From: Terriglobus roseus
GTDB taxonomy: Bacteria; Acidobacteriota; Terriglobia; Terriglobales; Acidobacteriaceae
NCBI RefSeq assembly: GCF_900102185.1
Contig: NZ_LT629690.1
Span: 4,588,001 to 4,652,000 of the forward strand
Direction: 5' to 3'
DNA: 64,000 nt
In this document: positions 1-64,000 of the stretch, in pieces
Numbering within the stretch: the first letter of the stretch is position 1
Layout: each line of letters begins with the position of its first letter
Made by a program: the position numbers and the translations under genes
Notes under the pieces: generated by a model
Database searches by the model: none
The model's input: the letters and a program-made list of their open reading frames with translations, nothing else
Told to the model about the DNA's origin: nothing

Positions 1-689
1 TGTTTCACGCGGATGGGATCGCCTGCGCCTAACGCTTTGTCGTTGATGCTGTAGGCGACGGAGACGACTTCCAGGCCGTTGGGATCGGTGTTGATCTTCG
101 GCGGCTTTTCGAGCATGGGTGCGTCGTGGGTGTCGTCGTCATCGTCTTCCATGCTGCCGGAGAAGAACGGCTCCCAGTCGCGCAGGGTGAGGAAGAGTTC
201 CTGGTCGTAACTGCCTTTGTCGTTGCCGTCTTCCACGTACACGAGGCCGAACTGGCCGGTATAGCCGCCTTTGTGCAGGTCGTCCATGGCCATGGCGTGC
301 GAGTGGTACCAGCGCAGGCCGGATGGGCCGGGTGTAAACGTGACGCGGCGGTGCCCGTGTGGCGGAACGACGGGCGATTGTTCTTCCTCGGTGCCGTCAG
401 CCTCGGCGGGGATGATCATGCCGTGCCAATGGACGAGTTCTGGTGTGTCAGTTTCGTTAAATATGTCGACCGTGACAGGCTTGCCTGCCTTCATCCGAAG
501 CAAGGGGCCGGGGGCCGAACCGTTGTACCCGATGGTGGAGATGGATCGCTGCGGGTCCAGGTCAACCTGCACGGGCGCGATACGGAGTTCAAAATCGGCT
601 TTGGGCTGTTGTGCGAATAGGGGCAACGGCCGCGCCAGATGGCCGAGTGTGGCGAGCGAGCCCATCTTCAGAAGGTGGCGCCGGTCCAA
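1..689 (-). CDS. multicopper oxidase, N-terminal part (runs off the left edge)
   Basis: The minus-strand frame is open from a TTG at 689 to the window edge, giving about 229 residues of a longer protein. A GAGG Shine-Dalgarno sits five bases before the TTG. The N-terminus DRRHLLK followed by a hydrophobic stretch and an A-Q junction is a twin-arginine export signal. The mature part carries the copper-ligand motifs HWHG (near residue 105) and HSH (near residue 150), typical of cupredoxin domain 1 in CueO/CopA-type enzymes, which oxidise metal ions or phenolics in the periplasm. An acidic DDDDD run lies near residue 200. The C-terminal copper motifs are outside the window, so the subtype cannot be given. 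It is divergent from the DUF4159 operon. Confidence 0.88.
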   Translation of the reverse strand, partial: MDRRHLLKMGSLATLGHLARPLPLFAQQPKADFELRIAPVQVDLDPQRSISTIGYNGSAPGPLLRMKAGKPVTVDIFNETDTPELVHWHGMIIPAEADGTEEEQSPVVPPHGHRRVTFTPGPSGLRWYHSHAMAMDDLHKGGYTGQFGLVYVEDGNDKGSYDQELFLTLRDWEPFFSGSMEDDDDDTHDAPMLEKPPKINTDPNGLEVVSVAYSINDKALGAGDPIRVK

Positions 690-891
690 GGCTACCTCAC
701 ATTTCTTTAGAAATGCCGCTCACGTGCCGGGTGGCTGCATCGTCTCATGCGCCAGATAGTCGCTGCAACTGTTTCAACGACACTGCAACCACTGCGCGGT
801 GTCGTCCGTCTGTATCGGTAAGACGCACGCGATTTCTGTTAGTCTCAGCCGCACAAGCACGCACACCGCTTTTGTTGGAGGACGCCTCCCG

Positions 892-1695
892 ATGAAGCTT
901 TCGCGCATTGCATTGCTCGCCGCCCTGGGCGGAACCGTGTGTGCTGTTGGCGTTCGTGCGTGGCAGCGTGTGGGCAACTTCGGTTTTGGTAGTGACGATT
1001 CGCCTTCCAACGTGAAGTCAGAGTTCTACTGGTCGCGATTGTCGTATGCGTCGTCCCTCTCCAGCTACGGCGGCTATGGCGGCGGCTACTTCGGACGCTA
1101 TTCCTGGGCGCGTGATTATCCCAAGGCAGACCGGCAGTTTCTGATTGCTATGCATCGGTTGACGCGCATTGATGGGCGTCCGTATGAGCAGGTAGTGAAC
1201 CTGGATTCCGACGAAATCTTCAACTATCCGTGGATTTACGCGGTGCAGGTGCAGACGTGGAGCTTCACAGATGATGAGGCGAAGCGGCTGCACGACTATC
1301 TGCTGAAGGGTGGCTTCCTGATGGTGGATGACTTCCACGGCACCGACGATTGGGACAACTTTATGCGCGGCATGCGGCAGGTGCTGCCAGACAGCCCCGT
1401 GGAAGATCTGCAATCGAATGATGAAATCTTTCACACGCTGTACGACGTGGATGACAAGATGCAGATTCCCGGCGAGCATTACATCCGCACGCATCGCACC
1501 TATGAAAAGGATGGCTATCAGCCGAAGTGGCGTGCCATCCGCGATAAAGATGGCCGCATTATGGTGGCCATCTGCCACAACATGCACCTTGGCGATGCGT
1601 GGGAGTGGGCCGATGATCCTTACTATCCTGAACCGTTTGCCTCCATGGCGTTTCGCGTGGGGCTGGACTACATCCTGTATGGCATGACGCACTGA
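892..1695 (+). CDS. DUF4159 domain protein, first gene of a MoxR/VWA operon
   Basis: This 267-residue protein starts at the ATG at 892, preceded by GGAGG; a longer in-frame start at 799 lacks a ribosome site. The N-terminus is a short hydrophobic signal or anchor (about residues 5-22), followed by a Ser/Gly/Tyr-rich stretch (about 45-65). The rest matches DUF4159: conserved features include the LLKGGFLMVDDFHG region near residue 140 and an aromatic C-terminal segment. Such domains resemble the glutamine-amidotransferase-like fold found beside BatA-type proteins. Biochemical function is unknown. The next gene begins 15 bp downstream, so co-transcription is likely, and the context suggests an envelope role. 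Confidence 0.85.
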   Translation: MKLSRIALLAALGGTVCAVGVRAWQRVGNFGFGSDDSPSNVKSEFYWSRLSYASSLSSYGGYGGGYFGRYSWARDYPKADRQFLIAMHRLTRIDGRPYEQVVNLDSDEIFNYPWIYAVQVQTWSFTDDEAKRLHDYLLKGGFLMVDDFHGTDDWDNFMRGMRQVLPDSPVEDLQSNDEIFHTLYDVDDKMQIPGEHYIRTHRTYEKDGYQPKWRAIRDKDGRIMVAICHNMHLGDAWEWADDPYYPEPFASMAFRVGLDYILYGMTH

Positions 1696-1710
1696 GGCGC
1701 TCTCCCAAAC

Positions 1711-4005
1711 ATGTTTCCGCTGCTCTTCAAGTATCCGAGTACGGTGTTTGCGAAGGGACATCTTGTGTTCCTGTCGCGGTGGCCTGTGTGGCTGCTGCCG
1801 TTGCTCGTGGTGTTGGCAGTAGTTGGTCTTGGCGTATTGATTCGTTATCGTCTGCGGCAGATCAAGCCGTATCGCAACGAAACTCCGGCAATGACACATC
1901 GGCGTGCGTGGAGCGTGTGGGCGCTGCAGTCAGCTCTGGTGGCCTTGATTCTTCTGTTGCTGTGGCAGCCCGCGTTGTCGGTTGCGGAATTGAGTTCACA
2001 GCAGAACATCATCGCGGTGGTGGTGGATGACTCGCGTTCTATGGCCACAGCGGACGCGGATGGAAAGCCACGCATTGATGTTGCGCTGAACGCGTTGCGC
2101 GGCGGTCTGCTGGATGGCTTGAACAAACGTTTTCACACGCGGCTGTACACGCTAGATAGCAAGTTAACAAAGGTTGATTCGCTGAATGGCATGGCTGCCG
2201 CCGGAAGCGCAACGCACCTGGGCGATGGATTGCAGCAGCTTGCCACGGAGACGGCAGATTTGCCAGTGGGTGCTGTTGTTTTGCTAACGGATGGCAGCGA
2301 GAACGCTGCGGGACTTGGTGGCAGCGGCATCTCGCTTGCTGCGATGCAGGCTTTGCGGAATCGCAGATTGCCGGTGCATACCGTTGCATTTGGCTCAGAC
2401 AAGCCGCTGCACGATCTTGAGATGGAAGATGTCAGCGTTGCGCCGAATACTGTGGTGAACGCGCGCACGGCTGCTTCGTTGACGTTCATGCAGCATGGTT
2501 ATGCGAATCGACAGGCTACGTTGACGATTCGTGATGGCGATCGAACGCTTGCGGCAAGGAGCATCACGCTGCAGCGCGATGGCGTGATGCAAACAGAGCC
2601 GCTGTTCTTCTCTGCGGGCGATGCGGGAGCGCGGACGCTTGTGTTTTCCGTGGAACCATTCGCGGATGAGAGTAACGCGAAGAACAATGCATTGACTCGG
2701 CCTGTGCTGGTGCGCGATGCGAAGCGCCGCATCTTGTATGTGGAAGGCGAGCCACGATGGCAATTCCGTTTTCTGCGACGTGCGGAAGAAGATGATCCTT
2801 CTGTGCAGATTGTCTCGATGCTACGCACCAGCGAGAACAAGATTTATCGGCAGGGCATCAATGGCCCGGATGAACTTGCCGAGGGATTTCCAACCAAGGC
2901 CGAAGACCTGTTTGCATATAGCGGCATCATCATCGGTTCCGTTGCTGCAGATTACTTCACACCTGCGCAGCAGGAGTTGATTCGTGAGTATGTGGATCGA
3001 CGCGGTGGCGGCGTTTTGTTTCTCGGCGGTAGGCAAGCGCTGAGTGATGGTGGTTGGACGGCGTCAAGTCTGAATGAGTTGATGCCTACGTTTCTACCCT
3101 CCGGAACGAATCATTTCAAACGCAATGCGGCGCTGGTGAACCTAACGGACGCGGGTGTTGCATCACCGACGACACGGCTCTTGGAAGACCCACAGAAGAA
3201 TGCGGAGCGTTGGCGAAAGCTCACGTATCTTGCAGATTTTGAAGATCCGGGCAGCGCAAAGCCTGGAGCGACAGTGCTTGCGGAGATGAACAGTGGCGGC
3301 AAGCGTATGCCGTTTCTCATTACGCAGAACTATGGCAATGGACGCACCGCAATTCTGGCTAGCGGTGGTACGTGGCGATGGCAGATGAGCGAGGCGCTGG
3401 GTGATCTATCGCACAATCTTTTCTTTCAGCAGTTACTGCGTTGGTTAGTGGCGGATACACCGGGTGCTGTGAGCGTGAACACATCGGCTCGCACGTTGTC
3501 AGACACAGGGCGTATCGATATCACGGCTACGGTGCATGACAAGCAGTTTCAACCCGCACGTGATGCCCACGTGATGGCCCACGTGACTGGGCCTGCTGGC
3601 GTTGACGCAGCCTTGGAGATGAAGGCTTCGCAGGAGACGCCGGGCTTGTATACAGCGAGTTACACGGCGGAGAAGACTGGCCCATATCTCACGGAGGTAA
3701 CGGCAACCTCTGACAAGGATGAGCTAGGGCGCGATACCGCAACGTTTCAGCGTGAAGACGGCGTTGCAGAGGCGTTTCACACCGAAGCAAATCCGAAGCT
3801 GCTGGAACAGCTTGCCCGCGATACGGGCGGTAGTGCGTGGGCAGGGAATGATCTGAAGAATCTACCGCAGGATATTTCATACTCCGAGGCCGGCATCTCC
3901 GTTCGCTCCATCAAAGAGCTTTGGAATATGCCGATTGTGTTTGTGCTGTTGTTGGCATTGCCGCTGGCCGAATGGTTGATGCGTCGGAAGTGGGGTGTCG
4001 TATGA
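1711..4005 (+). CDS. membrane protein with VWA and glutamine-amidotransferase-like domains
   Basis: The 764-residue protein has two N-terminal membrane helices (about residues 28-46 and 68-92), and a third near the C-terminus (about 733-755). After helix two comes a von Willebrand A domain with the metal-site motif DDSRS (near residue 110) and the strand LLTDGSE. The segment from about 330 (RILYVEGEPRWQFRFL) to about 560 looks like the class I amidotransferase-like domain common in this family. It is followed by a beta-sandwich-like region. The architecture resembles BatA-class proteins that sit in the inner membrane facing the periplasm. It lies 15 bp after the DUF4159 gene and its stop overlaps the next start (ATGA), implying translational coupling. 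Partners are inferred from context. Confidence 0.82.
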   Translation: MFPLLFKYPSTVFAKGHLVFLSRWPVWLLPLLVVLAVVGLGVLIRYRLRQIKPYRNETPAMTHRRAWSVWALQSALVALILLLLWQPALSVAELSSQQNIIAVVVDDSRSMATADADGKPRIDVALNALRGGLLDGLNKRFHTRLYTLDSKLTKVDSLNGMAAAGSATHLGDGLQQLATETADLPVGAVVLLTDGSENAAGLGGSGISLAAMQALRNRRLPVHTVAFGSDKPLHDLEMEDVSVAPNTVVNARTAASLTFMQHGYANRQATLTIRDGDRTLAARSITLQRDGVMQTEPLFFSAGDAGARTLVFSVEPFADESNAKNNALTRPVLVRDAKRRILYVEGEPRWQFRFLRRAEEDDPSVQIVSMLRTSENKIYRQGINGPDELAEGFPTKAEDLFAYSGIIIGSVAADYFTPAQQELIREYVDRRGGGVLFLGGRQALSDGGWTASSLNELMPTFLPSGTNHFKRNAALVNLTDAGVASPTTRLLEDPQKNAERWRKLTYLADFEDPGSAKPGATVLAEMNSGGKRMPFLITQNYGNGRTAILASGGTWRWQMSEALGDLSHNLFFQQLLRWLVADTPGAVSVNTSARTLSDTGRIDITATVHDKQFQPARDAHVMAHVTGPAGVDAALEMKASQETPGLYTASYTAEKTGPYLTEVTATSDKDELGRDTATFQREDGVAEAFHTEANPKLLEQLARDTGGSAWAGNDLKNLPQDISYSEAGISVRSIKELWNMPIVFVLLLALPLAEWLMRRKWGVV

Positions 4006-4925
4006 GGCGACTCCTCTTCTTGTTTTTGAGTTTCCTCTTCACGCTGCATGCTGCGGCTGCAACGTATTACGTGACCGTTGCAGGGCTGGGCGGTGAGCCG
4101 GATTACGAGCAGCGCTTCACGGCGAATGCAAAAGATTTAGATAAGGTGTTCCGCGGAATAACAGGTGCGCACGTTGTTACTTTGACTGGAGCGCAGGCCA
4201 CTGCAGCCCAGCTGCGCGCAGTGTTGTCGAATGTAGCCCAGCAAGCAACGGCAACTGATGACTTTGTACTGGTGCTCATTGGGCATGGATCGTTCGATGG
4301 AACGGAATACAAGTTCAACCTTGTGGGTCCAGATCTGACGGCTGCGGAGATCGCTGCGATGTGCGATCGCATTCCATCGAAGCGACAGTTGGTGGTGGAC
4401 ACCACGAGTTCAAGCGGTGGCGCAGTAGCTGCATTGGAGCGCAGTGGCCGTGTTGTGATCGCGGCGACGAAATCTGGCACAGAGAAAAATGCGACGGTCT
4501 TCGCGCGGTATTTTGTCGAATCGTTGCAGGATAGTTCTGCGGATGTGGATAAGAATGAATCGCTGACAGCAGCAGAGGCTTATACCTATGCGTCGCGCAA
4601 GACCGCAGCGTTTTATGAGTCGCAGAAGCGGTTGGCGACGGAGCATGCCGTGTTCAACGACACCGGCCATGGCGAAGCGGTACGCGATGCCGGGAATGGC
4701 CAAGGCCAATTGATGGCCAGCTTTACACTGCTGCGTTATGGCGCCGCGCAGAAGGCTGCGAGCGATCCGGCGAAGCAGTCACTCCTTGCGAAAAAGGAAG
4801 AGCTGGAACAGAAGATTGATGTGCTGAAGTACAACAAGGCCGCGATGGATCCCGCGGAGTACAAGCAGCAATTGACCGCGGCGTTGTTGGAACTAGCGCG
4901 AGTGCAGGGGGAATTGGATAAATGA
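4002..4925 (+). CDS. secreted caspase-fold (C13-like) protein, probably catalytically altered
   Basis: The start is the ATG at 4002, overlapping the previous stop; this gives 307 residues with a clear signal peptide ending near AAA at 18-20. The body looks like a clan CD caspase/legumain fold. The catalytic histidine motif IGHG (H95) is present. At the position where the nucleophile is expected (usually DAC-x-SG) the protein reads DTTSSSGG (133-140), so no cysteine is present. The last 45 residues are a predicted coiled coil. It could be a pseudo-protease or a binding scaffold. Coupling to both flanking genes (ATGA overlaps) ties it to the VWA/MoxR cluster. Fold assignment is from motifs only. 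Confidence 0.7.
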   Translation: MRRLLFLFLSFLFTLHAAAATYYVTVAGLGGEPDYEQRFTANAKDLDKVFRGITGAHVVTLTGAQATAAQLRAVLSNVAQQATATDDFVLVLIGHGSFDGTEYKFNLVGPDLTAAEIAAMCDRIPSKRQLVVDTTSSSGGAVAALERSGRVVIAATKSGTEKNATVFARYFVESLQDSSADVDKNESLTAAEAYTYASRKTAAFYESQKRLATEHAVFNDTGHGEAVRDAGNGQGQLMASFTLLRYGAAQKAASDPAKQSLLAKKEELEQKIDVLKYNKAAMDPAEYKQQLTAALLELARVQGELDK

Positions 4926-7096
4926 AACCCTTGCTTGCATTCGTCTTGTTCGCTTCTGCTGCGCACGCCGTGACACCTGCGGATTGTTGGAAGTTGGTGC
5001 ATCATGGCCAGTCTTCACGTGCCTGCTTTACGCAATTAACGGAAAGCAGCAGCGCGTATGACCGTGCGGAGGGCGCGTGGGGGCTCGAGGACTGGCAGAG
5101 CGCGAACGAAAATTTCCGTGATGCCGCCGCAAGCGCGAGCAGTCCCGCAATGTACAAAGTCCGGTGGGGCATGTTGCTGCATGAGCGATTCAACAATGCG
5201 GAGGCCGCAGATCTGTTTCGCGAAGCACTGCAGAAAGACCCGAATAGTGCGCAGGCGTATTTGGGTCTTGCGACTGTGGAGGCTGAAGATTACAGCGGTA
5301 ATCCGAATGCTTCGATTGCAAAGGCGCTCGAGCATGATCCGAAGTTGTCTGCCGCGCATGAGCTTGCAGCGAAGATCGCTTTGGATAACGACAATCGAGA
5401 GCTGGCCGAGAAGGAAGCAGATGCTGCATTGGTACTGGATGCGGAAGCGACAAGCGCCATGGCAACGCATGCTGCGTTGGAGCTGATCGCAGATCGTCCT
5501 GCAGATGCGTGGCTTGCGAAGATTGCAGCGGTGAATCCGCATGATGGTGCCGCGTATATGCAGATGGCACATCATCTCGAACTGCATTACCGCTTTAATG
5601 ATGCCGCCGCGTATTACCGCAAAGCAACGGAGAAGCAGCCGGAGTTATGGGCTGCGCACTCGGCTTTGGGTGTGGAGGAGATGCGGCTAGGCCGTGCAGA
5701 GGAACCGCAGAAGGAACTGGAGCTTGCCTATAACAACAGCTATCGGGACCCCGAGACAGTGAATAGTTTGCGGCTGCTGGATTCGCTGGCCAAGTTCAAG
5801 ACGGTGAAGGATGCGAGCACAGTGTTGATCCTCGATCCCAAGGAGAGTGATCTTCTCGCACCGTACATCCAAGCTGAGCTGCACAGCATTCTGGCGACGT
5901 ATTCAAAAAAGTACGCGATGGAGCTGCATGGTCGGGTGCAGGTGGAGATGTATCCCAATCACGAGGACTTTGCGGTGCGCACCATGGGCATGCCGGGGTT
6001 GGGTGCGCTGGGTGTGACGTTTGGGCAGGTGATTGCGATGGATTCGCCATCGGGACGCAAGCCGGGAGAGTTTAACTGGGGCGCAACATTGTGGCATGAG
6101 ATGAGTCACGCCTACATCATCACTGCGACGAATCAACGCGTGCCGAGATGGTTCACCGAGGGCCTCGCAGTTCATGAGGAAGGGCAGCGTTCGGCGGAGT
6201 GGAGAGACCGCGTGACGCCGGATATTCTGCTGGCGATTCGCGATAAGAAGTTGATGCCGGTGGACAAGCTGGATCGTGGATTTGTGCACCAGGAATATCC
6301 GGGACAGGTACTGGTGAGCTATTTCCAGGCGGGCGCCATTTGCGATTACATCGGCAATACAGCAGGTGAGGCGAAGCTATTAGACATAGTGCACGCGTAC
6401 GCCGCCGGGCAGGACACGAAGCAGGCGCTGCAGTCGGTGCTGCACCTTTCGACGGAAGAGTTTGACAAGCAGTTTCTCGCTTCGATCGATAAGCAATATG
6501 GCAAAGAAGCGCAGGGCTTTGATGCATGGCGCGCGAAGTTGAAAGCGATTGTCGCTTCTTCCGAAGCCAAGCAGTATGACGATGTAATCGCAAATGCGCC
6601 CGCGGCGATTGCGCTGTACCCCGAATATACCGGCGATGCGAATGCGTATGAATTGCTTGCAGATGCGCAGCATGTAAAGGGAAATGCCGCGGAAGAAGCG
6701 AAGGCTTTGAATGCTTATATCCATGCAGGTGGACAGCAACCGGAGTTGTTGAAGCGGCTCGCAGCATTCCAGGAGAAAGCAGGTGATTCGCCTGCTGCCA
6801 TCGCAACCTTGACGCGCATCCTCTATATCTATCCGGTGCGCGATACGGAGTTGCACAAGCATCTTGGATCGCTGTTGCTTGCGGCGAAGCAGTATGACGG
6901 TGCGGTGCGTGAATATGCCGCAGCCGTCGCAACACGTCCCCTCGATATGGCGGGCGCGCAGTATGACTTGGCATCTGCGTACATGGCAGGGGGGCAACGC
7001 GATAAGGCGCAGGAGACTGTGTTGCTGGCGCTTGAAGCAGCGCCGGATTTTCGTCCTGCGCAGAAGCTCTTACTTGAATTGCAACAAACGAAGTGA
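4922..7096 (+). CDS. secreted TPR-repeat protein with a gluzincin (HExxH) peptidase-like domain
   Basis: The 724-residue protein opens with a signal peptide (cleavage likely after AHA). Several TPR-like helical repeats fill about residues 30-290 and 540-720. Between them lies a peptidase-MA-like domain with HEMSH near residue 391 and a downstream RWFTEGLAVHEEG, giving the HExxH plus glutamate ligand set of gluzincins. It is therefore probably an active periplasmic zinc peptidase on a TPR scaffold, though the substrate is unknown. The start overlaps the previous stop by four bases. Its place in the MoxR/VWA cluster suggests that it acts on or assembles envelope complexes. Confidence 0.82.
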   Translation: MKPLLAFVLFASAAHAVTPADCWKLVHHGQSSRACFTQLTESSSAYDRAEGAWGLEDWQSANENFRDAAASASSPAMYKVRWGMLLHERFNNAEAADLFREALQKDPNSAQAYLGLATVEAEDYSGNPNASIAKALEHDPKLSAAHELAAKIALDNDNRELAEKEADAALVLDAEATSAMATHAALELIADRPADAWLAKIAAVNPHDGAAYMQMAHHLELHYRFNDAAAYYRKATEKQPELWAAHSALGVEEMRLGRAEEPQKELELAYNNSYRDPETVNSLRLLDSLAKFKTVKDASTVLILDPKESDLLAPYIQAELHSILATYSKKYAMELHGRVQVEMYPNHEDFAVRTMGMPGLGALGVTFGQVIAMDSPSGRKPGEFNWGATLWHEMSHAYIITATNQRVPRWFTEGLAVHEEGQRSAEWRDRVTPDILLAIRDKKLMPVDKLDRGFVHQEYPGQVLVSYFQAGAICDYIGNTAGEAKLLDIVHAYAAGQDTKQALQSVLHLSTEEFDKQFLASIDKQYGKEAQGFDAWRAKLKAIVASSEAKQYDDVIANAPAAIALYPEYTGDANAYELLADAQHVKGNAAEEAKALNAYIHAGGQQPELLKRLAAFQEKAGDSPAAIATLTRILYIYPVRDTELHKHLGSLLLAAKQYDGAVREYAAAVATRPLDMAGAQYDLASAYMAGGQRDKAQETVLLALEAAPDFRPAQKLLLELQQTK

Positions 7097-7113
7097 AAGG
7101 AACGCGAGACCAG

Positions 7114-8136
7114 ATGGCCTTCACCGATCTTCCACCGGATGCAGCACAACTTCAGCAGCGCATTGAACGATTTCATGCCGTGCGCGAGGGTATTGTTCAG
7201 CAGGTTCGCCAGGTCATCGTCGGGCAGGACGATGTGATTGAGCAGGTGCTCATTGCATTGTTTGTTGGCGGCCATTGTCTGCTGACAGGCATGCCCGGCA
7301 CTGCGAAGACATTGATGGTGCGCACCGTGGCGGAGGCACTTGGGCTGGAGTTTCGACGCATTCAATTCACGCCTGACTTGATGCCGTCAGACATCACAGG
7401 CACGGACATTATTGAAGAGGATGCATCGACGGGGCATCGTCGGTGGACGTTTGTGCAGGGGCCAATCTTTGGCAATGTGATTCTCGCCGATGAAATCAAT
7501 CGCACACCGCCGAAGACGCAGGCTGCGCTGCTGGAAGCAATGCAAGAGCGTTCCTGCACGGTGCGTGGGCATATCTACAAACTGCCTTCTCCCTTCTTTG
7601 TACTTGCCACGCAGAACCCAATTGAACTGGAAGGAACGTATCCACTGCCCGAGGCACAGTTGGATCGCTTCCTCTTCAATGCGGTTTTGGATTATCTGAG
7701 TCCTGAAGATGAATTGAAAGTAGTAGACCTTACCACTGCGACGCGCATACCGAAGATCAGCGCAGTGACCACTGCCGAGGAGTTGCTTGATTTTCAGAAG
7801 CTGGTGCGTGAGGTTCCCATCTCAGAGACTCTTGCGCGCTATGTGGTGGATCTCGTCCGTGCCACGCGGCATAAGAGCGACAACGCGCCCGAGTTTGTGA
7901 AGAAGTATGTGAGCTACGGCGGAAGTATTCGTGCGGCGCAGTTTATTGTGCTGGCCGCGAAGGCGCGTGCATTGTCGCGCAAGCGGTATCACGTGTCGCA
8001 AGAGGATATTACGGCGGTGACGATTCCCGTACTGCGACACCGCATCCTGCTGAACTTTCATGCGGAATCGGAACGTATGGATGCGGACAATATTTTGACG
8101 CGATTGATTGCCACCGTGCCAAGGCCGAAGGAGTAG
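7114..8136 (+). CDS. MoxR family AAA+ ATPase
   Basis: The protein (340 residues from the ATG at 7114) carries Walker A GMPGTAKT, Walker B ILADEINR, and the sensor-1 region ATQNPIELEGTYPLPEAQ characteristic of MoxR ATPases. MoxR proteins act as chaperones for metal or cofactor insertion and for assembly of partner complexes, nearly always with DUF58 and VWA proteins, as here. A GTG at 7093 that overlaps the previous stop would add seven residues; neither start has a strong Shine-Dalgarno, and the ATG is preferred because AAGGA lies within reach. The DUF58 gene starts four bases after its stop. Identification is secure, but its client is unknown. Confidence 0.95.
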   Translation: MAFTDLPPDAAQLQQRIERFHAVREGIVQQVRQVIVGQDDVIEQVLIALFVGGHCLLTGMPGTAKTLMVRTVAEALGLEFRRIQFTPDLMPSDITGTDIIEEDASTGHRRWTFVQGPIFGNVILADEINRTPPKTQAALLEAMQERSCTVRGHIYKLPSPFFVLATQNPIELEGTYPLPEAQLDRFLFNAVLDYLSPEDELKVVDLTTATRIPKISAVTTAEELLDFQKLVREVPISETLARYVVDLVRATRHKSDNAPEFVKKYVSYGGSIRAAQFIVLAAKARALSRKRYHVSQEDITAVTIPVLRHRILLNFHAESERMDADNILTRLIATVPRPKE

Positions 8137-8139
8137 AGT

Positions 8140-9030
8140 TTGCAACGATTCCTACAACCCGCGGTGTTATCGGCTATCTCTTCGCTGGATCTGTTAGCGA
8201 AGACGGTGGTGGACGGCTTTGTGGCTGGGTTGCACCGGTCGCCTGACTTCGGCTTTTCGCAGGAGTTCGCGGAATATCGCGCGTATGCGCCGGGCGATGA
8301 TCTGCGGCATGTGGACTGGAATCTTTTTGGACGAACGGATCGCACGTACATCAAGCGATATCGCGGGGAAACGAATTCGCAGTTAACGGTGCTTCTCGAT
8401 GCGAGCAACAGCATGCAGCTTGCGAGTACGGATGTGTCAAAGATGGATTATGCCCGCTATCTCGCAGCGTCGTTGTTTTACATGGCGATCAAGCGGCAGC
8501 GCGACGCCGCAGGTCTGATTGTTTTCGATGACGAGGTACGCGAGTACGTGCGGCCTTCCGCACGCTCAGGGCAGATGGTGCGATTGATGGGCGGCCTGGA
8601 ACATGCAGAGCCGCGTGCGCGAACGGACTTTGGCAAGCCTCTGCATCACTTTCAACAGTTACTACATCGGCGTGGGATCGCGGTGGTGGTTTCGGATTTT
8701 TATGAAGAGCCGGAACTGATTGTGAAAACAATTGAGCCATTACGCTTCCACGGCAATGAAGTGGTGTTGTTTCATGTGCTGGATCCGCAAGAGGTGCGGA
8801 TGGAATTGAAGTCCGCCTCAGTGCTTGTGGATCTTGAGACCGATCAGCGCATTGAAGTGATTCCGGAGTATGCGAAGACAACGTATCGGCAGAAGATGCA
8901 GGCGCATATTGAAGCGTTGCGCTCCAAGGCGCGTGCGGCGGGACTGGATTATCGGCTGTTGTTGACGGATCAGCCGTTGGATCATGCGTTGCGTGAGTAT
9001 TTGACGTTGCGACAGCGAGGGAATGCATGA
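8140..9030 (+). CDS. DUF58 domain protein, MoxR partner
   Basis: A TTG start at 8140 preceded by AAGGAG gives 296 residues. The family signature YAPGDDLRHVDW (near residue 47) and the following ARxxRxYIKRYRGE-type segment are clear. It is followed by a VWA-like half domain with DASNSM. DUF58 proteins are standard partners of MoxR ATPases and probably bind a metal through the VWA-like site. No membrane segment is evident, so it is likely cytosolic, at the inner face of the membrane. Spacing to the MoxR gene is three bases. Confidence 0.92.
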   Translation: MQRFLQPAVLSAISSLDLLAKTVVDGFVAGLHRSPDFGFSQEFAEYRAYAPGDDLRHVDWNLFGRTDRTYIKRYRGETNSQLTVLLDASNSMQLASTDVSKMDYARYLAASLFYMAIKRQRDAAGLIVFDDEVREYVRPSARSGQMVRLMGGLEHAEPRARTDFGKPLHHFQQLLHRRGIAVVVSDFYEEPELIVKTIEPLRFHGNEVVLFHVLDPQEVRMELKSASVLVDLETDQRIEVIPEYAKTTYRQKMQAHIEALRSKARAAGLDYRLLLTDQPLDHALREYLTLRQRGNA

Positions 9031-9068
9031 CAACGAACAGACATTGCAGAAAGGAGATGCATTAAACC

Positions 9069-11102
9069 GTGGGATTTCTTGCGCCGTGGTTTTTGGGTGG
9101 ATTACTCGCGCTGGGTGTGCCGGTGTTTGTACACCTGCTGCGGCGTCATGTCACCGTGCCACGGCCTGTCGGTTCGTTGATGTTCTTTGAACGCGGGACA
9201 CAGAGTTCCACGAAGCATCGGCGGCTGAAGTATCTGTTGTTGTTTGCGCTGCGAGCGGCGTTGGTTTTGTTGGTGGTACTGGCGTTTGCGAATCCATTTG
9301 TGAAGCGGCCGGCGACTGATCCTGCGGGACGGCTGATGATGATTGTGCTGGACAACTCGTACAGCATGCATGCGGGAACTCGCTTTGTAGATGCAAAGCG
9401 AGAAGCGTCAGAGATGCTGGCGAAGCGGCCTGCGTCGCAGCGGGCACAGATCATTGCGCTGGGTGGGCAGGTGCAGGTGCTGACGCAGGCAACGGACGAT
9501 GGCGCTCAGTTGCGATCCGCACTGGAGAGTATCCAGCCTGGTGACGGACATGCGAGTTATGGCGAACTGGCGCGTACGCTGCGTTCGTTGCGCGAGGGAA
9601 GCAGACAGCCTGCAGATCTACATCTGTTTAGCGACGCGCAGAAGTCCGCGATGCCTGCGAGCTTTGCAGATATGGTGATGCCGCCGGATGTGGCGTTGAT
9701 ACTGCACCAAGTGGCGAAGGGAAGTCCCACAGAGAACTGGACAGTCGCCAGCGTGGATGCGCCTGCGGAGATTGCAGATGTAAAAGATCCGAAGCAATCG
9801 CGTGCGCGCGTGACGGTGACCGGATTTCATACACGTGCGGCGAAGAAGAGTGTCTCACTGCTGGTGAACGGACACATCGTTGCGACCAAACAGATGGATG
9901 TGCCGGAGAATGGTAGCGCCACCGTGGAATTTGCACCGCTGGATGTGGCATACGGATTCAACCGTTGCGAGGCGCGCATTGATGGTGGAGATGCGTTTGC
10001 GGCGGATGATGTGAGTTACTTTGCAATTCGTCGTTCCGACCCTGAGAAGGTGCTGTTTCTACACGGCATCGGTGATGCGCGTTCGGAGGTGTATTACGGT
10101 TCGGCATTAGCTGCTGCGGCTCGCGCTTCCTTCACACTGCAGACAACGAGTGCGGCAGCGGCAAATGATCTGGATCCTTCACGATTTGCGTTTGTTGTGT
10201 TGTCGGATGCCGTGTCGTTGCCTTCCATCTTTGAACACAATCTGCAGGATTACGTGCAGAAGGGCGGCAACGTGCTGATAGCGTTAGGCACCGCCGCGGG
10301 TCATCACGCGAGAATTCCGCTGTGGGGGAGCGATGTCAAGGACACCCATAGCTATAGCTCGAATGCTCCTGCCACGGTGGGGCAGGTGGACTTTACTCAT
10401 CCCTCTCTGCAAGATGCGCAGCCGGGACGTGATAACGGTGGATGGGCCGAAGCGAAGGTCTTTTACGCGGCACAGGTGGACGCAACGAATGCTCACGTGC
10501 TGGCGCGATTGAATGATGGAACGCCATTGTTGCTGGACCGCCCGATGGGTGAAGGACATGTGCTGTTGCTCACCACTGGGTTAGATAACCTGACGAACGA
10601 TCTGCCGCTGCATCCAGTATTTGTGGCGTTTGTCGATCGGAGTGCCCGTTATCTTGCAGGGGCTGAGCGACTGGCCGGTTCACGCATGGTAGATAGCTTT
10701 GTGGCTCTCCGAGCAGGCAATGCGTCGACCGCGAATGTTGAGGTGATTGATCCCGATGCGAAACGTGCCCTGTCGCTGGAGGAAGCACGTACAGCGCAGA
10801 CGTTCCGGTTGGAGCGTACCGGGTTTTACAGTGTGCATTTTGCCAGTGGCCGTGATGCGGTGATTGGCGTGAATGCGAATCGGCTGGAGAGTGATCTGGA
10901 GCCGATGCCGCAGGATCTGCAGCAGTTGTGGGCAGGAAGTAACAACGGTGAGGCGCAGAGCCAAACTGTTGAAGCGACTGGCGATGCGAAATTTCAGCGC
11001 GTGAGCATGTGGTGGTGGGTTATGCTGCTGGCACTCCTCGTAGCGATTGCGGAGACGGCACTCTCCGGCAGCTACATGGCCACGCAGCGGGAGGATGCAT
11101 GA
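9069..11102 (+). CDS. BatA-like membrane VWA protein
   Basis: From a GTG at 9069 this is a 677-residue protein with the N-terminal BatA domain (FLAPWFLGGLLALGVPVFVHLLRR), a second membrane helix near residues 58-78, and a VWA domain whose metal site reads DNSYSM (near residue 95). A C-terminal helix (about 640-665) closes it. The long middle region again resembles an amidotransferase-like plus beta-sandwich arrangement, parallel to the protein encoded at 1711-4005. AAAGGAG lies about 13 bases upstream, wider than ideal. The stop overlaps the next start. BatA proteins form periplasm-facing complexes with MoxR systems; whether it complexes with the other VWA protein here is inference. Confidence 0.87.
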   Translation: MGFLAPWFLGGLLALGVPVFVHLLRRHVTVPRPVGSLMFFERGTQSSTKHRRLKYLLLFALRAALVLLVVLAFANPFVKRPATDPAGRLMMIVLDNSYSMHAGTRFVDAKREASEMLAKRPASQRAQIIALGGQVQVLTQATDDGAQLRSALESIQPGDGHASYGELARTLRSLREGSRQPADLHLFSDAQKSAMPASFADMVMPPDVALILHQVAKGSPTENWTVASVDAPAEIADVKDPKQSRARVTVTGFHTRAAKKSVSLLVNGHIVATKQMDVPENGSATVEFAPLDVAYGFNRCEARIDGGDAFAADDVSYFAIRRSDPEKVLFLHGIGDARSEVYYGSALAAAARASFTLQTTSAAAANDLDPSRFAFVVLSDAVSLPSIFEHNLQDYVQKGGNVLIALGTAAGHHARIPLWGSDVKDTHSYSSNAPATVGQVDFTHPSLQDAQPGRDNGGWAEAKVFYAAQVDATNAHVLARLNDGTPLLLDRPMGEGHVLLLTTGLDNLTNDLPLHPVFVAFVDRSARYLAGAERLAGSRMVDSFVALRAGNASTANVEVIDPDAKRALSLEEARTAQTFRLERTGFYSVHFASGRDAVIGVNANRLESDLEPMPQDLQQLWAGSNNGEAQSQTVEATGDAKFQRVSMWWWVMLLALLVAIAETALSGSYMATQREDA

Positions 11103-14100
11103 GTTATCAAGGCGAACTCCGCGGTTATATTGCACGCATCCGGCAACGGTTGCAGTTGTTTGCAGGCGTGCGTGGCGTGGCAATCTTCTTTGCGACTGCA
11201 TTGGTGATCACGCTGGCACTGGTGTTGTTGCTGAATCACTATGCGTTCCCTCATGCTGGCACAATCCAGGCGCGCGTCGTATTACTTGCTGCGCTTGTTC
11301 TGGTTGCATTTGCGGGCATTGCGTGGCCACTGTGGCGGATGACAGCGTCACGAGCGATTGCAAATTTAGAGGCTTCGCATCCTGAGCTTGAAGATCGGTT
11401 GACCACGTTTCATCAACGTGAGGAAGAGGCAAATCCGTTTGTTGAGTTGTTGGCAGCGGATACGCTGACACGAACAGAGCATGTATCGCCACGGACGGTT
11501 GTGAGCGCGCCTACCTTAGCGATATTTGCAGGGGCTGGCGTAGCGTGTGTTGCCGTTTTGCTATGGATGATCTTTGCTGCTCCGGGTTACGTGGGCTATG
11601 GCGCATCGCTGTTGTGGCGTGGCGAACGCAAAGCTGCGCAACCGCTGTATGCCATTGCGGTGCAGCCCGGCGATGTTACGGTCCGGCGCAATAGCGATCA
11701 ACTCATCACGGCACAGGTAACGAATCTGCATCCAGAGCGTGTGGAGTTGTTCGCGCGCTTTCATAGCAGTAATGGATGGGAGCCGGTGGCGATGCAGGCG
11801 ATCCCGTCTGCCACGGGCAACGCGAGTTATCAATTCACGTTTACTGGTTTGCCTGAAGATGTGGAGTATTACGTCACCGCGGGGCCGCTTTCCTCGGAAC
11901 ATCACACGGTGCGTGTGGCCGATCTTGCTGCAGTGAAGTCCGTAAAGGTGACGTATCACTACCCTGCGTGGACGGGACTGAAGACAGAGACACAGGAGCA
12001 CGCCGGCGACCTGCGTGCGATTGAGGGCACGCAGGCAGAGTTGCAGATTGAGATGGACCGGCCATTGAAGGATGGCAATCTTTCTCTTGATGATGGGCGC
12101 ACGATTCACCTGGAGCCAGTCGAAGGCAATCGTTACAAGGGAACGATTGCAATGGCGAAGGATGGTGCGTATCACGTCGCAGGTTCTGCTGATGGCAAGT
12201 CGGTGCGGTTGAGCGAGGACTACTTTATCGCCACCGATAAAGCTGAGCCGCCTCAGATTGCGATTGAGAAGCCGGGGCGTGACTATCGTGCGAGTCCGAT
12301 TGAGGAAGTCACGGTTGGCGTGAAGGGCGGCGCGCAGTTCGGGCTTCGTGACATGCATCTGCATTACAGCGTGAATGGCGGCCCCGATAAAGACATTGCC
12401 ATGTTGAATAAGCCGGGCGCGCGTGATGCCGATGGGAAGTACACGCTGCGGCTGGAGGATTTCAAGTTGCAGCCGGGCGATCTCGTCAGTCTGTATGCAA
12501 CGGCACGTGATGGTCATGCGGAGTCGCGGACAGACATTTCGTTTATCCAGGCTGATCCGTTTGAGCGTGAGTTTTCGCAATCGCAACAAGGTGGCGGCGG
12601 AGGCGGTGGTGGAGGTGGACAGCAGGGCGGCAATCAGACTGATATTTCGCGACGCCAGAAAGAGTTGATTGAGCAGACGTGGAAGCAGATCAACGACAAG
12701 ACCGCGACCGACAAGACTGCGAAGGCCCAAGGAGATTTTCTTTCCGGGGCGCAACTCAAGCTGCGAGATCAAGTGAACGCACTGAGCGTGCGCGTGAATA
12801 GTCGCGATCTTTCCGAAGCGAATGAAGAGTTCACCACTTTTGATAAAGCAATGCAGGAAGCAGCAAAGAATATGCTGCCTGCGAGCGAGAAGCTCTCGGT
12901 GACGAAGTGGCAGGAAGCGTTGACGTCAGAGCAGAAGGCGCTACAGGCGTTGCTGCGTGCAGAGGCGACGTTCCGGCAGATTCAGGTAGCGTTTGGCCAG
13001 CAAGGCGGCGGTGGCGGTGGTGGAGGGAACAGCACTGGGCGCGATCTGGCTTCGTTGTTCGATCTGGAGTTAGACACAGAGAAGAACCAGTATGAGACGG
13101 CGCGCACCTCCTCTCCGCAGGAGGAACACCAGAAGCAAGTCGAAGATGCGTTGGCCAAGCTGGATGCATTGGCGAAGCGACAGGAAGAGTTAGCGCAGCA
13201 ACAGAAGAATCCGCAGCAAGCATTTCAAGAGCGTTGGCAGCAGGAGATGCTGCGGCGTGAGGCGGAACAGTTGCAGAGGCAGATGGAGCAGCTTGCGCAG
13301 AACAATCAGAATGGCCAGCAGGGTTCGCAACAGAGCGGACAACAGGGGCAATCTTCTTCGCAGAGCGGACAATCGTCCTCACAGAACGGACAACAGGGTG
13401 GCCAGCAGAGTGGTCAGGGTTCTTCCTCTTCCGGTAGCAGTGGTCAACAGCAGGCTCGCGGTGGAAGCAGCGGATCGCAGGGGAACACGGATCAGCGCAT
13501 TGAGCAGGCTTTGAATCGTGTTCGCTCTGCGAGCGATGCCATGAAGCGCGCAGGAACTCCGGGCGCAAATGGCCAGAGCGCTGAGGCGCAGCGACAGGCG
13601 GCTGAACGTCTGCGTGAAGCGACGAGTCTGATGGGCGGTGCGCAACAGTATCTTGCGGGCAATCGCATGGGCCAGCTTTCGCGAGAGGCAGATCGCATTC
13701 AGCAGGAAGAAAAGACGCAGGCTCAGCGCATCGATGACTTCACCAAGCAGACCCAGAATCGCGACTTCAACACGCAGGATTATCAGAATCTCATGCGCCA
13801 GCGGAACCAGCTTGCAGGCGATCGACAGGGGTTGTCGGATAGCTTGTCGAAGTTGCAGAAGAACATGCGCGAGGCAGCGTCGGGCATGGCCGGGAACCAG
13901 CCGGACGCTGCGAAGAAGGTGCGCGATGCATTGTCCGAGATGGACAACAGTGATCTCGACAACCGCATGCAGCGCAGTGCGGACTGGTTGCGCAGTGGCG
14001 TCAATCCGAACAGCAACGGCACGGAAAAGGGCATTGCGGATGGCTTGTCGAAGCTATCGCAACAACTGCACGCTGCATCCGGTGCAGTGGGCAGTGGCAA

Positions 14101-14977
14101 CGGGCAGCGTCCACAAGATACCGGTAAGCCCGATCAGACTGCGGCATTAGGGCAGGTGGCGCGTCTCCGTTCGGAACTGCAGGCGATGCAGGCTTCACGG
14201 CAGGGCAACGGTTTGAATCGCGGCGGCAGTGGCCCGCAAGGGAACGGTCTGCAGAATCGCAACGGCCAGCAAGGCCAAGGGCAGCAGCAGGGGCAGGGAC
14301 AACAACAAGGCCAGGGTCAGCAACAGGGCAATGGATCGCAACAGGGGCGCGGTGGCCAGCAATCGGGAGGCTCTCGGCAAGGCGGTGGTACGCAGTCTGC
14401 GCAAAATGGTGGTGGCGGCCAGAATGGCAATGGGCAGATGGCAGGGAATCGCAATGGCGGAGCTCTGACACGCGGCAATGGACGCGATGGTTCTACGGAT
14501 GATCGCGGTGGCCAGATGGGCGATTTAGGCGATCGCGTGAACGGCGGCGGTGGCGGGCGCGGGACAGTATTTGGTGGCGCCAATACCGGCAACAACACAT
14601 ATGCGGCGGGGGGAACGGTATTTGGTGCGAAGGATACTTCTGACAATCCCGCCGATACGGAACGGAACTTTCAGCAATCGTTGCGACAGTTGCAAGCGTT
14701 GCGCGGCGCGGTAAAGGATGATCCGCAGGCGCAGAAGGACCTTGCTGAGTTGACGCGACAGATGCAGAATCTGGATCCGAAGCGATTCCCGGGCAACCCC
14801 TCGATGGTGGAACAGATGCATAGCGAGGTGTTGCGCACGGTGGATCGGCTGGAGCTTGAGCTTCAACGCAGTGGGGACACCACCGCTCACACAGGAACGC
14901 CGCAAACAATTCCTGCGGGATACAACGATTCTGTTGCGGACTACTATCGTCGGCTGAGTAAGAACAGTAGCCGCTGA
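11099..14977 (+). CDS. DUF4175 family giant membrane protein with Gly/Gln-rich region
   Basis: The ATG at 11099 overlaps the previous stop and gives 1292 residues; an upstream in-frame start at 11009 would lie inside the BatA gene and is not needed. Two N-terminal membrane helices (about 25-75) and a third (about 140-160) precede beta-rich domains to about residue 480. A poly-glycine run (near 500) then leads into long helical and low-complexity segments rich in Gln, Ser, Gly and Asn (about 640-790 and 1030-1150), followed by a short structured C-terminus. This layout is typical of DUF4175 proteins found with MoxR clusters. The low-complexity part may be a flexible periplasmic spacer. Function is unknown. 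It is the last gene of the operon. Confidence 0.85.
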   Translation: MSYQGELRGYIARIRQRLQLFAGVRGVAIFFATALVITLALVLLLNHYAFPHAGTIQARVVLLAALVLVAFAGIAWPLWRMTASRAIANLEASHPELEDRLTTFHQREEEANPFVELLAADTLTRTEHVSPRTVVSAPTLAIFAGAGVACVAVLLWMIFAAPGYVGYGASLLWRGERKAAQPLYAIAVQPGDVTVRRNSDQLITAQVTNLHPERVELFARFHSSNGWEPVAMQAIPSATGNASYQFTFTGLPEDVEYYVTAGPLSSEHHTVRVADLAAVKSVKVTYHYPAWTGLKTETQEHAGDLRAIEGTQAELQIEMDRPLKDGNLSLDDGRTIHLEPVEGNRYKGTIAMAKDGAYHVAGSADGKSVRLSEDYFIATDKAEPPQIAIEKPGRDYRASPIEEVTVGVKGGAQFGLRDMHLHYSVNGGPDKDIAMLNKPGARDADGKYTLRLEDFKLQPGDLVSLYATARDGHAESRTDISFIQADPFEREFSQSQQGGGGGGGGGGQQGGNQTDISRRQKELIEQTWKQINDKTATDKTAKAQGDFLSGAQLKLRDQVNALSVRVNSRDLSEANEEFTTFDKAMQEAAKNMLPASEKLSVTKWQEALTSEQKALQALLRAEATFRQIQVAFGQQGGGGGGGGNSTGRDLASLFDLELDTEKNQYETARTSSPQEEHQKQVEDALAKLDALAKRQEELAQQQKNPQQAFQERWQQEMLRREAEQLQRQMEQLAQNNQNGQQGSQQSGQQGQSSSQSGQSSSQNGQQGGQQSGQGSSSSGSSGQQQARGGSSGSQGNTDQRIEQALNRVRSASDAMKRAGTPGANGQSAEAQRQAAERLREATSLMGGAQQYLAGNRMGQLSREADRIQQEEKTQAQRIDDFTKQTQNRDFNTQDYQNLMRQRNQLAGDRQGLSDSLSKLQKNMREAASGMAGNQPDAAKKVRDALSEMDNSDLDNRMQRSADWLRSGVNPNSNGTEKGIADGLSKLSQQLHAASGAVGSGNGQRPQDTGKPDQTAALGQVARLRSELQAMQASRQGNGLNRGGSGPQGNGLQNRNGQQGQGQQQGQGQQQGQGQQQGNGSQQGRGGQQSGGSRQGGGTQSAQNGGGGQNGNGQMAGNRNGGALTRGNGRDGSTDDRGGQMGDLGDRVNGGGGGRGTVFGGANTGNNTYAAGGTVFGAKDTSDNPADTERNFQQSLRQLQALRGAVKDDPQAQKDLAELTRQMQNLDPKRFPGNPSMVEQMHSEVLRTVDRLELELQRSGDTTAHTGTPQTIPAGYNDSVADYYRRLSKNSSR

Positions 14978-14984
14978 GCGCGTC

Positions 14985-15890
14985 TCAGAATGCCGCTTCG
15001 CGCACTGCGTCTGTAACGGCCATGGCTTCACGCGTGCGTCGAATATCGTGAACGCGGACGATGTGCGCCCCAGCAAGTGCGGCAATCACATTTGCCGCAG
15101 CAGTGGCTTTGTCGCGCAGATGCGGCGCGGGTACTTCATCATCGATCTTTCGCAACACTTCGCCAAGGAAGCCTTTGCGTGAAAGGCCTGCTAGTAAAGG
15201 GAAGCCAAGCTCCTGAAGTCGATCCATCTCGTGCAACAGGGTCCAGTTTTCATTCCCGACCTTGCCGAAGCCGAATCCGGGATCAAGAACAATGCTGGAT
15301 CGCTCACATCCCGCAAGCATCAGGCGCAATGCCGTTTCTCGCAACTCTGCCAGCACCATCGGGACGATCTCGCGCGGCTCCAGTGGAGCTTGCTTCGCCC
15401 ATTCAGATGGGAGTCCACGCGTGTGCATAGCGATGACACCGCAGCGTAACTCCGCGCAGGTGGCGGCCATCTCTCGATCCCACAGCATGCCGCTCACGTC
15501 ATTCACAATTTCCGCGCCAGCTTCTATCGCCTGCCGCGCAGTGGATGCGCGATAGGTGTCCACAGAGATGATGGTTTCAGGCCGCGCATGCATCAGGTTG
15601 CGAATCAGCGGCAGGATGCGTGACTGCTCTTCGCTTGCGCTGACAGCATCGGGTGTCCCTGCTGCAGTGCCTGGACGAGTGGATTCGCCACCGACGTCAA
15701 TGATGTCCGCGCCATGGTCCAGCATGTAAAGCGCGTGTTGCAGGGCAGAGCTTAGGGACACATATTCGCCGCCATCTGAGAAGGAATCAGGCGTGACGTT
15801 GAGGATGCCCATGACCAGCGTGCGCTTGCCCAGAGGCAACGTACGCGTGCGCAGTTTCCATTCGTATTGGCCACGCGGCGCGATCTGCAT
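14985..15890 (-). CDS. folP: dihydropteroate synthase
   Basis: This enzyme condenses 6-hydroxymethyl-dihydropterin pyrophosphate with p-aminobenzoate in folate synthesis, in the cytosol. Both family signatures are present: MGILNVTPDSFSDGG (near residue 27) and DIIDVGGESTRPG (near 60). Later motifs include the ILDPGFGFGK segment and a C-terminal VRVHDIRR. The start chosen at 15890 gives 301 residues, a normal length; upstream codons in frame to 15950 lack a better ribosome site. It converges on the DUF4175 gene with seven bases between stops and is divergent from the carboxypeptidase gene. Confidence 0.95.
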   Translation of the reverse strand: MQIAPRGQYEWKLRTRTLPLGKRTLVMGILNVTPDSFSDGGEYVSLSSALQHALYMLDHGADIIDVGGESTRPGTAAGTPDAVSASEEQSRILPLIRNLMHARPETIISVDTYRASTARQAIEAGAEIVNDVSGMLWDREMAATCAELRCGVIAMHTRGLPSEWAKQAPLEPREIVPMVLAELRETALRLMLAGCERSSIVLDPGFGFGKVGNENWTLLHEMDRLQELGFPLLAGLSRKGFLGEVLRKIDDEVPAPHLRDKATAAANVIAALAGAHIVRVHDIRRTREAMAVTDAVREAAF

Positions 15891-15958
15891 AGTTTCATTG
15901 TAGGAAATGCATGCGTGCTTGACTCCGAAACTGGCCATAAAGCTGTACACTCAGCCGC

Positions 15959-17584
15959 ATGAGCTTGCGCTTTGTGCCTGCCCTATTGCTGTCTGTGTCG
16001 ATTGCGTCAGCCTGTGCGCAGACGCAGGCATTGCCCACGTATGACGGTCTTCCGCTGGCGGAACGCGTGCAGCGCATTACCAGCGAGCCCAATGTGGTGC
16101 GGGCGCACTGGGGCGTGCGAGTGACAAAGCTGGACGGAACGCCGGTGTTCACCATGAACGATGTGCAACTGTTTCAGCCGGCATCGAATGCGAAGCTGTT
16201 TACTACTGCCACGGCAATGGCGTTGCTTGGCGCAGACACCACCTTTGAAACACGCGTGATTGCGAGCCCTCTCAAGCCGATCCACGAGGGCAGCCTGGAT
16301 GGCGATTTAGAGCTTGTGGGCGACGGCGATCCGAATCTCTCCGGCACCACGTTGCCATATCTCTCACCGGCACAGAGGCCGAAGCTCGATCCGAATGCGC
16401 CACCGGTTGATCCGTTGCGATATCTTGCGCAGCTTGCGGATAAGGTTGCGGCGACAGGGCTCAAGCATATTGCGGGAAACATTGTTGGCGATGACACGCT
16501 GTTTCCTTACGAGCCGTATCCCGAGGATTGGAGCATTGATGATGCAGTCTGGGGTTATGGCGCGCCGGTCTCTGCGCTGACCATCAATGACAACCTGATC
16601 AACATCAAGTTGAAGCCGGGTGCTAAGGTTGGCGATCCGGTCACGTATGAGCTTTCGCCTGCGATGCCCTGGTATTCCATTGATACGGTGGATGCCAAGA
16701 CCGGTGAGGCGAAGAGTGGATCACACCTGGCTATTGAGCGCATGCCGGATTCGCGCAGTGTCCGCATCTACGGAACGATTGCGATTGATAGCGAGCCGGA
16801 CAACGAAGAGTTGGCAATCAATGATCCCGCGGATTATGCAGCGACTGCGTTCAAGATGTTGTTGGAGCAACGTGGCATTAAGGTAGATGGCAAGCCGGTC
16901 AGCAAACATCGGTTGCCGCAGAATGAAGGCAGTTTTACAGTGGAGGCGCGTAAGCCAGTAACACTGCCTGCTGCAGGTGAACTGGCACATCGACCAACAG
17001 GCCTGGCGCCTTCCGGAGCCGACCCGACGATTCACGCCACGTTAGCGTCGCTGACTTCGCAGACCGTAGCGACAGACATGATGCTGACCAACAAGATTTC
17101 CCAGAACCTGCATGCGGAGATATTCCTGCATCAACTGGGTGCTGCGTTCGGCAATGGTTCCACACTCAGCGGTGCGCGCGTGGTGAGGACGTTTGTGACG
17201 CAGCGCGCGGGTGTAGACCCGGAAGACTTTATCTTCTTCGATGGATCAGGCCTGAGTGGGCATGATCTGGTCACGCCGCGCGCCATCACGTCGTTGCTTC
17301 AATACGCCGCCACGCAGCCGTGGTTTGCCACGTGGAAGGCGACGCTGCCTGTCGGTGGCGAAGATGGAACATTACGTGCGCGTTTTCCCGGTGCGCCCAT
17401 GAAGGATCATGTTTTTGCGAAGACGGGAACGTTGAGCGAGGCGCGTGCGCTCTCGGGCTACATTGATTGCGCCAGCGGGCAGACTCTCATCTTCTCTGTG
17501 ATAGTGAATGCGCATACGCCACGTACCAGCGACGACATGAAGGCTATGGACAGGATTGTGTCTGCGATCGCTGCCACGAATTGA
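15959..17584 (+). CDS. dacB: D-alanyl-D-alanine carboxypeptidase/endopeptidase (PBP4 type)
   Basis: The 541-residue protein has a signal peptide (cleavage near residue 20) and the penicillin-binding active-site motifs: SxxK as SNAK (S76-K79), an SxN-like SQN in NKISQNLHAE, and KTG in AKTGTLSEA near residue 481. The spacing and the insert between SxxK and SxN fit class C PBP4 (peptidase S13), which trims and cleaves peptidoglycan cross-links in the periplasm. A long DGDPNLSG-containing domain II is present. It is divergent from folP with 68 bp between the starts, which must contain both promoters. Confidence 0.92.
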   Translation: MSLRFVPALLLSVSIASACAQTQALPTYDGLPLAERVQRITSEPNVVRAHWGVRVTKLDGTPVFTMNDVQLFQPASNAKLFTTATAMALLGADTTFETRVIASPLKPIHEGSLDGDLELVGDGDPNLSGTTLPYLSPAQRPKLDPNAPPVDPLRYLAQLADKVAATGLKHIAGNIVGDDTLFPYEPYPEDWSIDDAVWGYGAPVSALTINDNLINIKLKPGAKVGDPVTYELSPAMPWYSIDTVDAKTGEAKSGSHLAIERMPDSRSVRIYGTIAIDSEPDNEELAINDPADYAATAFKMLLEQRGIKVDGKPVSKHRLPQNEGSFTVEARKPVTLPAAGELAHRPTGLAPSGADPTIHATLASLTSQTVATDMMLTNKISQNLHAEIFLHQLGAAFGNGSTLSGARVVRTFVTQRAGVDPEDFIFFDGSGLSGHDLVTPRAITSLLQYAATQPWFATWKATLPVGGEDGTLRARFPGAPMKDHVFAKTGTLSEARALSGYIDCASGQTLIFSVIVNAHTPRTSDDMKAMDRIVSAIAATN

Positions 17585-17634
17585 CGGGGCGACGCAGTTG
17601 CCAGTGGCGCTGCAGGAATGTGAACATCATCCGC

Positions 17635-18312
17635 ATGAAGCTGACGCCGCATCTTCTTGCTCTGTGTCTTATCTTTCCTGTCGCTCTGAACGCGCAGGCA
17701 AAACATTCGCCTGATCTGCGCACAGAAAAGATTGAATGGACATGGGCCGATCGGCCCGAATCGCCCAATCCTGCTTTGCCAAACGTTCTGCTGCTGGGCG
17801 ATTCCATTACACGCGCCTACTATCCTGCAACTGCGAAGGCGCTGGACGGTGTTGCGAATGTGTATCTCTTTGCCACGTCCGCATGCAGCGCTGATCCTCG
17901 TTATGCAGGGCAATTAAAGGACTACATGGCACTTGCTGCTGTGCCGTTCGCGGTGGTTCATTTCAATAACGGCATGCACGGATGGCGATTCACTGAGGCG
18001 GAGTATGCGGCTTCGCTGCCGGGCGTGGTCGGCACGTTGAAGAAGCTACAGCCGCAGTCGCATCTCGTATGGACGAACACCACGCCTGTTCGCAAAGACT
18101 CGGATACAGGCGCAACGAACGCTCGCATTGACCAGCGCAATCGCGATGCGGCACAAGTCATGCAGCGGCTGAAGGTCTCCATGGACGATCAACATACGTT
18201 GATGCAGCCGCACACAGACATGCACGCCGACGACGTTCACTGGAATACGGCAGGCAGCGACCTGCAGGCAGAACAGGTCGCCGCATCGATACGGAAACAG
18301 CTAGGCCACTGA
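17635..18312 (+). CDS. secreted SGNH/GDSL hydrolase
   Basis: From the ATG at 17635 the protein is 225 residues with a signal peptide ending at LNAQA. The catalytic block I reads GDSI (near residue 60), block III is seen in HFNNGMHGW, and the C-terminal Asp/His pair lies in DDVHW, so an intact Ser-His-Asp esterase is likely. The substrate could be acetylated polysaccharide or another ester. A GTG five codons upstream is possible. It follows the carboxypeptidase gene after 50 bp and may be co-transcribed. It converges with the HdeD-like gene. Confidence 0.82.
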   Translation: MKLTPHLLALCLIFPVALNAQAKHSPDLRTEKIEWTWADRPESPNPALPNVLLLGDSITRAYYPATAKALDGVANVYLFATSACSADPRYAGQLKDYMALAAVPFAVVHFNNGMHGWRFTEAEYAASLPGVVGTLKKLQPQSHLVWTNTTPVRKDSDTGATNARIDQRNRDAAQVMQRLKVSMDDQHTLMQPHTDMHADDVHWNTAGSDLQAEQVAASIRKQLGH

Positions 18313-18318
18313 GGCTTG

Positions 18319-18876
18319 TTACACCGTTGCAGTTCTGTAGGAACGCTTCACGCTCAGCAGTAACAGCAGGCGTGAGAAGCCGGTGAACAGAATCGAGAAT
18401 CCCAGCAACGTGCCGATCACCCACGTGGCGGCTGCAAGAACATGTGCCCAGATGATGCCAGCCAGCACCAGCGAGATGACACCGTCGAGCAGCAACCATC
18501 CGGAGCCGGGAATGCGTCGCGCAGCAAGGCCGCCCACAAGCTCCGCAATGCCCTTGATGAGAAGGTATGCGCCGAGGATGGCGGTCAATCCCACCAGTCC
18601 GGCCAGCGGATGCATGAGTGTGTAAATGCCGCAGAAGAGATAGACGAGGGCGACAAAGAACTCCCAGATGTGCGCACCCAAACCGCGTACCTGCCATCCG
18701 AGCACCAGATGGAGGAAGCCCATCAGGATCAGACCCCATCCAAAGATGGCTGTCACCGCCACGCCTGCCAGTAGAGGCATTGCCAGGGCCAGCAATCCGA
18801 TCACAATCATCAGCACGCTGATGGCGATGGAGACACCATGAGAACGTTCTGTTGCGACAACATCTGTTTCAGCCAT
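18319..18876 (-). CDS. HdeD/DUF308 family membrane protein
   Basis: The start at 18876 is preceded by GGAGGAG, which decides it against a much longer in-frame extension that would overlap the HD-domain gene. The 185-residue product has six predicted membrane helices arranged as three repeats of a two-helix unit, each with small-residue motifs such as GWGLILMGFLHLVLGW, as in HdeD (acid-resistance membrane protein) and the DUF308 repeat family. The molecular role is unproven even in E. coli. It is divergent from the HD-domain gene, with 75 bp between starts. Confidence 0.85.
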   Translation of the reverse strand: MAETDVVATERSHGVSIAISVLMIVIGLLALAMPLLAGVAVTAIFGWGLILMGFLHLVLGWQVRGLGAHIWEFFVALVYLFCGIYTLMHPLAGLVGLTAILGAYLLIKGIAELVGGLAARRIPGSGWLLLDGVISLVLAGIIWAHVLAAATWVIGTLLGFSILFTGFSRLLLLLSVKRSYRTATV

Positions 18877-18951
18877 ATCAAAACTCCTCCCCGCCTCATG
18901 GTGTCCCTTCCCGTGGCACAAGTCCACCGGAAAAACATGTAGTCTGCAGCG

Positions 18952-19578
18952 ATGGAAACCTTTGAGACGCAAGAGGGCTGGCGAGGCGCGATCGTACGTC
19001 GCATCCGCATAGAAGCCCTGCCCCCGGAAAAGTTCTCGCACCAGGCGCGGCTCTATGCGCTGACTCGGCAGATTGCCGCTAGTTTCACTGAGCCGGTGGA
19101 TGATGACGTCCTTTTTGGCGCGACGTGGGTGCATGATCTTGGAGTGTTCCTTGGACATAGGCCATCGGAGCCGGAGGCATTGAAGCGGTGGAACTCCACG
19201 GCCTATACCGTTGCCCATGCAGGCGCGGTCCTGCGCGAGTGCGGTTTCCCAGAGGAAAAAATCGCTGCTGCGGTCGAGTGCATCCGCACGCATGAGGCTC
19301 ACGGAGAGCCCACTACGATTGAGGGAACGATCCTTCGTGATGCCGACCTGCTGGAGCAACTGGGTGCCGTGGCAGTGATGCGGACAACGGCAAAGATCGC
19401 GCAGGACACGCGCTTCATTACCTTCGCTGACGCAACGCGATCGCTGGAAAAAGCGCTTGCAACAGTGCCACCGCAGATCCGGCTGGAAAAGGCGAAGGAG
19501 CTTGCCGCGCCACGCATCGCTGCGTTGCGAAGCTTTCTGGATTCACTACAGCAGGAGTCGGGTGGCTTGTTGGATTAA
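18952..19578 (+). CDS. HD-domain phosphohydrolase
   Basis: The 208-residue cytosolic protein carries the HD signature in WVHDLGVFLG (near residue 62), an upstream histidine in FSHQARLYALT, and a downstream D in LRDADLLEQLG, matching the metal-binding set of HD phosphohydrolases related to YedJ/uncharacterised hydrolases. It probably cleaves a phosphomonoester or nucleotide, but no specificity can be read from the sequence. The ATG at 18952 is the first start after the divergent promoter region. Confidence 0.85.
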   Translation: METFETQEGWRGAIVRRIRIEALPPEKFSHQARLYALTRQIAASFTEPVDDDVLFGATWVHDLGVFLGHRPSEPEALKRWNSTAYTVAHAGAVLRECGFPEEKIAAAVECIRTHEAHGEPTTIEGTILRDADLLEQLGAVAVMRTTAKIAQDTRFITFADATRSLEKALATVPPQIRLEKAKELAAPRIAALRSFLDSLQQESGGLLD

Positions 19579-19737
19579 CGGCGTTAGGCTCCTCACAGAA
19601 ACATCCGGGCCTCAACGGTCCGGCGCATGCACCTTTCAGAAAGGACTCGTTATTTCCTCGCCACGTAACAAACTGGTAACGACTCACGCCAGTCACTTAC
19701 GGGAATCGGAGGGCGCGCCTAGTCTGAAAGGGCTCTG

Positions 19738-21693
19738 ATGTTTGATTCTCCGCGGCCAGCCAACGGCATGCCCGCGACCCCCAACGGAACCGTCTCCCGC
19801 TCTCTTTCGGTGCGCACGGTGGCGCTTGCCCTTGCGGCAACGCTTCTGCCCACCCTGAGTTATGCTGCCACCCGCCACACCGCCGTTCATCCTGCTGCAA
19901 AGCAGGTAAAGACTGCGCCTGCCCATGCAACAACTGCCAAGTCTGCGAAAGCCCATCGCAATACGGAACTAGACCGTGCAGAAGCTGCTTCGCGTAAGCC
20001 TGTGAAGGGCCGAGTTGCGAAACAGGAAGTTGCTGCGAAGCCGGAAGCCGCCAAGCCTGAGGTTGCTGTAAAGAAGCGCACCGGACGCGAGGCCATTGAG
20101 GCTGCGCGCGCTGAAGTGCGTGGCGCTCATGCAGCATCGCAGACAAAGTCTGCCCCCGCTCCTGAGGCTCCTGTTCGTAAGGCGACCGCGCCGGTGGAAG
20201 AGGCAAGCGCCGATCGCGCCACGCAGGATCGTGTGCATGCTTGGTACAAGTCGCGCTCCGCTGGATCCTCTGATGAAACGGCAGACGTTGCTCCTGCGAA
20301 GTCAACCGTTGCGAAGGCAAAGCCGGTGAAGGCTGTTGTCGCACCCGATCTCGCAACCACAGCTCACAAGGCCACGGTCGAAGACTTTGACCGAGCTCTG
20401 GAACAGCAGCGGCAGGCCATCCGCACGGCGCAGGCGCAGAACATGGCGCGCACCACCGATGACGATGATGCTGCCGAGGCCGCCACGCAGATTCCGCGCA
20501 CCGCACCCACAGCTCGTGTTGCTGCGCCATTCGTTCATGGTGATTTGTTGGCACAGGCTGCGGACGATCAGCCCGGTTCGTTGCCGGTGCAGGCGTCGCT
20601 TCCCGCTGCGAAGCTGGATCGCCACCTTGAGAAGCATCCAGACACTAAGCCCGACGCGGAAGTGCTGGCAAAGACGCCAGACGGCCTGGATTCGGCGTCG
20701 CCCTCGCGCGTTCGTGTAATTGCTGCTGAGACGGCATCCGCCGATGTGCCGAAGGTGAACCTGCCCAAGCCGATCTCCATTCGCAAGGATGCAGCGCCCG
20801 CCGTTGTTGCGGTGAAGGCAGCGGCAAAGAAGCCAGACCTGGACCCGCAGACGGCTCAGGCGTTGACCGACGCCACGTTTGACGATGACAACGATGCTCC
20901 AGCGGAAACCACTCGTAGCATCAAGGCTGCACCGGTTGTGCGTCGCGCTGTTGTCGCCAGCGATGAGGATGCGGCAGACGCAGCCGTTATTCCTGCCGTC
21001 AAGGTCGATCTTTACGACACCAACGGACGCATCAAGATGCTGCCCGCCATGAAGGGCAGCCACGAAATTCTGGTGCACCAGAACCAGATGGCTGTTGCCG
21101 ATGGTCTGGATCGTATTGAAGACGACGATCAGCTTCAGCAGATGCGGCATTACAAACTACTGGTGTCGTTGCCGAACAACGAATCCATCATGGTGAATGA
21201 CACCATGCCCGCAAATCGGCGCTATGCGCGTCCGTGGACGGTTCGTTTCCTGAATGATCTTTCGCGTGCGCACTATGCCCGCTTCCACACACCGCTGGTC
21301 ATCACCTCTGCGGTGCGCACGGTCGAATTTCAGAAGCACCTGGTTCGTATCAACGGCAATGCCGCACCGCCCACCGGCGATGTTGCTTCGCCACATCTTT
21401 ACGGACAGGCCATCGACCTCGGCAAACGCGGCATGAGCATGACGGAAATCGCATGGATGCGCGCATACCTTACGCCGGTGGAATCTTCCGGAAAGGTCGA
21501 TGTGGAGGAAGAGTTCCAGCAGGCCTGCTTCCACATCAGCGTCTATCGCCGCTACCTGGGCTTGCCGCCGAAGAAGAACGGACCCGCACCGGATGCATTG
21601 CCGCAACGGAAGATGGAACTGGTAAAGGCTTCACCGGCTCCGTCCAAGCGCCGTCGTCATATCTCTGCGTTGCTTGCCGCCGGAGTGCGTTAG
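19738..21693 (+). CDS. DUF5715 family secreted protein (M15-like endopeptidase fold) with long Ala/Lys-rich linker
   Basis: The 651-residue protein begins with a signal or anchor (about residues 20-43), then has roughly 370 residues dominated by Ala, Lys, Val, Pro and acidic residues with little predicted structure. The C-terminal 200 residues form the conserved domain: RYARPWTVRFLNDLSRAHY, TSAVRTVEFQKHL, SPHLYGQAIDLGKRG and the final FHISVYRRY. The SxHxxGxAxDL pattern is that of the LAS/M15 peptidoglycan peptidase zinc site. A cell-wall peptidase tethered by a flexible linker is the likely reading. AAAGGG lies before the start. The acyltransferase gene starts three bases after its stop. Confidence 0.82.
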   Translation: MFDSPRPANGMPATPNGTVSRSLSVRTVALALAATLLPTLSYAATRHTAVHPAAKQVKTAPAHATTAKSAKAHRNTELDRAEAASRKPVKGRVAKQEVAAKPEAAKPEVAVKKRTGREAIEAARAEVRGAHAASQTKSAPAPEAPVRKATAPVEEASADRATQDRVHAWYKSRSAGSSDETADVAPAKSTVAKAKPVKAVVAPDLATTAHKATVEDFDRALEQQRQAIRTAQAQNMARTTDDDDAAEAATQIPRTAPTARVAAPFVHGDLLAQAADDQPGSLPVQASLPAAKLDRHLEKHPDTKPDAEVLAKTPDGLDSASPSRVRVIAAETASADVPKVNLPKPISIRKDAAPAVVAVKAAAKKPDLDPQTAQALTDATFDDDNDAPAETTRSIKAAPVVRRAVVASDEDAADAAVIPAVKVDLYDTNGRIKMLPAMKGSHEILVHQNQMAVADGLDRIEDDDQLQQMRHYKLLVSLPNNESIMVNDTMPANRRYARPWTVRFLNDLSRAHYARFHTPLVITSAVRTVEFQKHLVRINGNAAPPTGDVASPHLYGQAIDLGKRGMSMTEIAWMRAYLTPVESSGKVDVEEEFQQACFHISVYRRYLGLPPKKNGPAPDALPQRKMELVKASPAPSKRRRHISALLAAGVR

Positions 21694-21696
21694 AGC

Positions 21697-22902
21697 TTGC
21701 CGCAAGTTGAGGTGCCGCCCGCAACGCAACGCTTTGACGGCGTGGACGTTCTGCGCGGCATCTCCATCGCGGCGGTGGTGCTGCATCACTTTTACCTGCG
21801 CATGTTGTTCTCGGGGCACGCCCTCAGATCGGTGATGCCAGCGTGGCTATTCCGCCTCCTGTACGTAAACGGTGGCAATGCTGTCACCGTCTTCTTCGCC
21901 GTCTCCGGTTTCCTGATCACGTATATTTCGCTACGCCGTTTCGGATCGATTTCGGACCTGAAGCCGCGCATCTTTTACCGCATCCGATTTGCTCGCATTG
22001 CGCCGCTGCTGCTGGCGCTCCTTGTTGTTCTGAGCGTCCTTCACCTGCTGCATGTGGATGGTTTTTCTATCTCGCCGAAGCGTGGAACGCTGTTGCGCGC
22101 TCTCACTGCCGCGCTGACGTTTCATCTGAACTGGTTTGAGGCAAAGCACGGCTACCTGCCACCGAATTGGGACGTGTTGTGGTCGCTTTCCATCGAGGAG
22201 ATGTTCTATCTCTTTTTTCCCATCGCCTGCGTGATGGTGCGGCACGTGCGCCGTGGCGGCACGGCGTTACTGTGTTTCTTGTTGGCAGCACTCGTCGTGC
22301 TCGCACCCATGGGCCGCACCATCTGGGCTGCGACGGAACTTGAGGCGGAGAAGTCCTATCTCGGCGGTATGGGTTCCATTGCAATGGGCTGCCTTACCGC
22401 CCTTCTGCTGAGGCGCCTGCAGACGCGCGGCACGCTGCCGTCGCCGCGCCGGTTGCTGGTGTTGGCATGGGGTGGTGCAGTTGTTATGTTCATCGCAATG
22501 CCGCCGTTTCCGTTGGGCCATTGGCATCGCTTTCTCGGCGTGACAGATCTGGATGACTCGCTGCTCACGTTGGGGACCTGCATGGTCATCCTTGGGCTGG
22601 TGGGCCGTAATCGTGCGGGTTCGCGGTGGGCAGCGCCGATCCGATGGCTGGGCCAACTCAGCTACGAGGTCTACCTGACGCACGAATTTATCGTCATCGG
22701 CATCGCTCTGCTGGCGCTGCATGTTGGAACGCTGACCGGTAAAGGCCTGGGTTTCGGCATGTTCGCGTGGAGTCTCGTCACGCTATTCCTTAGTTCCGCT
22801 TTTGGATGGGTGGTCGCTACTTATTTCTCTGAGCCCATGAATCGTGGCCTTCGCGGCGCCCCATACCCCGCGGAACTTAAGGCTCCGCTCGCGCGTAGAT
22901 AG
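21697..22902 (+). CDS. acyltransferase 3 family membrane protein
   Basis: A TTG start gives 401 residues with about ten membrane helices. The opening FDGVDVLRGISIAAVVLHH is the acyltransferase-3 (OafA/YrhL) signature with the conserved Arg and His; WDVLWSLSIEEMFYLFFP is the second conserved block. Such enzymes transfer acetyl or other acyl groups to surface sugars at the inner membrane. The acceptor cannot be told. Close spacing after the DUF5715 gene suggests co-transcription and perhaps a shared envelope function. A GGAG lies about 13 bases upstream, so the exact start is moderately certain. Confidence 0.9.
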   Translation: MPQVEVPPATQRFDGVDVLRGISIAAVVLHHFYLRMLFSGHALRSVMPAWLFRLLYVNGGNAVTVFFAVSGFLITYISLRRFGSISDLKPRIFYRIRFARIAPLLLALLVVLSVLHLLHVDGFSISPKRGTLLRALTAALTFHLNWFEAKHGYLPPNWDVLWSLSIEEMFYLFFPIACVMVRHVRRGGTALLCFLLAALVVLAPMGRTIWAATELEAEKSYLGGMGSIAMGCLTALLLRRLQTRGTLPSPRRLLVLAWGGAVVMFIAMPPFPLGHWHRFLGVTDLDDSLLTLGTCMVILGLVGRNRAGSRWAAPIRWLGQLSYEVYLTHEFIVIGIALLALHVGTLTGKGLGFGMFAWSLVTLFLSSAFGWVVATYFSEPMNRGLRGAPYPAELKAPLARR

Positions 22903-22941
22903 AGCGGTACAATCCTCCACACTGCATACCGGAGACGATTC

Positions 22942-23712
22942 ATGTCCGCTTATCCTGAAGCACTGCCGCCGGGCCCCATCGACCAATACGACAACCAGCC
23001 GCCACTCACTGCAGTCCAGCGCATTACCAACATCTTCTACGCGCCTTCGAAGACGTTCGCCGATCTTCGTCGTAATCGCTCGTGGTGGCTCGCATTCGTT
23101 GTCATGGCCCTCGTTGGATATCTCTTCACAACCACGGCGCTCACGAAGGTTGGCCCGCGTGGTTTGGCAGAATCTTCTATCCGCAACAATCCGGCGCAGG
23201 CTGAGAAGATGCAGAACGCCTCGCCGGAAGACCGCGCCAGGATGATTTCCATCACGGCCTCCATCATGCAGGTTTCGCTGTGGGCATGGCCGGTTTTCAT
23301 CCTGATTACGGCGGCCATCGGTGCGCTTCTGCTGTGGGTGGGTTGCAATTTCATCCTTGGCGGATCCGGCACGTATCCCGGCATGTTTGCGGTGATGATC
23401 TTTGCGTATTTACCGGGCATCTTCCGATCTCTGCTGACTTCCGCGGTACTCCTCTTTGGTGATACGGAAAACTTCAACCTGAACGATCCCATCGGAACCA
23501 ATCCGGGCTTCTATCTTGGCGCTGACTCCTCCGTCTTCCTGAAGACTTTTCTTAGCTCGGTAGATGTCTTCTCGCTCTGGATACTGATTCTTATGGGCAT
23601 TGGCGGCGCCATCGTGGCTCGTGTGAAGGTGAAGAACGGCGTGGCGATGGTCTTGATTACGTGGCTGATCTTCGCATTGGGCAAAGCCGCCATCACCGCC
23701 GCCACGAGTTAA
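22942..23712 (+). CDS. YIP1 family membrane protein
   Basis: The 256-residue protein has a short cytosolic N-terminus rich in Pro, then QRITNIFYAPSKTFADLRRNRSWW, which is the usual entry to bacterial Yip1-domain proteins, and five hydrophobic segments. The family is of unknown function in bacteria. The start ATG at 22942 follows a GGAGA six bases upstream. It sits 39 bp after the acyltransferase gene in the same direction. Confidence 0.82.
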   Translation: MSAYPEALPPGPIDQYDNQPPLTAVQRITNIFYAPSKTFADLRRNRSWWLAFVVMALVGYLFTTTALTKVGPRGLAESSIRNNPAQAEKMQNASPEDRARMISITASIMQVSLWAWPVFILITAAIGALLLWVGCNFILGGSGTYPGMFAVMIFAYLPGIFRSLLTSAVLLFGDTENFNLNDPIGTNPGFYLGADSSVFLKTFLSSVDVFSLWILILMGIGGAIVARVKVKNGVAMVLITWLIFALGKAAITAATS

Positions 23713-23767
23713 GGCGTTCTGCTCTCACGCTCTTTGCTCAAATGTGGTGCAATAAAAAGATCGCATT

Positions 23768-24829
23768 TTGAACGCAACGAGCCCATTTCAACCGCGCCGC
23801 TGGCTCCGCAACGGCCACCTGCAGACGATCGCTGGCAACTTCCTGCCGCGCACGGATCGCCTGCCCGTGGCCACAACGGAACTGATCCCTGTGCCATTGC
23901 CGCAGGAGATGCAGTCGCTGCCGCAAGCTGTGACGCTGGATCAGCGTCTGCCCAGCCGCATTCTCTGCCATTGCCATTGGCAAGCGGAACCTGAGAGCTG
24001 TGTCACGGTCGTTCTGGTGCATGGTCTTGAGGGTTCGTCGTATTCGCAATATGTGGTGGGCAATGCGAATCGCCTTTTTACCGCAGGATGCAACGTCGTC
24101 CGCATGAACATGCGCAACTGCGGTGGCACGGATGCGCTTTCGCCCACGCTGTATCACTCCGGTATGTCTGGCGATGTGAAGGCCCTGCTGACGTGGCTCA
24201 TTGCGCGCGGATGCAGCCGTGTTGTTTTAGCGGGCTACAGCATGGGCGGCAACCTGTTGTTGAAGGCGGTGGGAGAGCTTGCAGACCAAGCTCCACAGCA
24301 ACTGATCGGATGCGTTGCGGTATCACCTGTGATGGATTTGGGTGAGAGCGCCGATGCTCTGCATGAGCCGCAGAACCGTGTCTATGAGTACCGCTTTATA
24401 CGGGCGCTGTTGCAGCGCTATCGCCTGAAGTGTCGCTTATATCCTGCGATCTACAAGCCGGAGCTTGCGGCGCGTGTGCAATCGATTCGCGACTTCGACG
24501 AATACATCACCGGCCCTGCATGCGGTTTTACTGGCGCCAGCGACTACTATTACCGCGCTGCATCGGCGCGCGTTCTGGACCGCATTGCTGTGCCCACATT
24601 GGTGCTGCACGCGTGCGACGATCCCTTCATCCGTCTCACTGCCGAAACGCGGCAGAAGCTGCATGACAATCCGCACATCACATTGTTGGAGCCACAAAAC
24701 GGTGGGCACTGTGCCTTCCTCGAACAACCCACGCAGGAGTACGACGGCTACTATGCCGAGCGGTTGTTGTTGAATTTCGTGAAAGAGCGCGCTGCAGATT
24801 CGGCGCGTGAGCAGGTGCCGCTATGCTGA
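23768..24829 (+). CDS. YheT-type alpha/beta hydrolase
   Basis: From a TTG at 23768 the protein is 353 residues. RRWLRNGHLQTIAGNFLPR at the N-terminus and VHGLEGSSYSQYV for the oxyanion loop match the YheT/ABHD1 group. The nucleophile elbow is GYSMGGN (near residue 158), the acid is in DDPFI and the histidine in NGGHCAF, so the triad looks complete. Substrate unknown; esterase or lipase activity is the family expectation. Its end overlaps the next gene by seven bases. Confidence 0.88.
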   Translation: MNATSPFQPRRWLRNGHLQTIAGNFLPRTDRLPVATTELIPVPLPQEMQSLPQAVTLDQRLPSRILCHCHWQAEPESCVTVVLVHGLEGSSYSQYVVGNANRLFTAGCNVVRMNMRNCGGTDALSPTLYHSGMSGDVKALLTWLIARGCSRVVLAGYSMGGNLLLKAVGELADQAPQQLIGCVAVSPVMDLGESADALHEPQNRVYEYRFIRALLQRYRLKCRLYPAIYKPELAARVQSIRDFDEYITGPACGFTGASDYYYRAASARVLDRIAVPTLVLHACDDPFIRLTAETRQKLHDNPHITLLEPQNGGHCAFLEQPTQEYDGYYAERLLLNFVKERAADSAREQVPLC

Positions 24830-25416
24830 CCGATTGGAACGCCGCATGTGGCCCGGATGATCCAGTGCTGGTGGTGCCGTGGGCATCACCGGACGGCTTG
24901 CTGCAGTGGGTGGACCTGCGCGAAGACCCGTACGCCGTGAATGAGATTCCCGAGGGTGAAGACTATCCCGCTTTGCTCGCGGCTCTGCGTGCGTTGAATG
25001 GCTCGCGCTCGCCAGTGTTTACCGCGAAGTGCGATGTGTGGGAGATGGACGCGGAAGAGCTGGAAGCCATGCGCGACGAACTTCTGCTGGATGAAGAAGT
25101 CGCCACCTCGGGACTTGCTTCTTATATCGATCTGCTGTGGCGCGAGCGTGCCATCTTTGCCTCGCGTCACCGCATGGAGCAGATGCTGCACCGGCTGGAT
25201 CGCATGCTCACCGAGCTGCCTTACTCACTTGCAGCGGCAGAACTGACGATGCGTCCTGCCGTGCTGGACCTCGAGGGGACGGTGGCAGAAGGCTTTGCCA
25301 TCACTCTGTACACCAAGGGCGTCGGCGTGGATGAAGCAGAAGCGGCGCAGCGGTGGGATGAGGCGTTGCGCGCCATCACCGCCACCTTCCGCAGCCGCGA
25401 ACTTGCAGGAAGCTGA
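24823..25416 (+). CDS. hypothetical protein coupled to the YheT-like hydrolase
   Basis: I do not recognise this 197-residue, acidic, apparently soluble protein. It has no signal peptide or membrane helix. The centre (about residues 65-145) is helical with repeated Leu and Glu (EELEAMRDELLLDEEVATS, RMEQMLHRLDRML), followed by a beta-rich tail. The start overlaps the hydrolase stop by seven bases, which suggests translational coupling and a related function. It converges with the CsbD-like gene. Confidence 0.75.
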   Translation: MLTDWNAACGPDDPVLVVPWASPDGLLQWVDLREDPYAVNEIPEGEDYPALLAALRALNGSRSPVFTAKCDVWEMDAEELEAMRDELLLDEEVATSGLASYIDLLWRERAIFASRHRMEQMLHRLDRMLTELPYSLAAAELTMRPAVLDLEGTVAEGFAITLYTKGVGVDEAEAAQRWDEALRAITATFRSRELAGS

Positions 25417-25422
25417 AACCGC

Positions 25423-25752
25423 CTACGGTCGGTTCAGGTCCTTGATGGCATCGCTGACCACGTCAGCGGCTTTACCTGCGGCATCCTTGATGTGGCCCAC
25501 GGTCTGGTCGCCCGCGCCTTCGTCGGCCAAGTCATAATCGCCAATAGCTTCACCGAATTTCTGCTTCGCCGCGCCCAGGATGCTTCCACCGCTGCCGGTG
25601 ACGCGCTGCTTGGCGCCCCATGCGCCAATGCGGTTTGCCGCATGCTCCACGTCCGGATCGCTGTAGCCAGTCTCTGGCTCGTTCAGGACAGCAATGACCA
25701 CGGCGGCAGCGCCAACGGCAAGTCCAGCAATCAACCACGGAAAAGCTTTCAT
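25423..25752 (-). CDS. CsbD-like protein with N-terminal membrane anchor
   Basis: The start at 25752 is preceded by GGGAG, giving 109 residues. A hydrophobic helix (about residues 5-22) is followed by the CsbD-like signature: repeats of GAKQRVTG, GAAKQKFGEAIGD and HIKDAAGKAAD in an amphipathic, helical, Ala/Lys/Asp-rich stretch. CsbD-like proteins are abundant general-stress proteins of unknown mechanism. The gene is divergent from ispE, with 83 bp between starts. Confidence 0.8.
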   Translation of the reverse strand: MKAFPWLIAGLAVGAAAVVIAVLNEPETGYSDPDVEHAANRIGAWGAKQRVTGSGGSILGAAKQKFGEAIGDYDLADEGAGDQTVGHIKDAAGKAADVVSDAIKDLNRP

Positions 25753-25835
25753 CGTAAGAATCTCCCGACTTGCTGTGATGCAGATTTTTCGAGCCGCGAC
25801 AGTCGGTTGTTCCTCGCCGGTACACTCAAGAAGCA

Positions 25836-26861
25836 ATGTCCACCACTGTTCGCTCCTACGCAAAGATCAACCTCGGCCTGAGGATCGGCCCACCGCGAGC
25901 GGACGGCTTCCACGAACTGCATACGCTGTATCAGAGCATCGGCCTGCATGATGAAGTGACGGTCACAGCGAAGACCGCTGCGGTGACGCGTATCACCATG
26001 GATTGCACTGACTTGCGCGTGCCCACCGATGCTCGCAACACGGCCTTCCGCACGGTGGAGATGGCTCTGACGGCGATGGAAATCACTGCGGAAGTCCACC
26101 TGTCACTGACCAAGAATCTGCCGGTGCAGGGGGGACTTGGGGCCGGATCGGCCAATGCGGCGGCGGCACTGTTGGGGTTGGAGCGGGAACTGGGCACCGC
26201 GCTAACCGGACCGCAGCGTATGTCTCTGGCTGAGCGCATCGGTTCTGATGTGCCGCTATTCCTTTTAGGTGGAACAGTTTACGGACACAACCGGGGACAG
26301 ATTGTGCTGCCTTATCCTGACCTCCCAGCGATGCACTGCGTGGTCTTCGCGCCCACGGTGGGTTCCAGCACTCCGCTGGCCTTTAAGGCCTGGGACGAGC
26401 AGGTTTCTCGATTGACCCCTGAAGCCGCGCAGGATAGACTTGATGAGTTGAGCCGCGTCTACGCGTCCGCATTCGCCTGTACGGGAGCAGACAGTCAGAC
26501 CGGCGCCTCCGGTGCTTTCGGAACACTCGATGCAGAGAATCTGCAACGATCCGGGAGCCTGGCCGGGAATCCTCTTCCTGCGCTTGTCCGTACCGGGATT
26601 GCGAACGACTTCGAAGAGGTCGTCTTCCAGCAACACCCCTTCCTGCGCGACATTCTGCATGCTCTTAAGGGCGATGAGGCTCTCGGGGAATCGTCTGCCG
26701 TGATGGCGGCGCTTTCCGGCTCCGGTTCGTCCTTGTTTGGTCTGTATCGGACAGAAGCAGACGCAGAAGCGGCACAGGCACGCACCGCGGAGTATGCAGG
26801 ACGGTCTTTCCGGACCACCACCCTTACTCGTGAAGCGTACTGGAGTTCCATGTTCGTCTGA
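25836..26861 (+). CDS. ispE: 4-diphosphocytidyl-2-C-methyl-D-erythritol kinase
   Basis: This GHMP kinase phosphorylates CDP-methylerythritol in the MEP isoprenoid pathway. The N-terminal YAKINLGLRIGPPRADGFHEL, the ATP-binding GGLGAGSANAAAAL (near residue 95) and the C-terminal ALSGSGSSLFGL are all present. At 341 residues it is somewhat longer than E. coli IspE (283), mainly through an insert at about residues 200-245 and a longer tail. A hairpin without a U-run follows, then tRNA-Gln and prs. Confidence 0.95.
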   Translation: MSTTVRSYAKINLGLRIGPPRADGFHELHTLYQSIGLHDEVTVTAKTAAVTRITMDCTDLRVPTDARNTAFRTVEMALTAMEITAEVHLSLTKNLPVQGGLGAGSANAAAALLGLERELGTALTGPQRMSLAERIGSDVPLFLLGGTVYGHNRGQIVLPYPDLPAMHCVVFAPTVGSSTPLAFKAWDEQVSRLTPEAAQDRLDELSRVYASAFACTGADSQTGASGAFGTLDAENLQRSGSLAGNPLPALVRTGIANDFEEVVFQQHPFLRDILHALKGDEALGESSAVMAALSGSGSSLFGLYRTEADAEAAQARTAEYAGRSFRTTTLTREAYWSSMFV

Positions 26862-26873
26862 AGCCAGAAGCTT

Positions 26874-26898
26874 CCGGCGAATTGCGGCAAATCGCCGG
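26874..26898 (+). terminator. hairpin after ispE, possible weak terminator
   Basis: A seven-base perfect inverted repeat (CCGGCGA at 26874-26880 and TCGCCGG at 26892-26898) lies 12 bp after the ispE stop. There is no U-tract after it, so termination is doubtful; it could also separate ispE transcription from the tRNA promoter. Confidence 0.3.
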
Positions 26899-26971
26899 GG
26901 CTGCCGGGCCAATGTCTTTAGTACACTGGAACTGGCAGAGTTCCCAACGCCAAACGGCGGGACGGACTTTT

Positions 26972-27045
26972 TGGGCGATCGACTAATGGTAGGTCAAGTG
27001 CCTTTGACGCACTTTGTCTAGGTTCGAATCCTAGTCGCCCAGCCA
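26972..27045 (+). tRNA. tRNA-Gln (anticodon TTG), CCA encoded
   Basis: The cloverleaf can be drawn by eye: acceptor TGGGCGA (26972-26978) pairs with TCGCCCA (27035-27041), followed by G and an encoded CCA. The anticodon stem AGTGC/GCACT closes the loop CTTTGAC, giving anticodon TTG for glutamine CAA codons. The T arm contains GGTTCGAATCC. It sits alone between ispE and prs on the same strand. Confidence 0.95.
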
Positions 27046-27151
27046 TCAAGCGTCGATGCTCCCCCAGCGGCAGAGTTCTACGAGAGGGGGCAGAGGCAGG
27101 ACAATCCGGCAGAACCAACCAACGCTAAACGGCTTGGAGGCTCGTACCGCA

Positions 27152-28240
27152 GTGACCGCACCCGAATCCATGTCAACCGCCGCAACCGCTACCCCCGCCA
27201 CTTCAGAACCCATCACCGACCGCGCAACATTGATTGCCGCAGGCGGTGCCGCGAAGCAGCAGCCTGCTCCGGACAAGAAGCGTTCCAGCCGACTGGCTGA
27301 CGATCGCCGCTTCAAGATTTTCTGTGGTTCCGCGAACAAGGCACTCTGTGAAGAGGTTTGCCAGTTCCTGGGCGTGCCCATGGGCCAGACCAAGCTCATC
27401 AGCTTCTCGGATGGCGAAATCCACTTCCAGCTGCTGGAGAATGTGCGCGGCGCCGATGTGTTCCTGGTGCAGCCGACCTGTGCTCCGGTTGAGCGCCACA
27501 TCCTGGAACTGCTGATCATGATCGACGCGCTGAAGCGCGCATCGGCAGGCCGCATCACGGTAGTGATTCCGTACTACGGTTACGCTCGCCAGGATCGTAA
27601 GGATCGTCCGCGCGTTGCCATTACGTCCAAGCTTGTGGCTGACCTGTTGCAGACTGCCGGTGCGAACCGTGCATTGCTGGTCGATCTTCACGCTGCGCAG
27701 ATCCAGGGCTTCTTCAACATCCCGGTGGATCACCTGTTCGCATCGCCGGTTCTGGTTGGCTACTTCCGCGATCTGAACCTGCCGAACCTGACCGTTGTTT
27801 CGCCGGACGCGGGTGGTGTGGAGCGTGCGCGCTTCTTCGCAACGAAGCTGGGCGTGCCTTTGGCCATTGTGGACAAGCGCCGTACCGATATCAACGTGAC
27901 AGAAGTGATGAACGTGATCGGCGATGTGAAGGGCCGCACCTGCATCATTCTGGACGACATTGTGGACACCGCCGGAACACTCACCAAGACGGTGGATGCG
28001 CTGCTGGCGAATGGTGCAACAGACGTCTATGCCTGCGCATCGCACGCAGTGTTGTCTGGCCCCGCAGTGGAACGCATTAAGAACAGCAACCTGAAAGAAC
28101 TGGTTGTGACCAACACCATTCCGCTCTCAGAAGAGGCGGCGCAGGTGGACAAGATTAAGGTTCTTTCTGTAGCAGGCCTGTTGGGTCGAGCTATTGAGAG
28201 CATTCACATGGAGACGAGCGTTTCAACACTCTTCTCATAA
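27152..28240 (+). CDS. prs: ribose-phosphate pyrophosphokinase
   Basis: The enzyme makes PRPP from ribose 5-phosphate and ATP for nucleotide, His and Trp synthesis. Diagnostic segments are the YYGYARQDRKDRPR flexible-loop region, VDLHAAQIQGFF, and the PRPP-binding motif IILDDIVDTAGTLT. The core begins near RFKIFCGSANKALCEEV; before it is an Ala/Thr-rich extension of about 50 residues, unlike the usual 315-residue enzyme. The start is uncertain: GTG at 27152 has GGAGG 12 bases upstream, while an in-frame ATG at 27170 would shorten it by six residues. A six-base hairpin without a U-run (28249-28265) follows the stop. Confidence 0.93.
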   Translation: MTAPESMSTAATATPATSEPITDRATLIAAGGAAKQQPAPDKKRSSRLADDRRFKIFCGSANKALCEEVCQFLGVPMGQTKLISFSDGEIHFQLLENVRGADVFLVQPTCAPVERHILELLIMIDALKRASAGRITVVIPYYGYARQDRKDRPRVAITSKLVADLLQTAGANRALLVDLHAAQIQGFFNIPVDHLFASPVLVGYFRDLNLPNLTVVSPDAGGVERARFFATKLGVPLAIVDKRRTDINVTEVMNVIGDVKGRTCIILDDIVDTAGTLTKTVDALLANGATDVYACASHAVLSGPAVERIKNSNLKELVVTNTIPLSEEAAQVDKIKVLSVAGLLGRAIESIHMETSVSTLFS

Positions 28241-28360
28241 GTTTGCTGCTTAGCCTTTTGCTAAGTGGTGCAACACAAACGAAGTAACTACAGACAAGCT
28301 GCAGCACCTCAAGTGCAGCGAAGGGATTAGCTGGAAGACAGCGCGGCCCGAAAGGAAAAC

Positions 28361-29014
28361 ATGGCAAACACAGAAGCAGTAAAGGCAACACTCCGCTCAG
28401 GCAAGTTCAACAAGAATGCAGCGCGTCGCGTGCGCGTGGCCGGTCAGATTCCCGCCGTTGTGTACGGTGCGGGACTGGACTCGGTGGCAGTTGCACTGGA
28501 CCCCAAGGTCATCACGAAGATCCTGCACTCTGAAGCTGGCCACAACACCATCTTCGACCTGGACATCGAAGGCGGCGCTGCCGCTAAGGCCATGATCGTG
28601 GATTGGCAGTATGAGCCCATCAAGGGCAAGCTGCTGCACGTTGACCTGAAGCGTATTGCAATGGACAAGGCCATGCGCGTTAGCGTTCCGGTCATGCTGG
28701 AAGGCGTACCGACGGGCGTGAAGAACAGCGGCGGCATCCTGGATCAGCTGCTCCGCGAAGTGGAACTGGAGTGCCTCCCGGGCGATATCCCGTCGCACAT
28801 CGACGTGGACGTTTCCGGTCTGGAACTGCACGGCTCCATCCACGTGTCGGACCTGCCGCACGCTGGCAAGTACAAGTTCCTGGTTCCGGAAGAGACGATG
28901 GTTGCGCACGTAACGATCATCAAGGAAGTTGCACCGGCTGAGCCCACTCCTGCTGCAGAGCCGGAAGTGACGAAGGGTGCAACCAAGGCTGCCGCAGAAC
29001 CGGCAAAGAAGTAG
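28361..29014 (+). CDS. rplY: 50S ribosomal protein L25/general stress protein Ctc
   Basis: L25 binds 5S rRNA. The 217-residue product is the long Ctc/TL5 form: an L25 domain (about residues 1-90, with GQIPAVVYGAG and IVDWQYEPIKGKLLHVDLKRI) followed by the C-terminal beta domain with ELECLPGDIPSHIDVDVSGL, then an Ala/Pro/Glu-rich tail. The ATG is preceded by AAAGGAAAAC. It opens the rplY-pth-rpsF-rpsR-rplI cluster; 120 bp separate it from prs and hold a purine-rich leader. Confidence 0.97.
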   Translation: MANTEAVKATLRSGKFNKNAARRVRVAGQIPAVVYGAGLDSVAVALDPKVITKILHSEAGHNTIFDLDIEGGAAAKAMIVDWQYEPIKGKLLHVDLKRIAMDKAMRVSVPVMLEGVPTGVKNSGGILDQLLREVELECLPGDIPSHIDVDVSGLELHGSIHVSDLPHAGKYKFLVPEETMVAHVTIIKEVAPAEPTPAAEPEVTKGATKAAAEPAKK

Positions 29015-29026
29015 TTTCGAGTCTTA

Positions 29027-29064
29027 GTTTGTGGTCTTAGTTACTAAGACTGAGACTCACAAAC
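29027..29064 (+). repeat. nested hairpin between rplY and pth
   Basis: GTCTTAG (29034-29040) pairs perfectly with CTAAGAC (29044-29050) around a three-base loop. GTTTGTG (29027-29033) can pair with CACAAAC (29058-29064) outside it. The motif CTTAGTTA recurs in the hairpin just after pth. There is no U-run, so a processing or regulatory element is more likely than a terminator. Confidence 0.6.
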
Positions 29065-29085
29065 CAGGACTGGAGCAATGCGACC

Positions 29086-29685
29086 GTGAAGCTGATTGTG
29101 GGACTTGGGAATCCTGGCCCGGAGTATGCTTTCACGCCGCACAATGCAGGATTTCTCGCCATCGATCGCATCGCAGAAGATCGCGGTGCGATGGTGGTGA
29201 ACCGGCGCAGTAAGGCACTTACCGGCAAGGCAATCATCGCTGGAGAAGAGTGCCTGCTGATAAAGCCGGAAACCTTCATGAATCTGAGTGGCCTTGCAGT
29301 CGCTCCGCTGGTGAAGGAATACGAGCTGGACCCGGCAAAAGACCTGATCGTGTTGTATGACGAACTGGCCTTTCCGCTGGGCGAGCTTCGGTTGCGGCCA
29401 AACGGCAGCAGCAACGGGCACAACGGTGTAAAAAGCATCACCGGTGTGCTTGGGACAGAAGATTGGATTCGCATCCGGATTGGTGTGGGGAAACCTGCCC
29501 TGTCGGATGGCCGCGAGATCAAGGCAGGAGGTAAGGACTACTTACTTACTCCCATGCGTAAGACAGAACTCGCGGTGATGGATGAAGTACTTGATTGCGC
29601 AGCACGGGCAGTCGAGATGGTGGTTGGAGAGGGCATCGCAGCGGCGATGAATCGCTTTAACCAGAAAGACAGTTGTAAGTCTTAG
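29086..29685 (+). CDS. pth: peptidyl-tRNA hydrolase
   Basis: The enzyme releases peptides from peptidyl-tRNA dropped by ribosomes. The GTG at 29086 begins VKLIVGLGNPGPEY, the family N-terminus with catalytic Asn; the catalytic His is in TPHNAGF (near residue 20). PETFMNLSG, DELAFPLG and NGSSNGHNGVKSI complete the signature. At 199 residues the length is standard. GGAG lies about 12 bases before the start. Its stop codon (29683-29685) lies inside the following hairpin. Confidence 0.97.
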   Translation: MKLIVGLGNPGPEYAFTPHNAGFLAIDRIAEDRGAMVVNRRSKALTGKAIIAGEECLLIKPETFMNLSGLAVAPLVKEYELDPAKDLIVLYDELAFPLGELRLRPNGSSNGHNGVKSITGVLGTEDWIRIRIGVGKPALSDGREIKAGGKDYLLTPMRKTELAVMDEVLDCAARAVEMVVGEGIAAAMNRFNQKDSCKS

Positions 29686-29700
29686 TTATTCGTAACTAAG
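29681..29700 (+). repeat. hairpin overlapping the pth stop codon
   Basis: CTTAGTTA (29681-29688) and TAACTAAG (29693-29700) form a perfect eight-base stem closed by a TTCG tetraloop. The pth stop TAG is part of the left arm. No U-tract follows, and rpsF lies in the same direction 72 bp downstream, so read-through with RNA processing or attenuation is plausible. Confidence 0.65.
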
Positions 29701-29772
29701 AGCCTGCACTACTTACTTTCCATACCTTCCGTTGCGAAGGTGCGGAGTTTACTCCGCAGAAAGAGAAGCAAA

Positions 29773-30222
29773 ATGAACCGTACGTATGAAGTGATGTACA
29801 TCGTTCGCCCCGACCTCGAAGAGGCGGATCTGGACAAGTTGATCGAAGGCTTCACCGCCGTTGTAACCAACGGTGGCGGCGAAGTTTCGCAGACCGAGAA
29901 GCTGGGACGTCGTCGTCTGGCTTACATCGTTCGTAAGTTCCAGGACGGCCAGTACGTGCTGATGCACGTTTCGGCTGATGGTCCTCTGGTAGCTGAGCTC
30001 GAGCGTCGTCTCCGCGTGACGGAACAGGTGATCAAGTTCATCACCGTTCGCACTGACGAAGAGAACAAGCGTCTTGCCAAGATCAAGGCCCACCGCGATA
30101 GCCGCGTGAAGGTTTCCGACCAGCAGGCTGCTGCTGCCGCCGCCGCTAACGCCGCTGCTGCCGCAGTAGAAGCACCAGTTGCAGCGGAAGCTCCGGCTGA
30201 AGCTGAGGCTGCCGCTGTCTAA
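29773..30222 (+). CDS. rpsF: 30S ribosomal protein S6
   Basis: The ATG at 29773 starts MNRTYEVMYIVRPDLEE, the usual S6 N-terminus, giving 149 residues; an upstream in-frame start at 29740 is not needed. KLGRRRLAYIVRKFQDGQY is the conserved core. The last 45 residues are an Ala/Glu-rich tail beyond the usual approximately 100-residue domain, as in other acidobacterial S6 proteins. S6 pairs with S18 on the 30S platform, and rpsR follows. Confidence 0.97.
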   Translation: MNRTYEVMYIVRPDLEEADLDKLIEGFTAVVTNGGGEVSQTEKLGRRRLAYIVRKFQDGQYVLMHVSADGPLVAELERRLRVTEQVIKFITVRTDEENKRLAKIKAHRDSRVKVSDQQAAAAAAANAAAAAVEAPVAAEAPAEAEAAAV

Positions 30223-30242
30223 GTTGGCCTGTTAAGTTTCTG

Positions 30243-30258
30243 GTTCCGATAACGGAAC
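30243..30258 (+). repeat. small hairpin between rpsF and rpsR
   Basis: GTTCCG (30243-30248) pairs with CGGAAC (30253-30258) around ATAA, followed directly by TTAGAAG. In the rpsF-rpsR leader of other bacteria an S6:S18 binding hairpin autoregulates; this one is short and I cannot see the full known motif, so that link is only a possibility. Confidence 0.4.
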
Positions 30259-30365
30259 TTAGAAGTTTGGTTAAGTACCTGCGACGATCTGCTTCCGTAT
30301 GACCATGGGATTCAATGCAATCCCGGAGCATGACGCCGCCGAACCCGATGAAAGGATTGGCAACA

Positions 30366-30683
30366 ATGGCTGACGAAACCAGCACCCCTAGCACCCCGAC
30401 TTCCTCCGCTCCGGCGCAGGGTGGATCGCGTCCTCCCCGTCCGGCGGGCGGCCCTGGCGGCCGCAAGTTCTTCCGCCGCAAGAAGGTTTGCAAGTTCTGC
30501 GTGGAAAAGATCGACAACATCAGCTACCGCGACGTTCGCCTGCTTCAGGGCTTCGTAGCGGAGCGCGGTAAGATCACGCCGCGTCGTCTGACCGGTGTCT
30601 GCACCACGCACCAGCGCCAGCTCTCGCAGGCCATCAAGCAGTCGCGTAACATCGCCCTGCTGCCGTTTGCTGCGAAGTACTAA
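30366..30683 (+). CDS. rpsR: 30S ribosomal protein S18
   Basis: The ATG at 30366, with AAAGGATT upstream, gives 105 residues. A Ser/Thr/Pro-rich N-terminal extension of about 30 residues precedes [20 protein letters not shown] and the conserved [17 protein letters not shown]. Three cysteines (two as CKFC, one in VCTTH) are in the places seen in zinc-ribbon-type S18 proteins. It follows rpsF, as is usual. Confidence 0.97.
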
Positions 30684-30688
30684 GTCGA

Positions 30689-30717
30689 ACTTACTCAGCG
30701 TGACTTAACGAGTAAGT
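30689..30717 (+). repeat. inverted repeat between rpsR and rplI
   Basis: ACTTACTC (30689-30696) and GAGTAAGT (30710-30717) form an eight-base stem with a 13-base loop, just after the rpsR stop. With the hairpins after rplY, pth and rpsF, every spacer of this cluster carries one. Confidence 0.55.
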
Positions 30718-30763
30718 CGCGCTCCACCGGACAGCGCACGTCGCGTCCGCAAGGAGAAAGAAC

Positions 30764-31270
30764 ATGGAAGTCATTCTGAAGGAAGACGTCGAAAGCCTCG
30801 GTCACCGTGGCGACGTCGTTAAGGTTGCAAACGGCTACGGCCGCAACTATCTGCTGCCGCAGCACCTGGCAATTGAAGCCACCAATGCAAACAAGGCAGT
30901 CATCAAGCAGATGCAGGAATCCGCAGCTCGCAAGGCAGCCAAGGACAAGGCTGTTGCGCAGGAGCAGGCAGAGAAGCTGAACGCTGTCGAACTCACGTTC
31001 GAGCGCAAGGTTGGCGCGAACGACGTTCTGTTCGGTTCCGTCACCTCGGCTGACATTGCTGCTGAGCTTGCAAAGCAGGGTTACGAGATCGACCGCCGCA
31101 AGGTGCACCTGGAAGAGCCGCTGAAGCAGATCGGCGAGTTCCACGTGCCGGTGAAGATCTACCGTGAGGTTTCGGCCCACGTGAAGGTCACCGTCAAGAG
31201 CGACGACCCGAACTACGTCCCCGGCGCGAATGCTGTTGTCGCCGCGGAAGAGACCGCAACAGAAGAGTAA
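30764..31270 (+). CDS. rplI: 50S ribosomal protein L9
   Basis: L9 bridges the L1 stalk region of the 50S subunit. The N-terminal domain reads MEVILKEDVESLGHRGDVVKV with the GYGRNYLLPQ signature; the central helix and C-terminal domain (LFGSVTSADIAAEL) follow, 168 residues in all with a short Ala/Glu tail. AAGGAGAAAG precedes the ATG. It ends the translation cluster and is followed by a strong terminator. Confidence 0.97.
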   Translation: MEVILKEDVESLGHRGDVVKVANGYGRNYLLPQHLAIEATNANKAVIKQMQESAARKAAKDKAVAQEQAEKLNAVELTFERKVGANDVLFGSVTSADIAAELAKQGYEIDRRKVHLEEPLKQIGEFHVPVKIYREVSAHVKVTVKSDDPNYVPGANAVVAAEETATEE

Positions 31271-31292
31271 TTCTTCTGCTGCAAGAAACAAG

Positions 31293-31322
31293 AAAGGCAT
31301 CCGGTTCGCCGGATGCCTTTTT
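31293..31322 (+). terminator. intrinsic terminator after rplI
   Basis: A twelve-base stem, AAAGGCATCCGG (31293-31304) with its complement (31309-31320), is closed by TTCG and runs directly into five Ts. It lies 23 bp after the rplI stop and ends the rplY-rplI cluster. Confidence 0.92.
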
Positions 31323-31338
31323 GCTTGTCGCCAATTTC

Positions 31339-31881
31339 TTACACCGATTCCACAGGCTGTTGATGGAGCTTGCGTTGCAACAACAATGCTGTGATGAGGA
31401 AGTAAACCGCACCAAAGACAGCGTAGCCACCAAGATCTTTCGCATGCAGCTTACCGCTCAGGCCACCCAGTGTGAATGCCACACCTGCCGCGGTCGACTG
31501 TGCTCCGCTAAGGATCATCGCCCACTGGCCGCCAAGCTGTTTCCGTCGCGCAAGTCCAACGGCAAGTTGCAACAGACCCGCCGCAAGCGCCCACACACCG
31601 AAGGATGCAATGGCGTACGTCGGGTGCGAACCGTTTGTTACCCCGATGGAGATCGCCGTAAGCACTCCCAAAGCTACGTTTGCCTGCAAAATCATGCGGC
31701 CTTCTGAAGCCGACTGCAGGTCAAACAAAGTGCAGGCAACATCCCAGAGCGGATACAGAACAAGCAGCGCGGCCGTAACCCCAGGACAGAAGGCGCCTTT
31801 GATCACGAGTACTGCCCAGACAATCTGGACAAAGGTGCGTGCGAAATACAGGTTGCGAAGGGTAGAGGTTCTTGATTGCAT
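31339..31881 (-). CDS. integral membrane protein, probable target of the adjacent TetR regulator
   Basis: The 180-residue protein has five to six hydrophobic helices and few charged loops; it resembles DUF308-like or related small membrane proteins but I cannot name a family. It starts with MQSRTSTLRNLYFARTFVQIVW and includes AQSTAAGVAFTLGGLSG in its second half. It lies downstream of a TetR gene on the same strand, and a site nearly identical to one before the TetR gene sits 19 bp before its start codon. Repression by that TetR protein is therefore likely; the inducer is unknown. Confidence 0.8.
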   Translation of the reverse strand: MQSRTSTLRNLYFARTFVQIVWAVLVIKGAFCPGVTAALLVLYPLWDVACTLFDLQSASEGRMILQANVALGVLTAISIGVTNGSHPTYAIASFGVWALAAGLLQLAVGLARRKQLGGQWAMILSGAQSTAAGVAFTLGGLSGKLHAKDLGGYAVFGAVYFLITALLLQRKLHQQPVESV

Positions 31882-31899
31882 GGTGAGAATCCTTTCAAT

Positions 31900-31914
31900 C
31901 TACTAGTTGGTTAA
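31900..31914 (-). promoter_or_regulatory. probable TetR operator, membrane-protein promoter
   Basis: Read on the minus strand the site is TTAACCAACTAGTAG. It matches the site at 32551-32566 in 12 of the 13 positions of the shared core TAACCA[A/T]CTAGTAG. It lies 19 bp from the start codon of the membrane-protein gene, a position that would block transcription. Operator function is inferred from the duplication. Confidence 0.6.
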
Positions 31915-31962
31915 TTGAAGAACCGAGAGCGATGCGCGGGAAAGCAGGCATCGCACTGAATT

Positions 31963-32535
31963 TTAAGGAGTAATGCGCTTTAGAGCAGCATCGGTGGCAA
32001 GTTGGAAAACCTCGCAATTACCCGATACTCGTGCGGAAAGCATGGCGCCGTGGACGGCCGCCATGAACAACTGAGCTTCCGATTCGGCTGAAGATTCGAG
32101 TCGGATGGTTCCTTGTTGCGCACCCGCTGCCATCGTCCGTTGTATCCAGGCAGATAGGTCTTGGAAATGGAGACGAACCTCCGCTTGTACTTCGTCCGGC
32201 AGCGACGGCAGTTCTGCAGCCAGCAGGGCTGCTACACAGAAAGGGATGGACCCGTCGCGAATGCAGCCTTCCCAATACTTCACGTAGCTCTGCAAGCGCA
32301 GCGCGGGATCTGAAAATTTCGTGTCCAGCATCTCCATTGCCTTGGCCAGCCCCTGGCGGTGTGCTCGCAACACGGCAATGGCAAGTACAGCCTTGGTGGG
32401 GTAATGGAAGTGAATGCTTGCCTTCGTAATCCCAATGGCATCAGCAATATCCGCATAGCTGAATGCGGAATAGCCACGCTCCGTCATGAGTTCGCGAGCG
32501 GTAGAGAGGATACGATCTGCAGTTTCACCCTTCAT
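31963..32535 (-). CDS. TetR family transcriptional regulator
   Basis: At 190 residues this is a normal TetR length. The N-terminal helix-turn-helix is clear: ADRILSTARELMTERGY then SYADIADAIGITKASIHFHY with the usual FHYPTKAVL end. The C-terminal ligand domain (about residues 80-190) is variable and includes PFCVAALLAAELPSLP, close to the AcrR/TetR_C subfamily with a Cys in the pocket. It is followed 81 bp downstream by the membrane-protein gene. Matching sites before both genes point to autoregulation plus control of the neighbour. Confidence 0.93.
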   Translation of the reverse strand: MKGETADRILSTARELMTERGYSAFSYADIADAIGITKASIHFHYPTKAVLAIAVLRAHRQGLAKAMEMLDTKFSDPALRLQSYVKYWEGCIRDGSIPFCVAALLAAELPSLPDEVQAEVRLHFQDLSAWIQRTMAAGAQQGTIRLESSAESEAQLFMAAVHGAMLSARVSGNCEVFQLATDAALKRITP

Positions 32536-32550
32536 GCTTAATAAGACTAC

Positions 32551-32566
32551 CTACTAGATGGTTAGG
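32551..32566 (-). promoter_or_regulatory. probable TetR operator, autoregulatory
   Basis: On the minus strand the site reads CCTAACCATCTAGTAG. Extended by the flanking bases it becomes a partial palindrome (ACCTA and TAGGT arms). It lies 16 bp from the TetR start codon and shares its core with the site at 31900-31914. Confidence 0.6.
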
Positions 32567-32850
32567 TTGCAGGAAATTTTTCGTTCCGGGCTGCACACAC
32601 CATTCGGCGGACATTTCTTAGGGAGCGATGAAGGTGTGGGATCCGCCAAAGCCAAGACGGCTTGGTTCAACGCCATCGTTCGACAGGGTGCTGCGAGCTT
32701 GGCATCCCAGACTTTCTCCGCTGCAAGATCGCATGCACAGAAACCCTCACCCCGCGTCCGCGTGGAAGCTGCTGGGGTTAGAGCATCAATCACATTGGCA
32801 CACCGCACGGTGCGCCATGAGCAATCTTCGGATTGCTACACTCGCCAAGA

Positions 32851-33573
32851 ATGATTCCCGTAAAACGCAAACGCCGCAAAGGCCCCACACCACGTCATCC
32901 CTTTGATCTGATTCATGGCACTGATACGGGCAATCTGATCCCCGGAGAAGATCTGGAAACAGGCCACGCGCATGACCGCCACATCACCGCGTATCACGGC
33001 GTGGCGCCGTCGTTGTTTCGAAAACTCATGACGCGCTGGCAGACGTTCGCGCAGCATCCAGTAGAGCAAACTGCATTCATCGACATAGGCGCAGGCAAGG
33101 GCCGTGCAATGTTGCTGGCATCGGAGATGCCGTTTCGCCGCATCGTTGGTGTGGAATTGCATCCTGCGCTTGCGGCTGCGGCTCGCAGCAACATAGAGAT
33201 ATGGCAGTCGGCCAATGACACACCGCCGATGCGGTTGGAAGAAGCAGATGTTATGCGGCTCCGCATGCCGGCTGGTCCATGCCTGCTGTTCCTGTTCAAT
33301 CCCTTTGACATGGTGTTGATGGATCGCTTGCTTGACCGGCTGCAGAACATCTTCCGAGACCGCCCCGGTGAATTGGATCTGCTGTACGTCAATGATGAGC
33401 AGCGTGACCTGATGCGGGACTATCACAAGGGCTTTCGTGAGTTGTGGCGCGGTCGCATTCATCATTCGCGAGAAGATCGCGTCGCAGATAAGGCAATCAT
33501 CGAGCACGATGCGGGTGACATGTACGTCACCACGGGCTATGAGGACTGTGGCATCTGGCGGCTGGAAACTTAG
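32851..33573 (+). CDS. SAM-dependent methyltransferase-like protein
   Basis: From the ATG at 32851 this is 240 residues. A basic N-terminus (KRKRRKG) leads to a Rossmann-type methyltransferase core: motif I is IDIGAGKGRAMLLAS (near residue 80), the acidic residue after strand 2 is in VGVELHPAL, and motif IV-like LLFLFNPFD follows. The substrate is unknown. An upstream in-frame TTG at 32833 is possible but lacks support. The 284 bp between the TetR operator and this gene contain no gene that I can support. Confidence 0.82.
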   Translation: MIPVKRKRRKGPTPRHPFDLIHGTDTGNLIPGEDLETGHAHDRHITAYHGVAPSLFRKLMTRWQTFAQHPVEQTAFIDIGAGKGRAMLLASEMPFRRIVGVELHPALAAAARSNIEIWQSANDTPPMRLEEADVMRLRMPAGPCLLFLFNPFDMVLMDRLLDRLQNIFRDRPGELDLLYVNDEQRDLMRDYHKGFRELWRGRIHHSREDRVADKAIIEHDAGDMYVTTGYEDCGIWRLET

Positions 33574-33647
33574 AATTCTGCCGGAAAAAAGAAAATTCGC
33601 AGGGCTAGCCTGTCCTACAGGTTTTTGGCTAGTATGGGAGCGCCGAT

Positions 33648-33661
33648 TGGAAGCGCTTCCA
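33648..33661. promoter_or_regulatory. perfect 14-bp palindrome, probable LacI-family operator
   Basis: TGGAAGCGCTTCCA is a perfect palindrome with the central CG typical of LacI/GalR-family operators. It lies 86 bp before the MFS gene that opens a sugar-catabolic operon, and about 13 bp after a possible -10 element (TAGTAT, 33630-33635). Position and form fit repression of the operon until a sugar inducer binds. No LacI-type gene is visible in the window, so the regulator would be encoded elsewhere. Confidence 0.65.
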
Positions 33662-33746
33662 CCCCACAGCGAATTTTCATGGCCAATGTCGAATTCTGCG
33701 CGGCTGCACGGCGGTCGCAAAGGTTCAAAACCGGGAGAGCAGCAGA

Positions 33747-34994
33747 GTGGCCACAGAGCGCGAATCGAAGATTTTTTACGGCTGGTGGATTGTGGTGGCC
33801 GCCTTCCTGAACCTGTTCTTTGCCGTGGGCATCATCTTCTACGGCTTTCCGGTTTTCTATCCATCATTCGTGTCGGCGCTTGGCTTCAATCGCACACAGG
33901 TCACACAAGGATTCTTTCTCGGCTTCCTCACCATCGGTCTTCCCACTGGATTGGTCACGGGCATCCTCATCGACAAGATCGGTGCGCGTTGGGTCATCTT
34001 TGCAGGCGCATTGCTCACAGGCGGATCGCTGATCTTGATGGGCTTCATGCATCAGTTCTGGGAATACCAGGTGCTGTGTGTTCTCGAAGTTATTGGTTAT
34101 GTGCTGGCTGGACCCATCTCAAATCAGGTGCTGATTGCGCAATGGTTTCGCGAGCGTCGCGGACGCGCCATGGGCCTTGCGTATCTCGGCCTGGGACTTG
34201 GTGGAACTGTCGCTCCGCCAGTAATCAACATGCTCATTCGCGATTATGGTTGGCGCAACTCCATCATCGCGGTTGGTGCGTCCATCATCGTAGTGCTCTT
34301 CCCGGTGGCCATCTTCCTTACACGTTCCATGCCGCATGAAATGGGCCTAAATCCTGATGGAGCTCCCGGTTCACTGGTAAGGCACACAGCCGCAAGCAAC
34401 TCTGTCTTCGGCATCATCGGAGCAGCATTGCGCGATCGCAACTTCTGGCTGATTGTGATCGGTTCATCGTTGGTGATTGGTGCGATGAATGCGGTAATCC
34501 AGCACTTCATCCTCTTCTTGAAGAGCATTGGTTACGACGCCGCAACCGCATCGCGTTTCCTGTCTTTGCTGCTCGCAGCAAGCCTTGGTGGCCGCGTCAT
34601 TGTGGGTTACATCGCGGATCGCTTTCGCAAGAAGAACATCATGGCCATCTTCTACTTCCTCCTTGGAGCAGCCATTCCGTTGTTGTTCCTTGCAAAGCAG
34701 CCCATCGCAGCAGCAGTGTTCGCCATCCTCTTCGGCTTTGCCATGGGTGCGGATTACATGCTGATTCCACTGGTGACGGCAGAGTGTTTCGGCTTAGCTT
34801 CGTTAGGCAAACTGCTCGCATTGATCATCGTCGCGTACTCGATCGGTCAATGGGCAGGCCCATACATCGCAGGTCGCATCTATGATGCGCACCACAGTTA
34901 CGACCTCGCTTGGCAGGTGATGGCTTCTGCAGCCGTTCTTGGCTCGCTGGCAATTTATGCAATCGTGAAACGCCCTGACCACGCTCAGGCTTAA
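33747..34994 (+). CDS. MFS transporter of a uronide/sugar operon
   Basis: The GTG at 33747, preceded by GGGAGAG, gives 415 residues with twelve predicted helices. FYGWWIVVAAFLNLFFAVG at the N-terminus and the helix 2-3 loop DKIGARW are typical of oxalate/formate- and monocarboxylate-type MFS carriers. It is first in a five-gene operon with an oxidoreductase, an isomerase, a GH88 enzyme and an SDR, so an acidic sugar such as an unsaturated uronide or its product is the likely cargo. The palindrome at 33648 probably controls the operon. Confidence 0.88.
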   Translation: MATERESKIFYGWWIVVAAFLNLFFAVGIIFYGFPVFYPSFVSALGFNRTQVTQGFFLGFLTIGLPTGLVTGILIDKIGARWVIFAGALLTGGSLILMGFMHQFWEYQVLCVLEVIGYVLAGPISNQVLIAQWFRERRGRAMGLAYLGLGLGGTVAPPVINMLIRDYGWRNSIIAVGASIIVVLFPVAIFLTRSMPHEMGLNPDGAPGSLVRHTAASNSVFGIIGAALRDRNFWLIVIGSSLVIGAMNAVIQHFILFLKSIGYDAATASRFLSLLLAASLGGRVIVGYIADRFRKKNIMAIFYFLLGAAIPLLFLAKQPIAAAVFAILFGFAMGADYMLIPLVTAECFGLASLGKLLALIIVAYSIGQWAGPYIAGRIYDAHHSYDLAWQVMASAAVLGSLAIYAIVKRPDHAQA

Positions 34995-35021
34995 TTCGAA
35001 ATTCAACTGTAAGAGGACCAC

Positions 35022-36197
35022 ATGGCAGAGAAGCGCGTAGGCATCATCATGAACGGCGTCACCGGACGCATGGGTTTGAATCAGCATCTGATCCGCTCCA
35101 TCCTTGCCATTCGGCAACAGGGTGGTGTGGCCATCGGCAAGGGCGACACGATCATGCCCGATCCCATTCTTGTTGGTCGTAATGAAGCAAAGCTGAAGCA
35201 GATTGCAGATGCGCATGGCCTCACGCGCTACACTACCGATCTTGCGCGCGCGCTCGGCGACAAGAACGACACCGTCTACTTCGATGCTGGCACTACGGGA
35301 CTGCGCGAGCAGTTTGTCTCGCAAGCGATTGATGCAGGCAAGGATGTGTATTGCGAAAAGCCGCTCTCCACCAGTGTGGAATCATCATTGCGTCTCGCGA
35401 AAAAGGCAGCGCAGGCCGGTGTGAAGCAGGGCATTGTTCAGGACAAACTCTTCCTGCCCGGCATTCGCAAGCTCAAGCGTCTGATTGATTCGGGCTTCTT
35501 CGGCCGCATTCTTTCTGTTCGTGGCGAGTTCGGCTACTGGGTGTTTGAAGGCGATTGGGGCGGCCAGCCTGCGCAGCGTCCATCCTGGAACTATCGCAAG
35601 GAAGACGACGGCGGCATCATCCTAGATATGTTCTGCCACTGGCGTTACGTGCTCGATCACACCTTCGGCAATGTGGAGTCCGTCTCCTGCACAGGCAAAA
35701 CGCATATCCCCACGCGCGTCGATGAAGATGGCAAGACGTACGATGCAACTGCAGATGACGCCGCATATGGTTCGTTTGAACTTGCAGGGGACATCTTCGC
35801 GCAGATCAATTCGTCGTGGACCACACGCGTCTATCGCGATGAGTTGTTCAATCTGCACGTAGACGGAACAGAAGGCAGCGCGATTGCTGGTCTGCGCGAT
35901 TGCAAGACACAGCACCGTGTGAACACGCCGCGTCCCACGTGGAATCCTGATCTTCCAAATCCGTTCCAGTTCCGCGAGCACTGGCAGGAAGTGCCAGACA
36001 ACACCGTGTACGAGAATGCGTTCAAGGTGCAGTGGGAGATGTTCCTGAAGCACGTCGTGATCGACACGCCTTTCCCACACACGTTTGTGGATGGCGCACG
36101 CGGCGTGCAGCTTGCAGAGCTTGGACTGCAGTCGTGGGCAGAGCGTCGTTGGCTGGATGTCCCCGTGATCAACGATGCAGAAGTGCTGAAGGCATAA
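35022..36197 (+). CDS. Gfo/Idh/MocA family oxidoreductase
   Basis: The 391-residue protein has an N-terminal Rossmann domain (MNGVTGRMGLNQ, in place of the plain GxGxxG) and the EKPLS motif near residue 113 that carries the conserved lysine of the family. The C-terminal alpha/beta domain contains DMFCHWRYVLD near residue 205. Members oxidise or reduce sugars with NAD(P). Spacing from the MFS gene is 27 bp and to the next gene three bp, so it is in the operon. Confidence 0.9.
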   Translation: MAEKRVGIIMNGVTGRMGLNQHLIRSILAIRQQGGVAIGKGDTIMPDPILVGRNEAKLKQIADAHGLTRYTTDLARALGDKNDTVYFDAGTTGLREQFVSQAIDAGKDVYCEKPLSTSVESSLRLAKKAAQAGVKQGIVQDKLFLPGIRKLKRLIDSGFFGRILSVRGEFGYWVFEGDWGGQPAQRPSWNYRKEDDGGIILDMFCHWRYVLDHTFGNVESVSCTGKTHIPTRVDEDGKTYDATADDAAYGSFELAGDIFAQINSSWTTRVYRDELFNLHVDGTEGSAIAGLRDCKTQHRVNTPRPTWNPDLPNPFQFREHWQEVPDNTVYENAFKVQWEMFLKHVVIDTPFPHTFVDGARGVQLAELGLQSWAERRWLDVPVINDAEVLKA

Positions 36198-36200
36198 GCC

Positions 36201-37013
36201 ATGGCAGACCTGCAGAGACTGAGCCTGAATCAGGCGACGGTGCAGAACTGGAGTGTGCAACAGGCGGTGGAAGGATGTGTGCGTCATGGCATTCCTTCCA
36301 TCGCGCTGTGGCGGCATAAGATCGCAGAGGCTGGTCTTGATGCGTCTGTGAAGCATGTGCGTGATGCCGGTCTGCATGTATCCAGCGTGTGCCGCGGCGG
36401 CATGTTTGTAGCGCCCACAACAGAGGAACGCCGCGAACGCACCATCGACAACTTTCGAGCTGTCGATGAAGCAGCGGCGCTCCAAGCGGACTCATTAGTG
36501 ATGGTGGTTGGTGCATCACCGCAGGTCGCCATCGCAGATGCGCGCAAGATGGTGAGCGATGGTCTCGCAGAGCTCGTTCCGTATGCGCGCAAACACGGCG
36601 TCAAAATTGGTCTGGAACCGCTGCATCCCATGTACGCGGGCGATCGCTCTGTGTTGAACACAATCGATCAGTCGCTCGCAATGGCGTCTCCGTATTCTGC
36701 AGATGAAGTCGGTTTGATTCTGGATACGTTCCACTTCTGGTGGGACCCATATGCGTACGAACAAATCAAACGTGCCGCAGGACGCATCTTCGGCTTCCAT
36801 GTGTGCGATTGGATTGTGCCCATGCCAGACATGCTGCTGGGCCGCGGCATGATGGGTGATGGCGCCATTGATAATCATGGCTTTCGCATGGCGGTGGAAG
36901 CTGCAGGATACAACGGTCCTATTGAAGTTGAGATTTTCAACCAGGCGCTATGGAATAGCGATGGTGACCACGTGCTGGCAACCGTGGTGGAACGATTTAC
37001 GAAACTTGTGTAG
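36201..37013 (+). CDS. sugar phosphate isomerase/epimerase (xylose-isomerase-like TIM barrel)
   Basis: This 270-residue protein matches the AP-endonuclease-2/xylose isomerase-like family: SVCRGGMFVAP, KIGLEPLHPMYAGDRS (metal ligand Glu), LILDTFHFWWDP (Asp/His ligands) and the C-terminal YNGPIEVEIFN (Glu). A divalent-metal isomerase or epimerase for a keto-sugar is expected. It starts three bases after the oxidoreductase stop. Confidence 0.9.
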   Translation: MADLQRLSLNQATVQNWSVQQAVEGCVRHGIPSIALWRHKIAEAGLDASVKHVRDAGLHVSSVCRGGMFVAPTTEERRERTIDNFRAVDEAAALQADSLVMVVGASPQVAIADARKMVSDGLAELVPYARKHGVKIGLEPLHPMYAGDRSVLNTIDQSLAMASPYSADEVGLILDTFHFWWDPYAYEQIKRAAGRIFGFHVCDWIVPMPDMLLGRGMMGDGAIDNHGFRMAVEAAGYNGPIEVEIFNQALWNSDGDHVLATVVERFTKLV

Positions 37014-37029
37014 CTGAAGGATCACGACG

Positions 37030-38406
37030 ATGAAAGTAGAACGTCAGAGAACACCGCAGGAACTTGCTCCTGCAGTCACGCGGCTATTTAAGCTTGCTTC
37101 AGATAAGACAAAGCGCATCGCTGCGCGCTGGCAGGTAAGCATGGGCGCGCCTGTCGTGACGCGCGCCGGTGAGTATGCGGGTCGCAACTGGACACAGTGG
37201 ACGCAGGGCTTTGCATATGGCAACGCCATCCTCTGCTACGACATCACACGTGATCCGAAGCTGTTGCAGATTGGCCGCGAAAATACGTTGCAGCACATGG
37301 CAGAGCACATCACACATATTGGTGTGCACGATCATGGCTTCAACAATCTATCCACGTATGGCCAGCTTCGTCGCCTGATGCAGGAAGGCATCATCCCACA
37401 GAACGAATGGGAGATGAGCTTTTACGAGCTTGCATTAAAGAGCAGTGGAGCAGTGCAGGCCGCGCGCTGGACGGATCTTCCAGAAGGCGAAGGTTTCATC
37501 CATTCATTCAATGGATCGCACTCGCTCTTCATTGACACCATGCGCACCGTCCGCATCTGCGGCGTGGCACACACGTTGGGACATACGTTGCTCGGTGAGC
37601 AGGATCGCAGCATCTCCCTGCTGGAGCGTTTGCTCACACACGCGAAGACATCCTCACGCTTCAATATTTATTACGGCGAAGGTCGCGATAGTTACGACAC
37701 ACCGGAACTGCGCGGACGTACCGTGCATGAAGCAGTATTCAACCCCAAGAGCGGAACCTTCCGTTGCCCATCCACACAGCAAGGCTACTCTGCATTCACC
37801 ACATGGACGCGAGGCTTGGCTTGGGCCATGCTCGGTTATGCGGAAGAGCTAGAGTTTCTTGCGACGTTGCCCGAAAGCGACTTCATTGCTATCGGTGAAA
37901 ACAAAGCCGATGCACTTGCATTGATGGAGAAGGCTGCGCGCGCCACCTGCGACTTCTACATACAGCAGGGAACAGCAAGCGATGGTATCTGCTACTGGGA
38001 CACTGGCGCAGCGCAGATGCACAAGCTCGGTGATTGGATGAGCCGTCCTGCAGATCCATTCAATGACTACGAGCCCGTGGATTCCTCTGCCAGCGCAATT
38101 GCGGCGCAAGGGCTGCTGCGTTTAGGGCGCGTGCTCGGCAAAGATGGCGAAGCATACTTTCAGGCTGGCCTCGCAGTTGCAGATGCGCTGTTGCAGGAAC
38201 CATATCTCTCTACTGGCGCTGCACACGAAGGCATCCTGTTGCACAGCATCTATCACCGGCCCAACGGCTGGGATTACACGCCGCCCGGCGCAAAAATCCC
38301 GCAAGGCGAATCGAGCATGTGGGGTGACTATCACATGCTGGAACTGAGCCTGCTGTTGCATCGCCTGGGTCAGGGCAAGTACTACACCTTCTTCGACGCG
38401 GAGTAA
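37030..38406 (+). CDS. glycoside hydrolase family 88-type unsaturated glucuronyl hydrolase
   Basis: The 458-residue protein has the alpha/alpha-barrel features of GH88: GYSAFTTWTRGLAWAMLGYAE (near residue 255), YWDTGAAQ (near 318) and DSSASAIAAQGLLRLG (near 350). Such enzymes hydrate the 4,5 double bond of unsaturated uronic acids left by polysaccharide lyases, releasing a keto-acid sugar. No signal peptide is seen, so it is cytosolic, acting on imported oligosaccharides; this fits the upstream MFS carrier. GH105 is an alternative assignment. Confidence 0.88.
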   Translation: MKVERQRTPQELAPAVTRLFKLASDKTKRIAARWQVSMGAPVVTRAGEYAGRNWTQWTQGFAYGNAILCYDITRDPKLLQIGRENTLQHMAEHITHIGVHDHGFNNLSTYGQLRRLMQEGIIPQNEWEMSFYELALKSSGAVQAARWTDLPEGEGFIHSFNGSHSLFIDTMRTVRICGVAHTLGHTLLGEQDRSISLLERLLTHAKTSSRFNIYYGEGRDSYDTPELRGRTVHEAVFNPKSGTFRCPSTQQGYSAFTTWTRGLAWAMLGYAEELEFLATLPESDFIAIGENKADALALMEKAARATCDFYIQQGTASDGICYWDTGAAQMHKLGDWMSRPADPFNDYEPVDSSASAIAAQGLLRLGRVLGKDGEAYFQAGLAVADALLQEPYLSTGAAHEGILLHSIYHRPNGWDYTPPGAKIPQGESSMWGDYHMLELSLLLHRLGQGKYYTFFDAE

Positions 38407-38409
38407 GCG

Positions 38410-39210
38410 ATGACAAATCCAGCAGAAAACAAGGGGCGCGTCGCACTGGTAACGGGTGGCGGACGCGGCATCGGCTTTGGTATCGCGAAGAAACTCGCAG
38501 CCAGTGGATTCGATATCGTGATCACCGGACGCCGCGACAAGAGCGATGTTGCGGATGCCATTATTGCATTGGAAGAAGCGCGCGCGGACGCTTCGCAGGT
38601 GATCGAATACACAGCTGCCGATGTAAGCAGCGCGGCAGCGCGTGAAGCTTTAGTCCGTTTCGTGGACGACCGTTTCAAGCGAATTGATGTGTTGGTAAAC
38701 AATGCCGGTATCGCCCCGCGTGTCCGTGCCGACCTTCTGGAAGCAACAGAAGACAGCTTTGATGAATTGATCTCCACCAATCTCAAGGGACCGTACTTCC
38801 TCACGCAGGCCATCGCGAAGTGGATGGTGCAGTTACAGGAAGCCAAACGGGAACGGCGCACGATTTTGAACGTGAGTTCTGTCTCTGCATTTGTCGCCAG
38901 CATCAATCGCGGCGACTACTGCATCAGCAAAGCGGGCATCGCCATGGCCACAAAGCTGTGGGCATCACGGCTCACACAGTACGGCATCGGTGTTTTCGAA
39001 GTGCAGCCGGGCGTCATTGCAACGGACATGACCGCTGGCGTTAAGGGCAAGTACGACGCTCTGATGGAAACCGATCTGCTGTTGGACAAGCGGTGGGGCA
39101 CTCCAGATGACATCGGCACCGCCGTCGCGATGCTGGCAAACGGGAGCCTGCCATACGCCCCCGGCGCGACGCTCGTTCTAGACGGCGGCATGACCTTGCC
39201 CAGGTTGTAA
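38410..39210 (+). CDS. short-chain dehydrogenase/reductase
   Basis: A classical SDR of 266 residues: cofactor motif TGGGRGIG (near residue 15), NNAG (near 97), catalytic Ser in NVSSVSA, and YCISK (Tyr and Lys) near 174. The C-terminal GATLVLDGGMTLPRL is usual. An NAD(P)-dependent sugar or keto-acid reductase is expected, completing the operon after the GH88 gene (three bp gap). About 65 bp separate it from the ABC transporter genes. Confidence 0.9.
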   Translation: MTNPAENKGRVALVTGGGRGIGFGIAKKLAASGFDIVITGRRDKSDVADAIIALEEARADASQVIEYTAADVSSAAAREALVRFVDDRFKRIDVLVNNAGIAPRVRADLLEATEDSFDELISTNLKGPYFLTQAIAKWMVQLQEAKRERRTILNVSSVSAFVASINRGDYCISKAGIAMATKLWASRLTQYGIGVFEVQPGVIATDMTAGVKGKYDALMETDLLLDKRWGTPDDIGTAVAMLANGSLPYAPGATLVLDGGMTLPRL

Positions 39211-39275
39211 TTTGTCGTACTGAAATCGCCAGAAAAATCTGTGCGAATGGTCCGCTCATCGCTATCATCAGGCGC

Positions 39276-40049
39276 ATGCCTGACATTGCGGTGCAGACGT
39301 TTGGACTGACTCGTCGTTTCGACGAGACGGTTGCCGTGCGCGACGTGAACCTTTCTGTGGAAGCGGGACGCTTCTTCGGCTTTCTGGGCCCAAACGGTGC
39401 AGGGAAGTCCACCACCATCAAGATGCTGACCGGCCTTCTGGCTCCTTCAGAAGGTAGAGTGGTGATCGCCGGGATGGACATGGCGTCACACTCATTGGAA
39501 GCGAAGCGGCTCATCGGCGTGGTTCCAGAGGGCATGGCGCTCATGGGCCGTCTTACCGGTTTTGAGTATCTGCGTTTCGTTGGCCGTATGTATGGCCTGA
39601 CACGTGGACAGGCAGAAGAACGCGCGCAAGAGCTGTTGCAATTCATGGATCTTGCGTCCGCGCCTCGCAAGCTGGTGGCGGACTATTCACATGGGATGCA
39701 GCGAAAGCTGGCGTTGGCCGCAGCGGTCATTCATACGCCGCGCATTCTCTTTCTCGACGAGCCATTTGAAGGCGTGGATGCCATCGCAGCAGGAACGCTG
39801 AAACGCATGTTGCAACGCATGACGGAGCGCGGCGTCACCATCTTTCTGACGACACATGTGCTTGAGATTGTGGAGGCGCTGTGTTCGCACGTCGCCATCA
39901 TTGATAAAGGTTCGCTGGTAGCGCAGGGATCACTCGACGAACTGCGGGCCGGCGTGGCGCATGAAGGCGAGCGTCTCACGCTGGAACAGATATTTCTGCG
40001 CGTGGTGGGCGAGCGTGAAAACATGCAGGAGCTGTCATGGCTGGCCTGA
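39276..40049 (+). CDS. ABC transporter ATP-binding protein
   Basis: The 257-residue ATPase has Walker A GPNGAGKS, a signature motif in the form YSHGMQRK (instead of LSGGQ), Walker B ILFLDEPFEGVD and the H-loop TTHVLE. The family is that of CcmA/NatA-type exporters. Its stop overlaps the permease gene by 13 bp, so the two form one complex. The substrate is unknown. Confidence 0.93.
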   Translation: MPDIAVQTFGLTRRFDETVAVRDVNLSVEAGRFFGFLGPNGAGKSTTIKMLTGLLAPSEGRVVIAGMDMASHSLEAKRLIGVVPEGMALMGRLTGFEYLRFVGRMYGLTRGQAEERAQELLQFMDLASAPRKLVADYSHGMQRKLALAAAVIHTPRILFLDEPFEGVDAIAAGTLKRMLQRMTERGVTIFLTTHVLEIVEALCSHVAIIDKGSLVAQGSLDELRAGVAHEGERLTLEQIFLRVVGERENMQELSWLA

Positions 40050-41647
40050 ACGATCTCTCGCTGCCACGCGAGCGTGATCAGCTTGCAGCCTTGTTTGAGA
40101 TGCGGTGGCGTCTCTTCGTCCGCAACATGACGCGTGACGAAGCCAAGGTTTCCTTTGTGTTGTGGCTTACTGGGCGGCTACTGGTTCTGTTGTTTTCTGT
40201 GGGGCTGGGCGTTATCGCAGCCTTCGTCCTGTACTTCATGCAGTCGCGTGGACAGGTACTTTCACCTGTATTCCATACGGTGTTTGTCGGCTGGCAGTTA
40301 ATGAATCTGTTTCGCGGTTCATTGCCGCAAGGTGCTGAAGCTGAACTCTACCGTTTCCCTTTGCGCTTCCGTACGTATGTTCTTCTGTGGCTTTCCGCAG
40401 GCGCCTTTGAAGGGCTCACACTCATCGGCTCATGGATCTGCCTGGGCATGTTTGTCGGCATCGTTGCGGGCGGTGGCAACGTGTTACGCAGCGTTATTGT
40501 GATGCTGCTTTTTTACGCACTGAATCTGTTCACGACACGTGCTGTATTTCTGTGGCTCGGTCGCATGCTTGCTAGCAGACGCGCGCGGGACATCGTCCTC
40601 ATCCTCTCGTCGTTGCTGAGCATCGGACCACAGCTTCTGCGCATGCACCACGAACGGATCGCAGGATGGATGCAAAAGATCTCGCTGCCACCATGGTTTG
40701 CGTATGTGCTGCACATAGCTCCCGGATATCTCGCCGCGAAAGCCTTGCAGCCGGCGAACGACATGTCCTTGCTCCTGTTGGCGGCATGGACTGCCGCAAC
40801 GGCAGGTGTGCTCTTACTGGGACTGCATCGCTCGTTTCGAGGTGAAGAGTCGCATGAGTTTCGCGCGGCAGCGTCGGATTCTATTGCAGCGCGCAAGAGG
40901 AGCAGTGATCAACGAGATGGACCTCTGGTGGGTGCTATCGCGGCCTGCGAGTGGGACAAACTGCGCCACGGTGGCGCTGCCATCTATGCGTCTCTCTCAC
41001 CGCTGCTATACCTCGTGTTCTTCGGCCTACGACTGGCGCGAGGTCCTTTGGGTACATGGATCGTGCCGATTGCAGCAGGTTATCTCGCTCTGTCTTTGCG
41101 ATCTGTAAATGTATTTGGACAAGACGGACCGGGAGTGCAGACCTATCTGTTGGCACCTGTTCCGCTGCGCACCATTCTCTTAGGCAAGAATCTGTTTGCG
41201 GCAATGCTTTACATCGCACAGGTCCTATTGGGCTCTGCCGTGTTGATGCTGGTGACGCATCGAATCGGCATCGCGCCTTTAGTGTTTACTGCGCTGTGGA
41301 TGGTGGCCTACGCCTGTGCCGCGTTTACGCTGGGAAATCAGCGTTCACTGAAGCGACCGATGCTTGTCCCAACAGGCAAGGTCACTCTGCGTGACGTGCG
41401 TCAGGCACGTCGCAGCGGCGGTGGTGGAGGCTGGATGAACCTGCTGTTGATCTTTGGAGGTGCCGCTGTCGGAGGCGCAGCCATCGCGCTGAGTTTCTGG
41501 CTGCACATGCCAGTCCTGGCGCCCATCGTCATGTTGCCTTGTGCCATTGCCAGCGTGATCGTGTACCGCAACAGCCTTCGAAGCTCGGCATATAACGGCG
41601 ACATTCTTCAGGCAGAAGCACTGATGAATGTCGCTCGCACTGCGTGA
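40037..41647 (+). CDS. ABC transporter permease
   Basis: The 536-residue membrane protein has about ten to twelve hydrophobic helices, with two halves divided by a charged loop near residues 270-300. It begins inside the ATPase gene, 13 bp before that gene's stop, which indicates coupling. No substrate can be inferred. Soon after its stop, a perfect eight-base inverted repeat separates it from the convergent prolyl oligopeptidase gene. Confidence 0.85.
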   Translation: MAGLNDLSLPRERDQLAALFEMRWRLFVRNMTRDEAKVSFVLWLTGRLLVLLFSVGLGVIAAFVLYFMQSRGQVLSPVFHTVFVGWQLMNLFRGSLPQGAEAELYRFPLRFRTYVLLWLSAGAFEGLTLIGSWICLGMFVGIVAGGGNVLRSVIVMLLFYALNLFTTRAVFLWLGRMLASRRARDIVLILSSLLSIGPQLLRMHHERIAGWMQKISLPPWFAYVLHIAPGYLAAKALQPANDMSLLLLAAWTAATAGVLLLGLHRSFRGEESHEFRAAASDSIAARKRSSDQRDGPLVGAIAACEWDKLRHGGAAIYASLSPLLYLVFFGLRLARGPLGTWIVPIAAGYLALSLRSVNVFGQDGPGVQTYLLAPVPLRTILLGKNLFAAMLYIAQVLLGSAVLMLVTHRIGIAPLVFTALWMVAYACAAFTLGNQRSLKRPMLVPTGKVTLRDVRQARRSGGGGGWMNLLLIFGGAAVGGAAIALSFWLHMPVLAPIVMLPCAIASVIVYRNSLRSSAYNGDILQAEALMNVARTA

Positions 41648-41651
41648 ACTC

Positions 41652-41677
41652 GGCGTCGAATGCGATTACTCGACGCC
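41652..41677. terminator. inverted repeat between convergent genes, possible bidirectional terminator
   Basis: GGCGTCGA (41652-41659) and TCGACGCC (41670-41677) are perfect complements. The right arm is the last part of the peptidase coding sequence. There is no U-run on either side, so termination is a guess based on position. Confidence 0.3.
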
Positions 41678-43789
41678 AAGCTCGCGCAGGAAGAATGCCT
41701 GAATGTCTGCCTCAACATCCAGTCGTTTTGAGAGAGGCATGCCGCCACCATGCCCCGCTCGTGTCTCAATGCGAATGAGTACCGGTGCGGGCCCGGCTTG
41801 ATCCTTCTGCATCTGCGCTGCAAACTTGAAGCTGTGTGCAGGAAACACGCGATCATCATGATCGGCCGTGAAGATCAGCGTGGATGGGTACTTCGTCCCG
41901 GATTTCAGGTTATGCAGCGGCGAGTATTTATAGATCGCATGAAACTCCGCTTCGTTCTCACTAGGAGAACCATAGTCGGCCTTCCATCCCCAGCCCACAG
42001 TGAACTTATCGAAGCGCAGCATATCCATCACACCAACGCCTGCTGCCACTGCACCAAACAGATCGGGCCGTTGCGTAATCATCGCGCCCATCAATAGTCC
42101 GCCGTTCGATTCTCCTCGAATGGCAAGCTTCTTGGATGAAGTGTACTTATTGGCGATGAGCCATTCCCCGCTTGCAATGAAGTCATCAAACACATTCTGT
42201 TTGTTTAGCTTCATGCCCGCCTGGTGCCATGCCTCGCCGTATTCGCCCCCGCCACGCAGGCACGCCAGCGCATATACACCGCCACGTTCCAGCCAAGGAA
42301 TCAGCGTGGCAGAGAAGTAAGGCGTTAGGGAAACATTGAAGCCACCATACGCATACAACAGCGTGGGGTTATTGCCATCCAGCTTCAGACCTTTTTTATA
42401 AGTCAGAAATACAGGAACCTTTGTGCCGTCTTTGGAAGTAACAAACACTTCCTTCGACTCATACTGCGTGCGATCGAACGCAACCTTCGGTTCGCGGTAC
42501 ACACTGGATTGCAGAGTCTTCATGTCAAGCCGGAAGATCACATTCGGCGTGGTGAAATTCGCGAAGCTATAGAAAGTCTCTTCGTCATCACGCTCGCCAC
42601 CGAATCCTGCTGCAGTTCCAACACCCGGCAAAGCAAGCGTGTGCACGTGCTTGCCCTTTTCATCGAACAACTCCACCTGCGTGTGAGCATCCTGCAGATA
42701 TTCCGCAATCAACGTGCGATGCACAAGCGACACGCTATCCAACTTGCTCTTCGCTTCAGGAATAACAGTGGTCCAGTGCTCGCGTTCCGGCTGTTTCAAA
42801 TCAATGGCAATCACCTTGCCGTTGCTTGCATTCAGCGTCGTGTACAACCAAATGTGCGATCCATCGTTGCCAATCGGAGAGTAAGTCGCATCGGCGTTTG
42901 AGATCAGTCGTTGCACCTTCGCATGCGGATCGGTCAGGTCAAGCACTGCGAGTTCATTGTTCGGACTGGTGCCTTGCTGCTGCGTGATGAGCAGATATTT
43001 CCCATCATCCGTAACGCCACCGAAGATATAGATCTCCTTGTTATCCGGACGTTCGAAGATTACGGGATCGTTCTTCTGCGGCGTTCCCAGCTTATGAAAG
43101 AAGACCTTCATGCTGAAGTTCGCAGCCTTCAGTACGTCGCCATCGGGTGGGGCATCGTAGCCGCTGTAATAGAAACCACTGCCATCCAGCAGCCATGCAG
43201 CACCGCCAAACTTTGTCCACTGGATCACGTCAGGTAGGTCCTTGCCTGTCGTCACATCGCGGACAATGATTTTCTGCCAATCACTTCCCGCTTCACTCAG
43301 CGCAATCGCCGCAAACCGACCATCATGCGTGATGGAGAGCGAATTGATCGCCATCGTGCCGTCAGCAAGATAGGTGTTGGGATCAATCAACTCGCGCGGC
43401 TCACCGGTCAAACCCTCTGTCCAGTAGACGACTGCTTGATTCTGCAATCCGCTATTGCGCGAATAGAAGTAACGACTGCCCCGCTTCTGCGGCATGGAGA
43501 AGCGCTCATAGTTCGCCAGATCCATCATCCGTTTGTGAATGCCGTCACGAAACGTCAGCGGTTTGAAGTAAGCAGCGGTGACCTCGTTCTCCGCATCAAC
43601 CCATGTCTTTGTCTCTGGCGAATCCAGATCTTCCATCCAGCGATACGGGTCGCTGACCTTAGTACCAAAGTAATCGTCAACCTGCGGAACGGTGTGCGGT
43701 GTGGGATAGTGCAAGGCGGTGGTGCTCCTGGGTGTCTGGGCGGTGGACATGCTGGCGGCCAGCAATATCGCTGCAAGGTGCCGATACAT
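41666..43789 (-). CDS. prolyl oligopeptidase (family S9A)
   Basis: The start at 43789 gives 707 residues with a signal peptide (cleavage after STAQ); further in-frame codons to 43960 would run into the divergent gene. DDYFGTKVSDPYRWMED is the typical propeller entry, and the C-terminal hydrolase domain has nucleophile GESNGG (near residue 555), acid DHDDRV (near 640) and His in GHGGG. It cleaves short proline-containing peptides, here probably in the periplasm. It is divergent from the VWA gene at 43855. Confidence 0.95.
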   Translation of the reverse strand: MYRHLAAILLAASMSTAQTPRSTTALHYPTPHTVPQVDDYFGTKVSDPYRWMEDLDSPETKTWVDAENEVTAAYFKPLTFRDGIHKRMMDLANYERFSMPQKRGSRYFYSRNSGLQNQAVVYWTEGLTGEPRELIDPNTYLADGTMAINSLSITHDGRFAAIALSEAGSDWQKIIVRDVTTGKDLPDVIQWTKFGGAAWLLDGSGFYYSGYDAPPDGDVLKAANFSMKVFFHKLGTPQKNDPVIFERPDNKEIYIFGGVTDDGKYLLITQQQGTSPNNELAVLDLTDPHAKVQRLISNADATYSPIGNDGSHIWLYTTLNASNGKVIAIDLKQPEREHWTTVIPEAKSKLDSVSLVHRTLIAEYLQDAHTQVELFDEKGKHVHTLALPGVGTAAGFGGERDDEETFYSFANFTTPNVIFRLDMKTLQSSVYREPKVAFDRTQYESKEVFVTSKDGTKVPVFLTYKKGLKLDGNNPTLLYAYGGFNVSLTPYFSATLIPWLERGGVYALACLRGGGEYGEAWHQAGMKLNKQNVFDDFIASGEWLIANKYTSSKKLAIRGESNGGLLMGAMITQRPDLFGAVAAGVGVMDMLRFDKFTVGWGWKADYGSPSENEAEFHAIYKYSPLHNLKSGTKYPSTLIFTADHDDRVFPAHSFKFAAQMQKDQAGPAPVLIRIETRAGHGGGMPLSKRLDVEADIQAFFLRELGVE

Positions 43790-43854
43790 GTCTAACCCCG
43801 TCGCATGGAAATTTACGGCTCGCCAACTGAGTGTAACGCCGTCACAATAGCAAC

Positions 43855-44865
43855 ATGAGTTTGCGCGGATGGGTTTGCGGTCTTCTGGTGGCGGTTGGTG
43901 GCGTTCTGCATGCACAACAGCAGGCCACGCCGCCAGCACCGACAGATCAGCCATACACACTGCAGACCAGCGCCAAGATCGTGCTGGTGCCCACCACGGT
44001 CAGCCTCAAAGGGCAGATTATTTACGGCCTGAAGGCGAATCAGTTCCACATCACAGACAACGGAGTGGACCAGCCGGTAACGCTGGATGAAGATGCGGAT
44101 TCATTAGGCCTCTCTCTTGTCGTGGCAGTACAGTGTTCGCGCATGGCCATCATGGAGTACGAAAAGCTGGAAGGACTGCCGCAACTACTTGAAAACCTTG
44201 TCGGCGGCGGCAAGCGTGAAGTCGCACTGGTCCGCTACGGAAGCCATCCGGAATTAATCCAACCCTTCACTCGCTCCAGCGCAAAGGTCGATGCGGCCAT
44301 GCAGAAGATGGGCCCATGTGAAGACGACAAGAATGCCACACGCGATGCCGTCAGTTACGCAAGTTCCATTCTCGAGAATCGCGACAGCCACAACCGCCAC
44401 GCAGTGCTGTTGATTGGTGAAGAGCGCGACCACGGCTCGACGGTGAAAGAGGCAGATCTGATCGCCCAGCTTGGCCGCAGCAACACTGTCGTGGATGCGG
44501 TGGCGTACTCACCCGGTACGAATGAATTGCGTGAGGAAACGACGCACTTTCGTGGTGGTTCTGGCCCTATTGGTTTGTTGCTCATGGCCGTTCAGGCGAT
44601 GAAGAAGAACACGGTGAAGTGGCTCACAGCACAATCAGGCGGAGACTACTTCGGCTTCCACAATCGCAATGGCTTCGATGAAAGCCTCACGCGGCTCAGC
44701 AATCGCGTACACAACTACTACCTGTTAAGTTTCCCAGTCCCCAAAGGTGCAGATGACGGACTGCATGAGATTCGTGTAAGCGTCCCCGAATATCCCAAGG
44801 CCGACATCCGTGCGCGTCGAAACTATTACGCCGGCAACACGCCTCCGCCGGATGTAGAAAAGTAA
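43855..44865 (+). CDS. secreted VWFA-related domain protein (acidobacterial type)
   Basis: The 336-residue protein has a signal peptide (cleavage after LHAQ) and the layout of the acidobacterial VWFA-related family (TIGR03436): KIVLVPTTVSLKGQIIYGLKANQFHITDNG near the start, then a VWA-like domain. The usual DxSxS metal motif is degenerate (VAVQCSR), so metal binding is doubtful. Such proteins are numerous in acidobacteria, with unknown function. It is divergent from the prolyl oligopeptidase gene. Confidence 0.85.
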   Translation: MSLRGWVCGLLVAVGGVLHAQQQATPPAPTDQPYTLQTSAKIVLVPTTVSLKGQIIYGLKANQFHITDNGVDQPVTLDEDADSLGLSLVVAVQCSRMAIMEYEKLEGLPQLLENLVGGGKREVALVRYGSHPELIQPFTRSSAKVDAAMQKMGPCEDDKNATRDAVSYASSILENRDSHNRHAVLLIGEERDHGSTVKEADLIAQLGRSNTVVDAVAYSPGTNELREETTHFRGGSGPIGLLLMAVQAMKKNTVKWLTAQSGGDYFGFHNRNGFDESLTRLSNRVHNYYLLSFPVPKGADDGLHEIRVSVPEYPKADIRARRNYYAGNTPPPDVEK

Positions 44866-44920
44866 TGAGGCCCGATCCCATGCTTCATAAAGTAGCCAAA
44901 ATGCAGGTTGATCGCGTCCA

Positions 44921-45649
44921 ATGAGCAAGAGGCTACTATTCTTTGCGAATGCCTCAGGTGAGGTGCATTTGCAATCCTGGATTCGTGCCGCTGCGGCGCT
45001 GGCTGTGACTGTGGGCTGTTTTTCGCTCACGGGCTGCAGTGGGTTTTTCTTTGGCACCGGTGTCACTGTCACGTTGACACCTTCTGCGACCAACGCCACC
45101 TCTGGCACCAGCATCACGCTCACGTCTACTGTGGCCGCTGCTGACCCGGCAGCGCAGAAATCACAGGGAACTCCTGCAGGCAGCGTCGACTTCTATGACG
45201 GCAGCACAGATCTGGGAACAGGAACACTCAGCAGCGGAACCGCTACTCTGGCGGTAACTACGTTGGCCGTGGGTACCCACACGGTATACGCAATGTTTGA
45301 TGGTTCGTCGTCTTATAACCAGGGCACATCGCCAAGCAAGACCATCACCATCACCTCCAGCGGCAGCAGCCTTACGGCTACGTCAACGACTCTTAGCCTT
45401 TCCGCAAGTAGCATCGCAACCGGAGGCTCAGTGACCATGTCGGCAACCGTGTCTCCCACCGCAGCTTCGGGCAACGTTAATTTTTACAACGGCTCCACGC
45501 TGTTGGGTTCTGGCACGTTGGCCAGCGGAACAGCAAGCTTCACAACTACGGCATTGCCCACTGGAAGCGACTCCATTACGGCCACCTATGAAGGTGACAC
45601 CACGTATGCTTCCAGCACCTCAAGCGCCGTCACCATAACGGTGAACTAA
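44921..45649 (+). CDS. lipoprotein-like Ig-repeat surface protein
   Basis: This 242-residue protein has a hydrophobic segment ending in a lipobox SLTGC (Cys39). It is followed by two tandem bacterial Ig-like (Big_3_5) repeats of about 95 residues, each with GSVDFYDGSTDLGTGTLSSG or the close GNVNFYNGSTLLGSGTLASG. The composition is Ser/Thr/Gly-rich, typical of secreted acidobacterial proteins. Adhesive or structural roles are possible. The N-terminus before the hydrophobic part is longer than usual, so the start may be downstream. Confidence 0.82.
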   Translation: MSKRLLFFANASGEVHLQSWIRAAAALAVTVGCFSLTGCSGFFFGTGVTVTLTPSATNATSGTSITLTSTVAAADPAAQKSQGTPAGSVDFYDGSTDLGTGTLSSGTATLAVTTLAVGTHTVYAMFDGSSSYNQGTSPSKTITITSSGSSLTATSTTLSLSASSIATGGSVTMSATVSPTAASGNVNFYNGSTLLGSGTLASGTASFTTTALPTGSDSITATYEGDTTYASSTSSAVTITVN

Positions 45650-45654
45650 GTGAA

Positions 45655-45948
45655 CTAAATGTGTTGCACCACCGTGGTATGCCTGCGGAGATACCAACAT
45701 GGTGGCAGCCATCCATTGGACGTGAGCGGAGGAAAGATACTGCGCGCGCACGTGATCGTGATATCGCCGTCAAAGTAATACTCTTCCTTGTTGCGCTTTA
45801 GCTCCGCTGCGCTTACCTGCGTGACAGTCACTTCATCCATGCCATTGCCGCGAGCCGCACGGATGCGCCATACGATCCAATCCGCACCCACGACCACACA
45901 CACAATCAACAGCGCCAACGCCGCAATGCGAAGAATCAAGCGAGCCAC
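45655..45948 (-). CDS. small membrane-anchored hypothetical protein
   Basis: A GTG at 45948 preceded by GGAAGG is preferred over the ATG at 45987; it gives 97 residues. A single helix (about residues 5-25) is followed by a soluble part with conserved-looking KRNKEEYYFDGDITITC and two tryptophans. I do not recognise the family. It converges with the Ig-repeat gene, five bases apart. Confidence 0.6.
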   Translation of the reverse strand: MARLILRIAALALLIVCVVVGADWIVWRIRAARGNGMDEVTVTQVSAAELKRNKEEYYFDGDITITCARSIFPPLTSNGWLPPCWYLRRHTTVVQHI

Positions 45949-46180
45949 GCAAACCTTCCTTTCTCTGCATGTGTAGTCATACATCACTCGAGGCCCGCGA
46001 TGCTATGTCTGCATGCGGGGATGCATGAAGACGCAACAAAGCGAAACGGTTGCGCAGCATGAACATCGATCTCCGAAGAACTTGTCACTTCGGGAAAACT
46101 CTGAAATCACTTCCGCATCTATCGGGTTGGTAAAGATACGGAGCTGCCCACGAAGAATGGCGGCGAGGAGGTAAGGGACG

Positions 46181-46537
46181 ATGAGTACTTTCGGAAAAAA
46201 GATTTCAGGTTTGGTTCTTGGTGGCGCCATGGCGCTCGGTATGGCGGCCCCTATGGTGGTGTCGCAGAATGCAAATGCACAACATCACGATTCGCGTTAT
46301 TACTATCGCGACAGCCACGGCAACTGGCACAAACGCCATAGCGGTATCGGCACCGGCAAGGGTGCATTGATTGGTGGCGGTGCAGGCGCGGGTATTGGCG
46401 CACTGGCAGGCGGCGGTAAGGGTGCGTTGATCGGCGGTGCTCTGGGCGCAGGTGGCGGTGCTCTGCTGGGCCACGCCAACGAGGAAAAGCGCCACAGGGA
46501 TGAAGCGCGTTACGACGCTTACGGTCGTCGCTACTAA
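46181..46537 (+). CDS. glycine-zipper protein with signal peptide
   Basis: The 118-residue product has a signal peptide (cleavage after ANAQ), a His/Tyr-rich stretch, then a glycine-zipper segment of repeated GKGALIGGGAGAGIGAL units (about residues 58-95) and a charged tail. Glycine zippers form tight membrane helix pairs, as in the 2TM glycine-zipper families of outer-membrane stress proteins. GAGGAGGTAAGG lies just upstream. A strong terminator follows. Confidence 0.82.
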   Translation: MSTFGKKISGLVLGGAMALGMAAPMVVSQNANAQHHDSRYYYRDSHGNWHKRHSGIGTGKGALIGGGAGAGIGALAGGGKGALIGGALGAGGGALLGHANEEKRHRDEARYDAYGRRY

Positions 46538-46557
46538 CAGCACTCGAAGTTTACGAA

Positions 46558-46596
46558 ACACGCTGCCCTCATGATCAGGGCGGCGTGTTCGTTTTT
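46558..46596 (+). terminator. intrinsic terminator after the glycine-zipper gene
   Basis: ACACGCTGCCCT (46558-46569) pairs with AGGGCGGCGTGT (46577-46588) with one G-T pair, a seven-base loop, and then TCGTTTTT. This is a convincing rho-independent terminator, 20 bp after the stop. Confidence 0.88.
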
Positions 46597-46620
46597 GCGT
46601 AGACTTGCATCTGAAACCAT

Positions 46621-47700
46621 ATGCGAAGAAACGTCTGGACAGCGCTGCTCCTGTGCGGCGCATTCGATTGTGCAACGGCACACGCTGCCAGCTTTGATTG
46701 CGCGAAGGCAAAGCGACCCGTAGAGCGCGCCATCTGCAGCGATCCGAAGTTGAGCGCTGCAGATTCGGCAATAGGTGTTTCCTATCGCAATGACCTTTCA
46801 CGGTTGTCTTCCAACAGTGTTGGTTTATTGCGCGTGGACCAGGTGCAGTGGCTCGCCTATGTGCAGCAATTGTGCCGAGTCAATGAACCTGCCGTGACGA
46901 GAGCAACCGCAGCAACATGTTTGAAGCCACTGTATGACGCGCGCATCAAGCAATTGCGTAGCGCAGTCGGTGTCCGTGATGGCGTCGCATTTCTCACGCG
47001 GACTCAATTTCTAGCAGAAGCAGACGCGGAAGGCGGCAATCCGAACATGCCCGCAGGCGAGCATCCCGGTTACGGCACACTGCAGGCAACATGGCCAGCG
47101 GCAGACACAGATGCAGAAGAGTGGATTGCATGGAGCGCCGGCGTCGAAGCACACATGCTGAAGACTGCAGGCGCAGGACAGCAGCAGGAACTCATCAACG
47201 GAACAAAACGGACACTGCCAAAAACATGGGACGACACAATGGCCGCGGGTGCGGATTCGCAGATCAAAGGCGTCTTGCGCAACGTGGAACATGATCGTGT
47301 CACCACCGTCATCACGGCCTTTGGCATGGGCCACGGCGCAGCGCATCCTTACGAGACATCTGAGACGCTTACCTGGCTGTTAAAGCAAAAACGAGCGTTG
47401 CGTGCAGAGGATGTATTCGCCGACGCATCGTGGAAACACCGCATCGGTGAGATGGCATGGGCGGATCTCAGCGCAAGAAACAAGAAGGAAAAGTTTCTTT
47501 ACGAGAACATTGATGGCCCGCAGGTGAAAGCGTTACAGGACGTACTGAGTGATGTAACGAACTGGACGCTCGAAGCGGACGGCTTGCACATCAGCTACCC
47601 GGACTACACCATCGCGCCAAGGCTCTATCATCCCGAAGACACAGTGTTGTCATGGACACAGCTAAAGCCGCTGCTGGCAAAGGGATTCGTCACACCGTAA
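46621..47700 (+). CDS. secreted LprI-like plus DUF3298-like protein
   Basis: The 359-residue protein has a signal peptide (cleavage near AHAA). An LprI-type domain follows, recognisable from FDCAKAKRPVERAICSDPKLSAAD and paired cysteines up to residue 105. The C-terminal half (about 175-350), with VITAFGMGHGAAHP and an extended beta pattern, resembles DUF3298/RsiV-type domains. LprI proteins have been linked to lysozyme inhibition, so envelope protection is possible but not shown here. It converges with the YcbK-like gene. Confidence 0.75.
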   Translation: MRRNVWTALLLCGAFDCATAHAASFDCAKAKRPVERAICSDPKLSAADSAIGVSYRNDLSRLSSNSVGLLRVDQVQWLAYVQQLCRVNEPAVTRATAATCLKPLYDARIKQLRSAVGVRDGVAFLTRTQFLAEADAEGGNPNMPAGEHPGYGTLQATWPAADTDAEEWIAWSAGVEAHMLKTAGAGQQQELINGTKRTLPKTWDDTMAAGADSQIKGVLRNVEHDRVTTVITAFGMGHGAAHPYETSETLTWLLKQKRALRAEDVFADASWKHRIGEMAWADLSARNKKEKFLYENIDGPQVKALQDVLSDVTNWTLEADGLHISYPDYTIAPRLYHPEDTVLSWTQLKPLLAKGFVTP

Positions 47701-47724
47701 GACTCTTGTGAATGCGATCTGTTG

Positions 47725-48396
47725 TTAAGCGCGACGGCTGCGACGCGAACCCTTGCGCGAAGCAGTCTGCAGCGAGCGTCCACCAAACTGCCACTGGCGC
47801 ACCGGACCCACATCCACATGGACGAACTGGCTCGTGGGGTAATAACCCACGCCGCCCATGCCAAGCGAAAGAGCAGCATTGCGCAGTGCCAGCGTGCTCA
47901 CGCCGGGAATACGAATATCAATCGCCTTGGAGAGCATGTGTTGCGAATGCTCCGCCACGCCGGTTGAAGCGGAACGCGTACGCAGAAAGTTGTTGGACCA
48001 CGGTGTGCGGTAGCCGCAAACAATATCGATGGTGGCGTTCGGCTTGCCCAGTTTCACCAGCAGCGCATGCAGCAGATCAAACTCGCGCGGATCGTAGTCG
48101 GCGGTATCTTGCGTGCGGTGGTCGCGAAGGAAATGGTTCAGCTTCACAATCCCGCTCTGGTCATACTCGCCATCGGTCTTGTATTCCACTTCGATGTCTT
48201 CGCCCGTATGAAGATGGTGCATCTTCAGGCGGAAGGTCTCTGCCAGTGTGGGCTTTGCCGTGGCCGGCTTGGCAACGGGGTTTACTGGAACTTCTTCCGC
48301 GGCGCGAACAGCGCGTGCGCCTGCGGCAATTCCAAGTGTGGTGAGTGTGGTCAAGGCAACGGCAAGCGTGCGGCTGGTGCGAGAAGAAAGGTTCAA
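47725..48396 (-). CDS. DUF882/YcbK-like periplasmic peptidase-fold protein
   Basis: A TTG at 48396 with GGAG nine bases before it is the most likely start; it gives 223 residues with a signal peptide. The longer frame to 48813 would overlap the neighbouring oxidoreductase gene. Conserved features are IVCGYRTPWSNNFLR, EHSQHMLSKAIDIRIPG and FVHVDVGPVRQW, matching the zinc site of the M15/LAS-related DUF882 (YcbK/MepK-type) group. MepK cleaves 3-3 peptidoglycan cross-links in E. coli; similar activity is a reasonable guess. Confidence 0.85.
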   Translation of the reverse strand: MNLSSRTSRTLAVALTTLTTLGIAAGARAVRAAEEVPVNPVAKPATAKPTLAETFRLKMHHLHTGEDIEVEYKTDGEYDQSGIVKLNHFLRDHRTQDTADYDPREFDLLHALLVKLGKPNATIDIVCGYRTPWSNNFLRTRSASTGVAEHSQHMLSKAIDIRIPGVSTLALRNAALSLGMGGVGYYPTSQFVHVDVGPVRQWQFGGRSLQTASRKGSRRSRRA

Positions 48397-48613
48397 GCGA
48401 AAGGGCTCCGGTCCGGAAATTGGTAAAGCGTCGTGCCTGAGCGGGGACTTCCATTTCGCGACCTGCAAATGGCATTCTCCGATGCCGATTTGTCCGCTCC
48501 AGTGCGCTACTTCATTTATTTTACCCAATTCCGTGGGCAACGTTGCGAAACACACTGGCATCATGGCGTCACACGCTGCCACATCCGGGTGATGGCGCAT
48601 ATAGGCTAGGGGC

Positions 48614-49654
48614 ATGGGTCTGCTGGATCGTTTTCGCTCCTCAAAAGCCGCTTCTGAAGGGAAATTCGGCTTTGCCGTGGTCGGTCTTGGGCATATTGCC
48701 AAGCCTTTTCTGCAAGAACTCCGCGGTTCGCTCACCTGCCGTGTATCGGCCGTGGTCAGCGGCGACGCCGCGAAGGCCAGCGCCATCGCAAAGAAATATG
48801 GTGCAGAGGCCACCTATTCTTATGCCGATTTCGACCAGATCGCCAACAATCCAGCGATAGACGCCGTGTATCTCGCACTCCCCGTCAGCCTCCATCGCGA
48901 ATACACGGAACGCGCCGCAGCAGCAGGGAAGCATGTGTTGTGCGAGAAGCCAATGGCCTCCACCGCTGCCGACGCGGAAGCAATGATCGCTGCATGCCGG
49001 AACGCAGGTGTACGACTCAGCATTGCGTATCGCTGCCCGCACACCATGCCGCACAAGCATCTGCGCGAACTGATCAGGCAGGGCACATTCGGACCGCAAT
49101 CATCGTTGCGTATCGAAAGTGGATTTGGATTTGAGCTCAAGCCCGGCTGGCGCGATCAAGGCACGCTCGCGGGAGGCGGATCTCTCTGGGACGTAGGGAT
49201 TTACCCACTGAACGCAGCCCGTTTTCTGCTGGGTGAAGAGCCCATCGCCGTCGAAGATGCCTCCGCCACATGCGATGCCAACGGCATGGAGCGCGAGGTG
49301 CGCTGGACGAGCGTATTCCCATCAGGCGCGCGCGCAGTCTGTGTTTCTTCCTACGAACGCGATATCCCTGACACGTCGCGGATCACAGGGGAGTTCGGCA
49401 CCGCGCTGATGGCCCCTGCATTCCGCTGGCAGGAACCGTATCGCATCCGGGGTGAGGTCCATAACCCCGCCTACAATCGCCCCATGGAAATCAAGGTGCG
49501 TGAACTGGATTTTCCTGAGTTCCGCCTGGAAGCAGAGGAGTTAGCTGCTGCCGTCCGTGAAGACCGAAATACCATTACGCCGGGCGAAGAGGGGCTGAGG
49601 GATTTACATGTGATGGAAAACATTTACCATGTAGTGAATATCCCAGGTTTTTGA
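48614..49654 (+). CDS. Gfo/Idh/MocA family oxidoreductase
   Basis: The 346-residue protein has the Rossmann motif VGLGHIAKPF (near residue 25), the EKPMAST motif with the conserved lysine (near 112), and GGGSLWDVGIYPLNAARFLLGEEP, typical of the glucose-fructose oxidoreductase branch. It is an NAD(P)-dependent sugar oxidoreductase of unknown specificity. It is divergent from the YcbK-like gene and unrelated in context to the operon at 33747-39210. Confidence 0.9.
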   Translation: MGLLDRFRSSKAASEGKFGFAVVGLGHIAKPFLQELRGSLTCRVSAVVSGDAAKASAIAKKYGAEATYSYADFDQIANNPAIDAVYLALPVSLHREYTERAAAAGKHVLCEKPMASTAADAEAMIAACRNAGVRLSIAYRCPHTMPHKHLRELIRQGTFGPQSSLRIESGFGFELKPGWRDQGTLAGGGSLWDVGIYPLNAARFLLGEEPIAVEDASATCDANGMEREVRWTSVFPSGARAVCVSSYERDIPDTSRITGEFGTALMAPAFRWQEPYRIRGEVHNPAYNRPMEIKVRELDFPEFRLEAEELAAAVREDRNTITPGEEGLRDLHVMENIYHVVNIPGF

Positions 49655-49888
49655 AAACAGAGAATGCCTTAATTGCAACAGGAATGGTGCAAATATCAGG
49701 CGTCATTGTATTTAGACGAAATGAACCAGGAAAAAGTCGCGATGATTTCCTGGGGTTTGTGCTACGCTATTCGCAATCGTTTGACCCTCAGTTTTGGTTC
49801 TTTGCTCGCCCTGCCCAAACGCACTTGCAAAACCTGTATTGAGAGATTCAGCGAAACACCAACGAAGTATTAGGACAGGGACAAGGCA
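49655..49888 (+). other. long leader region before the cold-shock gene
   Basis: About 234 bp separate the oxidoreductase stop from the cold-shock start. No credible gene is present; a 63-codon open frame lacks a ribosome site. Cold-shock mRNAs often have long structured leaders, and the length fits, but I cannot define a promoter or fold by eye. Confidence 0.35.
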
Positions 49889-50089
49889 ATGGAACAGGGT
49901 AATGTGAAGTGGTTCAACGACGCTAAGGGTTTTGGATTCATCTCGCGCGACAACGGCGAGGATGTATTCGTTCACCACACCGCAATTCAGGCTCAGGGTT
50001 TCCGCTCGCTGCAGGAAGGCCAGCGCGTGAGCTTCAATGTGGTGAAGGGACCGAAGGGCTGGCAGGCTGAGAACGTACAGCCCGTCTAA
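49889..50089 (+). CDS. cold-shock domain protein
   Basis: The 66-residue protein is a single OB-fold cold-shock domain with RNP1 KGFGFI and RNP2 VFVHH, starting [11 protein letters not shown]. It binds single-stranded RNA or DNA and melts mRNA structure. ATG at 49889 follows an AGGGACAAGGCA ribosome region. A GC-rich hairpin follows at 50111. Confidence 0.96.
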
Positions 50090-50110
50090 CTCTATGAGTT
50101 TCTGATGGAA

Positions 50111-50136
50111 AGAGGGCGACCTTCGGGTCGCCCTCT
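50111..50136 (+). terminator. GC-rich hairpin after the cold-shock gene
   Basis: An eleven-base perfect stem, AGAGGGCGACC with its complement, is closed by a TTCG tetraloop. It is followed by TCGCG, not a U-run, so it may be an mRNA-stabilising or weak terminator hairpin. Confidence 0.6.
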
Positions 50137-50306
50137 TCGCGTCTGCAACAGAAAATTCACACCGACTGACGCGTACGACGAAATGCGCATCTTACCAACT
50201 GTGTGCATGCAGGAGGACTGCCCTCCCCCACTCAGAACCTTCCGGGTTCCTCTGCATGTTCGGAGACACAAATTTCATCGGGCCGTTAGGGCCAGGAGCA
50301 CACAGG

Positions 50307-50792
50307 ATGCGCGTTGTTGTGCAGGATAAGTACTACCTTCGTGATTTGCACCGCGAAATTGATCTTTACGACCGTAAGCTGATTCACCTGCAGAAGCATG
50401 AGGTCTTCGCGACCGAAACTCTGCGAGACGCTGCCGTGAAGAAGATGGCAACCAAGCGTGAAACCCTCGTGGCAACCGCACGGTCGCTCGCCGCTTCCGG
50501 CATCGAGTATCACGAGAGCGAGCTTCCCCGGTCATTCCGTCCGGAAGGCTGGACGGACAACGTCTGCCATCACGACGACACGGCTGCATCGGTTGAGGAA
50601 GTGGCTGCCGCTACCTCCGCCATGCGTGCTGCTGAAGGCATTTCAGCGTTCGGAAAAAAGGTGAACTATCTGCAGCAGCAGGCGCTTCGCGAAGAGGAAT
50701 CTCCTCTGGCGATTGCGTTGGGCTCGTGGCAGGACGATCTGGCTGCATACAAGAAGCGCCGCCAGAAGACCGCCCTGGCTGCTGCTATCTAA
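50307..50792 (+). CDS. hypothetical helical protein
   Basis: The ATG at 50307 gives 161 residues (MRVVVQDKYYLRDLHREIDLY); an in-frame ATG at 50256 would add 17. I do not recognise the family. The first 70 residues look like a long helical hairpin with many Lys, Arg and Glu residues, then a short segment with Trp, Cys and His (WTDNVCHHDD), then another helix region. No membrane segment is seen. A two-part hairpin follows. Confidence 0.65.
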   Translation: MRVVVQDKYYLRDLHREIDLYDRKLIHLQKHEVFATETLRDAAVKKMATKRETLVATARSLAASGIEYHESELPRSFRPEGWTDNVCHHDDTAASVEEVAAATSAMRAAEGISAFGKKVNYLQQQALREEESPLAIALGSWQDDLAAYKKRRQKTALAAAI

Positions 50793-50809
50793 ACAACGAA
50801 TCTCTTTTG

Positions 50810-50857
50810 CGGCGGGTGAAACGGTCTGAAAAGACCAGGTCGCCCGCCGTTTATCTT
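50810..50857 (+). terminator. two-part hairpin, probable terminator
   Basis: CGGCGGG (50810-50816) pairs with CCCGCCG (50843-50849), enclosing a second hairpin GGTCT-GAAA-AGACC (50823-50836). TTTATCTTT follows. It lies 18 bp after the hypothetical gene and before the glutathione peroxidase gene. Confidence 0.55.
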
Positions 50858-50915
50858 TCATTGTTTCTCCAAGCCGGAACCACGATTCGCTGGTACCGGC
50901 TTTATGCTGGATGCC

Positions 50916-51470
50916 ATGGCTTTCGATCTATATTCCGTACCTCTCACACGCATGGATGGCACCGTCACCACGCTGGGCGAGTATCGCGGCAAGGTGCTGC
51001 TGATTGTGAACGTTGCCTCAAAGTGCGGCCTCACGCCGCAGTACGATGCACTGGAAAAAACCTACAAGCGCTATCACGATGCCGGCTTTGAGGTTCTCGG
51101 CTTTCCTGCGAACGACTTCGCCGGACAGGAACCGGGTTCCAACGACGACATCCAGCAGTTCTGCCGCAGCACCTTTGGCGTGGACTTCCCCATGTTTTCG
51201 AAGATCACCGTCGTGGGGCCTTCGAAGCATCCGTTGTATGCAGCCATGATCGAAGCGCAGCCAAGCTCATCGGGCCCAGGCAAGCAAGCCATGGTGGATG
51301 GTCTGGTCAAGTTCGGTGTGAACCCGAATGAAGAACCAGAACTCCTCTGGAATTTTGAAAAGTTCCTGATCAGCCGCGAAGGCAACACCGTTGCTCGCTT
51401 CTCGCCAGACACAGTGCCCGATGCACCAGTGATCACCCAGGCAATTGAGCGCGAATTGGAAAAGCGCTAA
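50916..51470 (+). CDS. glutathione peroxidase family protein
   Basis: From the ATG at 50916 the product is 184 residues (a second ATG at 50904 would add four). VNVASKCGLTPQY carries the peroxidatic Cys; FPANDFAGQEPGSNDDIQQFC has the conserved Gln and a second Cys; LLWNFEKFLI has the catalytic Trp. This is the Cys-type enzyme, probably thioredoxin-dependent, reducing organic peroxides. A TAA stop is followed four bases later by the convergent gene. Confidence 0.93.
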   Translation: MAFDLYSVPLTRMDGTVTTLGEYRGKVLLIVNVASKCGLTPQYDALEKTYKRYHDAGFEVLGFPANDFAGQEPGSNDDIQQFCRSTFGVDFPMFSKITVVGPSKHPLYAAMIEAQPSSSGPGKQAMVDGLVKFGVNPNEEPELLWNFEKFLISREGNTVARFSPDTVPDAPVITQAIERELEKR

Positions 51471-51473
51471 CGC

Positions 51474-51806
51474 TTACAACGCATCAAGAAATGGTGGGAA
51501 CGTCAGCAACAAGCTTGCGGCTAGCAATACAAACGCCACGGCCACAATCTTCCTGACGTTCACATCCTTCTTCGCCCACAGGCGATGCAGCAACAGCCAC
51601 GTCGCAAGCCACACCGCGATCGTCACCGTGGTCACTCCGGAAAGCGCGCCGGTAGGGCGGTAGAAGATCAGCGCATTCTTGATAGCTGGACTCTTGTCAC
51701 CGGCAAGCGTCAGTACACCAAGCACAGCAGCGCCAACTCCCGCAGCCAACGTTGCTGCAGCACCAGCACCGTTCGGCAAGGAACGTGTCTCGGAAGCAGA
51801 GTTCAT
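51474..51806 (-). CDS. small membrane protein, second gene of a pair
   Basis: The ATG at 51806 overlaps the upstream stop (ATGA) and gives 110 residues. Three hydrophobic helices are predicted (about 18-38, 55-73, 85-103), preceded by a short polar N-terminus. I cannot name a family. Tight coupling to the gene at 51803-52369 suggests that the two act together. Confidence 0.72.
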   Translation of the reverse strand: MNSASETRSLPNGAGAAATLAAGVGAAVLGVLTLAGDKSPAIKNALIFYRPTGALSGVTTVTIAVWLATWLLLHRLWAKKDVNVRKIVAVAFVLLAASLLLTFPPFLDAL

Positions 51807-52369
51807 TTTGCCTCCGCCTGCGAGAACGTATAGACGCGCCCGCCAACCGTGGGCGCATATTTGTTGATCATCGCGCCCCACGTGCCCGCCACCGCTGCAG
51901 AAGCAAACGCCACAATGGTGAACCACAACACAGCACTGCGTAGATAGCGTTGGTTTTTAAGATCGCTGCCGTAGTGAAAAAACGTGGCTGCCGCCATCGT
52001 CATGGCAATCGGACTTAGCCACGCAACATGTTCTTTCCACTCCATGCCAAGCGTGTGCCAGCCAATCGTCGTTGGGCTCGACTTCAGCAACAGCTGCGGA
52101 TACATCGCCAAATCATGCGTCCCAGCCGGTGCCACGGCGCGGTACCAGGGATAGACAATGTAAGTCCCGCTAAGAACAGAGAGCCACGCCAGCAACGCCA
52201 TAGCCAGCAGATACCACTTCAATACAGCGTCCGTTTGGTCGCTGGTAGTGCCGTTGCTTCGACAGATACTCCAAAGCTGATAGACGGCAGCGGAACACGC
52301 CAGAAGAAACAGCGCACCAAAGCCCATGCCATGGATCAGCGTCCAAAGACCGCGAGATGTAATTTCCAT
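51803..52369 (-). CDS. five-helix membrane protein, first gene of a pair
   Basis: AGGCAGGACG before the ATG at 52369 decides the start; longer frames have no ribosome site. The 188-residue protein has about five membrane helices and several histidines in or near them (LIHGMGFGALF, GWHTLGMEWKEHVAWLSP, FFHYGSD), which could bind haem or metal. No family is recognised with confidence; a cytochrome-like or DUF2231-like protein is one possibility. It is the last chromosomal gene before the tRNA-derived island boundary. Confidence 0.75.
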   Translation of the reverse strand: MEITSRGLWTLIHGMGFGALFLLACSAAVYQLWSICRSNGTTSDQTDAVLKWYLLAMALLAWLSVLSGTYIVYPWYRAVAPAGTHDLAMYPQLLLKSSPTTIGWHTLGMEWKEHVAWLSPIAMTMAAATFFHYGSDLKNQRYLRSAVLWFTIVAFASAAVAGTWGAMINKYAPTVGGRVYTFSQAEAK

Positions 52370-52501
52370 CGTCCTGCCTTTTGCGCAAAGCATCGCTCTT
52401 TCTCGAAGAGGGAGCCGAACAGCTTCGCTTGTGTCGATACGGCAACATCTTAACGAACAAAGATGAAGGCAGGCTGAAGGGGAACGAATCCAAAACGGCA
52501 A

Positions 52502-52537
52502 ATGGTCCTATCAGCCGTAAGGGGCAAATAGGACCAT
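52502..52537 (-). terminator. terminator of the original tRNA-Pro transcript
   Basis: ATGGTCCTAT and ATAGGACCAT form a perfect ten-base stem with a 16-base loop; on the minus strand it is followed by TTTGCCGTTTT. It lies 30 bp downstream of the truncated tRNA-Pro 3' end, which is where the original tRNA gene would be expected to stop. Confidence 0.5.
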
Positions 52538-52566
52538 CGCGAAAATCGCTAAGCCACAGAAATTGA

Positions 52567-52611
52567 TGGTCGGGACGACTAGATTCGAACTAGCGACCTC
52601 ACCCACCCCAA
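52567..52611 (-). other. 3' fragment of a tRNA-Pro(GGG) gene; probable island attachment site
   Basis: On the minus strand the 45 bases begin in an anticodon loop (TTGGGGT, with GGG as anticodon). The 3' anticodon stem, the T arm (CTAGTTCGAATCTAG), the acceptor strand CGTCCCG, discriminator A and CCA follow. The matching 5' half (expected acceptor CGGGACG) is absent next to it. Loss of similarity exactly in the anticodon loop is what integration into the 3' half of a tRNA leaves behind. An open frame translating through here is an artefact of the tRNA sequence. Confidence 0.8.
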
Positions 52612-52747
52612 CCAGCTCCAGCGGACAATCCCAGCAATTTGGCCTTATTCCTCAATGCGCTAGGCGAGTTGAGAGAATCCCACGAAACACTAACTGCACC
52701 CAGACTGCACCCACGTTTGCACCCGGATTCAACGCTGGCATGATTCC

Positions 52748-52760
52748 CGTATTCAATACG
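52748..52760. repeat. island palindrome, copy 1
   Basis: CGTATTCAATACG, identical to the core of copy 2, with only the outer G-C pair changed. It lies between the att fragment and the end of the gene at 52846-53178. Confidence 0.65.
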
Positions 52761-52814
52761 CGGCACAGCTAACAGCCAGCCCTAATCCGTCCCATCTATC
52801 CCCAGCCTCACTCC

Positions 52815-52829
52815 GCGTATTCAATACGC
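52815..52829. repeat. island palindrome, copy 2
   Basis: GCGTATTCAATACGC, matching the consensus GCGTAT-N3-ATACGC. It is 67 bp from copy 1 in the same gap. Confidence 0.68.
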
Positions 52830-52845
52830 AGCACGCCAGTGCTCT

Positions 52846-53178
52846 TTAGTTCATCCAACCGTCCTCATCCCCCACCAGATCGAGCCATCCACTGGACGGT
52901 GCCTCACCTTCTCCACTCAGCCACTCTGCCGCGAATACCCCCGCCGACTGAACGTGATGATCGTCGTCCCACTCTTCAACTATCCCTTTCACGCTCATGC
53001 GTTCGCGTAAGACAGCTATTTGGGCATCAATGCCCTCGATGTTGCTATCCCCAAACGCTGTTACAGGTGGAATCAAGTTGCGCAGTTTGATGAGTAGCGA
53101 TATTTCTGCACCTATTTCATCGGGCGTGCGCGTGATGCGATGGGCTAAGCCCGTCGTGATTGAAATGACGTTGTTCAT
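52846..53178 (-). CDS. hypothetical acidic protein
   Basis: The start at 53178 (GAGGAG upstream) gives 110 residues, MNNVISITTGLAHRI; the frame extends further to 53292 but without support. The protein is acidic, apparently soluble, with a helical middle (IGAEISLLIKLRNLIPP) and a Trp/Asp-rich C-terminus. No family is recognised. It is the first gene of the island and stands alone. Confidence 0.6.
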   Translation of the reverse strand: MNNVISITTGLAHRITRTPDEIGAEISLLIKLRNLIPPVTAFGDSNIEGIDAQIAVLRERMSVKGIVEEWDDDHHVQSAGVFAAEWLSGEGEAPSSGWLDLVGDEDGWMN

Positions 53179-53342
53179 GGGTGACTTGCTCCTCGTGAAG
53201 TTATGGCAACCATCAGAGGATGACGTGACTCGCAAGCCTTGGGAAGTATCAAGAAAATTAGCTTTTAATTTTGTAGTAAACCGCCGTTGCATATAAAGGG
53301 CTTACCAGCTCCCTGAAATTTGTCAAAGCCTTAGACCGACCG

Positions 53343-53357
53343 GCGTATTTAATACGC
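53343..53357. repeat. island palindrome, copy 3
   Basis: GCGTATTTAATACGC, one central base different from copy 2. It lies between the divergent genes at 53178 (minus) and 53561 (plus), 165 and 203 bp from their starts. Confidence 0.68.
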
Positions 53358-53560
53358 GCCATCCTAGCCCCATTCGTTCGTACCCACACATATTGAGCCA
53401 ACCGCTGTCAAAAAAGCGGCACGAAGGGCACGCCAGCCCAGATCAGCTGTTCCACTTTGGTTCTTTCAGTAGAGAGGATGGCAAATATTCCGTTAGAACC
53501 TAAGACCCTGCATGGTAGGCTGGCTCACACTCAAAATTGCCGTTCGAGAGCACGAAAAAA

Positions 53561-54526
53561 ATGCAGCCGTCAAAACCGTCGCGTAACAAAGTTGGTCAGA
53601 TTCTAGGGAAGTACAGCATCGCATCCGTCCGTAGTTGGTTGGCACGTAAGGGATTGCGCACCACGATGGGAAGCCGGGATGAAATGACAACGAAAGTCCA
53701 CGACCTGGTGGACAAGGAAAAGCTTACCGAAGATGACCTTATTGAAGGTGCCATCGGAATTGAAGAAGCGAGTGCAAAGCGCGTGTACCTGTATCGCATC
53801 TCGACTTCAGCAGCGGACTTAGAGAAGATTGACGCCCAATTGGAAGCTCTCCAAATCCCACTATCCACCGAACGCACTCCTTCTGTGTCACCGACGAAAA
53901 AGCCCAAAATGATGTACGCGCTGAACGACCCCACGGCGTTGCGGGTCAAATGGAACGAGCAGCACATTCGCACAAAAGTGGATAAAAAGAATGAGCGGTT
54001 TGACCCGGTGCCAGAACCCAAGATTGTTGTTCTCGTCGTTGATAAGAAGACGGGTCTAGTGCAAATTCGCTACGATAAACCTGGGGATAAGCACATTCAC
54101 GAGATTGACGGTGAACCCAAAGCCCAGGCCTATTTCGACTACTACAGGGAGCAGGCCGAAAATCTGCTTGGGCTTCCTTTGGAACCTATCGAACTGCGAA
54201 CTGGCTTAGAGAAGACATTGAAGATGGTTCCTCCTGTTGTGACTGTTGCGCATGTGGTCGATGAAGATGAAGAGGGTATTCAGTCGAAGCGTACCCAAAA
54301 GAAGATCGGTAAAGACTTGCGTGATACAAAAGCCTGGAATCAGATGATGCAAGACCCGATGGTACGCACTTATGAAGAGGCACCATTGCGTTGGAAACAC
54401 GGAATGACTGGCGGGAAACTCACCCGTGAGGTCTTCAGCAACGTGGATGCTGCAAACGGACAAGTACGGTTCGATGCACACTGCTCTGAGGAAGAAATAG
54501 ATTATGTCCTTGCTCAACTGGTTTAA
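53561..54526 (+). CDS. unknown protein, first gene of a three-gene cassette
   Basis: From the ATG at 53561 (GAGAG upstream) this is a 321-residue soluble, highly charged protein. The first 80 residues look like a small helical domain (ILGKYSIASVRSWLARKGL, then DLVDKEKLTEDDLIEGAIGIEEAS) that could be SAP-like or another nucleic-acid-binding fold. The middle (about 130-210) is beta-rich with KIVVLVVDKKTGLVQIRYDKPG. No catalytic motif is seen. Its end overlaps the next gene by 23 bp. I cannot assign a function. Confidence 0.7.
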   Translation: MQPSKPSRNKVGQILGKYSIASVRSWLARKGLRTTMGSRDEMTTKVHDLVDKEKLTEDDLIEGAIGIEEASAKRVYLYRISTSAADLEKIDAQLEALQIPLSTERTPSVSPTKKPKMMYALNDPTALRVKWNEQHIRTKVDKKNERFDPVPEPKIVVLVVDKKTGLVQIRYDKPGDKHIHEIDGEPKAQAYFDYYREQAENLLGLPLEPIELRTGLEKTLKMVPPVVTVAHVVDEDEEGIQSKRTQKKIGKDLRDTKAWNQMMQDPMVRTYEEAPLRWKHGMTGGKLTREVFSNVDAANGQVRFDAHCSEEEIDYVLAQLV

Positions 54527-54905
54527 GCGATCAAGCCCGTCGTCGCCCCAGCTCAATGCGCTTGTCAACAGGGTTGTTGTTTACCTGCGAAGCAGACCTG
54601 GTGGCGATCAAGTCGTGCCCAAAATCGTTGGGAAGGCTATAGGGGAAACGGAGATTCGTGCGCTTACTGCTCTACGTGTGCTTGAAGAACAGGGCATCGT
54701 TCACCATCATTTCGGCCTGTACTGCACGGAAAAGGGCATCCCGCTGGAGTCCATTGACGACCTGTCGCAGCTTCCGGCGGAGAAGTATTGCGATGCCTGC
54801 GATGAAGATCATTCTGAAGCTGAGGGGGAGTACAAGGTAGAAATCTACTACACGATAGACCCACGAAGGTTGGCACAATTCAGAGAACGTAAGGTGGCGG
54901 CCTAG
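54504..54905 (+). CDS. winged-helix-like protein with CxxC motif, second cassette gene
   Basis: The 133-residue protein has a likely winged-helix segment (about residues 15-75: ALVNRVVVYLRSRPGGDQV, then ETEIRALTALRVLEEQGIVHHHF), followed by YCDACDEDHSEAEGEYKVEIYY, a short CxxCxxxH stretch that could bind zinc, and a beta strand pair. The start lies 23 bp inside the previous gene, and the next gene begins three bases after the stop. DNA or RNA binding is a guess from the fold. Confidence 0.68.
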   Translation: MSLLNWFKRSSPSSPQLNALVNRVVVYLRSRPGGDQVVPKIVGKAIGETEIRALTALRVLEEQGIVHHHFGLYCTEKGIPLESIDDLSQLPAEKYCDACDEDHSEAEGEYKVEIYYTIDPRRLAQFRERKVAA

Positions 54906-54908
54906 CTG

Positions 54909-55430
54909 ATGGAACCCTCTTTCCTTCGTGAAGAGATCGCGCGATTGCGTGTGGAAGCAGAACGCGAGTCCGACCTCGGACTTAGGAAGGAGCACTACAA
55001 GACCATCCGCCATTTGCATCGTCAGTACCGAAAGGCTACAAGGCATCGTGCGCCCTGGTTTGGCTTTCTGCGAATCACTGGCTCATTTCTCGTCGTCTTT
55101 CTGCTCGCTCTATGGGGAGTAGTGAAGCTGACAAAAACGTACGGACGTGAAGAGACGATTACCGGCGGCTGGTTGGCTTGCATTGCCTTTGTGCTCATAT
55201 CCGTCACGATGCTTGTCATGCTAAGACTTATCAGCGCAGACACATATTCGACCGTTGTCGGTGGAGCACTGAAAACGCTCCAAAGTATATTGGGCGTCAA
55301 ACCCGAGACCTCGGATACGGAAAAGACTGACGCTAGGCCCGCAGAGCTTCCGAAACCGATAGAGTCATCTAGTTCTATTCAACACACCCCTCATGTCTCC
55401 TTTGATGAGGGCGGAGCTGATGGAACGTGA
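54909..55430 (+). CDS. two-TM protein, third cassette gene
   Basis: The 173-residue protein has a charged helical N-terminus (about residues 1-46), two membrane helices (about 52-75 and 88-108) and a cytosolic Pro/Glu/Ser-rich tail. Two-TM proteins with a helical N-terminal sensor are common effector types in bacterial immune modules; that role here is only inference from context. It begins three bases after the previous gene. Confidence 0.7.
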   Translation: MEPSFLREEIARLRVEAERESDLGLRKEHYKTIRHLHRQYRKATRHRAPWFGFLRITGSFLVVFLLALWGVVKLTKTYGREETITGGWLACIAFVLISVTMLVMLRLISADTYSTVVGGALKTLQSILGVKPETSDTEKTDARPAELPKPIESSSSIQHTPHVSFDEGGADGT

Positions 55431-55508
55431 TGACGAGGCAGCTCTGTCGAAACGACAGAGGGGCAGGCGACGGATTGTAATTCCATGCTTTGAAGCGCCT
55501 TCGATACA

Positions 55509-55536
55509 TTGCTGACTCGTTGGCTTCCGCTAGAAT
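55509..55536 (+). promoter_or_regulatory. possible sigma-70-like promoter for the VWA-PP2C-kinase operon
   Basis: TTGCTG (55509-55514) and TAGAAT (55531-55536) are separated by 16 bp and lie about 100 bp before the VWA start. The match to the consensus is partial, so this is tentative. Confidence 0.25.
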
Positions 55537-55633
55537 GTCTTGACTTACTTCAACCGAGTTGCACTCCCCGTATCTTGCAGGGAATTGGGGGAAGCATCGC
55601 GATGTTCTCGACGAGATCGAAGGAGATGTGCAA

Positions 55634-56467
55634 ATGCCCTATACAGCCGAAATCAGCCGCAGCAATCCCACTTGTTTTATCTTCCTGTTGGACCAGTCCG
55701 GATCGATGGCCGAGAATTTTGGAGAAAGCGGTGTGCGGAAGGCGGATTTTCTCGCTGATGTCGTTAATCGCACCCTACATGATCTAGTCATTCGCTGCAC
55801 GCGCATGGAAGAGATACGTAGCTACTACCAAATTTCAATCATCGGGTACGGAGCATCCGTAGGTCCTGTTTTCAGCGGTTCGCTCAGCGGACGTTCGCAT
55901 GTGCCTGTGGGAGAGGTTGCCGATTTGCCCGCGCGGTTGGAGAACCGCACCAAAAGGGTTCCAGATGGTGCGGGCGGTCTTGTAGAACAGCAAGTCAGGT
56001 TTCCAGTATGGATTGATCCGACAGCGAACGGAGGCACTCCTATGTGCGATGCTTTCGGCCAGGTTCGCTCTCTACTAGAGCAGTGGCTTCATGAGCATCC
56101 CAACTGCTTTCCGCCAACGGTACTGCACATCACAGATGGTGAATCTACAGACGGCGATCCATCTGGGGTCGCCAACCAAATCTTGTCCATGGGGACTAGC
56201 GACGGTCCGGTGTTATTGTTCAATTGCCACGTCTCTTCGCGTCATACCGTGAAGATCGAATATCCGGGAGATGAATCGCAGCTGCCCGATGACTTTGCTC
56301 GCATGTTGTTCAAAATATCGACGCCACTTCCAGGAGTATTCCAGCAAGCGGCTTCCAATATGGGTCTCAAAACTTCCGACGGAGCGCGTGGCTTTGTCTT
56401 CAACGGGGACCCGGTATCCGTAGCGCAATTCTTCGAGATCGGGACACGGCCAGCGAATCTACGATGA
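55634..56467 (+). CDS. TerY-like VWA domain protein
   Basis: The ATG at 55634, preceded by AAGGAG, gives 277 residues; the frame upstream to 55559 lacks support. The whole protein is one VWA domain with an intact metal site: DQSGSM (D20, S22, S24), GGTPM for the Thr, and TDGESTDGD for the second Asp. No signal or membrane helix is seen, so it is cytosolic. Its stop overlaps the PP2C start, and a kinase follows: the order and pattern match the TerY-P triad described near tellurite-resistance-type systems. It probably acts as the metal-dependent scaffold or substrate of the other two. Confidence 0.85.
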   Translation: MPYTAEISRSNPTCFIFLLDQSGSMAENFGESGVRKADFLADVVNRTLHDLVIRCTRMEEIRSYYQISIIGYGASVGPVFSGSLSGRSHVPVGEVADLPARLENRTKRVPDGAGGLVEQQVRFPVWIDPTANGGTPMCDAFGQVRSLLEQWLHEHPNCFPPTVLHITDGESTDGDPSGVANQILSMGTSDGPVLLFNCHVSSRHTVKIEYPGDESQLPDDFARMLFKISTPLPGVFQQAASNMGLKTSDGARGFVFNGDPVSVAQFFEIGTRPANLR

Positions 56468-57243
56468 ACGGTAGTGGTTGGCATTTCTCCGTGTCACAAT
56501 TTCTGTTGCCCAAAGCTGGGTCGCTGGCCTCTGAATGTGAGGACGCAGCGGCGCTGTCTCTTAAGCAAGGTCGTTTCTGCGTCGCAGACGGCGCTACTGA
56601 AGCCTACGATTCAAGGCGATGGGCAAGACTGCTAACTAAGTGTTGGGCAGCTAGCAGCCACTTACTAACACGAGAAGAATTCGAGCCATGGCTTTCCGCC
56701 TTGGGGGACCGACTTGAACGTCGTTGGACCCGTCGAGCATTGCCGTGGTACGCAGAAGAAAAGGCAAGAGGGGGAGCCTTTGCTGCCTTCGTCGGGATTG
56801 CGTTCATCCCGTCGGAAAAATACCTCGCCTGGCAAGCGGTGGCATTGGGAGATAGTTGTCTAGTTCATCTCCGAAATAGAACGATTGTGAACGCGCTGCC
56901 GATTAGTGAGCCGGAGGCTTTTGGATATCACCCAACGCTTATCCCTTCCAAACTTCACAGACAGCAAGGAATTGGGGAGCAACTTACGGTCAGGTCCGGC
57001 AAGGTCGCATCGCACGATACATTCTTGTTGCTCACCGACGCAATTGCAGCTTGGTATCTCCGCATGTCCCTAGACGATTCTCCCCGTGTCCATGACTTGG
57101 CGCAACTATTGGATTCAAGGGACACTCTTGGCTTTGTTAATTTCATCGAGCAAGAACGTGACCAAAAGCGCCTTCGCAACGATGACGTGGCGATAATGCG
57201 AATCACTCTCGAAGGGCCGCCAGCTCACGCAGTGACGGTTTGA
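56464..57243 (+). CDS. PP2C-like protein phosphatase of the triad
   Basis: The 259-residue protein has the PP2C metal-site motifs: CEDAA near residue 26, VADGATEA near 40, ALGDSCLVHLR near 127, LLLTDAIAAW near 185 and NDDVAIMRI near the end. It should remove phosphate from Ser/Thr residues, presumably those added by the kinase encoded next. The start overlaps the VWA stop by four bases. It is shorter and more divergent than regulatory PP2Cs such as PphA, as in other TerY-type triads. Confidence 0.85.
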   Translation: MNGSGWHFSVSQFLLPKAGSLASECEDAAALSLKQGRFCVADGATEAYDSRRWARLLTKCWAASSHLLTREEFEPWLSALGDRLERRWTRRALPWYAEEKARGGAFAAFVGIAFIPSEKYLAWQAVALGDSCLVHLRNRTIVNALPISEPEAFGYHPTLIPSKLHRQQGIGEQLTVRSGKVASHDTFLLLTDAIAAWYLRMSLDDSPRVHDLAQLLDSRDTLGFVNFIEQERDQKRLRNDDVAIMRITLEGPPAHAVTV

Positions 57244-57253
57244 TGAATGCCTG

Positions 57254-58975
57254 ATGCCTACTGGTCCGTGGCCCAGCTCGCGCGATTACGTCGAAGCAGT
57301 TCAGAACCCCGGTGTGGCATTTCAAGACCCCGACCTTAGAACATCGGTTCCCGCAATAGACCGACTCGGTATGCCATTCGTCACATCTGGCCAGTTCGCC
57401 TATGTGTTCAAACTGAATACTTCTAGTAGCAAGGCGCAAGCGGTTCGCTGTTTTCGTGGTGCAGTTGGCGACCGACAAGACCGATATCAGAAAATCGACG
57501 ACCACCTAGACAAGGTTTCGGCTCCTTGCTTTGTGAGCTTCGAGTACGATCCTCAGGGCATCCTGGTTGGGGGCCAGCGATACCCGATTCAGGTGATGGA
57601 GTGGATAGGCGGCTATCCTCTCGACGTGTATCTTCCAAATGTTCTGGGTAGGAAGGACATGCTGAAGTTCCTGGCCGATCAATGGCTCAAGGCACTGGCA
57701 ACACTGCGCGATGGAGGCATGGCCCACGGCGATCTCCAGCACGGCAACGTTATCGTGGACGAGAGTAATTCCTTACGCCTTGTTGATCTCGATGGAATGT
57801 ATGTGCCCTCAATGGTGGGCTGGAAGTCTTCTGAACTTGGCCATCGCCACTACCAGCACCCCAAACGATCAGCGGAATATTTCGATGCTACCCTCGACAA
57901 CTTTTCAGGTCTCGTCATCCATCTTTCTCTGCTCGCTTTGGGAGAGCAGCCAAGTTTGTGGCAGGAATTTCATGACGAGAATCTTATCTTCGTCAAGAGC
58001 GATTTTGAGGCTCCACAGGCGTCCAAACTCTTAGGAAAAATCAAGCTCATTGGTGGAGACTGCAAGCGGCTAGCCGAAGCGCTTGAAAAGGCTTGCTCAG
58101 AAGACCCATCACGTTGTCCCTCAGTGTTGGACCTCATAGGGACTGTGCCGTCGAAGCTGCCTTCCTGGATGATCAACTCGCCAGTGGTTGCTGTCCAGCA
58201 GTCTACCCGCGAAGTGAAGCCCGGACAGGTACCACCGCCCGTCGTTTCGAACAGCTTCCCGTTCGCTGACCAGCGCAAAAGCGCTGGAAAGCCCTGGTAT
58301 CTCGCAACATCAGCGGGAGTTACTCCGCAACCTCAGGTCACATTTACGACCGTACTCCAGCCGGTCAAAATGTCAGTTCGTGAGGTTGCGCGTCAGACGG
58401 TGGCCCATGCGTTTCTTGGGGTCTTCGCCATCTGGTTGATCATCCCGTTGTTACGGATGCCGTTCGTTTGGCTTGGAGCTTCATCACTAACGGCCACTTG
58501 GCTGGCCATTGTTGCGTATCTGACCACATGCAGTGTGCTCGCCTATCGCCGCGTAGCCAGAGGAATAAAGCCACCGCTCGCCTCTCCGTCCGCGAACGTG
58601 AGTGTAGTCCAAGCGGTTTCAGCTCCGCCTCCTGCCGTACGTCCGGTGCCGAACGCAACACTAGGGGCAGTTCCTGTTCAATCGTCGCGCCTGATACAAA
58701 AGTATTCGCTTCTTGGCTCGCATCAGGCTGGCTTCTCAAATCCCGCCTCGCGACCTCAGCCTAAGCCTCAGCCTGGGCTTACACCGAGAAAAGTCATAAC
58801 CAGAAGCCCGGTTGCCATCCCGAACCCACTCGTCGGGAGTTCGATTAGGCTGATCTACCATAGGCCATCCTGCAAATGGGCCTTAAAGATTTCGCAACGC
58901 AACCGTGTGCGTTTCAGTTCCGAGGTAGATGCAAAAGCGCGTGGATACAGGCCGTGTAGCGTATGTTCACCATAG
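57254..58975 (+). CDS. protein kinase with C-terminal membrane and zinc-binding-like segments
   Basis: The 573-residue protein starts with a kinase domain: glycine-loop region MPFVTSGQFAYVFKL (near residue 40), AVRCF at the usual VAIK position (Arg instead of Lys there), catalytic loop HGDLQHGN (near 158) and VDLDGMY in place of DFG. The end of the kinase lobe is near residue 310. Two membrane helices follow (about 378-435), then a Pro-rich linker and a C-terminal motif HRPSCKWA...RPCSVC, a CxxC plus His/Cys pair that probably binds zinc. It lies 10 bp after the PP2C gene. Its substrates are unknown; the VWA protein is the obvious candidate. Confidence 0.85.
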   Translation: MPTGPWPSSRDYVEAVQNPGVAFQDPDLRTSVPAIDRLGMPFVTSGQFAYVFKLNTSSSKAQAVRCFRGAVGDRQDRYQKIDDHLDKVSAPCFVSFEYDPQGILVGGQRYPIQVMEWIGGYPLDVYLPNVLGRKDMLKFLADQWLKALATLRDGGMAHGDLQHGNVIVDESNSLRLVDLDGMYVPSMVGWKSSELGHRHYQHPKRSAEYFDATLDNFSGLVIHLSLLALGEQPSLWQEFHDENLIFVKSDFEAPQASKLLGKIKLIGGDCKRLAEALEKACSEDPSRCPSVLDLIGTVPSKLPSWMINSPVVAVQQSTREVKPGQVPPPVVSNSFPFADQRKSAGKPWYLATSAGVTPQPQVTFTTVLQPVKMSVREVARQTVAHAFLGVFAIWLIIPLLRMPFVWLGASSLTATWLAIVAYLTTCSVLAYRRVARGIKPPLASPSANVSVVQAVSAPPPAVRPVPNATLGAVPVQSSRLIQKYSLLGSHQAGFSNPASRPQPKPQPGLTPRKVITRSPVAIPNPLVGSSIRLIYHRPSCKWALKISQRNRVRFSSEVDAKARGYRPCSVCSP

Positions 58976-59176
58976 GTACTACCGGAACAAGCGGGCCATC
59001 AATCGTGATGACAATCTCCCTGCTAGACGACGCAGAACCCGCCGCAAAGCGCGCCCCTTGAGTAAAGCATCTACGTCACCGAGGAAGCGTGCACTGGCAT
59101 AGAGAATGGTCCGGAACTTACCTATTGTCATCGCCGCACTTGCTGATTCAATTCCGATTTCTAGGACCTAAGACGA

Positions 59177-59719
59177 ATGTCTGACCTGTTTACGAAGGCT
59201 GAGAAGGTCAAGACCGCTACAAAACTGTGGGTTATTGGGATTGCTTTGATCATTATGCTTAACATGCCTTACGGTGATGATCATACTCAACCTGCCCCCG
59301 TCATGACGCCAGCCCTCCATCCGCTATCCGCCGAACCGCAGTCTGTCGCGACAATATCCCCACCATCGAATACTCACCCCCCGCTGCCATCTTCAGTGAC
59401 AGGAGAATATGTCGGCTCGGTGAGTAATGAAACTGCGGCGCTATCAGCCAATTTTGCAGTGACGTTACGAGAGTCTAAAGGAAAGCTTTCTGGTTCTATG
59501 TCTGTCGAGCCTCCGCTCTATGGAAGTGGCCCCTTGGAAGGAACCGTGAGCGGACTCCATATGGCTTTTGCCGTGTCTAGTTCGATAGGAAGCATTGAGT
59601 TTGTTGGTACCCGCAGCCGACAGGGAATTGTAGGGACATATACGGTCATCCAGAAAACCGGCGGAACAGAAAAGGGGAGCTTCACGTTGAAACGATCTGC
59701 GATGAAGGTTCCTAAGTGA
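59177..59719 (+). CDS. membrane-anchored beta-domain protein
   Basis: The 180-residue protein has an N-terminal anchor (about residues 15-32), a Pro/Ser-rich linker, then a beta-strand-rich domain (about 75-170) with repeated L-S-G, G-S-M, G-T-V and F-V-G turns. A similar pattern is seen in the lipoprotein encoded at 60664-61653. No family is recognised. It lies 201 bp after the kinase gene; I see no gene in that gap. Confidence 0.65.
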   Translation: MSDLFTKAEKVKTATKLWVIGIALIIMLNMPYGDDHTQPAPVMTPALHPLSAEPQSVATISPPSNTHPPLPSSVTGEYVGSVSNETAALSANFAVTLRESKGKLSGSMSVEPPLYGSGPLEGTVSGLHMAFAVSSSIGSIEFVGTRSRQGIVGTYTVIQKTGGTEKGSFTLKRSAMKVPK

Positions 59720-59799
59720 AGTCCTCGCTGCCCGCCTGAATCAACCGTTCGGCTGACCAGCCCCTCGAAGACTCGAAGTCGTTGGGTATATCACGAACC

Positions 59800-60660
59800 T
59801 CAAGAAGACTTTCCGAAGGAAAGCGGACGTCCAAGATTGTTGAGGAAGACATCTGTCTTGTCGCAAATTAGGAGTTGAGCGTCCAAAGCAGCCAAGTAGT
59901 GTTCCGCTTTTTGAAGGGCACTCGGATTGCTGCGATCAACTAGTGATTCGACGCTGGTCTTCATATCGGTAAGCCATTTGCGAACGTTATTGTTTGACTT
60001 CTGTTCTTGTGCTGCGTCGAATTTCGCAAATGCGCTGATTGTGAACGAGTGAGATAAAGCCTGGAAGGGAAATAAAGCCGTCAGCTCTCCGTCGTTTTTG
60101 GTCATCCGCTTGAACATCTCCCCTAAACACCAGTCTCCATGTATGGCAACATATTTGGTGACATTGCGGTCTATCTCGACAAAAGGTGTTCCGCGTTCTT
60201 CAGCGGTTCTTTTGAATGCCGAGACACCTGCTTCGTTTTCGTATGCGCGGTGGTAGCCGGTGCCTACAAGCCGATTATCCTCATGGCAAATTGGACCGCG
60301 TGTTACATATCCCCTGCACATCACACCGAGTCGCATCAGTTGCATAACAAGCACCCAACAATGGTTGATTAGCTGAATAAGGCCCGCCGGAGACACTTCG
60401 CAAGACACGATAAGGGAATCAGAAATCTGGGTTACACGAAAGCTGAGATCACGGGATACGTGATGGCTTTCCGGACAGATACGTGCCCCACTCTTTTCTA
60501 GGCGTTCGCGGTGTTTCCGCTCCCCACTCTCTTCCAGTATGGCAAGCACTTGTCCCAACGTTGTATCGCCATTGTTCTCAGCTTTGACAACCAGTTGCTT
60601 GAATCCGAGGACATCCACAAAAGCCACGAACTTGTCCTGAAACTGAACGGCATTCCCCAT
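59800..60660 (-). CDS. nucleotidyl-cyclase-like protein
   Basis: This 286-residue protein has the pattern of divergent class III cyclases: FVAFVDVLGFKQLV (D16) resembles the first metal-binding strand FxDxxGF, and TQISDSLIVS (D81) the second. RGYVTRGPICHEDNRLVGTGYHRAYENE (about residues 116-142) matches the conserved glycine and arginine block of that uncharacterised family, which includes candidates for cyclic-nucleotide signalling in phage defence. It starts three bases after the lipoprotein gene, so the two form an operon. Activity is not proven, and no cyclic-nucleotide-binding effector is recognisable next to it. Confidence 0.6.
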   Translation of the reverse strand: MGNAVQFQDKFVAFVDVLGFKQLVVKAENNGDTTLGQVLAILEESGERKHRERLEKSGARICPESHHVSRDLSFRVTQISDSLIVSCEVSPAGLIQLINHCWVLVMQLMRLGVMCRGYVTRGPICHEDNRLVGTGYHRAYENEAGVSAFKRTAEERGTPFVEIDRNVTKYVAIHGDWCLGEMFKRMTKNDGELTALFPFQALSHSFTISAFAKFDAAQEQKSNNNVRKWLTDMKTSVESLVDRSNPSALQKAEHYLAALDAQLLICDKTDVFLNNLGRPLSFGKSS

Positions 60661-60663
60661 GCA

Positions 60664-61653
60664 CTACTCCAACCTCTGCGCGTCGTCCAGCAACTTTGCT
60701 TGATATTCTTTCTCACGTTTATAGACATTCTCCAAACGGCTGAGGCCCGCAACTATCGCTGCATACTTTTGATTAAACGCGGGAGCAGCATTAAGAAGAC
60801 GATTGCACGCCCCCTTATGCTCTTCGATTTCGGCTTGTGGCAGATTCCCACCTATCGGCTGAGTCTCGTGGCACCTTTGCGCCAATTCCGATACCTGATT
60901 CACTAAGGGAGCAATGTTCGTCTCTAACGATCTTTGCAATGCCTCTCCCTGAAAGTGCACTTGGTCGGTGTTCAGGGATATTTGAGTTGCAGCGACTTCA
61001 AGCTGTGACCGGGCAACCGCCCGACTAGGATTACCGACTAGCTGACGTTCCCGCGTAACGTATTCGCTCACTTTTGCAGTGACGGCTATATACGCCTTCT
61101 CAGCATTTGGAAACCGTCCCAGATGCACATCGGCCTCAGCATCGAACCGCTGCATTTGGCTAATCACCCGGTCAACGTGGGACAAGAAATCCTTCTCCGC
61201 CTGAAGCGTCCGCCGTTGTCCGGCAGCCGTTGCACGAGCAGAAATGATCGTTTGCGAGCGTTTGCTCTGGTCGTCTAGCTGTGCCTGATAGTCCGCCAAT
61301 GACGCACGCTTCAGGATGACCGGCGTGGATGGAACACCCGAAAGGGTAAGCGAATTGCCGTCGAACCTACCGGATAGCGTTGTCTGCGCCATCCCAAGGA
61401 TGCCACCACCTGACAGCATGACGTTCTCTCCATTCACTGCACCAGTGAGAGACACGGACTCATGGTCAATCTTGCCGCCCGGCTTCAGCACGGAAGAGAC
61501 GAGCTGCCCCGTGAGATGGTTATCTGGTGTGCGAACGAGCTGGAGCCAACAGACAGCTACCTCATCGTTCATCAGGTAGGAACCAGACACGTCTTTCTTA
61601 CACCCAGTCAACAGCACTAAGGCAGCAAGGCAGCACAAAGCGAAGCGATTCAT
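60664..61653 (-). CDS. lipoprotein with beta domain and coiled coil
   Basis: The 329-residue protein has a lipobox LTGC (Cys18) after a short hydrophobic signal. A beta-rich domain spans about residues 22-115, with turns of the kind seen in the protein at 59177-59719, and long helical, coiled-coil-like segments follow (about 120-329). It is membrane-anchored and probably extracytoplasmic. The cyclase-like gene starts three bases after its stop. A palindrome (61703-61717) lies 50 bp before its start and could regulate the pair. Confidence 0.7.
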   Translation of the reverse strand: MNRFALCCLAALVLLTGCKKDVSGSYLMNDEVAVCWLQLVRTPDNHLTGQLVSSVLKPGGKIDHESVSLTGAVNGENVMLSGGGILGMAQTTLSGRFDGNSLTLSGVPSTPVILKRASLADYQAQLDDQSKRSQTIISARATAAGQRRTLQAEKDFLSHVDRVISQMQRFDAEADVHLGRFPNAEKAYIAVTAKVSEYVTRERQLVGNPSRAVARSQLEVAATQISLNTDQVHFQGEALQRSLETNIAPLVNQVSELAQRCHETQPIGGNLPQAEIEEHKGACNRLLNAAPAFNQKYAAIVAGLSRLENVYKREKEYQAKLLDDAQRLE

Positions 61654-61702
61654 AGTCGTTCTCAGCCCAACTGTGATGGAAGCAACATGATAGCTCTCTT
61701 CG

Positions 61703-61717
61703 GCGTATCAGATACGC
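61703..61717. repeat. island palindrome, copy 4, in the promoter of the lipoprotein gene
   Basis: GCGTATCAGATACGC, the same arms as copies 2 and 3 with a different three-base centre. It lies 50 bp before the lipoprotein start (minus strand), a good operator position. Confidence 0.68.
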
Positions 61718-61736
61718 AAGCAACTCCTATTCTTCG

Positions 61737-62603
61737 TCACAAGACCTTTTGCAAGACCTGACAGAGTAGATGGCAGGCCGCTTCGCTAAGAAGCAGTGCA
61801 TAATTTACGTCTTCTCCATGGGGGGTGAGACCTACCCGCTTGCTGAAATCCACGGGGTGCTTCTTGTCTGCCGAAGCAGTACGCAGGTCTGCCCCATGAG
61901 CGAGCTTATTGCGAAGCGTGTAGAGAGGAAGGGCAATCTCTTCGACTGTATAGGTTGGCGCATCAGATTTTGAATGCCAGTTGGGAAGTGCAAGTGTCTG
62001 AGGGCCTAGGCAATCGCAGAGTTTTTTCTTGAACTCTTCGCGTCCACCACTATCGAAAATTGCCTCTAACCCTGTGACCCAGAGAAGTCCGGCAATGTAA
62101 GGGTGGAAGTGCTCTAGGCCCAGTTGGAGTAGCGTGAGAGCGTTCTTCTGCTCTACGCTTTTCCCATCCATGACAGGTTGTATACGGTCGATCATGTCAG
62201 GGACTCGGGCAAGCATCTCATCATCGAACCTGTTCTTCCTGGCCCACTGGCCCGGCTCCATTGGCGGGCGTCGTTCTATCTGCTGCCGTCGATATACGAA
62301 GCCGAGGGTGCATATTGGCTTGATGACTTGAATAGCCATCAGACCGGCATAGAAGCGATTCGCGCCGCGTTCCGGGGCATCTCTCACTGACTCCCCCGGT
62401 ATCCATTGCGGGTATTCACACACAAGGTAGCGGGCCGCCTCTGCCTCCTGCTCCATCTCTCCCTGCCCTTGTGCCCAGTCCCAGCGGTGAGCAAGCAGTT
62501 GATCGTTTGGGCGCACCAATGACAGCCCTTCACCCAAGGAAATGCGATCCTCCCCTTCTCTCGCAATGCCTAATAGCGCGGTGTGAATGGTGTCTATGCT
62601 CAC
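61737..62603 (-). CDS. HEPN-like domain protein
   Basis: A GTG at 62603 gives 288 residues. Near the end, TLRNKLAHGADL contains R231-N-K-L-A-H236, the RX4H motif of HEPN ribonucleases; LLWVTGLEAIFDSGGREEFKKKL before it fits the helix-rich Apea-type HEPN family. The N-terminal 150 residues are probably a sensing or fold-specific part. HEPN proteins of this kind are often RNA-cleaving effectors in defence or toxin systems. The only upstream ribosome-like sequence is a (GA)9 tract, seven bases from the start. Confidence 0.65.
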   Translation of the reverse strand: MSIDTIHTALLGIAREGEDRISLGEGLSLVRPNDQLLAHRWDWAQGQGEMEQEAEAARYLVCEYPQWIPGESVRDAPERGANRFYAGLMAIQVIKPICTLGFVYRRQQIERRPPMEPGQWARKNRFDDEMLARVPDMIDRIQPVMDGKSVEQKNALTLLQLGLEHFHPYIAGLLWVTGLEAIFDSGGREEFKKKLCDCLGPQTLALPNWHSKSDAPTYTVEEIALPLYTLRNKLAHGADLRTASADKKHPVDFSKRVGLTPHGEDVNYALLLSEAACHLLCQVLQKVL

Positions 62604-62610
62604 GTAGTTT

Positions 62611-62628
62611 TCTCTCTCTCTCTCTCTC
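62611..62628 (-). repeat. (GA)9 dinucleotide repeat at the ribosome-binding position
   Basis: On the minus strand GA is repeated nine times, then AAACTAC, then the GTG start of the HEPN-like gene. The purine tract would serve as a Shine-Dalgarno, and slippage would change spacing from the start or promoter. Confidence 0.8.
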
Positions 62629-62671
62629 AGCTACGTTGTAAAACGCACTGCGATACGCCTTTAACTGATGA

Positions 62672-62839
62672 CTACTTCGGCCTTCGGATTTGCCGATAGC
62701 ACCCCACCGCAATAACTAGGACCATTCCCGCGAAGATAGTGAAAGCAAGATGGTCACCGGCTGCAAAGATCAACGTCCATGCTCCTGCCCACAGTGCCCA
62801 GATGATGAGGACCACAATCACAACCCAAACAATCCCCAT
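62672..62839 (-). CDS. 55-residue small membrane protein
   Basis: From an ATG at 62839 with GAGAGGT upstream, this encodes MGIVWVVIVVLIIWALWAGA and a second hydrophobic stretch (LAFTIFAGMVLVIAVGCY), ending in a basic tail QIRRPK. Two membrane helices with the basic tail inside is the expected topology. No family is recognised. It lies just upstream of the HEPN-like gene on the same strand, about 70 bp apart, and might be part of the same module or a toxin-type peptide. Confidence 0.55.
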   Translation of the reverse strand: MGIVWVVIVVLIIWALWAGAWTLIFAAGDHLAFTIFAGMVLVIAVGCYRQIRRPK

Positions 62840-63045
62840 CGCTGACCTCTCGCTGGAATGCGTACCATGATACGTTTCGCACCTAAACGCCTGTAGCTCT
62901 TCGGATGAATTGAGGCTAGGCCACGCCTGGCCCCGCGCCTCTCACACGTCACAAAGAAAAAGGCTTTTTCAAATCCTGCGTTAACTACCGCAACTCATGT
63001 CCGCGCATGGCGTTATGTCGCGCACAGAGGTATTTACAGGCACAG

Positions 63046-63069
63046 AAAAGCCCCAGCCGGGGCCGGGGC
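63046..63069 (-). terminator. terminator after the recombinase gene
   Basis: On the minus strand GCCCC pairs with GGGGC within a GC-rich hairpin, then TTTTCTGT follows. It lies 21 bp after the recombinase stop. Confidence 0.75.
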
Positions 63070-63090
63070 GTGTCTGGTGATAGTCAGACC

Positions 63091-63690
63091 CTATGCCGCT
63101 GCCTTGAGCTTCTGCACGGTGGTGGGTGAGACACCTAACTCCGCCGCGATCACACGCACGGACTTGCCCTCTTCGTGGAGCCTCTGAAACCGACGTACAA
63201 GCTTGTGGTCGTCCTCCGCCTTCGGGCGCCCGCCGACGCGGCCTTGTGCGCGTGCTCGTTCTAGCCCGGCGATGGTTCGCTCACTCAATCTAATGCGCTC
63301 CTGCTTTGCTATCGTCGCGAGGATACCGATCACTGCCTCTTTGAATACGCCCGTGGTGTCGAGGTATTGCTCCATGAAGCTGCGGAACTCCACGCCGTAG
63401 CTATCCAACCGTTTGAGATGATTCAAGGTCTCTCTTACGCCTTCACGTGAAAACCGGTCTAAACTCCAGAACAGCAGCACGTCGAACTCGCGCCGGGACG
63501 CAGCAGCAAACATCCTCTGGAACTGCTCGCGGTCGCTGTGCTTGCCGGTAGCCTTGTCCACATACTCTTGGACAATGCCCCACCCCTGCTTCTCAGCGAA
63601 CTGACGTAGCTCGCGTAACTGGTTCTCCGTATCCTGCCCTTTGTCCTTTGTGCTCACTCGTGCGTACAGCGCAACCGATACGTTCTGCAT
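63091..63690 (-). CDS. small serine recombinase (resolvase/invertase family)
   Basis: The 199-residue protein starts VALYARVSTKDKGQDTENQL, with Arg11 and catalytic Ser13. The conserved FWSLDRFSREG and the arm region EAVIGILATIAKQERIRLSERT are present, and a C-terminal helix-turn-helix (KSVRVIAAELGVSPTTVQ) binds DNA. It is the size of Tn3/Hin-type resolvases and invertases, not of the large serine integrases, so it probably resolves or inverts DNA rather than integrating the island. GAGGTGAGG lies before the ATG. An inverted repeat sits 30 bp upstream. Confidence 0.93.
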   Translation of the reverse strand: MQNVSVALYARVSTKDKGQDTENQLRELRQFAEKQGWGIVQEYVDKATGKHSDREQFQRMFAAASRREFDVLLFWSLDRFSREGVRETLNHLKRLDSYGVEFRSFMEQYLDTTGVFKEAVIGILATIAKQERIRLSERTIAGLERARAQGRVGGRPKAEDDHKLVRRFQRLHEEGKSVRVIAAELGVSPTTVQKLKAAA

Positions 63691-64000
63691 GGCCTCACCT
63701 CACACGGATACCGTACCATAAAACGGTCGTTTTGCAGTACAGTATTTTTAGGCTCAAAATGCCTCGCCAAACGCCACCGGAAAAGTAACCCTTTTTTGGT
63801 ACACCCCGAATGGTCGCCATCGGAATAATTCCCCGCCGAATTATCAGCGGCCCGCCCTATCCGATACGCCGCAAGCGCCCGGCATGATGTTCCTCGGTAG
63901 CGCCGCGTAGATCACCGCCCGGAGCGGCCTCATGATTCCTGATGGGTGTCTAGGGGTGTCAAACCAACCCTCTTCCGAGGCCGGGGCGGGGGAGTCCGCC
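63691..64000. other. intergenic region at the right edge
   Basis: No gene can be supported. The first 45 bp hold the recombinase promoter and inverted repeat. A minus-strand frame is open from the edge to a TGA at 63844-63846 (51 codons, no recognised motif) and could be the end of an unseen gene. The composition turns more GC-rich towards the edge. Confidence 0.5.
63720..63733. repeat. inverted repeat before the recombinase gene
   Basis: AAAACG and CGTTTT arms flank GT, 30 bp upstream of the recombinase start; ACCGT and ACGGT arms overlap it on the left. Either pair could be a recombinase site or an operator for its own gene. Confidence 0.5.

Follow-up and report, generated by a model that had tools for sequence, protein, structure and literature searches.

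A TerY-P-type VWA, phosphatase and kinase triad with an Ada-like zinc tail on a tRNA-Pro-targeted element of Terriglobus roseus, a candidate phage and mobile-element defence switch

Three genes on the plus strand at positions 55634–58975 of the window (the whole analyzed stretch of 64,000 nt) form a compact triad in Terriglobus roseus. The first encodes a TerY-like VWA protein of 277 aa with an intact MIDAS (55634–56467), which matched the PADLOC TerY model over residues 1–277, i.e., over its full length (2e-102). The second, a PP2C-type phosphatase of 259 aa (56464–57243), matched PADLOC PP2C (9.6e-37) and, above the Pfam cut-off, PP2C_2 (1e-7). The third encodes a protein kinase of 573 aa (57254–58975), in which residues 6–296 matched PADLOC STK_OB at 2.4e-67 over model positions 3–295 of 562 only. 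The TerY and PP2C reading frames overlap by 4 bases, and 10 bases separate PP2C from the kinase. A sequence-only reading had proposed three overlapping or nearly touching genes of these kinds; its coordinates were exact to the base, and the profile comparison it suggested identified all three. Pfam Pkinase (5.1e-5) and VWA (0.011) remained below their own cut-offs, and the TerY profile had no sequence match among solved structures. Promoter and terminator scanning yielded no more candidates than shuffled sequence.

The triad lies on a mobile element. A left attachment site, 46 bp that exactly repeat the 3' end of tRNA-Pro(GGG), was located on the minus strand at 52566–52611. ARAGORN detected no tRNA-Pro within the window, which holds only this 46-bp fragment; the intact gene was found 7.4 kb beyond the window end (L018, 7401–7477), together with an integrase, at 6.1–7.5 kb past the window. 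In the congeneric genomes G031 and G166 the same tRNA site is empty, without the island. By these features, the element is an 18.8-kb tRNA-targeted integrative element, as the suggestion of a tRNA-Pro island had anticipated.

Catalytic and metal-binding residues were compared in alignments of 18 TerY, 15 PP2C, and 15 kinase rows, some other rows being excluded. The MIDAS residues D20, S22, S24, T135, and D168 were conserved in 18/18 TerY rows, in agreement with the metal site read from the sequence earlier, and the acidic residues D27, D42, D130, D192, and D240 in 15/15 PP2C rows. All 15 kinases retained the counterparts of H158, G159, D160, N165, D178, and D180. The beta-3 lysine is replaced by arginine (R65), which makes kinase catalysis uncertain; arginine also occupies this place in 12 of the 15 kinases and lysine in three, and no lysine position was conserved in at least 14 of the 15 rows. 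Loss of key kinase or phosphatase residues, which would have spoken against the earlier reading, was thus confined to this common substitution.

The kinase consists of a domain at about residues 1–297, a proline-rich linker, two predicted membrane segments, and an Ada-like zinc-binding tail (58832–58975, plus strand; residues 527–573), which matched Pfam Ada_Zn_binding above the cut-off (1.8e-5). The presumed zinc ligands are H536, C540, C568, and C571 (His-Cys-Cys-Cys). The tail aligned to the N-terminal domain of E. coli Ada (PDB 1adn) at E 0.019, with the same zinc-site spacing; C42, C69, and C72 of Ada are retained, but C38 is a histidine. Such a tail is present in 4 of 15 kinases compared, namely the T. 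roseus copy and those of loci L007, L021, and L008, with Ada_Zn_binding below the cut-off in the latter three. C38 is the methyl acceptor of Ada, and with histidine in its place methyl transfer of the Ada type is not expected. Ada-tailed kinases formed one group in the kinase tree (support 97/96) spanning two phyla, and this group was weakly supported in the TerY tree (57/52). The same HCCC module occurs at the C-terminus of a thermonuclease on a Methanothrix plasmid, which is consistent with nucleic-acid binding; the tail may hold zinc and yet not bind DNA. Two membrane segments exceeded the threshold in the kinases of T. roseus and L008, and one in those of L007 and L021. The T. roseus kinase is probably membrane-tied. 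Helices at 375–401 and 410–435 appeared in a low-confidence AlphaFold2 model (three sequences; mean pLDDT 39.7, pTM 0.32); with this mean pLDDT the model was too poor for testing the fold, and a fold search with it was omitted.

TerY of T. roseus is 87% identical to that of L007. Against L007, dN/dS was 0.03 for TerY, at a dS of 2.3, and 0.05 for the kinase domain; synonymous sites were close to saturated. DNA homology between the two loci begins 19 bases before the TerY start codon and is interrupted over the kinase linker (58242–58828), and the flanks of the cassette are unrelated. Both cassettes have an integrase gene nearby, and the two integrases differ. Distribution of TerY was patchy: 1 of 19 genomes of the genus. 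It was found on 2 of 72,556 plasmid records, both cyanobacterial, and in none of 50,697 phage records; among viral contigs, 143 pattern matches yielded no confirmed case. Some sets looked broken, with TerY and PP2C fragments in L051 and TerY only in L023.

The sequence-only reading had suggested that the triad might work alone or with its unknown neighbours; it overlooked the kinase tail and ORF4. Upstream genes (53537–55430) did not recur across the 14 loci compared and were dropped as part of the system; the only conserved gene beyond the triad was the downstream ORF4, shared with L007. The survey relied on a crude choice of the longest ORFs of at least 100 aa, by which the TerY and PP2C genes of L037 escaped notice, and it excluded L024 and L025. 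A few isolated matches linking other loci, involving other kinases, short ORFs and an integrase, were disregarded. Seven neighbouring proteins of the window gave no PADLOC match at 0.05 and no convincing Pfam match (a weak 7tm_7 at 0.035), and the protein at 59800–60660 had no sequence match among solved structures. An RxxxxH motif was seen by eye in one neighbouring protein.

ORF4 (59177–59719, plus strand; 180 aa) is a candidate fourth component, with a predicted N-terminal membrane helix and an eight-stranded beta-barrel (pLDDT mostly 80–88). It follows the kinase after 201 bases in T. roseus and 202 bases in L007, and DNA homology extends across this spacer. The linkage was observed in these two loci; no homologue was detected in the Ada-tailed loci L008 and L021. 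VIA-align retrieved avidin-type and other small barrels (Z 12–14), avidins being most of the matches listed, but the scores of designed barrels and of a domain from an amine dehydrogenase were equally high. Foldseek gave no match at E 0.001, and together with the scores of the designed barrels this indicates only a common fold. Cap15 appeared in Foldseek at E 0.011 and 0.024. In CBASS, Cap15 couples membrane helices to a barrel, a plan common to ORF4, but the barrel of ORF4, with its one membrane helix, probably lies outside the cytoplasm. The N-terminus, lysine-rich by eye, predicts the same location, and the idea of a Cap15-like effector was therefore kept only as a lead. ORF4 matched no PADLOC model. 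Matches of the ORF4 type at E 0.001 were present in 8 of 240 genomes of the family, including T. roseus and the genome of L007; the clearer others were in G102, G200, and G205 (internal stop), with three further ones at 1.1e-4 or worse. By handle number, G102, G200, and G205 belong to the TerY sample, whose listing is not genome-complete, and they are absent from the TerY matches. ORF4-type barrels are thus also present where TerY had no match and are not exclusive to the triad.

The T. roseus locus has the broad composition of TerY-P: a VWA protein with MIDAS, an adjoining PP2C with an overlapping reading frame, and a kinase with an extra C-terminal domain. With the PADLOC TerY, PP2C, and STK_OB models matched in this order, the triad is, by its sequence, a system of the TerY-P type, a kind already known from antiphage defence, as had been proposed earlier. 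A TerY-P system with an STK-OB kinase reportedly comes from Gao et al. 2020. It has the same gene order, found also at loci L035 and L036, whose kinases carry OB tails, and the T. roseus kinase domain fits the STK_OB model in its kinase half only. Where that system has the OB part, the T. roseus kinase carries membrane segments and the Ada-type zinc tail, followed by ORF4; no OB-fold tail was detected with the STK_OB model, which four of the 11 scanned kinases (L033, L035, L036, L050) matched almost from end to end. The CoCoNuT-associated TerY-P has the same triad with an equally C-terminal zinc-binding kinase module, there a suggested nucleic-acid binder that is named a zinc ribbon; the word "Ada" is not found in the main text of the paper describing it. 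The CoCoNuT genes themselves (McrBC-type GTPase, helicase, and HEPN protein) were not recognised by PADLOC or Pfam among the seven neighbouring window proteins. The literature searched, in its accessible parts, did not describe a TerY-P kinase ending in an Ada-type module. Relative to the known TerY-P, the kinase without the OB half and with an Ada-type zinc tail is, on alignment, a new variant.

We consider it an even call that the locus is a three-gene TerY-P-type phosphorylation switch on the 18.8-kb element, most likely for defence against phages or mobile elements, and working through a membrane kinase. This is the best explanation because the PADLOC models matched in order, key residues are conserved, dN/dS against L007 is low, and the Ada-tailed kinases group together. 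Weighing against it are the missing OB half, R65, the below-cut-off Ada_Zn_binding matches and single membrane segments among the other Ada-tailed kinases, the poor kinase model, the weak Ada group in the TerY tree, the linkage of ORF4 in two loci only, its presence apart from TerY, and the broken sets. The kinase would be held at the inner membrane by a predicted two-helix hairpin, with its kinase domain and zinc module in the cytoplasm. Binding of a nucleic-acid sign of infection by the zinc module at the membrane would release kinase activity, the kinase would phosphorylate the metal-binding VWA protein and perhaps further targets, and PP2C would reset the switch. In this ORF4-bearing sub-form of the system, ORF4 would be anchored beside the kinase, its barrel probably periplasmic, and would act as sensor or executor at the envelope. 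Toggling of VWA phosphorylation in a phage response, as the sequence-only reading supposed, is argued by analogy with a published proposal and with tests of other TerY-P systems. In published tests, a TerY-P system shielded PAO1 from Autographiviridae whether the phage dose was low or high, most cells surviving (PMC10889362), and TerY-P is active against T7-like phages (Gao et al., via PMC7699616). A more specific version, in which a four-gene membrane branch of TerY-P detects foreign or damaged DNA at the inner membrane with its Ada-derived HCCC module and the kinase signals by phosphorylation to the VWA protein and to ORF4, the latter acting at the envelope, is speculative and appears unlikely.

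Rather unlikely, in our judgement, is a metal or envelope stress-response switch serving as fitness cargo of the element, with the VWA protein and zinc tail sensing metal or redox state. The metal-binding VWA protein and the zinc tail are compatible with it, as is ORF4 if it is, as is probable, an envelope protein. TerY-P triads are said to take part in tellurite resistance, and a role as metal-sensing switches has been proposed for them (Anantharaman et al. 2012 via PMC11090510). Against this reading, TerD-family genes were found in 0 of 16 TerY-bearing genomes searched, T. roseus included, with 2 of 14 control genomes positive. The earlier observation of no other Ter genes therefore holds for TerD, the sole Ter family searched, and the sampled relatives, far from always accompanying tellurite operons, were without TerD operons. 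The patchy distribution, the mobile-element location, and the antiphage data on other TerY-P systems (PMC10889362, PMC7699616) likewise disfavour stress sensing.

Quite improbable is a pseudokinase, whose domain would be a nucleotide- or protein-binding scaffold while PP2C acts elsewhere, a reading combinable with the others. R65 in place of the ATP-anchoring lysine beside retained HGD and DxD motifs, the prevalence of arginine, and the lack of a conserved lysine would fit it, but the catalytic Asp, the Asn, and the metal-binding Asp are present in 15/15 kinases, three of these have lysine at the beta-3 place, and the aligned phosphatases keep their acidic residues. We also doubt strongly that the cassette guards the element against rivals or stabilises it, instead of protecting the cell from phage. 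Cassettes with TerY lie near different integrases in T. roseus and L007 and on two cyanobacterial plasmids, but defence systems, too, often travel on mobile elements, so this location does not separate the two roles.

The TerY-P literature examined in its accessible parts, its two founding papers aside, names no trigger signal. The triad core is constant while the kinase tails vary among an OB fold, long coiled-coil-like tails, and the Ada-type zinc module, which points to the tail as the part meeting the signal or target. The predicted zinc ligands of the Ada-type tail provide a defined set of residues for mutation, and the predicted membrane segments of the kinase suggest a site of detection.

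The three genes lie, to the base, where the sequence-only reading had placed them. The TerY-like VWA gene (window 55634-56467) matched the PADLOC TerY model over its full length (2e-102), and the PP2C phosphatase gene (56464-57243), which overlaps it by 4 bases, matched the PP2C model (9.6e-37). The kinase gene (57254-58975) follows after a 10-base gap and matched STK_OB (2.4e-67) over the kinase half but not the OB half. These three models we take to be PADLOC's TerY-P system. Pfam was weaker than PADLOC on the triad, with PP2C_2 above the cut-off and VWA and Pkinase below it. Judged by these matches, the triad belongs to the TerY-P type broadly defined but lacks the OB fold that marks the STK-OB form.

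The metal site (MIDAS) of the VWA domain, previously described as intact, was conserved in 18/18 aligned TerY rows (the L023 and L051 fragments were dropped, as was the distant L025 sequence). Missing key residues had been named as grounds for rejecting the switch reading; in PP2C, D27, D42, D130, D192, and D240 were kept in all 15 aligned rows and D241 in 14 (fragments L051 and L038 dropped). In the kinases, H158, G159, D160, N165, D178, and D180 were likewise kept in 15/15 rows (distant L025 dropped), but the beta-3 position, usually Lys in kinases, was Arg in 12 and Lys in 3. Arg is common in the family and does not indicate decay of the window copy, but with it the kinase can be called only putatively active. 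Two other sets were apparently broken: in L051, TerY and PP2C are reduced to fragments next to a long frame for the kinase, and the 13.8-kb contig of L023 yielded a 191-aa TerY frame but no match to PP2C or kinase.

Among the 11 kinases scanned with PADLOC, STK_OB matched near full length in four (L033, L035, L036, and L050) and was limited to the kinase half in seven, the window kinase included. A Pfam scan of 15 kinases revealed Ada_Zn_binding in the window kinase (1.8e-5, above the cut-off) and, below the cut-off, in L007 (3.6e-4), L021 (0.0013), and L008 (0.0027); it was absent from the other 11. The same four ended in HxxxC...CxxC. Residues C540, C568, and C571 of the window kinase correspond to C42, C69, and C72 of Ada (PDB 1adn, E 0.019), whereas Ada C38 is replaced by H536. 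The Ada-tailed kinases, from Acidobacteriota and one Verrucomicrobia record, formed one group in the kinase-domain tree (support 97/96); in the TerY tree, the grouping of their loci had weak support (57/52). A hydrophobicity scan of the region separating the kinase domain from the tail predicted two membrane segments for the window kinase and L008 and a single one for L007 and L021. Tails of the other kinases (coiled coil etc.) were labelled by eye. The same HCCC module is found at the end of a Methanothrix plasmid thermonuclease (41% identity to window kinase 511-573), so nucleic-acid binding by this tail is a reasonable guess by analogy.

The proposed tRNA-Pro island proved to be a real element, although the intact tRNA-Pro lies outside the window, whose only tRNA is tRNA-Gln at 26972. 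The 3' end of tRNA-Pro(GGG) is repeated exactly over 46 bp at 52566-52611, and the intact gene is located 7.4 kb beyond the window end (L018 7401-7477), 68 bases from the end of a tyrosine integrase gene (Pfam 8.6e-23; PHROG integrase 2.1e-61). In G031, a congener, the sequence matching the left flank (48496-52611, 83% identity) continues into an intact tRNA-Pro, which the right flank 71392-71573 (91%; numbering run on past the window end) overlaps; about 3.4 kb without match follows, and homology resumes from 74966. In the congener G166, the right flank 71392-75909 (91%) meets 52493-52611 at the intact tRNA-Pro. As the flanks meet there in both, these genomes lack the island, which is an integrative element of about 18.8 kb. 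TerY matches were found in 0/18 other genus genomes listed. Separately, G166 has about 1.6 kb of additional sequence (L070 about 4588-6236) some 0.1 kb from the same tRNA-Pro; the alignments on either side of this insertion share 23 bases, as expected of a target duplication. A serine recombinase gene (63091-63690, minus strand; Pfam Resolvase 1.1e-36) is a second recombinase inside the element.

At the DNA level, the 50-84 kb stretch was homologous to L007 over 55615-58241 (74%) and 58829-59283 (69%) but nowhere in the flanks; a separate integrase gene lies near the L007 cassette (PHROG 1.4e-28; Pfam only 0.0026). With synonymous sites near saturation, dN/dS stood at 0.03 (TerY), 0.05 (kinase domain), and 0.17 (tail). 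The two cassettes thus diverged long ago with four genes kept together. The fourth, ORF4 (59177-59719), starts 201 bases past the kinase (202 in L007) and is 58% identical to its L007 homologue over the shared part; the homologue continues with Cys-containing repeats absent from ORF4.

In the ORF4 model (mean pLDDT 67.7), an N-terminal helix is joined to eight strands; pLDDT was 80-88 in most blocks of the barrel and 66 and 69 in two. VIA-align gave Z 12.4-14.1 over 90-107 residues, mostly to avidins, and equal scores to designed barrels and a quinohemoprotein amine dehydrogenase domain. Foldseek returned nothing at E 0.001; the best match was wilavidin (2.7e-3), and Cap15 of CBASS matched at 0.011 and 0.024. 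ORF4-type barrels occur elsewhere in the family: in G102 within a Sel1-repeat protein, with integrase and Abi_2 genes nearby, and in G200 within a DnaJ-membrane-barrel protein directly 3' of a VWA gene, 3.6 kb from an Mrr-type restriction gene (L061 5915-7222 and L055 233-886), a second VWA-barrel pairing. Such surroundings tie the barrel to defence-like settings anecdotally; against this link, no ORF4 homologue was found in the loci of L008 and L021. The L060 region (1989-12276) combines an integrase and Abi_2 with a protein of Sel1 and ORF4-type barrel, a second protein of DnaJ-Sel1 type, and a weak match resembling SIR2/AbiH.

The earlier statement that no other Ter genes accompany the triad holds for TerD, detected in 0/16 TerY-bearing genomes, the window genome included (controls positive 2/14; some genomes incomplete; weak-TerY genomes G050, G216, G1053, and G1192 left out); the related triads sampled lack TerD operons. 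The neighbourhood survey suggested earlier, covering predicted ORFs of 14 loci and the island (a crude selection of the longest ones, at least 100 aa), recovered the triad and, in L007, ORF4, but no other recurrent flanking gene apart from isolated matches. On the minus strand, the 59800-60660 product (FVDVLGF, SDSLIV, RGYVTRG), matching PHROG 23933 (function unknown; 8.9e-18), had no match in PADLOC or PDB sequences; by eye, its stretches resemble a class III nucleotide cyclase fold. Also on this strand, 60664-61653 encodes a putative lipoprotein with no Pfam match, its N-terminal part resembling by eye the ORF4 barrel pattern. The 61737-62603 product (minus strand) contains RNKLAH, by eye the RxxxxH pattern of HEPN RNases, and had no family match in profile searches including Pfam, PADLOC, and PHROG. 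L024 8484-13636 carries three TerY-type VWA genes with one PP2C and a kinase gene.

According to PMC11090510, TerY-P triads have been reported alongside tellurite resistance and restriction systems, with the proposal that they are phosphorylation switches that sense metal; the paper also reports duplicated VWA genes in Type III-A CoCoNuTs, kinase-zinc ribbon fusions in CoCoNuTs, and kinase-OB fold fusions in stand-alone antiphage modules. In PMC10889362, a TerY-P of P. aeruginosa is reported to protect PAO1 from Autographiviridae whether the phage dose is low or high, and most cells survive. A literature search by the word Ada, founding papers aside, turned up no TerY-P kinase with a tail of Ada type, which does not prove absence; related modules could be among the zinc-ribbon tails that others have reported. 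The TerY-P kind is already known; the window triad, lacking the OB fold on its kinase, is a new variant of it. The cassette anatomy is well supported, and on top of it we infer a switch in which the kinase would be held at the membrane, its zinc tail may act as the sensor, and the VWA protein and ORF4 would be the outputs.
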